DNA from: Peptococcaceae bacterium
Lineage (GTDB): Bacteria; Bacillota; Desulfitobacteriia; Desulfitobacteriales; Syntrophobotulaceae
Reading direction: 5' to 3'
DNA: 36,655 nucleotides
Assembly: GCA_012839895.1 (NCBI GenBank)
Contig: DUML01000026.1
Location: forward strand, 1-36,655
In this document: positions 1 to 36,655 of the stretch, piece after piece
How positions within the stretch are numbered: position 1 is the first letter of the stretch
How the letters are laid out: each line of letters starts with the position of its first letter
Made by a program: the position numbers and the translations under genes
Notes under the pieces: model-generated
Database searches by the model: none
What the model was told of the DNA's origin: nothing
The model's input: only the letters and a program-made list of their open reading frames with translations

Positions 1-201
1 ATTATTTGGCAGTTAGGGCCACTCATTTTAGCCCAAAAAGAAAACCTTTTGGTCAGAGTTATTAAGAAGACTATAGCTAATTATCAGAGGATAATGCAGG
101 AGATCAATAAATCAAAGAGGGAAGATGTTAGGTTACAGGCAACAAATCTTAAAAGGGAGATAATTGTGCTGGAGGGTATTCTGAAAGAATTGTCCCTGTA
201 G
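1..201 (+). CDS. C-terminal fragment of an unknown protein
   Basis: The frame starting at base 1 stays open for 66 codons to a TAG at 199-201, so this is probably the 3' end of a gene that begins before the window. The visible part is rich in Lys, Arg, Glu and Ile and looks helical or coiled-coil. No family is recognisable. A convincing hairpin terminator follows 46 bases after the stop, which supports a real gene end. The start and function cannot be judged from what is visible. Confidence 0.5.
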   Translation: MIWQLGPLILAQKENLLVRVIKKTIANYQRIMQEINKSKREDVRLQATNLKREIIVLEGILKELSL

Positions 202-247
202 AGAATAACTTTTTGCGTCCCGATGCCACTATAATTTTGTCTAGAAT

Positions 248-284
248 CCAACAATACCGCAAAGGTAACTTTGTTGGTTTTTTT
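248..284 (+). terminator. Rho-independent terminator after the truncated first gene
   Basis: CCAACAA at 248-254 pairs with TTGTTGG at 271-277. An inner ACC/GGT pairing lies around a small loop, and seven T's follow (278-284). Confidence 0.75.
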
Positions 285-437
285 ATAGCCTGTTTGGTTT
301 TTATAAATAGTTAATTAAAGGATGATAGCAAAAGTGTATGTAATTAATTAACATATTTTTTTTAATGTTTTCCGGGGAACAGACAGTTTATTCCGTATAT
401 GGTAGAATTAAGAAAAAGCTTTAAGGGGGCAGATATC

Positions 438-1499
438 ATGATTCCTCAATACACAGCAATTGCGCTCCAGCCATCAATGCGCGGCTGTAATACCAGGGCG
501 GATATCAAGAAAAACATCGAGCATATTTATGATGTAATCGATGGTGCAGTCTGGTTAAGTAGTATTGACACCCCGGTAAGACTGATTGCAATTCCGGAAG
601 GGGCACTTCAGGGTTTCAATGATGAAGTAATGGACATGGATCACGTCGAATATGTAAACAAAATGGCTATTGATATCCCGGGTGAAGAAACTGAATTGTT
701 GGCTAAAAAATGTAAAGAATATAACTGCTATCTTATTGCCCAGGCCAAAGTCAAGCATCCTGCATTTAAAGACAGATTTTTTAACTCTGCTTTCCTTATC
801 GATCCTAAAGGTGAAGTAATTCTCCAAAGCTATAAAATGCAAGTTTTCTGTCGTGAACATTCAACTGTTCCTCACGACGTCTGGGATAAGTGGATTGAAC
901 TGTATGGCTATAATTTGGATGCTTTTTATGCAGTTAAAGATACGGAAATCGGGCGTATTGGTTTAATTTTCTGCCAGGAAGGAGATTATCCCGAACCAGC
1001 CCGCGGTTTGGCTATGAATGGGGCGGAAATTATCTATCGTTCCAGTGCCCCGGAACCGGCAGTTGCGAATGGTTGGTGGGAGATCCAGAATAGAGCCCGT
1101 GCTTTGGATAACACTTGTTATGTTATCGCCCCGAATGTTGCAACCTATTATCTTTCGCCGGAACCTGCCCTTCCCGTCGATACGTTTGGTGGACAGTCGA
1201 TGATTGTGGACTATCGTGGTACCATTATCTCCAATCATGCCTACGGCGCAGGAAGTTCTTATGCTGCCTCAATTATTGATATTGAAGCTTTGAGAAAATA
1301 CCGGGAAAATTCTCTTTTTGGCAATTGGTTGAAAGATTTGCGCACAGAGCAATATAAGCTTATATATGAAGAACCAATCTTCGAGAAGAATCTATGCTTG
1401 AATCGTCCTCCTTTAAAGCATAAAGAGACTGATGAGCTTTATCGTAAGCATGTCCAAAAACTTATCGATAAAGGAATTTGGGTCGCATCGAGCAAATAG
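438..1499 (+). CDS. Nitrilase/carbon-nitrogen hydrolase family protein
   Basis: A cytoplasmic hydrolase of the nitrilase superfamily, which cleaves non-peptide C-N bonds in amides, nitriles or carbamoyl compounds. With the start at 438 it is 353 residues long. The Glu-Lys-Cys triad can be placed: E54 in IPEGALQG, K133 in SYKMQVF and C179 in IFCQEGDYPEPARG, the last followed by the usual segment ending NGAEII. An in-frame ATG at 399 would add 13 residues, but the AAGGGGG at 424-429 sits correctly for the ATG at 438 and nothing comparable precedes 399. The gene stands alone between terminators, next to a Crp/Fnr regulator that may control it. The substrate cannot be told from sequence; aliphatic amidase, formamidase and nitrilase are all possible. 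The family call is firm, the reaction open. Confidence 0.85.
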   Translation: MIPQYTAIALQPSMRGCNTRADIKKNIEHIYDVIDGAVWLSSIDTPVRLIAIPEGALQGFNDEVMDMDHVEYVNKMAIDIPGEETELLAKKCKEYNCYLIAQAKVKHPAFKDRFFNSAFLIDPKGEVILQSYKMQVFCREHSTVPHDVWDKWIELYGYNLDAFYAVKDTEIGRIGLIFCQEGDYPEPARGLAMNGAEIIYRSSAPEPAVANGWWEIQNRARALDNTCYVIAPNVATYYLSPEPALPVDTFGGQSMIVDYRGTIISNHAYGAGSSYAASIIDIEALRKYRENSLFGNWLKDLRTEQYKLIYEEPIFEKNLCLNRPPLKHKETDELYRKHVQKLIDKGIWVASSK

Positions 1500-1541
1500 A
1501 ACTGAACCAGTGATAGTGTTTCGGTATGACTATTATTATGG

Positions 1542-1577
1542 GCAAGGAAGATTTCAGTATTCTTCCTTGCTATTTTT
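1542..1577 (+). terminator. Rho-independent terminator of the nitrilase gene
   Basis: GCAAGGAAGA at 1542-1551 pairs perfectly with TCTTCCTTGC at 1561-1570. The loop is 9 nt and a TATTTTT tract follows. Confidence 0.85.
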
Positions 1578-1624
1578 AATTATAATTAATTAAGTATAAT
1601 ACCAATTTACTAAAAAACTGGTAT
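1576..1624. promoter_or_regulatory. Two inverted repeats upstream of the Crp/Fnr gene
   Basis: Bases 1576-1589 are a perfect 14-bp palindrome of the form TTAAT-N4-ATTAA, the layout described for operators of CprK-type Crp/Fnr regulators in Desulfitobacterium. Ten bases on, ATACCAATTT (1599-1608) and AAACTGGTAT (1615-1624) form a second inverted repeat with one mismatch and a 6-nt spacer. Both lie between the nitrilase terminator and the regulator start at 1707. An operator role is inferred from position and symmetry; the AT richness makes chance similarity possible. Confidence 0.4.
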
Positions 1625-1706
1625 CTCTGAGAAAGTATAACAGGAAATAATTGGTCAATGGCGAACTATTTTATTCCACTATAAAATTCGAGAAAGAGGT
1701 ATAGAT

Positions 1707-2393
1707 ATGCATTCCGTAATCAATACCTGTTTTGATGAAGTTATATGGAACAAATTAGTTCAGAGTGGGAAAAAGAAAACATTTGAAAAAGGTGAGAAAA
1801 TATTAATCAGAGGGAAAGCCAGTCCTGGTTTAATTTGTTTAATAAAAGGTAAAGTAAAAATATCAAGTGAGATTTCCAATGGCCATGAAAGAATATTTGG
1901 GCTGCTTGTTGCTCCGACCATGTTTGGGGAGACTGAAGCTTTTGATAGTGGACCTTGCATGATTTCGGCTACAGCTCTTTCCAAAGCAGAAATTTCTGTT
2001 GTAGCTTTAACGGATATCAAGAGACTGATAGCAGAAAATCCTGAGATCGCTTATTTTATCATTCAATCAATAGGGATTAAGCTGAGGTGGACTACTTTTC
2101 AAGCTGAAGACATGACAAATCAGCGAGTTGGCTGTCGCCTGGCAAATTTACTCTTAGGACATGGTAAATATGCAGTGTTTACTTATCGTCACGATACTAA
2201 AGTCTTAAGCATCACTCATGAGGAAATCGCCCAATTCATAGGAAGTACTCGTCCTAAAGTGACTATCTTGTTACGAGAGTTTGCCAGAAAAGGTTTTATT
2301 GAAAGTCGTAGAGGAGAAATTGGGATATTAAATGAGAAAGCGCTTCAGGAATATCTGGAGTTTCAACAATTAAGTGATAGAAGCCGGAGTTGA
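1707..2393 (+). CDS. Crp/Fnr-family transcriptional regulator
   Basis: A 228-residue cytoplasmic DNA-binding regulator. Residues ~15-120 form the cyclic-nucleotide-binding-like beta-roll (FEKGEKILIRGKASPGLICLIKGKVKI, then FGETEAFDSG). After a long dimerisation helix comes a C-terminal winged helix at ~150-215, with the recognition region HEEIAQFIGSTRPKVTILLREF. The Fnr-type N-terminal cysteine cluster is absent (Cys only at about 8, 50, 83 and 148), so an oxygen-sensing Fe-S cluster is unlikely; the effector is unknown. The start is supported by GAAAGAGG just upstream. Regulators of this kind in clostridia usually activate nearby genes, so the nitrilase is a natural candidate target. The palindromes at 1576-1624 could be its autoregulatory sites. 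Confidence 0.88.
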   Translation: MHSVINTCFDEVIWNKLVQSGKKKTFEKGEKILIRGKASPGLICLIKGKVKISSEISNGHERIFGLLVAPTMFGETEAFDSGPCMISATALSKAEISVVALTDIKRLIAENPEIAYFIIQSIGIKLRWTTFQAEDMTNQRVGCRLANLLLGHGKYAVFTYRHDTKVLSITHEEIAQFIGSTRPKVTILLREFARKGFIESRRGEIGILNEKALQEYLEFQQLSDRSRS

Positions 2394-2424
2394 CAACGGG
2401 TAGAAATAAAACCGATACGTCGGT
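2390..2424 (+). promoter_or_regulatory. Candidate promoter with overlapping hairpin/operator
   Basis: A perfect TTGACA (2390-2395) overlaps the Crp/Fnr stop codon. Eighteen bases later is a weak -10, GATACG (2414-2419). The -10 lies inside a perfect 5-bp inverted repeat with a TACG loop (2411-2424). Transcription would begin near 2425, just before the folded RNA candidate. The -35 is strong and the -10 poor, so the call is tentative. Confidence 0.35.
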
Positions 2425-2609
2425 AAATGCCGGGTTGATTGATGCTGCTATACTGAAGTGATATTGTCTTTGAAGGTAATAAAGACCTTACCCTCGAAGG
2501 GATTCAAAAATGGATAGTACAGTAGGACCGTCGGGAGAGAATGGCAGAAATCCAGTATAATTCAATCAGTGGCTCAATATATTAAACCGGGTGACTCACC
2601 CGGTTTTTT
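2425..2609 (+). ncRNA. Candidate structured non-coding RNA of unknown class
   Basis: This ~185-nt intergenic segment has no credible reading frame but extensive pairing. GCC 2429-2431 pairs with GGC 2571-2573. TTGATTGA 2435-2442 pairs with TCAATCAG 2562-2569 (one wobble). TATACTG 2449-2455 pairs with CAGTATA 2553-2559. Inside, TTTGAA 2469-2474 pairs with TTCAAA 2503-2508 around a small hairpin (GGTAA 2475-2479 / TTACC 2488-2492). Between the outer and inner helices is an asymmetric bubble, 13 nt on the 5' side and 44 nt on the 3' side. A second CAGTA at 2519-2523 offers an alternative partner for 2451-2455. A strong terminator closes the unit. The rod-bubble-rod outline and length recall 6S RNA, but I do not recognise conserved 6S bases. 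A novel regulator or riboswitch-like leader is equally possible. Confidence 0.45.
2584..2609 (+). terminator. Rho-independent terminator
   Basis: AAACCGGGT (2584-2592) pairs perfectly with ACCCGGTTT (2598-2606) across a 5-nt loop, followed by T's to 2609. It ends the transcript carrying the candidate structured RNA and/or the Crp/Fnr message. Confidence 0.85.
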
Positions 2610-2839
2610 GCTTGTTTTTTTACTTTTCCTAGAAAATTAGTTTTAAAGAAGGGATGATAAAAAGTGGCGGATAAAGGATTAGACCTTAAAATCGTAATTT
2701 TAACAATTTTTGATTTGGTACAAGTTTGCTGTTTATAATTAATTTATGGAAAGGAATATGAGAATCTTACAAAATTAAGACAAAAGAAAAAAATAGTCCG
2801 CTTCTTGAGCCAAAAGAGAGTGTCATTGTGATGATAACC

Positions 2840-2898
2840 TTTAACACCTAGGTAATATATGTTAATTGGTTTGTTTAAAACTGTAACTAGGTGTTAAA
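2840..2898 (+). promoter_or_regulatory. 12-bp perfect inverted repeat in the nif3 upstream region
   Basis: TTTAACACCTAG (2840-2851) and CTAGGTGTTAAA (2887-2898) are exact inverted copies separated by 35 AT-rich bases. They end 46 bases before the Nif3 start codon and 33 bases before its GGAGG site. This could be an mRNA hairpin or two operator half-sites. There is no T tract, so it is not a terminator. The rest of 2610-2839 shows nothing beyond AT-rich sequence. Confidence 0.5.
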
Positions 2899-2944
2899 AT
2901 GTTATTTAAAATGTTATTAATCATAATCCTGGAGGTTAAGCAAA

Positions 2945-4129
2945 ATGACTGTCTCAGTAGGTCAAGTAGAGCAACTGATAGAGAAGGTTGCTCCGCGTTC
3001 CTGGGCGGAAGACTGGGATAACCCCGGCCTTTTGGTGGGGAGCAGTGCCCAAAGAGTGAATAAAATTCTCCTTGCCCTTGATGTTACCCCGGAAGTCATT
3101 GACGAAGCTGTGCAGGAAAAAGCAGATTTGCTTATTGCTCACCATCCTTTAATGTTTAAACCCTTAAAAAACTTAAGGATGGATAATCAAGCTGCACTCC
3201 TGCCCCTTGCCCTTTTTCGCCATGGGATTTCTTTCTATGCTGCTCATACTAATCTGGACCAATCAGTTTTATCTTCCAGCAGGACTTTTAGTAAGATCTT
3301 GGGATTAGAACAGACAGAATACTTGGAAATAACCTCAAATGAAAAGTTTTGTAAAATTGTAACTTTTGTGCCTGAAGAAAATGTGGAAACCGTGCGGCAG
3401 GTGCTGGCCGCCGAAGGTGTCGGATCTGGGATTACAGACGGGGAGCATAGTGAGAATTATAGTGACTGTTTTTATCAAACCAAAGGAGAAGGGATGTTTC
3501 GTGCCCTTTCCGGAGCTGACCCTACAATAGGAGAAATTGGGGAACTGACCAGAGTTCCTGAGATTAGGCTGGAAAGCGTTGTATCGGAAAAAAACTTGGC
3601 CCGGGCCGTAAAAGCTCTCCTGCGCGCCCATCCCTACGAAGAGCCTGCTTATGATCTAATCCCACTGAAAAATACCGGTAAGCCGCGAGGGTACGGGATG
3701 ATTGGCTATTTGCCTAAAGAAATGACTTTGGCCGATTTACTGGATAAATTTCTTGCCACTTTGCACTCGCTGCAAAATTCGGATACCGGCAGAATATTTC
3801 CTTATCCTTATGATCTTTCATCCATCCGGACAGCAGGCGATTGGAACCGGAAAATTAAAAAAGTAGCTATTGTTAATGGCAGCGGTAATAGCTTTGTCCA
3901 GAAAGCCGTATTCAAAGGAGCAGATCTCTTTATAACCGGCGACATTGATTATCACGGCGTGCTGGATGCCTTGCAGGCCGGTATGGCGGTGTGCGAAATG
4001 GGTCATTTCCTTAGCGAAATCCCCATGATCCAGTCTCTCTATGCCTATCTCCGGCAAGATAAGGCGATGGCTGATGTGGAAATGGTAATAAGTTTCAGCA
4101 ATAAAGTTCCTTGGGGAAAACGTGGATAA
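2945..4129 (+). CDS. Nif3-like dinuclear metal centre hexameric protein
   Basis: A 394-residue member of the NIF3/YqfO family, soluble proteins that assemble into hexamers with a two-metal site. Metal-binding motifs are visible: HHPLMF with H66/H67, AAHTNLD with H101 and D105, and MGHFLSE with H354 and E358 after GDIDYHGVLDALQAG. The central portion (about 130-255) is the PII/CutA-like insertion found in the long bacterial versions, and overall length matches B. subtilis YqfO. The start is supported by GGAGG at 2932-2936. Biochemical function in this family is unsettled (proposed roles include GTP cyclohydrolase-like or metal/nucleotide functions), so none is assigned. rnpB lies just downstream. 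The 5' region carries a large inverted repeat (2840-2898) that may control expression. Confidence 0.93.
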   Translation: MTVSVGQVEQLIEKVAPRSWAEDWDNPGLLVGSSAQRVNKILLALDVTPEVIDEAVQEKADLLIAHHPLMFKPLKNLRMDNQAALLPLALFRHGISFYAAHTNLDQSVLSSSRTFSKILGLEQTEYLEITSNEKFCKIVTFVPEENVETVRQVLAAEGVGSGITDGEHSENYSDCFYQTKGEGMFRALSGADPTIGEIGELTRVPEIRLESVVSEKNLARAVKALLRAHPYEEPAYDLIPLKNTGKPRGYGMIGYLPKEMTLADLLDKFLATLHSLQNSDTGRIFPYPYDLSSIRTAGDWNRKIKKVAIVNGSGNSFVQKAVFKGADLFITGDIDYHGVLDALQAGMAVCEMGHFLSEIPMIQSLYAYLRQDKAMADVEMVISFSNKVPWGKRG

Positions 4130-4250
4130 AGTTATCAACATCCTAAATCATTAATTAACCTAAGAACAAAGTTAATATTTAGCCAAATATGACAAGAGTA
4201 AGATTCTGGGATACGTTCTTATCCACAACTTATTCACATTTTGTGGATAT
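4121..4250. promoter_or_regulatory. DnaA-box cluster
   Basis: Five nonamers resemble the DnaA box TTATCCACA within 130 bases: CGTGGATAA (4121-4129, reverse, one mismatch, overlapping the Nif3 stop), TTATCAACA (4132-4140, one mismatch), TTATCCACA (4219-4227, perfect), TTATTCACA (4230-4238, one mismatch, fits TTATNCACA) and TGTGGATAT (4242-4250, reverse, one mismatch). An A/T-rich stretch follows (4255-4330). No dnaA or dnaN lies nearby, so this is more likely a DnaA-titrating, DnaA-recharging or DnaA-regulated site than the chromosome origin. The function is inferred. Confidence 0.6.
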
Positions 4251-4380
4251 TTCGAATGGCATATTTAACAGAAATTAAGAAAAAATAAAAAAATCATGGA
4301 AAAAATTGTTGATTGATTTTTTATTTTGAAGTGTTAAACTAGATAAGCGCTCGAATCAAGGGAGCAAAAATTCAGATCTT

Positions 4381-4425
4381 GATTTGACCAAAAGATTTGA
4401 CCAAAACTAAATTATTTAGTAAGAT
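4381..4425 (+). promoter_or_regulatory. rnpB promoter with a tandemly duplicated -35 region
   Basis: TTGACC (4397-4402) and TAAGAT (4420-4425) are separated by 17 bases and place the start of transcription at about 4432, the first base of the RNase P RNA closing helix. The 13-bp unit GATTTGACCAAAA is repeated perfectly in tandem (4381-4393 and 4394-4406), so an identical extra -35-like hexamer lies 13 bases upstream. A further upstream possibility is TTGATT (4313-4318), 16 nt, then TAAACT (4335-4340) with an extended TG. Confidence 0.65.
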
Positions 4426-4431
4426 ATTCAG

Positions 4432-4823
4432 GCGAAGTCAACCGGATGATCGCGGAGACAAGCACCGAAAGGTCGTCTCTGAGGAAAGTCCGAGCTCCAC
4501 AGGGCAGGGTGCCGGGTAATACCCGGTGGGGGTGACCCCAAGGAAAGTGCAACAGAGATATACCGCCGATAGCGGAAGTCGGTCTTTCTTAAGGACAGGT
4601 TTCCGAGTAGGCAAGGGTGGAAAGGCGAGGTAAGAGCTCACCGGCAGTCAGGTAACTGGCTGGCCCTGCAAACCCCACCTGGAGCAAGACCAAATAGAGG
4701 AACGATAGAGTGGCCCGCTCTGTTCCCGGGTAAGGTCGCTAGAGGCTGCCGGTAACGGTAGTCCCAGATAGATGATCATCACTTCGGAAGAAGTACAGAA
4801 CTCGGCTTACAGGTTGACTTCGC
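4432..4823 (+). ncRNA. rnpB: RNase P RNA (catalytic subunit, bacterial class A type)
   Basis: The 392-nt RNA is the catalytic component of ribonuclease P, which removes 5' leaders from tRNA precursors. The ends form the P1 helix: GCGAAGTCAACC (4432-4443) pairs perfectly with GGTTGACTTCGC (4812-4823). Conserved segments follow in order: GAGGAAAGTCCGAGCTCC with CAGGGCAGGGTGCCGG near 4480-4520, AAAGTGCAACAGAGA near 4544, CCCTGCAAACCCCACC near 4663, and near the 3' end the block containing AGATAGATGATCATC and CAGAACTCGGCTTACAGG. The layout with the CCCTGCAAACCCCACC region resembles the ancestral A type rather than Bacillus B type, though that subtype call is less certain. Transcription starts almost exactly at the mature 5' end, and a 15-bp terminator lies 37 bases downstream. 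Confidence 0.97.
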
Positions 4824-4860
4824 TTTTTTATTAACTTAGCTTAGAATTTTGGTGACATTG

Positions 4861-4897
4861 AAAACGAGTGGAAAAATCGTACTTTTCCACTCGTTTT
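4861..4897 (+). terminator. rnpB terminator
   Basis: AAAACGAGTGGAAAA (4861-4875) pairs perfectly over 15 bp with TTTTCCACTCGTTTT (4883-4897), with a 7-nt loop. The T-rich 3' arm and A-rich 5' arm would let it work on both strands. Confidence 0.85.
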
Positions 4898-5054
4898 AAT
4901 TTAATATGACTCAAAAATTTTCAATGTGAATTGAACATTCTCCCAATAATTACATTTGTAAACCGTTTCTTTCATTCAATATAATTTTAGGGTAACTATA
5001 TGTAGCCTAATATCAAGGATTTTTCAAAAAAATATTGGAGAAAGAGATGTTGAA

Positions 5055-6971
5055 ATGCGATTTGCACTGCCTAAGTATTGGATAGGAAAATTACTACTAT
5101 TTGGCTTTATTCTAGTAATTTTTAATACAATTATTCTCCCTGCTTACCCTGTTTCAGCGGCCCTAGGCAATATTGACAGGATTGAAGGTAAAGACCGTTA
5201 TGAAACGGCGGTGGCTATTTCCCAAACAGGCTGGGGATCGTCGGAATATGCTGTCTTGGCCAGAGGCGACGACTTTGCCGACGGCCTTTGTGCCGTACCT
5301 TTAGCGGCCAAGTACAATGCACCCATTCTTTTGGTCCGGCCGGGTTATTTAAATAAATTTATCCTGGAGGAAATTCAAAGGCTCGGAGTTAAATCCATCT
5401 TAATCACCGGCGGAACAGAAGCGGTTGCGCAGCGTGTGGAAGATACTCTCCGTAGGGCAGGAATCAACGATATCCGCAGGTTTGCAGGCGTGGATAGATA
5501 TGAGACTTCCGCTCTCATCGCCAAGGAATTAGTCAACAGTAATGCCGTGTTGGCTACGGGGGCAAATTTTCCGGATGCACTTTCCATTTCCGTACCGGCA
5601 GCCCAGAAAGGCATGCCGATCCTGCTCACCCGGCAAAACTATCTGCCGCAAATAGTCAAAGAATATTTTGAACAAGCTGAAGTTGCTAAAACTTATCTTA
5701 TAGGTGGTAAGAACGTTATCAGCAGTGATGTGGAAAATATTGTTCCCTCACCTCAAAGGTTAAGCGGGAATGACCGCTACCAGACTAATGTTGCCGTCCT
5801 TAAAAACTTTGAAAAAGATTTAAGCTTTGACCATCTTTATGTTGCAGACGGAGGAGGTCCCAAAGGCAATGAATTTGCAGATGCCTTAGCCGGAGCGGTG
5901 CTGGCGGCTAAGAACAACTCGCCGCTAATACTGGCGGACAATTATTTACCTCAGGGCACCGGCGCTTATCTTTTCCCCAAGGTAACTCCCGCTATCCGGG
6001 TAACCGGGCTGGGGGGCAAGGAAGCTGTCCCGGATTCCGTTCTTCAGAGTATTCCCGATTTATTGATAACAAAAGATGGCAGTTTAGGGATCTCGCCGGC
6101 TAAGACCATAGCCGGTAAATCAGAGGAATTAACTTTGATCTATACTTTGGAAGAAGCTTTTACGGCCGGGACGGTGGAATTTGCTTTGCCCGGCTCTGTA
6201 GTTGCAGAGGAAGGAAAGTACCGGGTCCAACTGGGCAACACAGTATATTCCCAGGTTCAATTAATGGAGTCGGGCCGTAAAGTTGTTGTTTCCGGCATTA
6301 CCGCCCCTAAAGGAACTAAAGTTACCCTCAGTCTTATTGATAAAAAAATGCAGTCGGTTGGCAATTATAAGTTTAAAGTAATAGCTGATGCCGATGGCGC
6401 GGTCGAGATGAGGTTCCCGAGTCAGGGAACAGGTGCGGCTGCTAAGGTCCTAACAGTAAATTCTCCTCAATTGGGGACAATTCTTGAGCAATATATAGGC
6501 CAAAACCGCTCTTACCGGGCTCTGGAGCCCAAAGGTTTTGTAATCCACTCCACGGCTATGCCCGGCGGAACGGCGCAAAAAATCTATCGCTATTTTAACG
6601 ACGCTTACCGGGCTGCTTCAGCTCATTATGTTGTTGACTGGTTGGAGACTATCCAAATGATTCCGGAAAATGAAGTGGCCTGGCATGCCGGGAAAACGGC
6701 CAACAGTCTTTATCTTTCAGTTGAAATGTGCGAACCTTTAGGCTATAACCCTCAGCAATTCCAGAAAGTCTGGGATCGCACAGTAATCTTGGTGGCTGAG
6801 ACTTGTGTAAGGTATGGTTGGGATACCGGAGATATTTTCAGTCATAACCAAATTTCCAATACTTATCATGAAACAGACCATTCTGACCCAATCGGCTATC
6901 TGGCTAAGTATAACCGGACTTGGAATCAGCTTCTTCAGGCTATTGATGCTAAAATTAAAGAAATTAGGTAG
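5055..6971 (+). CDS. Secreted N-acetylmuramoyl-L-alanine amidase with three cell-wall-binding (CWB2) repeats
   Basis: A 638-residue exported peptidoglycan hydrolase. A signal peptide covers residues 1-35 (basic start, hydrophobic core 12-29, likely cleavage after VSA). Three CWB2-type repeats follow at about 41-130, 136-225 and 230-335, each opening with an R-(I/F/L)-x-G-x-(D/N)-R-Y-(E/Q)-T signature. Such triplets anchor clostridial proteins to the wall. A linker region (340-485) leads to a C-terminal Amidase_2 domain (~493-632) with presumptive zinc ligands H498 (FVIHST), H609 and D611 (TDHSDPIGYL), plus H524 and H544 (WHAGK). It should cleave the MurNAc-L-Ala bond. The binding modules precede the enzyme domain. 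The gene is monocistronic. A role in vegetative wall turnover or in sporulation/germination cannot be decided from sequence. Confidence 0.92.
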   Translation: MRFALPKYWIGKLLLFGFILVIFNTIILPAYPVSAALGNIDRIEGKDRYETAVAISQTGWGSSEYAVLARGDDFADGLCAVPLAAKYNAPILLVRPGYLNKFILEEIQRLGVKSILITGGTEAVAQRVEDTLRRAGINDIRRFAGVDRYETSALIAKELVNSNAVLATGANFPDALSISVPAAQKGMPILLTRQNYLPQIVKEYFEQAEVAKTYLIGGKNVISSDVENIVPSPQRLSGNDRYQTNVAVLKNFEKDLSFDHLYVADGGGPKGNEFADALAGAVLAAKNNSPLILADNYLPQGTGAYLFPKVTPAIRVTGLGGKEAVPDSVLQSIPDLLITKDGSLGISPAKTIAGKSEELTLIYTLEEAFTAGTVEFALPGSVVAEEGKYRVQLGNTVYSQVQLMESGRKVVVSGITAPKGTKVTLSLIDKKMQSVGNYKFKVIADADGAVEMRFPSQGTGAAAKVLTVNSPQLGTILEQYIGQNRSYRALEPKGFVIHSTAMPGGTAQKIYRYFNDAYRAASAHYVVDWLETIQMIPENEVAWHAGKTANSLYLSVEMCEPLGYNPQQFQKVWDRTVILVAETCVRYGWDTGDIFSHNQISNTYHETDHSDPIGYLAKYNRTWNQLLQAIDAKIKEIR

Positions 6972-7319
6972 CGTCGAAGTTTTTGACGGCAGCCAAAATA
7001 AGGCTGTATAATTACTTCTGTATGAATTATTAAAGAAATGAACAGCAGCCAAGAAATATCTTAGTACCCATTACTTCAAAACTCTATTTAATTTTATATC
7101 TTCTGTCTACTCTCTACATGCTTACCTGTAGAACCTTAACAAGTTATTCTTGTTAGTAAGCGAGGAATTTTGCCTAAATAACAATTTATTACCTTGTTGA
7201 AACTTGAAGGTTTTGCAAACTTTGGCTGGTAAGATATTTATGAGCGAGAATATCTAGATGTACTATTAGTATAAGGCGTACTTTTGAATCTAAGAAGTTC
7301 TTGGTGGGGAGGCTGAAAA
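6972..7319. other. 348-bp intergenic region without a gene
   Basis: No credible reading frame is visible. A weak hairpin (CAGCC/GGCTG around 6991-7007) after the amidase and another around 7138-7158 (TTAACAAG/CTTGTTAG) are the only structures seen; neither has a good T tract. GGGGAGG just before 7320 is the ribosome-binding site of the next gene. Confidence 0.5.
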
Positions 7320-8090
7320 ATGTTTGGTGCCGTATGCGGTGACATAATTGGTTCGGTCTATGAGTTTAAGCCCATCAAAACAAAGGACTTTGGACTATTT
7401 AGCTTAAGTTCCCGTTTTACCGATGATACGGTTTTGACTCTGGCTACCATTGATTCCTTGCTTAACAGAAAACCCTATGAGGTGTCTTACCAAGAATGGT
7501 ATAAAAAATATCCCCAGGCGGGATACGGTGGGAGCTTTCGGAAATGGGCAGAATCTGACAGTCTTAGGCCCTATAACAGCTGGGGTAACGGTTCGGCTAT
7601 GCGGGTCGGCCCCATTGGCTATTATTATCAGACTTTAGAAGAGGTACTTAAAGAGGCCAAAGCCAGCGCTGAAGTTACCCACAATCATCCGGAAGGCATT
7701 AAAGGCGCCCAGGCTACTGCTTTAGCCGTTTTTTTGGCTAAGGAGGGTCGTACCAAAGCTCAAATAAAAAGTATGCTCGAAGAAATGTTCAATTATGATT
7801 TAGATGAGTCTTTAGATGAAATTCGCCAGTGGTATAAATTTGATGTTTCCTGCCAGGGAAGTGTCCCCCAAGCGATAAGAGCCTTTTTGGAATCAACAGA
7901 TTTTGAAGACGCTATCCGCAATGCGATATCTTTAGGCGGGGACAGTGATACCATTGCCTGTATTGCCGGAGCGATAGCCGAAGCATTTTACCGGGATATA
8001 CCGTCAACCATTCAAACTGAAGCCTTAAAGAGGCTTGACCCTGAGATGAAAACTCTCTTAGAAAATTTCTACCGGCAATTAAAAAAATAG
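7320..8090 (+). CDS. ADP-ribosylglycohydrolase family protein
   Basis: A 256-residue cytoplasmic protein of the ADP-ribosylglycohydrolase (DraG/ARH) family, which uses two Mg2+ or Mn2+ ions to remove ADP-ribose from proteins or small molecules. Both metal motifs are intact: FTDDT at residues 33-37 and GGDSDT at 206-211, with the family's opening GAVCGDIIGS at 3-12. GGGGAGG sits eight bases before the ATG. No ADP-ribosyltransferase (DraT-like) or nitrogenase gene is nearby, so nitrogenase-reductase reactivation is not supported by context. General protein or metabolite de-ADP-ribosylation is more likely. The minus-strand DUF456 gene converges on it with a short gap. Confidence 0.92.
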   Translation: MFGAVCGDIIGSVYEFKPIKTKDFGLFSLSSRFTDDTVLTLATIDSLLNRKPYEVSYQEWYKKYPQAGYGGSFRKWAESDSLRPYNSWGNGSAMRVGPIGYYYQTLEEVLKEAKASAEVTHNHPEGIKGAQATALAVFLAKEGRTKAQIKSMLEEMFNYDLDESLDEIRQWYKFDVSCQGSVPQAIRAFLESTDFEDAIRNAISLGGDSDTIACIAGAIAEAFYRDIPSTIQTEALKRLDPEMKTLLENFYRQLKK

Positions 8091-8144
8091 GATTAAAAGA
8101 AAAAACTATTCTTAAAACAACCTTTAGTGCGATACTATTATTAT

Positions 8145-8621
8145 TTAAAATATACGCATAAAGAAATAGATAATCATTAATACTTCAATGGCAAGTTTAA
8201 CTATTGTCCCGCCGAGGATGCCGATAATAGTTCCAAAACCTGCCCGGATAGCCTTGTCCGCTGCTGTCCCCCTTATGAGTTCTATGGCTACTGCTCCTAG
8301 AAAAGGGCCGAGAATAATCCCTAAGGGTCCGAAGAAAATACCGACAACAGCACCTGCTACTGCCCCCCAAGCGGCTTGTTTACTACCGCCAAAACGTCTT
8401 GTTCCCGCCGCCGAAGCCAGGTAATCGACAGCAAAGATAAGGATTAAGACCAAGGCTTGCAAAAGAAAAAAAGTTAGATCCAGGGTTGCAAATTTAGTCA
8501 GTAAGCCATAAAGAAGCATACCGCCATAAATAAGCGCTGCGCCGGGCAATAAGGGGAGGACAGTTCCGACGAGACCGGCGATAAAGAGAACAAACGTTAG
8601 GATTAAAGCAATGGTCTCCAA
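8145..8621 (-). CDS. DUF456 domain membrane protein
   Basis: A 158-residue, almost entirely hydrophobic protein matching the DUF456 family. The N-terminal segment contains the characteristic GLVGTVLPLLPG turn. A Gly-rich pair of membrane segments follows with GAVVGIFFGPLGIILGPFLGA (~90-110), and the C terminus is again hydrophobic. Four to five membrane spans are likely. The function of the family is unknown. A GGAGG-type site (AGGAGGTATTTTTTT on the coding strand) precedes the ATG. It is transcribed divergently from the MscS gene, and direct repeats in the shared intergenic region may be regulatory. Confidence 0.85.
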   Translation of the reverse strand: METIALILTFVLFIAGLVGTVLPLLPGAALIYGGMLLYGLLTKFATLDLTFFLLQALVLILIFAVDYLASAAGTRRFGGSKQAAWGAVAGAVVGIFFGPLGIILGPFLGAVAIELIRGTAADKAIRAGFGTIIGILGGTIVKLAIEVLMIIYFFMRIF

Positions 8622-8995
8622 AAAAATACCTCCTTATTAAAACCATAATTAAACAAAAATAAATCTTAGGATGAGAACAAAAATTAAATTTTATGAGAAC
8701 AAATAGTTCGAAAGAGATATTTTATCTGCAAATGGTAGAAAAACAAGTATTATAGATTTTTTTACATTGTTTCAAGTAAATAGCATAAGTAATTGGGGTT
8801 GTTCATAGATATTTTGAGATCTCTTTGATAATATTAAAATGCACTTACGAAATTGTTAATACGTTCAGTGTGGAGGACTTAACTTAATATGTCAAGTGGG
8901 AAAAGCTTAATATGTAACGCCAAATAATTTCTAAAGCTGTTACTGGAGAGTTGGGACATATTTTTTATTACTCCTGAATAAAGTGGAGGTAAGAA
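8622..8995. promoter_or_regulatory. Divergent intergenic region with two pairs of direct repeats
   Basis: This 374-bp AT-rich gap separates the DUF456 gene (minus) from mscS (plus). ATGAGAACAAA occurs at 8671-8681 and 8693-8703 (period 22), on the DUF456 side. CTTAATATGT occurs at 8883-8892 and 8906-8915 (period 23), on the mscS side. Periods near two helical turns fit operator half-sites on one DNA face. No protein-coding frame is visible. Confidence 0.35.
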
Positions 8996-10150
8996 ATGGA
9001 GTATTGGAGAACCTTTTTAAGTTATGGAGAATACATATTCACTGCCGGTGTTTGGAGGATCATAGCTCCAATTCTCATTATTTTACTGGCTTTAATGCTA
9101 AAAAGGGTCTTTGCCAGATTTATTATAAATTTGCTACGGAAACTTACCCATAAAACCAAAAGCGAGCTTGATGACAAGTTGGTGGAAGTTCTGGAAAAAC
9201 CGGCCGAGTTTGCTTTTATTATTCTGGGCATTTACCTGGCAGGCCAGGTAGCGGAGTTCCCTGCGGGTGTGGAATTAACCCTGGGCAGGATAATCCGTTC
9301 TTTAATACTTTTTACTTTGTTTTGGTCGGCTTACCGGGGGGCGCAAGTTCTGGCCGAGTTGTTCCGGAAATATACCGAAAGAACTGAAAACAAGTTTGAT
9401 GATATGCTGGTGTCCTTTGTTAGCAACGGGTTGAAAGTAGTAATTATTATCCTGGGAAGCATTACCATTGCCCAGGTCTGGTTCAGCGAAGTGGCCGGCA
9501 TTTTGACCGGTCTGGGCCTGGGCGGGCTGGCTTTTGCCTTAGCAGCTCAGGATACGGCCAAGAATTTATTTGGCAGCATTACCATAATGATCGATCGCCC
9601 TTTTTCCATTGGGGATTGGATTCAAACCCCCAGTGTGGAAGGGACTGTCGAGGAAATGGGCTTTCGCAGTACCCGCATCAGGACTTTTTCTCAAGCTGTT
9701 GTTACCATACCTAATTCGGTTATGAGCAATGAAGCAATCACTAACTGGAGCAGAATGGGCAAGCGACGGATCAGTTACCGGCTGGGACTTACCTATAATA
9801 CAACTCCGGAGCAAATGAAAACCTGTCTGGCTAGCTTGCGCCATCTACTGGAAAATCATCCGGAAGTACACCCCGAGACCATTCTGGTTTATTTTGAAAA
9901 ATTTGGCGACAGCGCTCTAGAGATATTTTTATACTTTTTTACCAAAACAACCAACTGGCAAAAATTTTTGGAAGTACAGGAAGATATTAATCTAAAAATA
10001 ATGGATATTTTGAGGGAGCAAGGTTTAAGTTTAGCTTTTCCATCCCATAGCATTTATCTTGAAAATAACGAGAAAAAAGATCAGGAAGGGAATTTCACCA
10101 ATATAAATATTCAGGAATTAAAGAATAAAGAATTAAAAGTCCAGGAGTGA
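8996..10150 (+). CDS. MscS-family mechanosensitive ion channel
   Basis: A 384-residue small-conductance mechanosensitive channel that opens under membrane tension to release solutes during hypo-osmotic shock. Hydrophobic spans lie at about 15-38, 70-90, 100-118 and 140-165. The pore-lining segment is GLGLGGLAFALAAQDTAKN (~170-192), followed by the MscS beta-domain opening FGSITIMIDRPFSIGDWI. The C-terminal alpha/beta cytoplasmic cage runs to about 350, with a hydrophilic, charged tail. A GGAGG site (8982-8986) precedes the ATG. It is monocistronic, ending in a good terminator at 10159-10187. The family call is very secure. Confidence 0.93.
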   Translation: MEYWRTFLSYGEYIFTAGVWRIIAPILIILLALMLKRVFARFIINLLRKLTHKTKSELDDKLVEVLEKPAEFAFIILGIYLAGQVAEFPAGVELTLGRIIRSLILFTLFWSAYRGAQVLAELFRKYTERTENKFDDMLVSFVSNGLKVVIIILGSITIAQVWFSEVAGILTGLGLGGLAFALAAQDTAKNLFGSITIMIDRPFSIGDWIQTPSVEGTVEEMGFRSTRIRTFSQAVVTIPNSVMSNEAITNWSRMGKRRISYRLGLTYNTTPEQMKTCLASLRHLLENHPEVHPETILVYFEKFGDSALEIFLYFFTKTTNWQKFLEVQEDINLKIMDILREQGLSLAFPSHSIYLENNEKKDQEGNFTNINIQELKNKELKVQE

Positions 10151-10158
10151 AACTAAAC

Positions 10159-10187
10159 CCCTACCGGAAAATTGGGTAGGGATTTTT
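10159..10187 (+). terminator. Terminator of the MscS gene
   Basis: CCCTACC (10159-10165) pairs with GGTAGGG (10175-10181) across a 9-nt loop; ATTTTT follows. Confidence 0.8.
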
Positions 10188-10212
10188 CATAGTTTACTGC
10201 TTCTGTTATAAT
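10185..10212 (+). promoter_or_regulatory. Extended -10 promoter of the DUF2007 gene
   Basis: A perfect TATAAT (10207-10212) is preceded by TG one base upstream (10204-10205), the extended -10 form. TTTCAT (10185-10190), 16 bases upstream, is a weak -35. It lies 38 bases before the DUF2007 start codon. Confidence 0.7.
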
Positions 10213-10250
10213 GGCAAGAGAATGAAATAATCGCGGAGGAGGGCAATTCA

Positions 10251-10508
10251 ATGGATGGCCAAGCATATGATGATTGGAAACTGGTCTATACCTGCACGGA
10301 AGAACAGGAAGCTGAAATGATTGAATCCTTTTTAAGGGAAGAGCAAATACATACTCTTCGCACCTATCCTGGTTTTAGCGATATTACCAGAATAGTGGCA
10401 GGAATGACCAAACTGGGTGTTAATATATATGTCAGGGAAAGCCAATTTGAAGAAGCTCTTAAAATTATTGAAGATATAACCAGCAGTTTTGAACTATTTG
10501 ATGAATAG
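10251..10508 (+). CDS. DUF2007 family small protein
   Basis: An 85-residue soluble protein with the DUF2007 fold pattern: a WKLVYTCTEEQEAEMIESFLREEQI helix-strand start, a middle loop, and VNIYVRESQFEEALKIIED at the end (~60-80). The family is annotated as putative signal-transducing proteins and resembles small ACT-like or PII-like ligand-binding domains; no function is proven. A strong GGAGGAGGG ribosome-binding site (10235-10243) and a consensus promoter indicate substantial expression. It converges with the FMN glutamate-synthase-like gene 27 bases downstream. Confidence 0.8.
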   Translation: MDGQAYDDWKLVYTCTEEQEAEMIESFLREEQIHTLRTYPGFSDITRIVAGMTKLGVNIYVRESQFEEALKIIEDITSSFELFDE

Positions 10509-10535
10509 GGAGTTCTGACATGGTGTGAGGGCAAT

Positions 10536-11834
10536 TTAGTGAAGGGGATAAGCCAGCTTAACTCCGGTAATTTGCGTCATTTCCTGGGTCATACTGACAA
10601 AATCATCTTTAGTGAGTTTATGGATAGAATCTTTGCCCAGACATCTTAAAGCAATATCCATTTCCTCGGCTAAAGCCTTTAAGAAGTTTCCTGCACAAGC
10701 GGCGCCTTCTTCCACATCAAATAGCTCTGTATGTTTCCCTTCGTAAAGATATAAATCAGTAGGGCTGGCACCAGGAGGAAGGCGGTTGAATTGGGAGAAA
10801 GCTGCGGCAATATCTACCGGATAACCGATATAAAAAGCATCTGCCCCGAGAGCAATTGCTTTCAACATGTCTGCTGAGTCTCGGAAACCGCCTGTCATTA
10901 TAAGGGAGACATCTTTTTTTACTCCCTTTTTCTCCAAGTGTTCAGCCGCTCTGACGAGGGCGTATAAGCTGGGAATGCCGAAGTTATTGATAGTAATTTC
11001 TGCGCTTCCTGCGGTTTCTCCTTGGGCACCGTCCAAGACAATAGCATCAACTCCGGCGTAAAGTAATCTATCAAGATCTGCTTCGATATTTCCTGCAGCT
11101 ATTTTTACGGCTATTGGGACACCACCGGTTAGCTCCCTAAGCTCCTGCACTTTATTTTTCAGGTCTTTTTCATTATTTATATCGGGAAAACGGGCGGGCA
11201 TAATAGCATCCTGCCCTTCTTGAAGATTAAGGTGTTTGCGGAGTTCATCCCCAATGAGTTCGTGCCCAATTTTAAAGCCGTCTCCGGCACTGGCACCCTG
11301 GCTGATTTTAATTTCAATCATATCTGCTTGTTTCAATTGTTCAGGAGAATTGCCCCAGCCGGCACGATTATACTGAACTACATAACGCTTCACTATTTCT
11401 CTTTCCTCAGCTAAAAAACCGGTTTCCCCCGAGTTGGTCGCTGTCCCAACTGCCAAAGACGCCTTGGCCAAAGCGAGCTTAACACTCATACTTACTGAAG
11501 CGCCATAGGCCATGGCAGCTATCATAAAAGGCACCGGAAGCTCCATTGGCTTCTTTGCTTTGGGACCAATTACTACTTTTTTATCAATGGGAGTGCCATC
11601 AGGAAGGGGAAACATACTCGGTATAAACATTAGTTCCTGAAAATCTTTAAAGTCCAAAGTAGAACCAAGGGGCTCAGTTAAAGGTTGGCCATTTTTAGCT
11701 CTTTGGGCAATTCCAATTAGTTTGATGAAGGAATAATTATCTACAAGCGTCGGGACTTTCACCATTTTTGTATTGGTGAGCTTATCCAGCACTTGGTCCG
11801 CCAAACGGCTATAAAAATAGCGCATTAAAGACAT
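10536..11834 (-). CDS. FMN-binding glutamate synthase-domain protein (stand-alone), copy 1
   Basis: A 432-residue protein equivalent to the central FMN-binding barrel domain of glutamate synthase, without the glutaminase or GXGXG domains. Barrel landmarks include PFMIAAMAYGASVS, GTATNSGETGFL, the QYNRAGWG segment, ARFPDIN, KIAAGN, VLDGAQGETAGS and the phosphate-binding region TGGFRDSADMLKAIALGADAFYIGYP. The cysteine cluster that binds the 3Fe-4S centre in full glutamate synthases is not visible (only C379 and C398, by approximate count, near the end), so electron transfer must differ. Such proteins are common in clostridia; the substrate is unknown, and glutamate synthesis should not be assumed. 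A homologous copy lies at 26641-28038. AAGGGTGA precedes the start. Confidence 0.85.
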   Translation of the reverse strand: MSLMRYFYSRLADQVLDKLTNTKMVKVPTLVDNYSFIKLIGIAQRAKNGQPLTEPLGSTLDFKDFQELMFIPSMFPLPDGTPIDKKVVIGPKAKKPMELPVPFMIAAMAYGASVSMSVKLALAKASLAVGTATNSGETGFLAEEREIVKRYVVQYNRAGWGNSPEQLKQADMIEIKISQGASAGDGFKIGHELIGDELRKHLNLQEGQDAIMPARFPDINNEKDLKNKVQELRELTGGVPIAVKIAAGNIEADLDRLLYAGVDAIVLDGAQGETAGSAEITINNFGIPSLYALVRAAEHLEKKGVKKDVSLIMTGGFRDSADMLKAIALGADAFYIGYPVDIAAAFSQFNRLPPGASPTDLYLYEGKHTELFDVEEGAACAGNFLKALAEEMDIALRCLGKDSIHKLTKDDFVSMTQEMTQITGVKLAYPLH

Positions 11835-11943
11835 AAAATCACCCTTCTTTTTCTAGTTTGCTCATATTTTTATCTGAGAGAACTTTCTTTATACTTGTTG
11901 AGCATAACTTAACGGAGAAAAGAAGGCGTCTCATTATAAGGAC

Positions 11944-11976
11944 AAGAAGAGAAAACGCCAATGGTTTTCTCTTCTT
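11944..11976 (-). terminator. Hairpin between the YjcZ-like genes and the FMN protein
   Basis: AAGAAGAGAAAAC (11944-11956) pairs perfectly over 13 bp with GTTTTCTCTTCTT (11964-11976), with a 7-nt loop. It lies downstream of the minus-strand miniprotein genes. The T tract is interrupted, so efficiency is uncertain. Confidence 0.55.
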
Positions 11977-12049
11977 TGGTTTACAAATTGAAATATATTT
12001 GATATATGATGAGGGGGCTCTTTAATTCTCGGAGTCATTTTCTAAAAAA

Positions 12050-12163
12050 CTAGAAAATTACTCCCAGAGCGATCAAGATAAGAACGGCAATAACAATGAT
12101 GCCAACTCTGCCATCTCTGGAAGCAAAGCCATAGCCGAAGTTTGCGCCGCAAAGACCGTACAT
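12050..12163 (-). CDS. YjcZ-like sporulation miniprotein, copy 1
   Basis: A 37-residue protein: an N-terminal MYGLCGANFGYGF, rich in Gly/Tyr, then a hydrophobic tail ending IVIAVLILIALGVIF. This is the layout of YjcZ-family sporulation proteins of Bacillus and clostridia, single-span miniproteins made in the developing spore. AAGGAGG lies just ahead of the ATG on the minus strand. A 14-bp inverted repeat with one mismatch (12031-12044 / 12051-12064) overlaps the stop codon. It is the second gene of a pair with the related miniprotein at 12194-12292. The family assignment rests on composition and pattern. Confidence 0.75.
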   Translation of the reverse strand: MYGLCGANFGYGFASRDGRVGIIVIAVLILIALGVIF

Positions 12164-12193
12164 AAACTGACCTCCTTTCCGCCTGTTTTTAAT

Positions 12194-12292
12194 TTAAAAT
12201 ACAATGCCCATCGCGATTAAGAGTAGAACAATAACGACTACTATGGCGATGCCGGTTAAAGAACCGCCCATGCCAGTTCCGAGTGCTTGCAT
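12194..12292 (-). CDS. YjcZ-like membrane miniprotein, copy 2
   Basis: A 32-residue protein with a Gly-rich head (MQALGTGMGGSLTG) and a hydrophobic tail ending LLLIAMGIVF, closely resembling the tail of the neighbouring miniprotein. The frame can be extended upstream by 29 residues, but AAAGGAGGTC sits nine bases before the ATG at 12292, making this the likely start. It lacks the Tyr-Gly head of typical YjcZ proteins. Its place directly upstream of copy 1 with a 30-bp gap suggests one transcript and probably a role in sporulation. No promoter could be assigned. Confidence 0.65.
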   Translation of the reverse strand: MQALGTGMGGSLTGIAIVVVIVLLLIAMGIVF

Positions 12293-12464
12293 TATCCGAA
12301 GACCTCCTTTATTTCGTATAATTTCCAATTTATAGTAATAGTGTATGAATTTCCCTTTAAAAGGGTACAAGGCTGACAAATTATTTTTAGGGAATCTCCA
12401 ATACTGCCAAAATAAATATAAATAGGGATAAAAAATATTAAAGTATTACAATAAAGTAATAAAA

Positions 12465-12500
12465 GCGGCCATTGCTTGGGAAAACTTTTGCAACGGCCGC
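12465..12500 (-). terminator. Terminator of the pyruvate carboxylase gene
   Basis: On the minus strand an 11-bp stem of GCGGCCGTTGC and GCAATGGCCGC (plus coordinates 12490-12500 and 12465-12475) forms with one G-U wobble and is followed by TTTTATTACTTT. On the plus strand the same position would be an A-C mismatch, so the hairpin is built for the pyc transcript. Confidence 0.8.
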
Positions 12501-12582
12501 CATTGATTAAATTCAAAATATGATCAGCAGCAAGTAATAACGTAAAATGGAATATCAAGTAATAACATAAACGGAATCTTAA

Positions 12583-15500
12583 CTATTTAAGCTTCATAAG
12601 CAGCTGCCCGGACTTAACTTCCTGGCCTTCCGTTACTAAAATACTTTCAACTTCGCCGTCAACCGGGGCTAATATGTTGGTCTCCATTTTCATTGCTTCG
12701 ATTAGCAACAGGCTTTGCTTTTTCGTTATTTTTTCGCCTTCTTGAACAAGTATTTTGGCGATTGTGCCCGTAATTGAAGCTCCAATTTCCAGGGGGTTAT
12801 TGGGGTTGGCAAATAAAGTAAGCTCTGACTTGGTCTTTCCTTCAAAATGTTTGTCTAAGATTTTAATCTCCCGGCGGTTGCCGTTGACCTCGAAGACTAG
12901 TGTCTTATACCCTTCCTCGTCTAAGTCCCCGATTTCTACCAGTTTGACAATCATTATTTTGCCTTCATCCAATTCAATTTCACTTGTTTCCCCTTCTTTT
13001 AAACCATAGAAGAAGACATGGCTTTCCAAGTTGTAGAGGTGGCCGTATTCCTGAAGAGATTTCAAATAATCGCTATATACTTTGGGGTAGAGGGCATAAC
13101 TCAAAGCATTGCGGATATTGGCTTCTACCTGGAATTCATCTTTAAGTTTTTGCTTAATAGCCTCAAAATCTACCGGAGGCAATATCTCCCCGGGGCGGCA
13201 GGTGATTGGCTTTTCTCCTTTAAGGACGACTTTCTGCAGTTCCTCAGGGAATCCTCCTTCGGGCTGACCCATCATGCCGCGGAAATAGTCGACGACGGAA
13301 TCCGGAAAGGTTAGGTTTTTCCCTTTTTCCAGGATGTTGTCTTTTGTTAGTTTGTTTTGCACCATGAAAATGGCCAGGTCTCCCACTACCTTGGAAGTTG
13401 GGGTGACTTTGACTATGTCGCCCAGCATCTCGTTAACTTCTTTGTACATTTCTTTTACTTCATGGAATTTATGGCCCAGGCCAAAACTGTCCACCTGGGG
13501 TTTAAGGTTGGAGTATTGTCCCCCTGGTATTTCGTATTTGTAGATTTCCGCTGTCCCGGATTTCAAACCGGATTCAAAAGGTTCATATACTGTCCGGGTT
13601 TCGCTCCAATAATCACACAACTTTTGGATGCCTTCTAAATCGATTTCCGGATCATGGACGGTATTTTGCAGAGCTGCGACTACGGAATTTAAAGGCGGAG
13701 TGCTGGTCAGTCCGGCCATAGGGCTTAAGGCAGTATCAACTATATCTACACCCGCTTCAACCGCCATCAGTAAGGTCGCCACTCCGTTGCCGCTGGTATC
13801 ATGGGTATGAAGGTGAATAGGGATAGAGATTTCGTCTTTTAAAGCTCTGATTAACTTGGCCGCAGCATAGGGTTTCAGCAAACCGGACATATCTTTAATA
13901 GCCAGGATATGGGCACCCATTTTTTGGATTTCTTTGGCCAATTTGACATAATATTTGAGAGAATATTTATCCCGGCGTTCGTCCAGGATGTCCCCGGTGT
14001 AGCACATGCTTACTTCAGCTATTTTACCGGTTTTCATTACTTCCTCGAAGGCAACTTCCATCCCTTTCAGCCAATTGAGGCTGTCAAAGATCCGGAAGAT
14101 ATCTATGCCTTGTTCGGCTGCTTCTCTGATAAAAGCTCTGATTAGGTTATCCGGATAATTGGTGTAGCCTACGGCATTAGATCCTCTCAAAAGCATCTGG
14201 AAAGGAATGTTGGGGATAAGTTCCCTTAAAGCTTGCAGCCTGCGCCAGGGTGATTCCCTTAAGAACCTATAGGCCACGTCGAAAGTAGCCCCTCCCCACA
14301 TTTCCAGGGAAAAGAGATTATGGGCTAAAACTGAAGTAGCCGGGGCAATTTTAATCATATCTTTGGTTCTTACTCTGGTTGCTAAAAGAGATTGGTGGGC
14401 ATCTCGGAAAGTAGTATCTGTAAGGAGCAGTTTGGTCTGCTCTTTAATCCATTGGACAAAACCGTCAGCACCTCTTTCCAAGAGGATTTTTCTTAAACCG
14501 GGGCGCTCGACAGGGATCTGCACTTTGGGCACAGGAGCAATATTGTAATCTTTTTTCATATTCTTGACTTCGTTAACAACTTTCTCGCCAATATACTTTA
14601 GAATTTTAGTTTCGTAGTCTTTTTTGGGTTTAATGTCGAAAAGTTCGGGTGTATCATCGATGAAATGAGTGTCGCATTCTCCGCTTAAGAATTTTTCATG
14701 GTTAAGGACATTAATCAGGAAAGCGTCGTTAGTCTTAACTCCTTTAATGTTCATTTCCCGAATGGAGCGAATGGCCTTCCTGGTGGCATCTTTGAAGGTC
14801 CGGGAATAGGAAATAATTTTTACTAATAGGCTGTCGTAATAGGGAGTAATGATAGAACCGGTATAACCGTTGCCGCCGTCTAACCTGATTCCAAAGCCGG
14901 AACTTGTGCGGTAGATATCAATTTTACCGGTATCGGGCATAAAATTGGAAAGAGGGTCCTCGGTGGTTATTCGACATTGAATGGAGTATCCCCTAGGCTG
15001 AATTGCTTCTTGGGAAGGAATCCCTATTTCCGGCGAATCCAAAGCATAGCCTTGGGCAATGAGAATCTGGCTTTGGACAATATCTATCCCGGTAGTCATT
15101 TCGGTGATGGTATGTTCGACCTGGATCCGGGGGTTCATTTCAATGAAATAGTAATGACCGTTTTTATCTACCAGGAATTCAACCGTACCGGCATTGACAT
15201 AATTCACCGCTTGGGCGATTTTAACGGCATCGGCATAAAGCTTTTCCCGTAAATCTTTAGGGACGGCAAACGCCGGGGTGAATTCGACAATTTTTTGGTG
15301 CCTTCTTTGCACGGAACAGTCTCTTTCGTAAAGGTGGACAATGTTACCGTACTTATCGGCGAGAATCTGGACTTCAATATGTTTCGGCCTCTCCAGGTAT
15401 TTTTCAATAAAGATATCATCAATGCCAAAAGCTTTTTTGGACTCATTTTTGGCGCTTAAAAACTCTCTGGCCAAGTCTTTTTCATTATAGACCACCCTCA

Positions 15501-16017
15501 TACCTCGGCCACCGCCGCCGGCAGCAGCTTTTAAAATAATCGGGTAGCCATGGGCGTTGGCAAAGTCCAGAGCTTCTTCCACCGAAGCCAGTGGTTTATC
15601 CATTCCGGGTATGGTGGGCACCCCGACTTTATGGGCTAAAAGTTTAGATTTGATTTTATCTCCCAGGTTCTCCAAGGTATAAACCGAGGGGCCGATAAAT
15701 TCCAGTCCCGCCTCCGTGCATTTGCGGGCAAATTCCGGGTTTTCCGATAAAAAACCATAGCCGGGGTGAATGGCATCGGCGCCTTTCTTCAAGGCCAGCT
15801 CGATTATTTCACCCATACTTAAGTAAGCCTCGATAGGTTTTTTCTTTTTGCCTATTTGATAAGATTCATCAGCCCGGATTCTAAAGAGGGCATATTTGTC
15901 CTCTTCCGAGTAAATAGCTACAGTCCTTATTCCTAACTCTTTGCAGGCGCGAAAAATCCTGATGGCAATTTCGCCGCGGTTAGCTACCAATACTTTATTA
16001 AAATGCTTGATTTTCAT
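12583..16017 (-). CDS. pyc: Pyruvate carboxylase
   Basis: A 1144-residue biotin enzyme that carboxylates pyruvate to oxaloacetate with ATP and bicarbonate, feeding the TCA branch and gluconeogenesis. Domain order is standard. The N-terminal biotin carboxylase starts FNKVLVANRGEIAIRIF and carries the GGGGRGMR ATP loop. The central carboxyltransferase starts TDTTFRDAHQSLLATRVRT and has HLHTHDTSGNG, with the PYC-type C-terminal region. The biotin carrier domain has EAMKMET with biotinyl Lys ~1110. The frame opens 46 codons further upstream, but AAAGGGGATT just before 16017 and the start of homology at MKIKHFNKVLVANRG make 16017 the better start. A TATACT -10 candidate lies at 16080-16085 on the minus strand, with a weak -35. 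It is monocistronic. Confidence 0.97.
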   Translation of the reverse strand: MKIKHFNKVLVANRGEIAIRIFRACKELGIRTVAIYSEEDKYALFRIRADESYQIGKKKKPIEAYLSMGEIIELALKKGADAIHPGYGFLSENPEFARKCTEAGLEFIGPSVYTLENLGDKIKSKLLAHKVGVPTIPGMDKPLASVEEALDFANAHGYPIILKAAAGGGGRGMRVVYNEKDLAREFLSAKNESKKAFGIDDIFIEKYLERPKHIEVQILADKYGNIVHLYERDCSVQRRHQKIVEFTPAFAVPKDLREKLYADAVKIAQAVNYVNAGTVEFLVDKNGHYYFIEMNPRIQVEHTITEMTTGIDIVQSQILIAQGYALDSPEIGIPSQEAIQPRGYSIQCRITTEDPLSNFMPDTGKIDIYRTSSGFGIRLDGGNGYTGSIITPYYDSLLVKIISYSRTFKDATRKAIRSIREMNIKGVKTNDAFLINVLNHEKFLSGECDTHFIDDTPELFDIKPKKDYETKILKYIGEKVVNEVKNMKKDYNIAPVPKVQIPVERPGLRKILLERGADGFVQWIKEQTKLLLTDTTFRDAHQSLLATRVRTKDMIKIAPATSVLAHNLFSLEMWGGATFDVAYRFLRESPWRRLQALRELIPNIPFQMLLRGSNAVGYTNYPDNLIRAFIREAAEQGIDIFRIFDSLNWLKGMEVAFEEVMKTGKIAEVSMCYTGDILDERRDKYSLKYYVKLAKEIQKMGAHILAIKDMSGLLKPYAAAKLIRALKDEISIPIHLHTHDTSGNGVATLLMAVEAGVDIVDTALSPMAGLTSTPPLNSVVAALQNTVHDPEIDLEGIQKLCDYWSETRTVYEPFESGLKSGTAEIYKYEIPGGQYSNLKPQVDSFGLGHKFHEVKEMYKEVNEMLGDIVKVTPTSKVVGDLAIFMVQNKLTKDNILEKGKNLTFPDSVVDYFRGMMGQPEGGFPEELQKVVLKGEKPITCRPGEILPPVDFEAIKQKLKDEFQVEANIRNALSYALYPKVYSDYLKSLQEYGHLYNLESHVFFYGLKEGETSEIELDEGKIMIVKLVEIGDLDEEGYKTLVFEVNGNRREIKILDKHFEGKTKSELTLFANPNNPLEIGASITGTIAKILVQEGEKITKKQSLLLIEAMKMETNILAPVDGEVESILVTEGQEVKSGQLLMKLK

Positions 16018-16412
16018 AGCAATCCCCTTTACCTTTTCCGTTCTAAAGTTAGCTACCAGTTGTTTTTGTATATTACTACAGTATAATCCTATTTTGCTTT
16101 GAAGAAAAGATTTTCGGCTTGAGAATTTGTTGCTTACCATATTATTTATAAGCAAAAGGCATTATTAAAGTACCCATTTCCCGAGGATAATATTGGGATT
16201 AAAGTTTAAAATTATTATTTAGAGCAAATACTAACATATCATGCCCTAACCTATCTTAAAACCCTATGTTTTGGCCATCAGGGAGCAATACCCAAGGGGT
16301 TAATCTTTAAAAGGGTTTAATCTTTAAGGAGATGCGAAGTTTAAGGTAAACAAAGTTTTCGTTTATCGTGTTGTCGGTAATACTTGATAAATCTGCAGAA
16401 AAGGGTTTGGAT
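16018..16412. other. Divergent intergenic region between pyc and germination operon 1
   Basis: It holds a -10-like TATACT for pyc (minus strand, 16080-16085). On the germination side there is a direct repeat of TTAATCTTTAA (16300-16310 and 16317-16327, period 17). I found no convincing sigma-G promoter for the germination operon and no reading frame of note. Confidence 0.4.
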
Positions 16413-18272
16413 ATGAAAAAAGAGCAGAGTATCTTTGCTAAAGCGCTTAATTTAATAACTTATAAGAAAACGAGCCGGCCGGAGACTTTTGTCTTGCCTG
16501 AGACCGATGAAAAAGGAAATATGTCCCAAAACAGCAATTCTCAAGATAAAGGTAAGGGCGGCCAGGACAGTAAAACTTTAACTCAGAATCAGGATAAACA
16601 GAATTTAAGTGGTAAGGCTGGAAACGGAGCTGATGAGCAAAGGGTAACCGGTGTAGGTTTGCAAAAAAGGCGTATTCCTAAAAAGCCTCTTTCTCCTTCT
16701 CAAGTAAAAGCAGCCAAAGCCGCTGCCGATTCGGAAAAAACCGATGAGGTTAAATCAGATTATGATTCCAATTTGGAAGCCATCAAGCAAACCTTCCATC
16801 TTCCGGAAAATAAAGATTTGATAATCAGGGAATTTAAGATTGGGAAGAAAAGGAAAGCTTTTCTTTGTTATTTGGACGGTATGGCCGATAAAAACATAAT
16901 TAATGAATATGTTTTAAGCCCTTTATTAAACATGCCGGGCTCCGTTCTTCCGGAAGGGAAAAGTTCGGCTCTGGATTTGGAAAATATCATTGAAACTAAT
17001 GATGTCAAAAAGCTCAAAAGCATTAATAAAGTAACAGCTGAAATCTTGAAAGGCAATACCGCTTTATATGTGGACGGTTTGGATTATATTCTGACCTGTG
17101 AATCCATAGGCTTTGAAAAAAGGGGAGTGGAAACGCCTAAATCTGAGGCTATTGTCAAAGGGCCTCAGGAAGGCTTCAGTGAGAACTTAAGGACTAATAT
17201 CTCTCTTTTGCGGAGAATTATCCGGAATAAAGACCTTGTGACCGAATTCTTCGAAATAGGGGAACAGAGCAGTACAACTGTGGCGGTTGTTTATTTGCAG
17301 AACATCTTAAATCCGGCAATTTTAAACGAAGTGCGAAGGCGTCTTCAAAGTATTAAAACAGATTTTCTCTTAAGTGTCGGTATGCTGGAAGAATTAATCG
17401 AGGATAACCCTTATTCCATTGTCCCCACAATCTTAACTACAGAAAGGCCTGACCGCGCCGCCGCAAATATCATGGAAGGGCGAGTTGCGATTATCGTTGA
17501 TGGTTCTCCAATTGCCTTGATTGTCCCGGTAACTATCAATGCTTTAATGCACTCATCCGAGGATGCGGGTTTAAAGTGGTATTATACAACCGGCTTAAGA
17601 TTTATCAGGTTTGTGGCTTTTGCTACGGCGGTCCTGCTTCCCGGTTTTTATTTAGCTTTAACCACCTTTAATCATGAGATGATTCCCACTGACTTGTTAA
17701 TTGCCATTGCTAAAGCCAAAGAAAATGTTCCTTTTCCAACTATAGTAGAAGTTCTTCTAATGGAACTGGGTTTTGAGCTGATCCGGGAGGCCGGGGTGCG
17801 CATTCCCGGGATCATTGGCAATACTTTAGGGATTATTGGAGCTTTAATCCTCGGGGAAGCTGCGGTCTCAGCCAATATTGTCAGCCCGGTCCTCATTATT
17901 ATTGTAGCGGCAACGGGTCTCAGCAATTTTGCTATTCCCAATTACAGCCTGGCCTTTGGGGTAAGAGTCTTAAGATTTTATTTCATTTTGGCCGGCGCTT
18001 TTTTAGGGTTTTATGGTTTGGCTCTTGCCGCAGTACTTTTGGTCTTAATGCTTGTTAATCTCAAATCCTTTGGCATTCCCTTTTTGTCCATAGTCGCCCC
18101 CCGGAGCAAAAAAGGTAAAGATATAGTAATCCGTTGGCCTTTATGGCTCCAGGAGTCTCGACCGGACTTCCTTAATCCGCAAGACAGGCAGCGGCAGCCG
18201 GAAATAACCCGGCAGTGGGCTCAAGAGGATCCTAATAAGCAGGTACCTGCCCCCTCTGATTCTAAAGAGTAA
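16413..18272 (+). CDS. GerA-family germinant receptor subunit A, operon 1
   Basis: A spore inner-membrane subunit of a nutrient-germinant receptor (Ger(x)A), 619 residues from the ATG at 16413. GAAAAGGG lies eight bases before that ATG, making it preferable to the GTG at 16368. The first ~105 residues are hydrophilic, rich in Gln, Asn, Lys and Asp, and probably disordered. The soluble GerA domain follows with the family signatures KGPQEGFSENLRTNISLLRR and LLSVGMLEELIEDNPYSIVPT. The C-terminal half (about 385-560) has four to five membrane spans, including LMELGFELIREAGVRIPG. Subunits B and C follow, so the operon encodes a complete receptor. The germinant is unknown. The paralogue at 22229-23836 has a shorter tail. 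Confidence 0.93.
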   Translation: MKKEQSIFAKALNLITYKKTSRPETFVLPETDEKGNMSQNSNSQDKGKGGQDSKTLTQNQDKQNLSGKAGNGADEQRVTGVGLQKRRIPKKPLSPSQVKAAKAAADSEKTDEVKSDYDSNLEAIKQTFHLPENKDLIIREFKIGKKRKAFLCYLDGMADKNIINEYVLSPLLNMPGSVLPEGKSSALDLENIIETNDVKKLKSINKVTAEILKGNTALYVDGLDYILTCESIGFEKRGVETPKSEAIVKGPQEGFSENLRTNISLLRRIIRNKDLVTEFFEIGEQSSTTVAVVYLQNILNPAILNEVRRRLQSIKTDFLLSVGMLEELIEDNPYSIVPTILTTERPDRAAANIMEGRVAIIVDGSPIALIVPVTINALMHSSEDAGLKWYYTTGLRFIRFVAFATAVLLPGFYLALTTFNHEMIPTDLLIAIAKAKENVPFPTIVEVLLMELGFELIREAGVRIPGIIGNTLGIIGALILGEAAVSANIVSPVLIIIVAATGLSNFAIPNYSLAFGVRVLRFYFILAGAFLGFYGLALAAVLLVLMLVNLKSFGIPFLSIVAPRSKKGKDIVIRWPLWLQESRPDFLNPQDRQRQPEITRQWAQEDPNKQVPAPSDSKE

Positions 18273-18356
18273 AGGTTATCATAAGGGTTATTAAAGGATT
18301 ATTTTAATTGTAAAAAACTCTCTGATAAAAAGCGATAAAAAGCTACCAATGAGGCG

Positions 18357-19508
18357 GTGGTTAGGATAATCAAGGAAGGTAAATTTGGTTTCCGGGAAGC
18401 TTTTGCTTTGCTCACAATTATGGAAATAACTAAAATTTTCTACACCAGTCCCCATGTAATTATTAAAGAACTGGGGACAGCGGCTTGGTACGCGACTTTA
18501 ATATCTTGTCTGACCAGCTTGCTTTTTTTCGGTCTTGTGTATCTTCTCCTGAAAAGGTTTCCGGGAAACGATCTTTATCAAGTTTTTGAAGCTGCCACCG
18601 GTCCCAAACTTGGGAAAATATTAATTCTAATTTTTGGCGTTTACTTTTTATACTATGCTGGAGTTAATATGGGGGAATTCACTATTATCCTAAAGGTCTA
18701 TAGTAAGCGCCTTACTCCTACGGAAATTCTTACGGTAGCTTTTCTCTTCGTATTAATAGCACAGGCTTATGTGGGACTGGAAGGTATAGCGAGAACAGCT
18801 TATGTATTTTTTTTCTTCATAATGGGTGGCCTGCTGCTCATTATTCTCTTGGCAATTCCCGCTTATGAGCTGGATTATTTAAAACCTTGGCTGGGGTACG
18901 GCCTGGATAAAACAATTCTCATTGGTATTCTCCGCTCTTCAGCCTATGATGAGATTATTGTCCTGGCGATTATCATTAACTCTATCCATGGCTTGAAGAA
19001 CTTTAAAAAAGTAGGGATAACGTGTTTAATATTTACCGGCTTGACTTTCAGCATTTGCCTGGCCTGTATCTTGGCAGCCTTTCAGTATACTGTGGCCAGT
19101 GAACACCTTTCAGGAATGTTTCAGTTATCGAGAATTATTTACTATTCTCGCTTTTTCCAGAGGGTGGAAGCCATTTTTCTCTTCATTTGGGTTTTTGCTT
19201 CTCTGATAACAGTCTCGCTGGCTTTTTATATGGCTTTAAGCTCGTACTGCCGAGCTTTTAAAATTAATAATCATAGGCCTCTTTTACTGCCATTTGCTTT
19301 CTTGGCTTTTACAGTGGCTTCTTGGCCTGATAATGTTGCCGAAGTTTTAGAGATTCATGTTAAACTAATTCGCCAGTACAGTTTTTTAATACTTTACTTC
19401 TTACCCCTTTTAGTTTTGGCTTGGTCTTTAATCACTGGGAAGAAAGGTGGTAAAGCCAGTGGCGAAAACCAAAATGCAAAACTTGAAAATGCCGGTCAAG
19501 GAAATTAA
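18357..19508 (+). CDS. GerB-family germinant receptor subunit B (spore germination permease), operon 1
   Basis: A 383-residue, ten-span membrane protein of the GerAB/amino-acid-permease-like (APC) superfamily, thought to bind the germinant in the spore inner membrane. The N-terminal KEGKFGFREAFALLTIMEITKIFYTSP is typical for the family. The GTG at 18357 gives the expected N terminus, but GAGG is only two bases from it, so the start is uncertain. The C-terminal tail is hydrophilic and overlaps the start of the GerC-type gene by 62 bases, indicating coupled expression. It shares an operon with the A subunit 84 bases upstream. Confidence 0.9.
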   Translation: MVRIIKEGKFGFREAFALLTIMEITKIFYTSPHVIIKELGTAAWYATLISCLTSLLFFGLVYLLLKRFPGNDLYQVFEAATGPKLGKILILIFGVYFLYYAGVNMGEFTIILKVYSKRLTPTEILTVAFLFVLIAQAYVGLEGIARTAYVFFFFIMGGLLLIILLAIPAYELDYLKPWLGYGLDKTILIGILRSSAYDEIIVLAIIINSIHGLKNFKKVGITCLIFTGLTFSICLACILAAFQYTVASEHLSGMFQLSRIIYYSRFFQRVEAIFLFIWVFASLITVSLAFYMALSSYCRAFKINNHRPLLLPFAFLAFTVASWPDNVAEVLEIHVKLIRQYSFLILYFLPLLVLAWSLITGKKGGKASGENQNAKLENAGQGN

Positions 19509-20793
19509 GGTTTTAGCTTATGTTTTATTGCTTGTTTTCCTGGCTCTTTTTTTGGCAGGCTGTTATGATGCCAAGGAAATTGACCAGGAAGTGTATGCTT
19601 TAGTAATCGGGGTGGATAAGGGAGTTAATAATGCCATCAGAATAACTTTTCAAGTTCCTACTTATAAAGATGGGGGACAGGGGGGAATGGGAGGCGGCGG
19701 AGGAGATGGTGACAACGGCACGGAAACCGGAGAATTAGACGGGACGGTAGTAGCCACGGTGGAAGCGCCTTCCTTGATTGAAGCTATAAATATCCTTAAT
19801 GCCACTTCTAATAGAATGATATCCCTTTCCCATGCCAAGATGCTGGTCTTTTCCGAAGAATATGCCCGGGAAGGAGTTGGCAGGTATATAGAGCCTTTAG
19901 CCAGGTTCCGGGAAGTCCGGGAGTTAATGAGAGTAGTGGTCTGCAGGGGGAAAGCAGAAGATTTTATTAAAGAAAACAAACCGGTTATTAGCCAAAATAT
20001 TGCCAAGGATATTGAGTTGTCATACTTGCAGTCTCAGAATACAGGTTATTTTCGGGATGTGTTTTTTACGGAATTCTATATTGACCTTTTAAGCCCTTAT
20101 GGCCAGCCTACAGCGATTTATGCGGGGGTGAATGAATTTGACCAAATGTTAGACTCAGAACCAGGTCTGTCAGCACCTCCAAAAACTTACTTGGATATTA
20201 AGCCTGGACTTATACCTCGGAAAGGCGGAAATAAAAAGGACTTGTTTGGGACTGCCGTTTTTGACGGTGATCGGATGGTTGGAAGCTTAAATCCGGAAGA
20301 AACCAGGTTTTTCCTGATGAGTATAGGAGAATTTGAACGCAGTTACTTTACTTTGGAGGACCAAAACAAACCTGGCTATATTTATGTTTTGGAAGTGACA
20401 GCAGTGTCCAAACCGCGGATTAAAGCTCGGATTGCCGACGGAGTGCCAGTCATTGACCTTTCGCTGGAACTCGATGCCGATCTGGCTTCGATTCAAAGCA
20501 GAATTAATTATGAAAAATCAGATCTTATTGAGGGCTTTGAGGCATATCTGGAAAGTTATTTTCAAAAAGGGATTAAGAATACTATAGAGAAAACCCAAAA
20601 GGAATTCGGGACGGATATCTTTCAATTTGGCAAGAAAATTGCCGGGAACTTTCGGACTATTCAGGAGTTTGAGGAATATAACTGGCTAAAGCATTATCCG
20701 GAAGCCGAGATTAATGTAAACGTCAAAGTAAATGTACGGCGTTCCGGCTACTTCTATGAAACTCATCATATTTTTTCAACCAAATTAGAATAA
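19447..20793 (+). CDS. GerC-family germinant receptor lipoprotein, operon 1
   Basis: A Ger(x)C subunit, a lipoprotein on the outer face of the spore inner membrane required for receptor function. The signal ends in the lipobox LAGC, with lipidated Cys at residue 39 if translation starts at the GTG at 19447 (AAGAAAG just upstream); later ATGs at 19474 or 19489 would also keep the lipobox. After YDAKEIDQEVYALVIGVDKG, the family opening, there is an unusual glycine-rich insertion at 76-91. The C-terminal domain ends with the family-typical stretch HYPEAEINVNVKVNVRRSG. The overlap with the B subunit supports a three-gene operon, A-B-C. Confidence 0.92.
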   Translation: MVKPVAKTKMQNLKMPVKEIKVLAYVLLLVFLALFLAGCYDAKEIDQEVYALVIGVDKGVNNAIRITFQVPTYKDGGQGGMGGGGGDGDNGTETGELDGTVVATVEAPSLIEAINILNATSNRMISLSHAKMLVFSEEYAREGVGRYIEPLARFREVRELMRVVVCRGKAEDFIKENKPVISQNIAKDIELSYLQSQNTGYFRDVFFTEFYIDLLSPYGQPTAIYAGVNEFDQMLDSEPGLSAPPKTYLDIKPGLIPRKGGNKKDLFGTAVFDGDRMVGSLNPEETRFFLMSIGEFERSYFTLEDQNKPGYIYVLEVTAVSKPRIKARIADGVPVIDLSLELDADLASIQSRINYEKSDLIEGFEAYLESYFQKGIKNTIEKTQKEFGTDIFQFGKKIAGNFRTIQEFEEYNWLKHYPEAEINVNVKVNVRRSGYFYETHHIFSTKLE

Positions 20794-20838
20794 CTTGCCT
20801 TAAATATGCCATATAGATTTGTCATTAAAATTTGTCAT

Positions 20839-20958
20839 CCTGAGCGTAAGCGAAGGATCTTGGGCAGCGAAGGCTTGTTCTGAGCGAAGTAAAGACCTAT
20901 CCTGAACGAAGCGAAAGAACTTTAGCATTAAAGTTTCTGAACGAAGTAGAGAAAGAAG
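20839..20958 (+). repeat. Cluster of degenerate GTCATCCTGAGCG-type repeats
   Basis: Four imperfect copies of a CTGAgCGAAGcgAAaGa-type unit lie at about 20839-20860, 20879-20898, 20901-20921 and 20937-20958. The first copy is preceded by TTTGTCATC, giving the widespread short-repeat form TGTCATcCTGAGCGnAAGCGAAGGATCT. A related copy in the opposite orientation is at 23868-23897. The origin is probably a small non-coding repeat element; no transposase is present. Confidence 0.6.
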
Positions 20959-20968
20959 GAAAGAGGCT

Positions 20969-21133
20969 TTGAAAATTTTTAGTATGCTAGTTGCTTTAGT
21001 CGGAAGTTATTACACTTTTACTTTCGGCCGGAGTTTATGGGTGGATGACAAGAATAAACTTGGTGGGTTCGGAGCTGTTTTAGCTGCGTTTGCCGGTGTT
21101 GCCGGGCTGTTTTTGCTCCTTTTTTACAAATAG
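20969..21133 (+). CDS. Small two-span membrane protein, unknown
   Basis: A 54-residue protein starting at TTG (20969), with AGGAAAGAGG ending two bases before it. There are two hydrophobic segments: KIFSMLVALVGSYYTFTFG (2-20) and a C-terminal span rich in Gly/Ala (~34-52). A short polar loop, WVDDKNKLGG, lies between them, and the protein ends FYK. No family is recognised. It lies between germination operon 1 and the SASP gene on the same strand, so expression in the forespore is plausible but not shown. Confidence 0.55.
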   Translation: MKIFSMLVALVGSYYTFTFGRSLWVDDKNKLGGFGAVLAAFAGVAGLFLLLFYK

Positions 21134-21222
21134 TGAATTGCCAACCAATAATTTGTCAGTATTTATTTTCAAAAAGAGTAAAGATTACTACTAATAAGAA
21201 ATTTTTAAAGAGGTGAAACAAA

Positions 21223-21399
21223 ATGGCTAAATTCAGGCCCCTTGCACCGGGACAAACAGCAAGCAGTGTTGAGCAACAAATGGGAATTCAGTTTTTTGAC
21301 GGGGATGCCGGAGATATTACTTCCCGTGAAGCGGGGAATATGGTTAAAAGAATGGTAAAGTATGCGGAAGAGCAACTTCAAAAAGGCCAAAAAATGTAG
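21223..21399 (+). CDS. Divergent alpha/beta-type small acid-soluble spore protein (SASP)
   Basis: A 58-residue protein whose second half, DGDAGDITSREAGNMVKRMVKYAEEQL, matches the C-terminal signature of alpha/beta SASPs (G-D-x-T-S-R-x-x-G...-x-x-K-R-M-V). Those proteins coat DNA in the dormant spore. The first half is shorter than usual. PLAPGQTASSVEQQMGIQF seems to replace the longer helix that carries the germination-protease site, and no clear protease site is visible. AAGAGGTG precedes the ATG. It sits with coat genes between two germination operons, in keeping with forespore expression. It could be a specialised SASP or a related regulatory protein. Confidence 0.7.
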   Translation: MAKFRPLAPGQTASSVEQQMGIQFFDGDAGDITSREAGNMVKRMVKYAEEQLQKGQKM

Positions 21400-21429
21400 T
21401 CCAAATAGATAGGCGTAAGGAGTTGAATT

Positions 21430-21645
21430 TTGTTGACCCAAACGGAAATAGCTCCCCATGAAGCATTTGAACTACATGAGCTTTTGCAGCTCAAAAACAG
21501 CTGTGCCCTGAAAGCTTCCGGTTTGACCAATGATATCTCTGATCCAAAACTTAGGGTAATTCTGGAAACCGATCTTAGGAATTCCCAAGAACAGATAAAG
21601 GAACTTCAAGAATTTATCCGGCAAGCGGTAAATCTTGCAGAGTAG
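21430..21645 (+). CDS. CotF-like spore coat protein, N-terminal-type half
   Basis: A 71-residue helical protein that starts at TTG (21430), with AAGGAG ending eight bases before. The segment HEAFELHELLQLKNSCALKA with the following SDPKLRVILETDLRNS resembles the N-terminal CotF-like helical unit of spore coat proteins. The next gene has the full Coat_F domain. In Bacillus the CotF protein is made as one chain and cleaved; here the two parts are separate genes 26 bases apart. Its location is presumably the spore coat. Confidence 0.7.
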   Translation: MLTQTEIAPHEAFELHELLQLKNSCALKASGLTNDISDPKLRVILETDLRNSQEQIKELQEFIRQAVNLAE

Positions 21646-21671
21646 GAAAGAGAGTTAGGGAGACTGATGAA

Positions 21672-22031
21672 ATGGTTAATATTATTCAGGATGTGGCAGG
21701 TGTAGACTTTATGACCGAAAAAGACATCGTGCTGGAAATGCTCCTGACTTCCAAAAATGTTTTAAACCGCTATTGTACTGCAATTGGCGAGTCGACTACT
21801 CCTCAGGTAAGGGAAACCTTAAAGAAGCATTTAAATCAAATAATAGATATTCATGGACAGATCATGGACTTTGCCGTGGAAAAGGGTTATTATAAGCCCT
21901 TTAATCCACCGGAACAATTCAAAGATGACTTGAAAAAAGCTTATGTGGCCTTGGATCTTGAGCCCTGGAAGTTACAGCCAAGCGAGGAGTTTTTCGGTCC
22001 TAAGAGGGATATACCTATTGTAAGGTCATAA
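21672..22031 (+). CDS. CotF-family spore coat protein
   Basis: A 119-residue protein with a complete Coat_F-type domain at ~14-75. The run MTEKDIVLEMLLTSKNVLNR, then RETLKKHLNQIIDIHGQIMDF and EKGYY, is the classic ferritin-like helical pattern with an ending Gly-Tyr-Tyr. GGGAG (21657-21662) is placed for the ATG at 21672. The C-terminal 40 residues are extended and Pro-rich. It is the last gene of the SASP/coat group; a terminator follows after 73 bases. Confidence 0.85.
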   Translation: MVNIIQDVAGVDFMTEKDIVLEMLLTSKNVLNRYCTAIGESTTPQVRETLKKHLNQIIDIHGQIMDFAVEKGYYKPFNPPEQFKDDLKKAYVALDLEPWKLQPSEEFFGPKRDIPIVRS

Positions 22032-22104
22032 AGCGAACAAAATACAATCATAACGTAGGGCCAATCCTAAGAAAAGTATGTCTCCGGTTCAGAGGCATTT
22101 AGTT

Positions 22105-22142
22105 AACCAAGCAGACCCCAAGACAGGTCTGTTTGGTTTTTT
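22105..22142 (+). terminator. Terminator of the SASP/coat gene group
   Basis: AACCAAGCAGACC (22105-22117) pairs with GGTCTGTTTGGTT (22126-22138) over 13 positions with one G-U wobble and an 8-nt loop. Six T's follow. Confidence 0.88.
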
Positions 22143-22175
22143 CATGGGAATAAAAAAAGAAGGCTGCGGGAGAAT

Positions 22176-22205
22176 AAATATTTAGAAGCAAAATATTGCA
22201 TAATA
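22176..22205 (+). promoter_or_regulatory. Candidate forespore sigma-G-type promoter for operon 2
   Basis: CATAATA at 22199-22205 matches the sigma-G/F -10 pattern CATWHTA exactly. AAATA (22176-22180), 18 bases upstream, matches four of five positions of the -35 form GHATR. Transcription would start around 22212, so translation must begin at the ATG at 22229. Forespore control fits known germination operons. Confidence 0.45.
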
Positions 22206-22228
22206 GGCAAGATAATGAAGAGGTAACT

Positions 22229-23836
22229 ATGTTTTCTTGGCTAAAAAGAAAATATAAGTTCTTAAAAACTATGGCTCAAGCTAACCAACAAAAGAATGAG
22301 CAACCCCAAGCGGAAAAAATCCCTCAATCCTTTCCGGAGTTAAGAGCCAAACTTCAGCAGGTTTTTGCGGAATGCGGTGATTTCAAAACCAGAGAAATAT
22401 TGGTTGGCGATGAACATTACAGATTAATTATTGCTTGGATGGATAATCTCGCCAGTAATCAAATTTTACATGAAAGCTTAATAAGACCTTTATTAGAGCC
22501 ACAAGCTTTTTGTCAATTCTTAGAAGATAAAGAAGAGGACTTGGCGGTATTCCTTAAAAATAATGTCTTGATTGCAGCTGAGCTGAAAGAAGTAACCGAC
22601 TTTAACCAGACAGTGGAATTTATACTTTGCGGCGAAAGTGTCATTTATATTGAAGGAAGCAGTACCGCTTTAGCTGCGGCGACCAGAGGCTGGGAGACCC
22701 GGACTGTAACTGAGCCGGAGACAGAGACTGTAGTGCGCGGTCCGCGCGAAGGGTTTGTGGAAGACCTGGCGGTAAATTGCGCTTTGCTTCGCCGCAAAAT
22801 TAAAAACCCCAATCTAAAGATGGAAATGATGAAGATTGGCCGCCAGACTAAAACAACAGTTTGTGTTTGCTATTTGAAAGGAATTGCCGATCCTGCCTTA
22901 GTACAGGAAGCCAAAACCAGGCTACAGAAAATAAACATCGATGCCGTCCTGGAGTCTGGTTACTTGGAAGAGATGATCGAAGATGCGCCTCTTTCATTTT
23001 TCCCGACTGTTGGCAACAGTGAGAAACCTGATGTTGTAGCGGCCAAAATCCTGGAAGGGCGAGTAGGCATTTTTTGTGACGGAACGCCTTTTGTCCTGAC
23101 TGTTCCCTATTTATTTTTAGAGACCCTGCAGGCCAGCGAAGATTATTATACCAGGGCAATCAGTTCCAGCCTGCTGCGCACTGTAAGAATAATCTGCTTC
23201 TATGTCTCAATCCTTTTACCCGGTCTTTATGTGGCTTTTTTAAATTTTCACCAATCTGTTCTTCCGTTAAATTTTTTGCTCACAATCGCTGCAAGCAGAG
23301 AAAGTATTCCTTTTTCTCCTTTTACTGAAGCCTTGTTTATGGGCATAACTTTTGAAATCTTGCAGGAAGCCGGGATAAGAATGCCTAGACCGATTGGGCA
23401 ATCCGTGAGTATTGTAGGAGCGCTGGTTATCGGAGAAGCCTCAGTCCGGGCCGGCTTGGTCAGCGATCCTATGGTCATAATTACAGCTCTTACTGCTATC
23501 AGCACTTTTATCCTTCCCCCTTTGCAGCGGGTTTTGCCGTTTTTCCGCTTTGGCTTTACCATTGCTGCCAATATTCTGGGTTTATTAGGAATTTTTTTCT
23601 TCCTTATCGCTTTGGTAATCCACTTGTGTACACTCCGTTCTTTTGGGATTCCCTATTTAGCGCCTTTAGCCCCTTTGTCTCTCTCGGATATTAAAGATAC
23701 CTTTGTCAGGTTTCCTCTATGGACTATGCTAACCAGACCTAGAGACTTAACTTGGCCGGAAACCGGGCAGGCGGCTAAATACAGGGCGGGAGCGGAACAA
23801 TTGCTGTCTAAAATGCGAAAAAAAGAAGACCGCTGA
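22229..23836 (+). CDS. GerA-family germinant receptor subunit A, operon 2
   Basis: A 535-residue Ger(x)A subunit. The frame extends to a TTG at 22196, but GAAGAGG (22217-22223) and the sigma-G-like promoter argue for 22229. The N-terminal disordered tail is short compared with the operon 1 paralogue. Family signatures are RGPREGFVEDLAVNCALLRRK (about residues 169-189) and VLESGYLEEMIEDAPLSFFPT. The C-terminal half has several membrane spans, including LFMGITFEILQEAGIRMPRP and LRSFGIPYLAPLAPLS at the end. It heads an A-C-D-B operon. The paralogue lies 6 kb upstream, so the cell can build at least two receptors from this locus. Confidence 0.93.
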   Translation: MFSWLKRKYKFLKTMAQANQQKNEQPQAEKIPQSFPELRAKLQQVFAECGDFKTREILVGDEHYRLIIAWMDNLASNQILHESLIRPLLEPQAFCQFLEDKEEDLAVFLKNNVLIAAELKEVTDFNQTVEFILCGESVIYIEGSSTALAAATRGWETRTVTEPETETVVRGPREGFVEDLAVNCALLRRKIKNPNLKMEMMKIGRQTKTTVCVCYLKGIADPALVQEAKTRLQKINIDAVLESGYLEEMIEDAPLSFFPTVGNSEKPDVVAAKILEGRVGIFCDGTPFVLTVPYLFLETLQASEDYYTRAISSSLLRTVRIICFYVSILLPGLYVAFLNFHQSVLPLNFLLTIAASRESIPFSPFTEALFMGITFEILQEAGIRMPRPIGQSVSIVGALVIGEASVRAGLVSDPMVIITALTAISTFILPPLQRVLPFFRFGFTIAANILGLLGIFFFLIALVIHLCTLRSFGIPYLAPLAPLSLSDIKDTFVRFPLWTMLTRPRDLTWPETGQAAKYRAGAEQLLSKMRKKEDR

Positions 23837-23867
23837 GACTTATCCTTCGTAATGGTCTATGCAAGTA

Positions 23868-23969
23868 TCTTTCGGGCAAAGTCCTTAGGATGACATGTTT
23901 TTCGTGAGTCATCCCGTGAAGGCTTTCAAATGCCTTCACGCGCAGTGAAAGATCTTAAGCCATCGGGAT
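23868..23969 (-). repeat. Related intergenic repeat and nested hairpins
   Basis: TATCTTTCGGGCAAAG and AGGATGACA (~23868-23897) correspond to the complement of the repeat at 20839-20860, in opposite orientation and degenerate. GGATGAC (23888-23894) pairs with GTCATCC (23908-23914). GTGAAGGC (23916-23923) pairs with GCCTTCAC (23932-23939). ATCCCG (23911-23916) pairs with CGGGAT (23964-23969). The structures lie between the A and C genes of operon 2 and may shape the mRNA or reflect insertion of a small element. Confidence 0.5.
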
Positions 23970-23991
23970 AACAATAAGGAGCAAAGGTAGT

Positions 23992-25206
23992 ATGATGTTG
24001 GACTTAGGTAAAAACAGTTTAAAAAATATTTCTCTGAGAAGTGCTTCTTTAATAATTTTGGTATTTTTCTCTCTTACAGGCTGTTGGGACAACAAAGATG
24101 TGACGGAAATTAATCTTATTACTGCTGTCGGGGTTGATAAAACAACAGATGGGAGGGTAGAGGTTACTTTTGAGATTCCAAGGCCAAGCCTGACTAGGAC
24201 CGGCCAGGCCGGGGCGGGCGGTGGAGAAAACAGCCGCGAAAAAGCTGTCAGTTTGGTATCTTCTAAAGGTGATACAGCTTTTATTGCCGTCCGCAGCATG
24301 GTGGAAAAACTGGCGAAAGATATTTTCCCCTCTAAAATGGAGCTATTGTTAATTGGTGAAGATTTGGCCCGGGCCGGATTACAGGAAGTCTTTGATTTAA
24401 TGGAGAGAGATCCGGAATCCAACATGACCGCTAAGGTTCTGTTGGTGAAAGGGGCGCCGGTCAAGCAAGTTATGGAAGCGGAAAGCGAACAGGAGAAAAT
24501 ACCTTCCCTGCACCTTGTTAAATCTATTACCGTTAATCAAGACACTTTTGGCAGCAGTAAGGAAGCTAGGGTTATTGATATTTTAAGAGAAGTAGCACTG
24601 CCGGGAAAAGATCCCCTCATCCCGGTGGTAGAGATTTTGGAGGAAAAGGAGAATTTAAAAGTTAAAAATATTTTGGTGTCGGGCAGTGCCGCTTTTAGGG
24701 GAGATAAATTGGTCGGTTATCTTACAGCAACTGAGACCAGGGGTTGGCTCCTTGCTGAGAATAAAATTAAAGCCAGTGTTTATTCCTTGCCCAGCCCTAA
24801 CGATGAAACAAAGAATATCTCTTTTGAAATGTATTGTGAAAATGGCCAAAAAAAAGTTGAGTTCATTGAAGGCAAGCCTAAACTTGTAATCAAAATCAAA
24901 GCAACCGGCGATATTGGGGAAAGCCAGGAGCCAACGGATCTCACCCAACCGCAGATGCTCAAAAAACTGGAAAATAAGATCAAACAAATTATTACAGAAG
25001 AGGTAAACAGTGCTTTAAATTCAGCTCAAAAATATCATAGCGACATTTTTGGTTTTGGAGATATTATTCATCGAAAAAACCCTCAGGAGTGGCAGAAAAT
25101 AAAGGATAATTGGCCTGAAATCTTTAGTAAAGCCCCAACGGAGATAACAGTTGAAGTCAAGCTGAAAAGATCAGGTTATACCCGCAAAGGTGTAGAACCA
25201 CTGTAA
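23992..25206 (+). CDS. GerC-family germinant receptor lipoprotein, operon 2
   Basis: A 404-residue Ger(x)C lipoprotein. The signal peptide has hydrophobic core SASLIILVFFSL and lipobox LTGC, lipidated Cys31 (30 if the second ATG at 23995 is used). AAGGAG (23976-23981) and AAAGG lie ahead of the starts. The family opening WDNKDVTEINLITAVGVDK follows at once. The C terminus ends with KAPTEITVEVKLKRSGYTRK. A short Gly-rich stretch, QAGAGGGEN, occupies the position where the operon 1 paralogue has its longer glycine run. Here C follows A directly, with B last, unlike operon 1. Confidence 0.92.
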   Translation: MMLDLGKNSLKNISLRSASLIILVFFSLTGCWDNKDVTEINLITAVGVDKTTDGRVEVTFEIPRPSLTRTGQAGAGGGENSREKAVSLVSSKGDTAFIAVRSMVEKLAKDIFPSKMELLLIGEDLARAGLQEVFDLMERDPESNMTAKVLLVKGAPVKQVMEAESEQEKIPSLHLVKSITVNQDTFGSSKEARVIDILREVALPGKDPLIPVVEILEEKENLKVKNILVSGSAAFRGDKLVGYLTATETRGWLLAENKIKASVYSLPSPNDETKNISFEMYCENGQKKVEFIEGKPKLVIKIKATGDIGESQEPTDLTQPQMLKKLENKIKQIITEEVNSALNSAQKYHSDIFGFGDIIHRKNPQEWQKIKDNWPEIFSKAPTEITVEVKLKRSGYTRKGVEPL

Positions 25207-25251
25207 ATTTAGCAGTCTGTTTTAACTGTCAAGGGTTGTGAGGTATGGTAA

Positions 25252-25485
25252 GTGGCCTTAAATATCATCTTGCTCGTAATAATTGCAATCATTATGGTTC
25301 TCTTGGATTTACCGGGATTGTTAAAAATTGAAAAGAAAAATAAAATTAAGGTTTTAATCAGCTATTTTCTCCTGCTTTTAACAGGCTTTACTTTAGGATT
25401 ATTGTTAATCCTGGAAAGGGAACCGGTTAGTCCGACTGTGATAATCGAAAGAATGCTGAACTTAATTTTAGGGATTGGCTTATGA
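25252..25485 (+). CDS. Small GerD-subunit-like membrane protein
   Basis: A 77-residue protein with two membrane spans (about 2-22 and 33-53) joined by a basic loop, KIEKKNKIKV. The start is GTG with TGTGAGGT about eight bases before. The stop overlaps the start of the next gene by four bases (ATGA), so expression is coupled. Small two-span D subunits modulate some Bacillus receptors (GerKD, GerUD types). Position in the operon and topology suggest the same role here, but sequence similarity alone is too low to be sure. Confidence 0.65.
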   Translation: MALNIILLVIIAIIMVLLDLPGLLKIEKKNKIKVLISYFLLLLTGFTLGLLLILEREPVSPTVIIERMLNLILGIGL

Positions 25486-26549
25486 TGACAAATGTAAAAA
25501 TTTCCGGCTATCAATTGGCTTTATTAATAATGGGTTTTCTTTTTGGGAGTACCGCGGTTTTAAACCCGACTGCAATGGCCGGCCAGGATGCCTGGTTGGC
25601 CTATATCTTAGCCTGGGTGGGGGGGTTTATGCTAATCTGGCTTTATGTCCGAATCGCGTTAATTAATCCTTCCCTGACCCTGGTGGAAATCCTGAAAGTG
25701 ACTTTTGGCAAGTACCTTGGTACTGTTATCGCTTTACTGTATATCTGGTATTTTCTGCATCTCGCGGCACTCGTTCTCCGGGATTTTGGCGAACACATGA
25801 ATGTTACGGTTTTCTATCGAACTCCTATGACTTTTATCATCAGTTGTTTTGCCCTGCTTATTGCCTATTGCCTGCGGAAGGGGCTGGAAGTGACCGGGAG
25901 AGCGGCTGAAATCCTGATGCCATATCTATTCATCTTCGTAATAATTATTTTCTTTTTGCTCATTCCTGAATATGATACGAATAACTTATTTCCTTTCTTA
26001 GAAAAGGGTCTAACCCCTGTAATTCAAGTTGCTTTTGGAGTTTTAACTTTTCCTTTTGGGGAAACGGTCACTTTCTTAATGATTTTTCCGGCACTTTATT
26101 CGCCGGGTCAGTTAAAAAAAGTTTCTTTTGCAGCCTTTGGGGTAATGGGGTTTATTATTTTGGGTATTATTGTCCGCGACCTTTTGAGTTTGGGACCTGA
26201 TCTTTTGACTAGACTAGTCTTCCCGCCAAGCCTCAGCACGGAGTTAACTCCGGAGCTCCAATTGGAGCCTTTGATCTCTGTCAACTTTTTGCTCGGAGGG
26301 TGGGTTAAAATTACAGTTTGTTTGTATGCTGCTCTTGTAGGAATTGCCCAGCTTTTAGGCCTTAATGATTATAAGCATTTGGTTTTACCCTTAGTTCTCT
26401 TAGCTGTAGGCTTGGCAATGTGGCTGTATGAAGATCTTTTTAAGATGATGGATTGGACGGCTAATGTGTATCCTTATTATGCTTTCCCTTTACAGTTTGG
26501 GATTCCACTCCTTATCTTGCTTGTTGCCAAAATTAGAAAGCTAGCGTAA
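25482..26549 (+). CDS. GerB-family germinant receptor subunit B (spore germination permease), operon 2
   Basis: A 355-residue, ten-span protein of the GerAB family. The N terminus, KISGYQLALLIMGFLFGSTAVLNPTAMAGQDAWLA, is characteristic, including the conserved sequence before the AGQDAW turn. Later sections are FPFGETVTFLMIFPAL and the ending YPYYAFPLQFGIPLLILLVAKIRKLA. The start codon overlaps the stop of the small D-like gene. It is the last subunit of the A-C-D-B operon. Sequence differences from the operon 1 B subunit suggest a different germinant. Confidence 0.92.
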   Translation: MMTNVKISGYQLALLIMGFLFGSTAVLNPTAMAGQDAWLAYILAWVGGFMLIWLYVRIALINPSLTLVEILKVTFGKYLGTVIALLYIWYFLHLAALVLRDFGEHMNVTVFYRTPMTFIISCFALLIAYCLRKGLEVTGRAAEILMPYLFIFVIIIFFLLIPEYDTNNLFPFLEKGLTPVIQVAFGVLTFPFGETVTFLMIFPALYSPGQLKKVSFAAFGVMGFIILGIIVRDLLSLGPDLLTRLVFPPSLSTELTPELQLEPLISVNFLLGGWVKITVCLYAALVGIAQLLGLNDYKHLVLPLVLLAVGLAMWLYEDLFKMMDWTANVYPYYAFPLQFGIPLLILLVAKIRKLA

Positions 26550-26640
26550 GTAAAATATTTTATACTTCGTTCTTAGCCCAATGAACAAAGGTCTGAAACA
26601 AGTTTGGTGCAAAATTTGTTGAAAGGGGAAACAAAGAACA

Positions 26641-28038
26641 ATGAGAAGAGGACGAACAAAAAAAAGCTTAGGCACCGGAACCCTTCTATTACTGGGCGGA
26701 TTAGCAGGAATTAAGATTCTGGCGAGAAGCATAATAGCCAAGACTTCTCGTCGGGCACTTAAAATTGTTATGACGGACGAATATCATGAAAATCTCTGGG
26801 AATTTGTTTCTGCTTCCACTCGGGTCACTCCTCAGAAGATAGTAGAACTAAACATGAGAGCGGAATCGGGTAAGGCCGGAGACCGGCCGTTAGGAAGTCC
26901 TAAGAAATTTCCCTCTCTTGACGGACTAATGTTTCCCTTTGCCCAGATTGACACTATGCCAATTCAGGAATTCGAAGAGATTGACACCACTGTTATTCTT
27001 GGCAAAAAAGCCCGTCGGCCATTAATCCTGGAAACTCCTATTATGGTTGGTGGCATGGGCTATGGTTTTGCCGTTAGTGAACAGGTCAGGATTGCCTTGG
27101 CCAAGGGGTGTAGCCTGGCAGGTACTGCCCTCAATACCGGTCAAGGAGGGCTTCTACCTCAAGAACGCGCTGCGGCTAAACAGCTTATTCTTCAGTATAA
27201 CCGCGGGTCTTGGAGCAAGGAACCGGAAATTTTAAAGCAAGCCGACGCTTTGGAATTGCATTTTGGCCAGGGAGCGGTAGGGGGGTCTTATGCTATTTTG
27301 CCGGCCGATAAAATTTCTCGTAAAATGCGTAAAATGTTTGGAGTTAAAAGGGGAGAGCGATTGGTTTACCCATCTCGTATTCCTGACATTAATAGTCCGC
27401 AGGATTTAATTAAAAAAGTTAAAGAGCTGCGGAGTATTACTGATGGCATTCCTATCGGAGCTAAGATAGCCGGTAGCGATATGTTGGAAAAAGATCTGGC
27501 CTGGTGCTTGGAAGCCGGTTTGGATTTTGTGGCTGTAAGCGGCGCTGAAGGGGCATCCAAGGGTTCGCCGCCAACTCTCCTTGACGATCATGGTTTGCCG
27601 ACAATTATTGCTTTAGTGAGGGCTGTAAATTATTTGGAGAAAGTAGGGGCGAAAAAAGATATAGATCTGGTTATTGACGGCAAGCTAATTACTCCCGGCG
27701 ACTTTTTAAAAGCGCTGGCCTTGGGAGCTGATGCTGTTTATATCGGTACCGCCGCTTTATTTGCCGTTTCTCATACTCAAGTACTGAAGGCTATGCCCTT
27801 TGAACCTCCTACCGCAGTTGCCTGGCAGGTAGGCAAATATGCGCGCCGTTTCAACATCAAGAAAGGAGCTAAAAGCCTCCATTTCTTTTTAAAATCCTGC
27901 ACTCAAGAAATGAAGATGTCTTTAAGCTCCATGGGCAAGACTTCTATTCAAGAGTTAAGTAAAGATGACCTGGTGGCAATCGACCCTTATATTGCTGAAA
28001 TCACCGGAGTTCGGCCGGCTCATATTCCTCCGGTCTAA
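26641..28038 (+). CDS. FMN-binding glutamate synthase-domain protein (stand-alone), copy 2
   Basis: A 465-residue homologue of the protein at 10536-11834. It has an additional N-terminal basic/hydrophobic anchor (about 10-30, GTGTLLLLGGLAGIKIL), then the FMN barrel: PIMVGGMGYGFAVS, ALNTGQGGLLP, QYNRGSWS, SRIPDINSP, KIAGSD, AVSGAEGASKGSPP and IDGKLITPGDFLKALALGADAVYIGTAAL. Only scattered cysteines remain, with no evident 3Fe-4S motif. The N-terminal anchor may tie it to the membrane. AAGGGGAA (26622-26629) precedes the start. It comes 91 bases after the germination operon without an obvious terminator, so some read-through is possible. The substrate is unknown. Confidence 0.85.
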   Translation: MRRGRTKKSLGTGTLLLLGGLAGIKILARSIIAKTSRRALKIVMTDEYHENLWEFVSASTRVTPQKIVELNMRAESGKAGDRPLGSPKKFPSLDGLMFPFAQIDTMPIQEFEEIDTTVILGKKARRPLILETPIMVGGMGYGFAVSEQVRIALAKGCSLAGTALNTGQGGLLPQERAAAKQLILQYNRGSWSKEPEILKQADALELHFGQGAVGGSYAILPADKISRKMRKMFGVKRGERLVYPSRIPDINSPQDLIKKVKELRSITDGIPIGAKIAGSDMLEKDLAWCLEAGLDFVAVSGAEGASKGSPPTLLDDHGLPTIIALVRAVNYLEKVGAKKDIDLVIDGKLITPGDFLKALALGADAVYIGTAALFAVSHTQVLKAMPFEPPTAVAWQVGKYARRFNIKKGAKSLHFFLKSCTQEMKMSLSSMGKTSIQELSKDDLVAIDPYIAEITGVRPAHIPPV

Positions 28039-28187
28039 AGCTAAGCCTAAAAAGGCTAAATACTTATAATATCCTAGATAATATTCTAAAGGAACGTTTA
28101 ATGAAGTAATTGGGCTGTTGGATTCGGATGACAGGAACCATATTTGTTGGTAAAGTTATTATTATGATCTAATAATAAGGTGAGAAA

Positions 28188-28685
28188 GTGAATTTGGCAG
28201 TTGATATATTTATAATATTTGCTGTCTGGCGTTGGGCTGATTGGAGAAACTGGCGCAAATACCATGCTACTATTCTCTTTGCGGGAGCAATGAGTTTACT
28301 TTATAATGTTATGACTTTGACTCATAACTACTTTTTATGGAAATTGAATCCTACTTTTTTTACTTATACAGCAGAGGAAATCATACATTGTTTTGTCTTT
28401 TTGCCGGGAACAGCCTTGCTTTTTTTGTCTCGCTGGCCCAAAAAATTAAGCCAACAAATTAAATATCTTTTTAAATTTATCTTTATCTATTTTCTGGTGG
28501 AAGTAGTCTTTCATTATTTTGGGGTTATAGAGTATTTTCACGGTTGGAACGCTTTATTTTCCTTGTTCTTTTATTGTATTATGTTTCCTGGATTATTATT
28601 GCATCATAAAAAACCGGGCTTAGCTTACCCGTTGTTTATTCTCACCTTGGTTTTAGGTGTTTGGTTTTTTAAGATTCCTTTGTAG
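28188..28685 (+). CDS. CBO0543-type membrane protein
   Basis: A 165-residue integral membrane protein with a GTG start (AAGGTGAG just upstream). About five hydrophobic segments are separated by short loops, with aromatic-rich motifs near the N terminus (VWRWADWRNWRKYH) and in FHYFGVIEYFHGWNALFS. The pattern resembles the CBO0543 family, conserved in spore formers and of unknown function. It lies 47 bases before mnmA and could be co-transcribed with it. Confidence 0.7.
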   Translation: MNLAVDIFIIFAVWRWADWRNWRKYHATILFAGAMSLLYNVMTLTHNYFLWKLNPTFFTYTAEEIIHCFVFLPGTALLFLSRWPKKLSQQIKYLFKFIFIYFLVEVVFHYFGVIEYFHGWNALFSLFFYCIMFPGLLLHHKKPGLAYPLFILTLVLGVWFFKIPL

Positions 28686-28732
28686 ATAGGGGGCAAGTTA
28701 GAAATGATTTCTAGCCGGACGGGGGGTAAGGG

Positions 28733-29803
28733 ATGAAGAAAAAAGTAATTGTAGCGATGAGCGGCGGTGTAGACAGCGCGGTAGCTGCCTTGCTCCTCCA
28801 AAAAGAAGGTTACGATGTCATTGGGGTCACTATGCAAATTTGGCCCCAAGCTGAAGATAATGTGCGGGCTTGTTGCAGCTTAGAAGCGGTAGGTGATGCC
28901 CAAAGGGTGGCTTGGAAATTGGGAATTCCTCACTATGTAATGAATTTCCGGCAAGAATTTGAGGATAAGGTTATTAAGGAATTTGTTGATGAGTACCTTG
29001 CAGGACGGACACCAAATCCCTGCATTTCCTGCAATAAGCTTATTAAATTTGAGTCCTTGCTGAGAAAAGCGAAAGCTTTGGAAGCGGATTATATTGCAAC
29101 AGGCCATTATGCTCGGCGAGAATATGATTCCGGCTCCCACAAATGGGTTTTAAAAGTAGGAATAGACGAGACAAAAGACCAAAGTTATGCCCTTTATAAT
29201 CTGACCCAGGAACAGCTTGAGAATATCCTGTTTCCTTTAGGAACTTATCGCAAAACAGAGATACGTAACATTGCCAAGGAAGAAGGGTTAATTGTCGCCA
29301 ATAAAGCGGAAAGCCAAGAAATTTGTTTTGTAGAAGGGTCATACGGGGATTTTGTGGAGCAATATCGGAACTTGCCTGCCACCCCCGGGGATATTATCGA
29401 TTCTCAAGGTAAAAAGTTAGGGGAGCATCGAGGTATTTATCGCTATACAATTGGTCAGCACAAAGGCTTAGGTTTGGCGCTGGGCTATCCGGTCTATGTA
29501 ACCAAGATTGACCCAGTGCGTAATACCATCCAAGTCGGTCCCAAGGAAGAGCTGTATCATTCAGCGCTTCTTGGAGAAAAACCCAACTTTATCTCCGGTG
29601 AGCCGCCGAAAGAGAAAGTTCAAGTTAAAGCCAAGATCAGGTATAATGCTCCGAAAGTGCCCGCAGAAATTGAGATGCAGCAAAATAACCTGGTTAAGGT
29701 TAGCTTTGCGGAGCCCCAGCGAGCGATTACTCCTGGACAGGCAGTTGTATTTTATCAAGGAGACGTGGTTTTAGGCGGAGCGACAATTAAAACAGTTTTA
29801 TGA
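28733..29803 (+). CDS. mnmA: tRNA 2-thiouridine(34) synthase MnmA
   Basis: A 356-residue enzyme that adds sulfur to C2 of wobble uridine 34 in tRNAs for Lys, Glu and Gln, using ATP and a persulfide donor. The PP-loop SGGVDS is at residues 10-15. The catalytic cysteines are C97 (TPNPCISCN) and C198 (ESQEICFV), and the C-terminal domain has [17 protein letters not shown]. Length is normal. GGGGGGTAAGGG precedes the ATG. A minus-strand lipoprotein gene ends 14 bases after the stop, leaving no room for an independent terminator between them. Confidence 0.97.
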
Positions 29804-29817
29804 GTTTTTCGAATATC

Positions 29818-30756
29818 TTATTGTTTTTGACCGGTTTCTTGAGCTGCTTCCTGGAGCTCTGAAATATTGGCCAGGGTTAATTCACCTTTAATGGTCACCA
29901 GAGCCTTATTCTGCTCTTTAATGACTTTTTCCAATTCATAGATAGAAAGGTCCAACTTACTAATACTATCCTCCTGTTCTTCGGGGATAGTATTTTTCAT
30001 AATTGCCCAGCTTCTCTTTATTTCTTCCATATCTTTGGCAGCTAAGCCCCAATCCTCCATTTTGGAAGCCAGAACGGTGTTGCGAGTATAATACACCATA
30101 TTTTTTAGTTCCGGTGAGATTTTGGTCTTATATAGGGAATAAAGCGCAGGCAGTTGGGAGTAGAGGCGGTTGGCTGCCAGAAGGGTCTGTTCAGTTTTCT
30201 TTTCTGCAATTATTTTTGTAAGGTCATTAAGCGCCGTGCTAAATCCGTCGATTACTTCTTTTGTCGCTCCCTTTTTGGTTGCTTGGGGCATAAAGTTGTT
30301 CCAGCCGGAATGTAAATCTTTTATTTCCAGGTTAATTTGTTGCCAGGGATCTCCTTTGGTAGCTTGCCCTTTCTGAACTTGTTGGGAGCTTGCATTATCT
30401 TGACTCTGGTTTTGCTGGGTGCTTGCTTTCTCTTTGCCTTGACTGCCTTCTTCAGGGTTTTCTTGGCCTTGATTGCTGGCATGAGGTTCTTCTTGGTCCT
30501 GCTTAGTTTGTTGCGAAGGCTTTTCCTGAGGCTCACCGACAGGGCCACCGAGAATCTGAAAGATGCTTTCGATCTTAGTCTCAATTTCCTCCAGCTCTTT
30601 GGGGATTTTTTCGCCTTGCTTTTCTTGGCTTGATTCTTGGCCTGAATCCTTCTTAAACAGCCCGCAACCTAAAAGTCCGACAGCAAGAAGAAAGAGCAAG
30701 CTAGCAATTAGGATAATTTGGAACAAATACTTCCGGTTAATAGTAGTATTTTGCAT
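29818..30756 (-). CDS. Lipoprotein of unknown function with a Gln/Glu-rich linker
   Basis: A 312-residue exported protein. The signal peptide ends in lipobox LLGC with lipidated Cys31. Residues ~37-140 are hydrophilic, low-complexity and rich in Gln, Glu, Ser and Lys, probably disordered. The remainder (about 150-305) is a helical domain with repeated Lys/Glu/Leu patterns, suggesting a helix bundle. No enzymatic motif or family is recognised. A spacer-plus-bundle architecture fits a surface-exposed protein that spans the peptidoglycan. Other lipoproteins in the window are germination subunits; a link to spores is possible but only by location. Confidence 0.75.
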   Translation of the reverse strand: MQNTTINRKYLFQIILIASLLFLLAVGLLGCGLFKKDSGQESSQEKQGEKIPKELEEIETKIESIFQILGGPVGEPQEKPSQQTKQDQEEPHASNQGQENPEEGSQGKEKASTQQNQSQDNASSQQVQKGQATKGDPWQQINLEIKDLHSGWNNFMPQATKKGATKEVIDGFSTALNDLTKIIAEKKTEQTLLAANRLYSQLPALYSLYKTKISPELKNMVYYTRNTVLASKMEDWGLAAKDMEEIKRSWAIMKNTIPEEQEDSISKLDLSIYELEKVIKEQNKALVTIKGELTLANISELQEAAQETGQKQ

Positions 30757-31005
30757 ATAGATCTTCCTTTGTACAAAAATCTGGGTATCTTAGTTTAACT
30801 CTTAAATTTTCTAATTAATAATTTAAAAACTAGAAGAAACTGCCAAAAAGACTGTCAAGAAGTTAACTCTTGCTTATTATTTTGTTACTTTTAAGTATTT
30901 GTTATCTTCGGCGTTAAAATACCTCTATTTCAACAGTTAAAAAAACAAGGACATTAATTTAGCAGTATTTTCTAACTTGGCAGTATTTAATTATTATCTT
31001 TTAAT

Positions 31006-31033
31006 ATCTTTGTTATTGGATCTTTGTTATTGG
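31006..31033 (+). repeat. Perfect 14-bp tandem duplication
   Basis: ATCTTTGTTATTGG occurs twice without a gap at 31006-31019 and 31020-31033, in the 414-bp AT-rich gap before the sensor kinase. The gap otherwise holds the Spo0A-box-like pair and no reading frame. Confidence 0.7.
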
Positions 31034-31044
31034 CCAATTTTTTA

Positions 31045-31093
31045 TTGTCGAAAAACTGGTTTTTATTTGATTAATAATTATTTAGATTCGACA
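31045..31093. promoter_or_regulatory. Two inverted Spo0A-box-like sites before the sensor kinase
   Basis: TGTCGAA (31046-31052, in the context TTGTCGAAA) and its exact complement TTCGACA (31087-31093) face each other 34 bases apart. They lie 78 bases before the kinase start at 31171. TGTCGAA is the core of the Spo0A binding box. This suggests control of the kinase and possibly the whole agr locus by the sporulation master regulator. Confidence 0.5.
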
Positions 31094-31170
31094 GATTAAA
31101 TCTTTCTTTTTGGTAAAAACTTCATTAAAATTAATGTTATAAGAAAAAATATTAATTGGTGGAATGGAAA

Positions 31171-32982
31171 TTGGTAAACAACAAATCAATTATTCAATCC
31201 ACATTTATAAAGATTACTGTCTCAATTTTTGCTATTCTGTTAATACTTTATTTTTTTTTGGCTAGGATTTATTGGAATAATGAGGTCTTAACCAGAGAAC
31301 TGGAGCTTTTAACAGTCGCTTCTAAAATGGAAACAGTAATCGAGAACAATTATCAAAGCATTTTGGGTATTAAAACAAATAAAAACCTAAATGATTCTCA
31401 AAAGTATGAGCAAATAAATAATTTATTTGAAGTTTTTTTTGACAAGCTCTCCCAGGATTATAAAAATATCCAGCTCGGCTATTATGACCTAGAATTAAAC
31501 CAAATGGTGTTTTACCCCCGGGCAGAAAATGATAATTTAATTTCTGACCTCGGGCTGAAGACAAATAACGGCTTATTATTGGAAGAGGCAACTGTTCCCA
31601 GGTTTATTTCCGATGTGGAAGTCTTTCGTTGGGATGGGAAGGGAATTATTGCCGCAGTTGTCCCGGTTTGTTACAAGGGTGAAATCGTTGGCCAGACTTG
31701 GGCAATGTTAAAAGCAGAAGAAATATATCATCAGTCTTATCTTAGCTACAGTAAGTATTTTATTCCCAGTCTAGTAATTATAATCCTGGTTCTCTTTCTA
31801 ATTGATAAGAATTTAGTTAAGATTAAATACGCCTTGGATGATTTTACGGCAGCTATTATTAATGATAGACCTGCCAATCTAGATAAGTTTAATTTACCGG
31901 AGCTTTGGCCGGTATATGAAAAAATTCATAATTACCTTGCAAATTTAAAACTTTTAAATGAACGTCTTGAGGAATCAAATACCAAATTAATTACTATTAT
32001 GCAAGGGATTGCCGACGGCTTCTTTTCTTTGGACAGGCAGTGGTGTTTTACCTTTGTAAATGAAGAGGCTAAAAGGCTGTTAAAAAAAGAACAGAATGAC
32101 TTACTAGGGAAATGCGTTTGGGATGAACTCTTAAATTTTTTGCCGGAAAAAACTGTTCATAACCTCCGTCAGGCAATGGAACAGAATATTACTCGGCATT
32201 GGGAAGAAAAGCTCTTCCCCGAAGCAAGGTGTTATGAATTTTATGCTTATCCATTTGTTCAAGGGTTAAATGTTTTCTTCCGGGATATTACTGAATTGAA
32301 GCAGAAAGAACAAGAACTCTCCAGGCTGGAAAGACTCAATTTAATTGGTCAAATGGCGGCTGGAATCAGCCATGAGGTCCGCAATCCCTTAACTACGGTT
32401 AGAGGATTCCTACAAATGCTGGAAGAGAAAACAAACTGTTCCCGTAATAAAGAATACATGGAAATAATGATTTCTGAGATTGACCGGGCCAATGGGATAA
32501 TAACTGACTTCTTATCCCTGGCTAAGTCCAATTCCGACAGCACCAAAATTGAGGATATCAACGAAATAATTTCCCGTTTATACCCAATGCTTCAGGCAGA
32601 TGCCTTTAATGACAGTAAAGAAATAGTTATTAACTTAGGCCAAGTTCCTCTTTTGGAATTGAATCGCTCTGAGATTAAGCAGCTAATTTTAAATCTGGTG
32701 CACAACGGCCTGGAAGAAACACCGGTGGGGGGCAAAGTTGAAATTAGTACATATTTAGAAGATGATAGGGTAGTATTAGCCATTAGAGATGAAGGAAAGG
32801 GGATACCGGAAGATATTCAGGAAAAAATTGGTACACCCTTTTTTACTACTAAAGAAACAGGGACTGGATTAGGTTTGGCTATTTCTATAGGGATTGCCCG
32901 GCGTCATCAAGCTCATTTTAGATTTCAAACAGGCCCAAACGGGACGACCTTTTACATTAGCTTTCCAATTCCAGGGAAATAG
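31171..32982 (+). CDS. Orphan PAS-domain sensor histidine kinase (sporulation-kinase-like)
   Basis: A 603-residue membrane kinase. From the TTG at 31171 (GGTGG, 31158-31162, fits this start better than the TTG at 31156), a span lies at ~12-32. An extracytoplasmic sensor region of ~160 residues of Cache type follows, then a second span at ~197-213. A PAS domain is at ~275-375. The HisKA region contains AAGISHEVRNPLTTVRGFLQ with phospho-acceptor H401, and the ATPase has NLVHNGLEE, DEGKGI and TGTGLGLAI. No response regulator gene is adjacent. The HEVRNPLT-type phosphoacceptor segment and layout resemble kinases that feed Spo0A. Spo0A-box-like sites upstream and the AgrBD locus downstream make a peptide-influenced sporulation kinase attractive, but that is inferred. 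Confidence 0.9.
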   Translation: MVNNKSIIQSTFIKITVSIFAILLILYFFLARIYWNNEVLTRELELLTVASKMETVIENNYQSILGIKTNKNLNDSQKYEQINNLFEVFFDKLSQDYKNIQLGYYDLELNQMVFYPRAENDNLISDLGLKTNNGLLLEEATVPRFISDVEVFRWDGKGIIAAVVPVCYKGEIVGQTWAMLKAEEIYHQSYLSYSKYFIPSLVIIILVLFLIDKNLVKIKYALDDFTAAIINDRPANLDKFNLPELWPVYEKIHNYLANLKLLNERLEESNTKLITIMQGIADGFFSLDRQWCFTFVNEEAKRLLKKEQNDLLGKCVWDELLNFLPEKTVHNLRQAMEQNITRHWEEKLFPEARCYEFYAYPFVQGLNVFFRDITELKQKEQELSRLERLNLIGQMAAGISHEVRNPLTTVRGFLQMLEEKTNCSRNKEYMEIMISEIDRANGIITDFLSLAKSNSDSTKIEDINEIISRLYPMLQADAFNDSKEIVINLGQVPLLELNRSEIKQLILNLVHNGLEETPVGGKVEISTYLEDDRVVLAIRDEGKGIPEDIQEKIGTPFFTTKETGTGLGLAISIGIARRHQAHFRFQTGPNGTTFYISFPIPGK

Positions 32983-33118
32983 AAAATTTATAAGCGGATA
33001 ATTAATCAGGAAAAATTTTAGGACAAAAGTATTATTTTTCCGCATAACAAGGAAAATTGAAAAAAATATAGAATAGATTATAGAATATTTGTAGGAAATC
33101 GATATTGTGGAGGAAACA

Positions 33119-33574
33119 ATGAAAATACCATTTTTAGCATTTGTCTTACAAGGTATCCCGGAAAGTATTGCCATGGTTACGCTGGCTTTTGTTATTGCCC
33201 GTATTCCTCTTCAGTGGAAAAAAATAATAGCCATTGGTCTAATAATGGCCACAACGTCTTATATTTTAAGGCTTTTTCCAATCACCTTCGGCATTCATAC
33301 TGTTTTGTTAATAGTCTTGCTCTTTATTTTACTTATCCGTGTAGAAAGAACTAACATTAATGCGTTATTGATCTCCAGCCTGCTAAGCCATTTAGTTGTT
33401 ATTATTGCTGAGACAATATGTTTAGGATTATTAATGTCACTTCTTCATATTTCTTTTGAAGTTCTTTATAACAATGTCGCTCTAAGAATTTTAATGACTT
33501 TACCCCAGGTTATATTGATCTTTATTATTGCTTATATTACTTTAAAAATTCGTTCTAAGAAAGGAAAATTTTAA
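33119..33574 (+). CDS. Kinase-less membrane sensor-like protein, copy 1
   Basis: A 151-residue protein with four to five membrane spans and almost no soluble part. An ideal GGAGGAA (33109-33115) places the start at the ATG at 33119. With the next gene it shares QGIPE at the N terminus, then the motifs FGIHT, SFEVL and RIL-T-PQV near the end. The arrangement resembles the membrane sensing domain of clostridial AgrC/GHKL-type kinases, but the kinase part is absent. Its position just before AgrB and AgrD suggests detection, transport or processing of the peptide. The function is inferred from context and topology. Confidence 0.7.
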   Translation: MKIPFLAFVLQGIPESIAMVTLAFVIARIPLQWKKIIAIGLIMATTSYILRLFPITFGIHTVLLIVLLFILLIRVERTNINALLISSLLSHLVVIIAETICLGLLMSLLHISFEVLYNNVALRILMTLPQVILIFIIAYITLKIRSKKGKF

Positions 33575-33626
33575 TTTAGGTTTAAATTATTATGTTTACT
33601 ATAAATGAGAGGAAAAGGAGAAAGAA

Positions 33627-34094
33627 ATGGTGATCCCATTTCCAGCTTTAATATTCCAAGGGATTCCTGAACAGATAGCTCTTGTGACTTTAGCTTTTGT
33701 TCTGGCTAAGCTTAAGTTAGAATGGCCAAAAATCATTCTTTTTGCTATGGTCTTAACTTTTACTGCTTATTTTATTAGGTATTTTTCGCCAACCTTTGGT
33801 ATTCATACTATTGTTCTTATGGGTATGTTATTTATCTTCTTTGTCGAAAGATATAATGTTCCGGTAATAAAGTCCCTTAAGATATCGGTATCAGTTGCAG
33901 TTATTTTAATTATCACCGAGTCAATTCTCTTAAACTCATTAATGAAGCTTTTCAGTCTATCTTTTGAGGTACTTAATGAGAACATAATATATAGAATCTT
34001 AATTACTTGGCCACAAGTTCTAATTTTATTTTTATTGTCTTTTATTATCATTATTTGGCGAAGGAGAAAAGAAAAATCAAATGAAACTTTCTGA
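33627..34094 (+). CDS. Kinase-less membrane sensor-like protein, copy 2
   Basis: A 155-residue paralogue of the preceding gene: the opening is FPALIFQGIPEQIALVTLAFV, there is a central SPTFGIHT, and the C-terminal SFEVLNENIIYRILITWPQV matches copy 1. It has four to five membrane spans, with a basic tail (WRRRKEKSNETF). AAGGAG (33615-33620) precedes the ATG. It overlaps the AgrB start by 14 bases, so translation is coupled to agrB. Two tandem copies may form a heteromeric receptor, or one may be specialised. No database evidence was available. Confidence 0.7.
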   Translation: MVIPFPALIFQGIPEQIALVTLAFVLAKLKLEWPKIILFAMVLTFTAYFIRYFSPTFGIHTIVLMGMLFIFFVERYNVPVIKSLKISVSVAVILIITESILLNSLMKLFSLSFEVLNENIIYRILITWPQVLILFLLSFIIIIWRRRKEKSNETF

Positions 34095-34665
34095 AATAAG
34101 TGAGCGTATTTCTGAGAGTTTAACACGAGAATTAGACTACAGCGAAGACAAAAAAGAAATTGTTACATATGGCATAGAGACAGCTCTTTTGACTGTCTTA
34201 GGATTCCTGGCAATTATTGCTTTAGCCTTCTTATTTAACGCTGTTGTACCGGCAATTATCGCCGCCTTGTTTGGTGGGGTATTACGGCGCTTGTCCGGAG
34301 GCGCTCATTTTGACACACCTTTGAAATGTTTGACTTTTGGTGCGGTTGTTTATGCCTTGATTGGGGTTGCGGCAAAAGAATTGCTCAAGTATGAATTATA
34401 CAGCACAACGCTGGCCGTAGTGATTTTATTAATAGCCTTGATTGTTATGGTAATCCTTGCCCCGGTAGATTGTGAAGCTAAACCTATTCATTCCCGGGTT
34501 TTAAAAAGAAATTTGAAGATTTCTTCCGTAGCCTTTGTCCTTCTTACCATGGGAATAATTCTTTTTAGCGGTAATACTGTCCTAAATACCAGTGCAGTTT
34601 TGGGAGTATTTTACCAGACTATGACCCTACTGCCGGTATTTAATAATAAAAAAAAGGAGGGTTAA
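34081..34665 (+). CDS. agrB: AgrB-like peptide maturation protease
   Basis: A 194-residue integral membrane cysteine endopeptidase that removes the C-terminal tail of AgrD and cyclises the peptide. The catalytic dyad is present: H76 in SGGAHFDTP and C83 in LKC, the same spacing as H77 and C84 of S. aureus AgrB. It has about five membrane spans after a charged N-terminal amphipathic region. It overlaps the upstream gene by 14 bases, and agrD begins two bases after its stop, so the set is a single operon. Confidence 0.95.
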   Translation: MKLSEISERISESLTRELDYSEDKKEIVTYGIETALLTVLGFLAIIALAFLFNAVVPAIIAALFGGVLRRLSGGAHFDTPLKCLTFGAVVYALIGVAAKELLKYELYSTTLAVVILLIALIVMVILAPVDCEAKPIHSRVLKRNLKISSVAFVLLTMGIILFSGNTVLNTSAVLGVFYQTMTLLPVFNNKKKEG

Positions 34666-34667
34666 GG

Positions 34668-34790
34668 ATGAAAAAAATAGTTTACACCCTGATTACATCC
34701 GCAATTGTACTTCTTGCTACAGCTAGTTCCGTATTTGCCTGCATTTACTGGGCTTATCAACCCAAAGCACCTAAGTCTTTGCAAAAATAA
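34668..34790 (+). CDS. agrD: AgrD-like cyclic lactone autoinducer precursor
   Basis: A 40-residue precursor. AAGGAGG (34654-34660) sits seven bases before the ATG. Residues 1-24 form a basic and hydrophobic leader ending SSVFA. They are followed by the signal core CIYWA at 25-29 and a tail YQPKAPKSLQK, matching the C-x-x-x-x-YQPK-x-PKSL form of clostridial cyclic lactone peptides. By analogy with five-residue rings such as that of C. perfringens, the mature signal would be a thiolactone between Cys25 and Ala29; the exact ring and any exocyclic tail need chemical proof. A strong stem-loop follows two bases after the stop. Confidence 0.93.
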   Translation: MKKIVYTLITSAIVLLATASSVFACIYWAYQPKAPKSLQK

Positions 34791-34791
34791 G

Positions 34792-34818
34792 AATAAGGTG
34801 GGGTATCCCCACCTTATT
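34792..34818 (+). terminator. Stem-loop after agrD (attenuator or terminator)
   Basis: AATAAGGTGGGG (34792-34803) pairs perfectly over 12 bp with CCCCACCTTATT (34807-34818) across a 3-nt loop. The following CTTTGAG is a poor T tract. It may partially terminate, raising agrD over the downstream c-di-GMP gene, or stabilise the upstream mRNA. Confidence 0.6.
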
Positions 34819-34834
34819 CTTTGAGAGGGATAAT

Positions 34835-36451
34835 ATGCTGCATGATGACAAACAAAAACAAGAAAAATATATTCTCGCTTCGCAGGTAATCTCCTTTTGT
34901 TTGCTGGCCATGCTTATTTTGGTTGCTGTCAGTTTTAAAGATCAGTTAACGTATGAAATTGGATATTACCATTCCACCCTTATGTTTTTTGTGGTTTTAC
35001 CGCTGATTGTTTTAATAAGGTTATTAAGCATTCATTATAATAATAAACTAATAGACTACAGTGTAAATAGTTTCTTTTATCTGGTTTCGGCTATTTTTTT
35101 AATATATTTAAACAATAATGCTTTTCAAATTTTGCTAATAATGCCGGTTATTAGTATGGCTTTAAAATATGGTACCAAGCATTCTATCTATACGGTATTA
35201 TGCTCTTTGGTTGTTTTATTGTTTGTCAGCGATAAGAGAAATTTTACTTCTATCGACAGTGACCTGATGTACTGTATAGTATTTATACTGGTGGCTTGGC
35301 TTCTCGGGAATATGCGAGAATCAGAAATGGATATTGAAAAAAAACTGGAGAGATTAGCCCATTACGATGGTTTGACAGACCTCCTTAACCACCGGTCTTT
35401 TCAGCGTATCCTGGAATTGGAGCTTCAGAACGCCGAAAAGAACAAGTCCAGTTTAAGCTTAATTATGTTGGATTTAGATTATTTTAAAATATATAATGAC
35501 TCGTTTGGCCATCAAAAAGGGGATTTGGTTTTACGGCAAGTAGCGGGAATTCTAAAAGATGCTACGCCTTCCAATTGTTATTGTGCCAGGTATGGCGGGG
35601 AAGAGTTTGCTTTAATTTTGCCGGGTATATGTATTGAAATGGCTAAAAGGGTAGGAGAGAACATAAGGAGAAAAATTGAAGAGACTGTTTTTCCTGGCAT
35701 GGAGCTTTTGCCCAAAGGCAAGCTTACCATGTCCGTTGGTATTGCTGAGTATCCTACCATGGCCAACAATAAGGAAAAATTAATCCAAAAAGCGGATGAA
35801 GCCTTATATAAGGCCAAATTTGTCAGCAAAAACAAAGTGGAGACATATTATTCAGTTTTTGATGAATTAAGCCTTGGTTTAATGGAAGAGGAAAGGGATA
35901 TTTTTAATTCTATCCGCACCCTGACCATGGTGATTAATGCCAAAGATAAGTATACTTACGGCCATTCTGAAAGGACTATGCAATTAGCCCAAAAACTCGG
36001 TAAAAGAATAGGTCTGGAGCAAGAGAGCCTGAAAGAGCTCATCTATAGCGCTTTGCTGCATGATATCGGCAAAATTGAAGTGGCTAGGGAGATATTGAAC
36101 AAACCGGGTAAGCTTAGCGAAGAAGAATGGGCAGTGCTTAAACAGCATCCTCAGTGGGGAGCAGATATAATCAGGCCGTTAAAATCTTTAAAAGGTATGG
36201 CCGACATTGTCCGCTTCCATCATGAAAATTATGATGGAAGCGGTTATCCGTTAGGCTTAAAAGGAGAGGAAATTCCTCTAGGGGCACGTATTTTAAGAAT
36301 TATTGACAGTTTTGATGCCATGACCACTATCCGCCAGTATAAGGAAGGTATGACAAAAGAGCAAGCTTTAGAAGAACTTAAAAATTTAACCGGGCGGTAT
36401 TATGACCCTAATCTGCTGGCTGAATTCCTAGCAATGATGCAAGAAGTCTAA
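34835..36451 (+). CDS. Membrane-bound GGDEF and HD-GYP protein
   Basis: A 538-residue protein with about six hydrophobic segments (~12-160), a GGDEF domain and a C-terminal HD-GYP domain. GGDEF makes c-di-GMP from GTP: metal site DLDYFKIYND at 213-222 and signature GGEEF at 254-258, an active variant. The usual RxxD inhibitory site before the signature is replaced by a TPSN region, so feedback inhibition is unlikely. HD-GYP degrades c-di-GMP: HD 409-410, HHENYDGSGYP 462-472. Both catalytic sets look intact. The start is supported by GAGAGGG eleven bases before. The position right after AgrBD, with a stem-loop between, suggests that quorum state may influence c-di-GMP level. Confidence 0.93.
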   Translation: MLHDDKQKQEKYILASQVISFCLLAMLILVAVSFKDQLTYEIGYYHSTLMFFVVLPLIVLIRLLSIHYNNKLIDYSVNSFFYLVSAIFLIYLNNNAFQILLIMPVISMALKYGTKHSIYTVLCSLVVLLFVSDKRNFTSIDSDLMYCIVFILVAWLLGNMRESEMDIEKKLERLAHYDGLTDLLNHRSFQRILELELQNAEKNKSSLSLIMLDLDYFKIYNDSFGHQKGDLVLRQVAGILKDATPSNCYCARYGGEEFALILPGICIEMAKRVGENIRRKIEETVFPGMELLPKGKLTMSVGIAEYPTMANNKEKLIQKADEALYKAKFVSKNKVETYYSVFDELSLGLMEEERDIFNSIRTLTMVINAKDKYTYGHSERTMQLAQKLGKRIGLEQESLKELIYSALLHDIGKIEVAREILNKPGKLSEEEWAVLKQHPQWGADIIRPLKSLKGMADIVRFHHENYDGSGYPLGLKGEEIPLGARILRIIDSFDAMTTIRQYKEGMTKEQALEELKNLTGRYYDPNLLAEFLAMMQEV

Positions 36452-36529
36452 TAATAAGAAGTTCATCGAATTTTGCGCTGTTTAAGCTGTTAAAAATTTT
36501 AAATTAAATTTAATCCTTTAATTAATCGC

Positions 36530-36655
36530 GGCTCTCTGTCAAATGTTGGGGTAACCCTAAAAATGGAGAGTAAATAAACCAGATATTCAAGGAGATGTCT
36601 TCATTGGAGGCATCTTCTTTTGTCATTGAACTTGACCAAATACTCCATTCGCACG
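36530..36655. mobile_element. Possible insertion-sequence end (right edge of window)
   Basis: From 36530, GGCTCTCTGTCAAATG begins a segment that resembles the GG-starting terminal repeats of ISL3-like elements, and AT-rich sequence precedes it. A terminator-like hairpin (36589-36619) follows, as is common near insertion-sequence ends. No transposase or second terminus is inside the window, so this is only a suggestion. Confidence 0.25.
36589..36620 (+). terminator. Terminator-like hairpin near the window end
   Basis: AAGGAGATG (36589-36597) pairs with CATCTTCTT (36611-36619) with one wobble. Further wobble pairs extend inward around a small loop, and TT follows. It could end the GGDEF/HD-GYP transcript. 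Confidence 0.5.

Follow-up and report, generated by a model that had tools for sequence, protein, structure and literature searches.

The locus described here raises the question of how an Agr-type peptide could be received, and what it could control, where the genes for its precursor and its processing protease are accompanied neither by the kinase part of AgrC nor by AgrA. In the window (the whole stretch of 36,655 nucleotides analysed), six plus-strand genes follow one another in the order HK, S1, S2, agrB, agrD and GGDEF/HD-GYP, and the balance of the evidence leans modestly towards an Agr-type operon in which a free five-helix AgrC sensor subunit acts as the receptor for both the histidine kinase and the c-di-GMP enzyme. 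The features are the following.

31156..32982, plus strand: orphan sensor histidine kinase HK (Pfam PAS_4, HisKA and HATPase_c), with its start codon at TTG 31156 or at most 15 bases further on
33119..33574, plus strand: S1, stand-alone AgrC-type sensor module with five transmembrane (TM) helices and no kinase, identified by AlphaFold and by its homology to fused AgrC kinases over their residues 1-145
33627..34094, plus strand: S2, second stand-alone AgrC-type sensor module, 47% identical to S1 and matching the same family profile
34081..34665, plus strand: AgrB, peptide-processing membrane protease (PF04647, E = 1.1e-38)
34668..34790, plus strand: AgrD, 40-residue pheromone precursor MKKIVYTLITSAIVLLATASSVFACIYWAYQPKAPKSLQK (TIGR04223, 33.4 bits)
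34791..34819, no strand assigned: perfect 13-bp hairpin, terminator- or attenuator-like, directly 3' of agrD and ahead of the GGDEF/HD-GYP gene
34835..36451, plus strand: output enzyme with a 6-TM PilS-like membrane domain (34835-35326), a GGDEF domain (PF00990, 6e-43) and an HD-GYP domain (PF13487, 3e-41)

All six open reading frames of the preliminary description, which had been made from the sequence alone, are present on the plus strand. Its 14-base overlap between S2 and agrB is exact, and so is its figure of two bases from agrB to agrD, which form a gap. It had placed the start of the locus at 31045; the first gene begins some 110 bases further on. For S1, a longer frame (33107-33574) from the upstream GTG 33107 is also possible, while ATG 33119, with the better Shine-Dalgarno sequence GGAGG, gives a protein of 151 residues.

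The order of the six genes recurs in genomes of the same family (loci L034/L050, L035/L051 and L036/L052, as well as L055 and L056) and at L233, in a distant family, with a different kinase sensor domain, and is because of this recurrence far beyond chance. Conservation of gene order had been proposed in the preliminary description as a check of its reading, and this check is passed, since the order is kept within the family and parts of it turn up in many families.

The AgrB of the window is the only one found in the genome. The adjoining agrD encodes a cyclic-peptide precursor whose score exceeds the TIGR04223 cut-off of 19 bits, and by analogy with the AgrD peptide of C. thermocellum (PMC5322536) its ring is predicted to start from C25, as what is probably a CIYWA thiolactone. 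A significant hairpin follows agrD in 49 of 70 loci, and its position is conserved in relatives. We infer that it is likely to set the output enzyme lower than the signal genes. This hairpin had been missed in the preliminary description.

S1 and S2 are homologues of the AgrC sensor half

Searches of S1 and S2 against Pfam and NCBIfam gave nothing significant, the S profile had no match in the PDB with HMMER, and the S model retrieved nothing significant in Foldseek, so that the family assignment rests on fused relatives. The S profile spans residues of about 1-145 and a GHKL kinase about 165-445 in all 20 of the fused relatives examined, most of which adjoin AgrB and/or a LytTR (AgrA-type) regulator, and the kinase of one of them matches S. 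aureus AgrC structures in the PDB. In another 14 loci S and the GHKL kinase are two separate genes (split AgrC). Residues P18, E19, R55 and H64 are invariant throughout the S alignment, which includes two split-AgrC members, and the AlphaFold model of S1 (pLDDT 93.5, pTM 0.88) consists of five long helices. S1 and S2 thus show true homology to AgrC, over its first five transmembrane helices. The earlier claim that they resemble AgrC sensor domains without the kinase part holds, by homology through the fused relatives, and the finding that it had named as refuting, namely that the two proteins are unrelated to these domains, was not made. That S1 and S2 bind a cyclic peptide remains an inference, with no binding data behind it.

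S is encoded in 145 of 398 genomes of the phylum (110 of 267 genera), mostly as free frames of 150-200 residues. These free genes occur in many Bacillota families, each with one of three outputs: a GHKL kinase, a HisKA kinase or a GGDEF/HD-GYP enzyme. The AgrC-type sensor is therefore an interchangeable module, and the locus a real and widespread variant of Agr signalling. A few agr loci (L195, L211) have the 6TM-GGDEF/HD-GYP gene and no recognised S. The open-access literature searched yielded no account of free AgrC sensor proteins, nor of an operon joining agr to a GGDEF/HD-GYP gene; subscription papers were outside the search and an earlier mention of either cannot be excluded. In plasmid and phage collections there was a single match, in a 'Klebsiella' record, which probably represents contaminating DNA.

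It could be argued that the true receptor is a classical GHKL AgrC that is encoded elsewhere in the genome and acts with a LytTR regulator, and that S1 and S2 are relics. In favour of this, the assembly is in 132 contigs, one of which, C97, carries a truncated GHKL-type fragment at its edge. However, no regulator was seen directly beside this fragment, the only two S-type domains of the genome are both in the window, together with its one AgrB, and S is conserved across the phylum with invariant residues, unlike a relic. A search of the 132 contigs found neither a complete classical agrC/agrA pair, which the preliminary description had named as refuting if it answered this peptide, nor a fused S-kinase. 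Apart from one contig-end fragment, the HATPase_c_5 matches in the genome are DcuS/CitA-like or other kinases. No AgrA-type LytTR regulator was found at the locus, and the LytTR regulators of the genome adjoin 7TMR-DISM-like kinases wherever a partner could be seen. We regard this explanation as very unlikely.

The orphan kinase and the c-di-GMP enzyme

HK has the architecture TM, Cache-type extracellular domain, TM, PAS_4, HisKA and HATPase_c, and the best PDB match of the AlphaFold model of its N-terminal part (pLDDT 74) is WalK. No response regulator (REC) gene was found adjoining it, so that the earlier description of a PAS kinase without a response regulator holds. Its H-box is HEVRNPLTTVRGFLQM and its specificity residues, TTGFQM, are identical to those of the D. 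acetoxidans orphan kinases Dtox_0091, Dtox_2569 and Dtox_3834 (PMC6136694); Dtox_1918 (TTGFQL), of the same set, was shown to feed Spo0F (PMC6136694). Within the genome of the window, Spo0-type specificity residues were seen in orphan kinases only, and the genome, that of a spore-forming bacterium, encodes Spo0F (L150, 48% identical), Spo0A (L151) and Spo0B (L252, adjoining obg). From these residues and the encoded phosphorelay, it is likely that HK feeds the Spo0F-Spo0B-Spo0A relay, phosphotransfer to Spo0F itself being inferred, and the Spo0A output proposed earlier is thereby supported.

The proposed split of receptor from kinase needs a correction, in that HK is more than a kinase deprived of its receptor. 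We considered a 6-TM domain on this kinase and rejected it, the N-terminus being of the Cache type. Because HK has its own sensor domain, S need not control it, and the link from S to HK, a contact that is inferred, is weaker than that to other outputs.

In the second putative output, the GGDEF domain carries RYGGEEF (the GGEEF motif) and no I-site, and the HD-GYP domain has both HD and HHENYDGSGYP intact. The c-di-GMP output proposed earlier would come from an enzyme with intact catalytic motifs; its control by the peptide is inferred. Across 41 proteins the motifs are retained in 37 HD-GYP domains and 31 GGDEF domains; since HD-GYP is the better conserved, the output is likely to be phosphodiesterase activity that lowers c-di-GMP, an inference from motifs.

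The membrane domain of this enzyme is common to both output types, the GGDEF/HD-GYP enzymes and many of the S-linked kinases (hhalign 99.8%, E = 3e-29). Among 75 strong occurrences of the 6-TM domain, 68 are at agr loci (55 and 13 from two sets), and about six 6-TM proteins sit away from any agr gene. PF25323 (6TM_PilS) matches 5 of the 17 family members, at best with 3.8e-7. The window member is itself unmatched; it sits in the same alignment as the 17-member family and is recognised by the A3 profile derived from that alignment.

An alternative is that S serves AgrB, in export, processing or self-protection from the peptide, and that the kinase and the c-di-GMP enzyme each respond to signals of their own and share no more than a transcript with S. 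The overlap of S2 with agrB, the near-constant adjacency of S to agrB and the Cache domain of HK speak for it. Against it, the S domain forms the sensor half both of AgrC kinases and of split AgrC, and the 6-TM domain is seldom seen outside agr loci. Moreover, at L175, L184 and L185 S adjoins a 6TM-kinase and no AgrB was found nearby, which ties S to the output and not to AgrB. We consider this alternative unlikely.

Only slightly less unlikely is the possibility that S is a receptor for the 6-TM enzyme only, the Cache kinase being an independent sporulation input that answers a different cue from the same operon. The strongest association is indeed that of the 6-TM domain with S, and the kinase of the window lacks this domain. 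However, in Desulfosporosinus and its relatives, as in genus g3 of the same family, S is retained together with the Cache kinase and no GGDEF/HD-GYP gene is present, and S1 orthologues cluster in the tree with the S of the kinase-only loci of g3 (98% local support). The tree also supports in part a division of labour, with S1 for the kinase and S2 for the c-di-GMP enzyme. This remains no more than possible, as the numbers of S and of outputs do not correspond one to one: L051, with one S and two outputs, and L061, with two S and one kinase, do not fit.

Proposed mechanism and relation to known systems

In the reading that we prefer, with the free AgrC sensor subunit as receptor, AgrB would mature AgrD into a cyclic peptide, probably with the CIYWA thiolactone ring, which S1 and S2 would bind at the membrane and relay, through intramembrane contact, to separate output proteins. 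One output would be HK, probably leading into the sporulation relay, and the other the GGDEF/HD-GYP enzyme, reached through its PilS-like 6-TM domain and probably bringing c-di-GMP down, with the hairpin probably holding its level below that of the signal genes. The sensor homology, the recurrence of the module, the common 6-TM domain, the Spo0-type residues of HK and the intact catalytic motifs are shown. Peptide binding by S, contact of S with the outputs, the direction of these and the role of the hairpin are inferred, without binding, complex or phenotype data. The overall reading of the preliminary description is supported to the same extent, with S-peptide binding and the driving of outputs by S still inference. 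New here are the shared 6-TM domain at agr loci, the Spo0-type HK residues, the hairpin after agrD and the stronger conservation of HD-GYP over GGDEF.

With canonical agr (AgrBDCA, S. aureus type) the locus shares AgrB, AgrD and, from AgrC, the transmembrane sensor, but neither the AgrC kinase part nor AgrA; its receptor would be one or two separate small proteins, and a HisKA kinase would serve as output together with a c-di-GMP enzyme. The absence of adjacent agrC/agrA and the link to sporulation are shared with clostridial agrBD loci (C. difficile Agr1, C. perfringens agrBD with CPE1563/CPE1562, C. botulinum agr-1/agr-2), and in several studied clostridia of this kind the Agr peptide promotes sporulation. 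In C. perfringens, agrBD is co-transcribed with two upstream genes of unknown function that are needed in the complementing plasmid (PMC2706048), and VirS has been proposed as receptor (PMC7492741); the receptor of C. difficile AgrD1 is described as unidentified (PMC10602386, PMC8534292). An S gene beside agrB and a Spo0-specific kinase offers a concrete candidate class for such missing receptors. If this holds, an Agr-type peptide would act directly on c-di-GMP enzymes, with a receptor subunit exchanged among three output types in evolution.

A bolder reading, which we put forward tentatively and would not yet back over its negation, is that the peptide-binding half of AgrC is a Bacillota-wide plug-in receptor, docking onto PilS-like 6-TM or Cache domains to drive kinases and c-di-GMP phosphodiesterases directly, and that it supplies the missing receptors of agrBD loci without agrCA. 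If true, neither AgrC nor AgrA nor transcription would be needed for a quorum-sensing peptide to control the Spo0 relay and the level of a second messenger.

Like the orphan kinases of Spo0 phosphorelays (B. subtilis KinA-E, Desulfotomaculum acetoxidans), HK is an orphan with a PAS domain and, in its case, TTGFQM, but its gene belongs to a peptide-signalling operon that also encodes possible receptor subunits. The 6-TM domain resembles the six-TM N-terminal domain of PilS (6TM_PilS, PF25323), a kinase that contacts the membrane protein PilA directly (PMC6058289), whereas here an AgrC sensor module is the proposed partner, and c-di-GMP turnover joins kinase activity as output. WalK (YycG) is a kinase modulated by the small membrane proteins YycH and YycI. 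It shares the Cache-type extracellular domain with HK, but is essential and paired with WalR, and its accessory proteins are unrelated to S.

Identity of the small membrane proteins

The locus comprises six successive plus-strand genes (window 31156-36451), encoding a sensor histidine kinase, two small membrane proteins (S1, upstream, and S2), AgrB, AgrD and a GGDEF/HD-GYP protein. A preliminary description had reported this arrangement and the gene overlaps, and both held, the overlaps exactly. Pfam and NCBIfam assign the kinase (PAS_4, HisKA, HATPase_c), AgrB, AgrD and the GGDEF/HD-GYP protein, and neither has a family for S1 or S2, which are 47% identical; S1 probably starts at ATG 33119.

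AlphaFold models S with high confidence as a membrane protein of five helices (pLDDT 93.5, pTM 0.88), for which structure database searches found no solved relative. A profile built from 29 members and run against 398 genomes of the phylum detected S in 145 of them, belonging to 110 of 267 genera; most hits are stand-alone frames of 150-200 residues, and some lie within frames of 440-496 residues. In all 20 fused cases with fetched surroundings, S occupies residues ~1-145 and a GHKL kinase residues ~165-445, and most of these cases are adjoined by AgrB and/or a LytTR regulator, as AgrC/AgrA-type systems. The same fused type is found at loci L080-L082, and the L080 kinase matches the solved S. 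aureus AgrC structures 6e52 and 4bxi. In 14 loci AgrC is divided between two genes, one encoding S and the other a GHKL kinase with a membrane segment at its N-terminus, and P18, E19, R55 and H64 are invariant throughout the S alignment, split-AgrC members included. The fused relatives and the split loci therefore identify S as the five N-terminal helices of the AgrC sensor, which confirms the earlier likening of these proteins to kinase-less AgrC sensor domains; peptide binding by S is inferred. An S-type protein (35% identity) is also encoded in a plasmid collection, in a 27-kb record labelled Klebsiella plasmid (NZ_CP061968.1, 13973-14389), which is likely to be clostridial contaminant DNA.

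Search for a classical receptor

An AgrC/AgrA pair elsewhere in the source genome that responds to this peptide would have refuted this reading, and no complete pair was found. The profile search detected no S domain beyond those of the window, no second AgrB was found in this genome, and those HATPase_c_5 and LytTR proteins that were examined are parts of other systems. The one exception, a truncated GHKL-type kinase fragment with a broken frame at a contig end (G000:C97:166-470, L149), is the only candidate for a remnant of another AgrC-like kinase in the genome. The assembly, in 132 contigs, is about 99% complete, so that an AgrC/AgrA pair could have escaped detection, though this is not likely. 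Whereas the AgrC kinase and AgrA are two defining features of canonical agr, both are absent from the window system, which is best named a receptor-subunit variant of Agr signalling, with peptide binding by S and its contact with the outputs being inferred. We found no prior description in the open-access literature searched, a scope that leaves out key subscription papers.

Proposed kinase and c-di-GMP outputs

The GGDEF/HD-GYP protein has a 164-residue N-terminal domain homologous to that of S-linked HisKA and hybrid kinases from other families (hhalign probability 99.8, E 3e-29), and Pfam 6TM_PilS is matched by 5 of 17 members of this 6-TM family, the window protein not being one of them. 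The phylum search (≥60 bits) gave 75 places, and at 55 of these a listed S gene lies on that strand no more than 4 kb away. The other 20 were checked singly: 13 adjoin S, AgrB or AgrD, six are unlinked and one is at the edge of a contig. Because the domain is exchanged between two types of output, kinases and c-di-GMP enzymes, and is for the most part limited to agr loci, we regard it as the natural partner of S, although physical contact is inferred. For PilS itself, a direct interaction with PilA, a membrane protein, is reported (PMC6058289). Kinases with a PilS-like 6-TM domain also occur away from any agr gene (L200, L201, L204, L210).

The window enzyme has intact RYGGEEF, HD and HHENYDGSGYP motifs and no I-site. 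Of 41 proteins that combine the 6-TM domain with a GGDEF or HD-GYP match, 37 retain the GYP motif and 31 the GGDEF motif, so that hydrolysis of c-di-GMP, rather than synthesis, is inferred as the likely conserved activity.

The window kinase and its Desulfosporosinus relatives lack the 6-TM domain and have instead a TM-Cache-TM sensor (window model pLDDT 74, top PDB match WalK). The preliminary description of a PAS kinase without a response regulator held, as no regulator gene neighbours it; the kinase's own Cache sensor is the correction to an otherwise largely right interpretation. Its H-box, HEVRNPLTTVRGFLQM, gives the specificity residues TTGFQM, identical to those of three orphan kinases of Desulfotomaculum acetoxidans for which a role in feeding Spo0F is predicted; a sister kinase, Dtox_1918 (TTGFQL), has been shown to feed it (PMC6136694). 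The source genome has 18 HisKA places, and in the eight with a readable H-box T-x-G-F-Q-x occurs solely in kinases without an adjacent regulator. This type is also found in most other S-linked orphan PAS kinases. Spo0F (48% identity to B. subtilis), Spo0A and Spo0B (next to obg) are all encoded. The window also carries two GerA-type spore-germination gene sets (GerAA/AB/AC-like, 16368-26549).

Gene order and signal peptide

The order kinase-S-(S)-AgrB-AgrD-GGDEF/HD-GYP is repeated in same-family genomes (L034/L050, L035/L051, L036/L052, L055, L056) and matched in a distant family (L233), where both kinase and GGDEF/HD-GYP protein carry the 6-TM domain. Kinase-S-AgrB-AgrD occurs in another genus of the family (g3), S-(S)-AgrB-AgrD-kinase in Desulfosporosinus and relatives, and S-AgrB-AgrD-GGDEF/HD-GYP in other loci. 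The 118 classified loci include S with a HisKA kinase (34), with GGDEF/HD-GYP (23) or with both (8), split S and GHKL (14), fused AgrC (22), and AgrB with GGDEF/HD-GYP without recognised S (6), the remainder being cut or unclear; these counts are not prevalences, because loci were picked by S, fused-S or 6-TM matches and include a few duplicates. On the S tree, output types cluster yet switch repeatedly (28 changes versus 68 in shuffles).

In three loci (L175, L184, L185) S adjoins a 6TM-kinase and AgrB was not found nearby. Two others (L195, L211) have agrB next to a 6TM-GGDEF/HD-GYP gene, L195 with agrD too, and no recognisable S; S may have diverged, or the 6-TM domain may be able to work without it. 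Locus L048 has two divergent back-to-back units on opposite strands, one pairing S with a 6TM-HisKA kinase and the other consisting of S-AgrB-6TM-GGDEF/HD-GYP (4272-6712 and 7004-10063).

Among AgrD relatives the leader and the YQPK.P..L tail are constant and the four residues following the ring cysteine vary, the pattern to be expected if the pheromone is diversifying. On the model of the C. thermocellum peptide (PMC5322536), a CIYWA thiolactone is predicted for the window. One further element lies downstream of agrD:

34791-34819, hairpin between agrD and the GGDEF/HD-GYP gene, with a perfect 13-bp stem; its position, not its sequence, is kept in relatives

Of 70 loci, 49 have a strong hairpin downstream of agrD (z below −2, within 55 bases; median z −3.5). 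Its stem sequences differ, and in several Desulfosporosinus loci it lies a little further downstream. It resembles a leaky terminator, which might separate the signal and output genes.

Follow-up and report, generated by a model that had tools for sequence, protein, structure and literature searches.

The DNA upstream of an orphan histidine kinase gene in a Peptococcaceae bacterium raises the question of whether Spo0A controls one of its own putative kinases together with a quorum locus. We analysed a 36,655-nt stretch of this genome (assembly GCA_012839895.1, contig DUML01000026.1), referred to below as the window. The original prediction described two inverted Spo0A-box-like sites, TGTCGAA and TTCGACA with 34 bases between them, in intergenic DNA. 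Both are present, at 31,046-31,052 on the + strand and at 31,087-31,093 on the - strand (TTCGACA as read on the + strand), the predicted start being one base off, and both match the TGTCGAA core heptamer of the 0A box exactly. They indeed lie between genes. On one side is a divergent ORF for a lipoprotein-like protein (29,818-30,756, - strand, starting at 30,756; N-terminus LLGCGLF), which matched no Pfam family at E 0.001; on the other is the kinase gene (31,171-32,982, + strand). The TTG at 31,171, 7 nt past GGTGGA, is the likelier kinase start, and a longer version begins with the TTG at 31,156.

Chance expectation for the heptamer and the pair

TGTCGAA occurs six times in the window against 2.55 expected, and a count of at least six was reached in 4 of 100 shuffles. 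A background count over the intergenic DNA of the genome had been proposed as a check; the 2.84-Mb genome holds 145 copies in all, and the intergenic share comes from 100 inspected sites, 22 of which are not within any ORF of 60 aa or longer. Other intergenic copies precede ftsE-like, degS-like and pyruvate:ferredoxin oxidoreductase genes, and many neighbours of such sites have no evident link to Spo0A. One copy stands 60 bp ahead of the start of a second, KinD-like kinase gene (contig C77, L106:1001-1260), and Spo0A may therefore control at least two of its kinases.

The inverted arrangement did not stand out numerically. With 20-50 bases between the heptamers, the genome has one such pair and also one match to a reversed control pattern. 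Across 25 genomes of the family, the pattern TGTCGAWN{25,45}TTCGACA gave 38 matches and the control 39, a comparison affected by the control heptamer being about four times commoner than TGTCGAA in the genome under study. Since its counts are no higher than those of the control, the pair by itself is weak evidence, and it was rejected as a stand-alone statistical signal. Another inverted box pair is kept in two genomes of genus g8 (G016:C201:27537-27586 and G017:C123:18777-18826), whose spo0A genes lack an exact box.

Conservation of the putative promoter and its probable reading by Spo0A

Conservation in relatives, also proposed as a check, was assessed in the 150 bp upstream of 12 full-length kinase orthologues from the 25 family genomes (this genome included; the partial orthologue of G014 excluded). 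Exact TTCGACA recurs in 8 of the 12. In four of these (G000, G001, G007 and G008) both boxes of the inverted pair are exact, and in G021 the upstream one reads TGTCGAT, with one mismatch; the start-to-start distance is 41-43 bp in all five. G020 combines TTCGACA with TGCCGAA 49 bp upstream, and in G009 and G010 the upstream box is absent and TTCGACA stands alone. Neither box was found within 150 bp upstream of the remaining four orthologues, all of genus g3 (L163-L166). The g3 genomes retain spo0A, and those of their spo0A loci that were tested carry the box. The same four g3 loci retain the kinase-agr unit, and the kinase was not found in one further g3 genome, G006.

A putative -10 hexamer, TAAAAT (31,126-31,131, + strand), lies 32 nt past the downstream box, and TANAAT occurs at 31-32 nt in seven of the eight box-bearing orthologues. 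When the five pair genomes were aligned on TTCGACA, mean pairwise identity in ten-base bins was 0.24-0.47 upstream, 0.79 at the box and about 0.6-0.8 from there to TANAAT, and then fell to 0.36 and 0.26, which marks a conserved promoter block from box to putative -10 (31,087-31,131, + strand). Box and spacing are kept in orthologues of 51-60% protein identity (40% for G020), while the spacer DNA has diverged. The part of the predicted pair that relatives preserve is thus the downstream TTCGACA with its -10, whereas the inverted partner accompanies it in just five of the 12. A motif-free enumeration of heptamers placed TGTCGAA, found in 8 of 12 upstream regions, at the top of those with at least two G/C, and in 500 Markov-resampled sets heptamers with at least three G/C were common to at most 4 of 12; because the orthologue sequences are related, such a null sets too low a bar and k-mer sharing overstates independence. 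On the sequences compared, it is the recurrence of the heptamer at the equivalent site in orthologues that goes beyond chance.

The genome encodes two Spo0A proteins with a full Spo0A_C domain (152.9 and 151 bits). At least one spo0A copy is present in 24 of the 25 family genomes, two copies being common. Out of 31 spo0A loci submitted, 30 could be tested, and in 26 of them an exact box lies at most 200 bp upstream; all four misses belong to genus g8. With the same heptamer ahead of so many spo0A genes, Spo0A in these bacteria very probably reads it. Both spo0A genes of this genome carry the box (L133, contig C66, and L134, contig C63), and in the promoter of the second copy TTCGACA stands exactly 12 nt before TATAAT, the arrangement also seen in operons of a second family (see below). 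For spo0F of the same genome, no 0A box within one mismatch was found in the 300 bp examined. For C. difficile, the accessible text of PMC3485338 states that in vitro binding of Spo0A was predicted by a core box located 67-82 bp ahead of a start codon.

Two explanations would detach the sites from regulation of the kinase. The boxes might serve the divergent lipoprotein gene at 29,818-30,756, as they lie in an intergenic region common to both genes. We regard this as very unlikely, for the downstream box is 331 bp from the lipoprotein start as against 63-84 bp from the kinase start (it begins 84 bp before the TTG at 31,171). In addition, G020 retains TTCGACA with a co-directed ORF of different sequence as its upstream neighbour, while genus g3 keeps the divergent lipoprotein (clear in three of four; the ORF start differs in G004) without the box. 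Retention in the one case and loss in the other assign the box to the kinase side. Alternatively, the heptamers could have arisen by chance in an AT-rich spacer and been retained by common ancestry alone. A pair count no higher than that of the control would fit this, as would the expectation of such a heptamer in 0-2% of cases per 150 bp per orthologue, at which single matches are not very rare. The conserved block running from box to -10 between flanks and spacer of near-background identity is hard to reconcile with it, and so are 8 of 12 orthologues against a null maximum of 4; we consider chance most improbable.

The kinase, the phosphorelay and the linked agr genes

The kinase is predicted to consist of a transmembrane (TM) segment, an extracellular alpha/beta domain, a second TM segment and PAS, HisKA and HATPase_c domains. 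The last three (PAS as Pfam PAS_4) score above the Pfam cut-off, and together they are the domain set by which Spo0 sporulation kinases of the KinA-E type are recognized. The gene was rightly called an orphan, as no response regulator gene was found among the neighbouring window ORFs scanned. At positions +7, 8, 11, 12, 14 and 15 from the histidine (His406, numbered from the start at 31,156), the kinase has T, T, G, F, Q and M, which are specificity residues of the Spo0F type. These offsets were derived from the strings published in PMC6136694, and KinB of 3d36 is consistent with them (TAGFQL). Table 1 of PMC6136694, the part of that paper on which the comparison draws, lists TTGFQM for three orphan kinases of Desulfotomaculum acetoxidans and, for the Kin proteins of Bacillus, strings like TAGFQL. 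The sporulation kinase KinB is also among the closest solved relatives by sequence, and the NCBIfam KinD equivalog NF053867 gave 163.2 bits, under its curated cut-off of 775. The structural model has a mean pLDDT of 75 and a pTM of 0.37, and its top whole-length Foldseek match is the WalK model 9a5d (TM 0.48). Naming the extracellular domain from its structure was considered and dropped, the VIA-align matches mostly spanning residues 387-608 and barely covering it.

Both intermediates of the phosphorelay are encoded in the genome. The spo0F gene, whose product has Spo0F as its best PDB match, adjoins a gene that we take, from its sequence, to be that of fructose-bisphosphate aldolase, and spo0B adjoins a gene that is presumably obg, likewise named from sequence. 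Judged by its specificity residues and domains, the kinase is a good candidate Spo0F kinase. The idea of a Spo0A-regulated kinase that feeds Spo0A is supported by these marks of a Spo0 kinase, but the feeding would be by way of Spo0F and Spo0B and not direct.

The predicted quorum locus was recognized downstream of the kinase. All further genes of the run are on the + strand: two membrane proteins of an unnamed family with five TM segments (5-TM protein 1, 33,119-33,574, model pLDDT 91, placed by the family alignment; 5-TM protein 2, 33,627-34,094, a paralogue with 44% identity to it), AgrB (34,081-34,665; PF04647, 132.9 bits), the 40-residue autoinducer peptide precursor AgrD (34,668-34,790; TIGR04223, 33.4 bits against a cut-off of 19) and, as the last gene, a GGDEF and HD-GYP-type protein (34,835-36,451; Pfam GGDEF and HD_5). 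AgrB and AgrD, two components of the Agr quorum system, both score above the cut-off. As to AgrC and AgrA, the neighbouring kinase is of the HisKA type, and no LytTR regulator was found among the window ORFs scanned. About 125 bp separate the kinase gene from the one after it, which tells somewhat against co-transcription; a scan gave no + strand terminator, a result compatible with co-transcription though no proof of it.

This linkage extends beyond one family. In the first, all 11 loci whose downstream DNA could be read have AgrD after the kinase (in G010 the contig ends). In the second, the genes run 5-TM protein(s), AgrB, AgrD, kinase, and AgrD was found in 19 of 21 loci, so that kinase, agrB-agrD and the 5-TM family are neighbours in both despite opposite gene order. 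Over the order as a whole, the kinase (E <=1e-95) was found in 45 of 73 genomes, and the 5-TM family in 42 of these 45 as against 6 of the other 28. A class-level sample has the family in 48 of 82 genomes, next to agrB in the loci inspected. The 5-TM proteins matched nothing in Pfam or NCBIfam, and a search for a known fold found no Foldseek match at E <0.001 (best E 3.0), by which a new fold is not implied; they are a possible peptide-export or sensing partner.

A box directly before the kinase was sought in the second family and discarded, there being no exact copy in any of 22 loci. The box precedes the operon instead: in 8 of 20 operons the first gene is preceded by a -10-like hexamer with an exact TTCGACA 12 nt in front of it, a box with one or two mismatches lies 11-12 nt from the -10 in 5 more, and the other 7 have no box before the first gene. 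The box-bearing operons all belong to one genus, g15, and are therefore not independent cases. The box thus tracks the kinase-agr module, standing before the whole operon where the kinase comes last.

Models of regulation and known systems

From the boxes, their conservation and -10 spacing, the domains and specificity residues of the kinase, a genome that encodes Spo0F, Spo0B and two copies of Spo0A, and the conserved agrBD linkage, we judge it probable that both sites are true 0A boxes and belong to a promoter under Spo0A control, which would serve the orphan Spo0-type kinase and, by read-through, agrB-agrD. Relative to the expected transcription start, Spo0A~P would bind TTCGACA centred at about -48 and, in promoters that have it, the inverted TGTCGAA at about -89, roughly on the same face of the helix. 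It would most likely activate transcription of the kinase and agr genes from a promoter without a good -35, the kinase and agr genes being presumably co-transcribed. Phosphate would then pass from the kinase to Spo0F, Spo0B and Spo0A, raising Spo0A~P. The predicted feedback loop between cell density and sporulation draws partial support from the conserved sites, the Spo0-type kinase and agrBD, but is weakened by the one genus (4 of 12 orthologues) in which the box is missing.

Two other readings accept the boxes and change what follows from them. Spo0A boxes occur at activated and repressed promoters alike, and Spo0A might repress here, in a negative loop in which high Spo0A~P shuts off both kinase and signal; the 0A boxes of B. 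subtilis spo0A itself are mainly repressive, according to the portion of PMC12090719 available. Neither box overlaps the -10, however, and with the downstream box centred near -48 and no good -35, activation would be the more usual outcome, which makes repression an unlikely alternative. Somewhat more doubtful is that Spo0A binds the sites while the kinase signals to a regulator other than the Spo0 relay. No partner gene lies beside the kinase and many HisKA kinases have the same domain set, as this reading would have it, yet the specificity residues agree with those of Spo0F-directed kinases and KinB is among the closest solved relatives.

Beyond the proposed Spo0A-activated promoter, we tentatively suggest a wider scheme in which the kinase, either by itself or together with the 5-TM proteins, might be the membrane receptor for the peptide made from AgrD and feed the Spo0 phosphorelay. 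In these anaerobes, agrBD without AgrC/AgrA would then report cell density directly to Spo0A, and the 0A boxes would close the loop. This proposal draws on the linkage of AgrD and kinase in 11 of 11 and 19 of 21 loci of opposite gene order; that the AgrD peptide is the signal of the kinase is a hypothesis with this linkage as its support.

Action of Spo0A on genes of its own relay is already known in B. subtilis, where, in the text of PMC12090719 available, it extends to kinC, spo0F and spo0A, and 0A boxes are described as regulating spo0F, sin and kinC. The locus resembles these cases in that a gene expected to raise or tune Spo0A phosphorylation has 0A boxes at its promoter. It differs in the kinase concerned, in having one conserved box that may or may not be joined by an inverted partner some four helical turns further upstream, and in the peptide-signal operon behind the kinase. 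In C. difficile and other clostridia, agrBD without agrCA promotes early sporulation, and the AgrD1 receptor and the route to Spo0A are described as unknown (accessible parts of PMC10602386 and PMC11210211). The present locus likewise has agrBD without agrCA. In the C. difficile RgaSR-agrB1D1 system, as far as those parts describe it, AgrC-like RgaS and RgaR switch on the peptide operon, whereas here agrBD adjoins a HisKA orphan kinase of Spo0F-type specificity. The kinase also resembles D. acetoxidans Dtox_1918 and other Peptococcaceae orphan kinases with PAS, TTGFQM or TTGFQL, and Spo0F plus Spo0B; unlike them, as they are presented in the available text of PMC6136694, it is linked to agrBD and has 0A boxes.

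In the open-access literature searched, mostly titles and the beginnings of abstracts, we found neither agrBD joined to sporulation kinases or Spo0A in this group nor 0A boxes, a Spo0F-type orphan kinase, agrBD and the 5-TM family as one unit. Such a unit of peptide genes, kinase and boxes would offer a concrete, testable route from Agr-type peptides to Spo0A, with a candidate peptide receptor in relatives of Dichloromethanomonas and in the wider order searched. Were the minimal reading alone true, the locus would still be a conserved target of Spo0A, and probably a feedback loop, in bacteria other than Bacillus.

Other parts of the window were annotated as well. A class A RNase P RNA (Rfam RF00010), the sole match of the Rfam scan, lies at 4,434-4,825, and a single protein encoded at 5,055-6,971 combines CWB2 cell-wall-binding repeats with a BslA (biofilm surface layer) domain and an amidase domain. 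Upstream of the kinase locus, at 16,368-26,549, are spore germination genes of the GerA type (two GerA, two GerAC and a spore permease) and a gene for a CotF-domain protein, which make this part of the window rich in spore genes.
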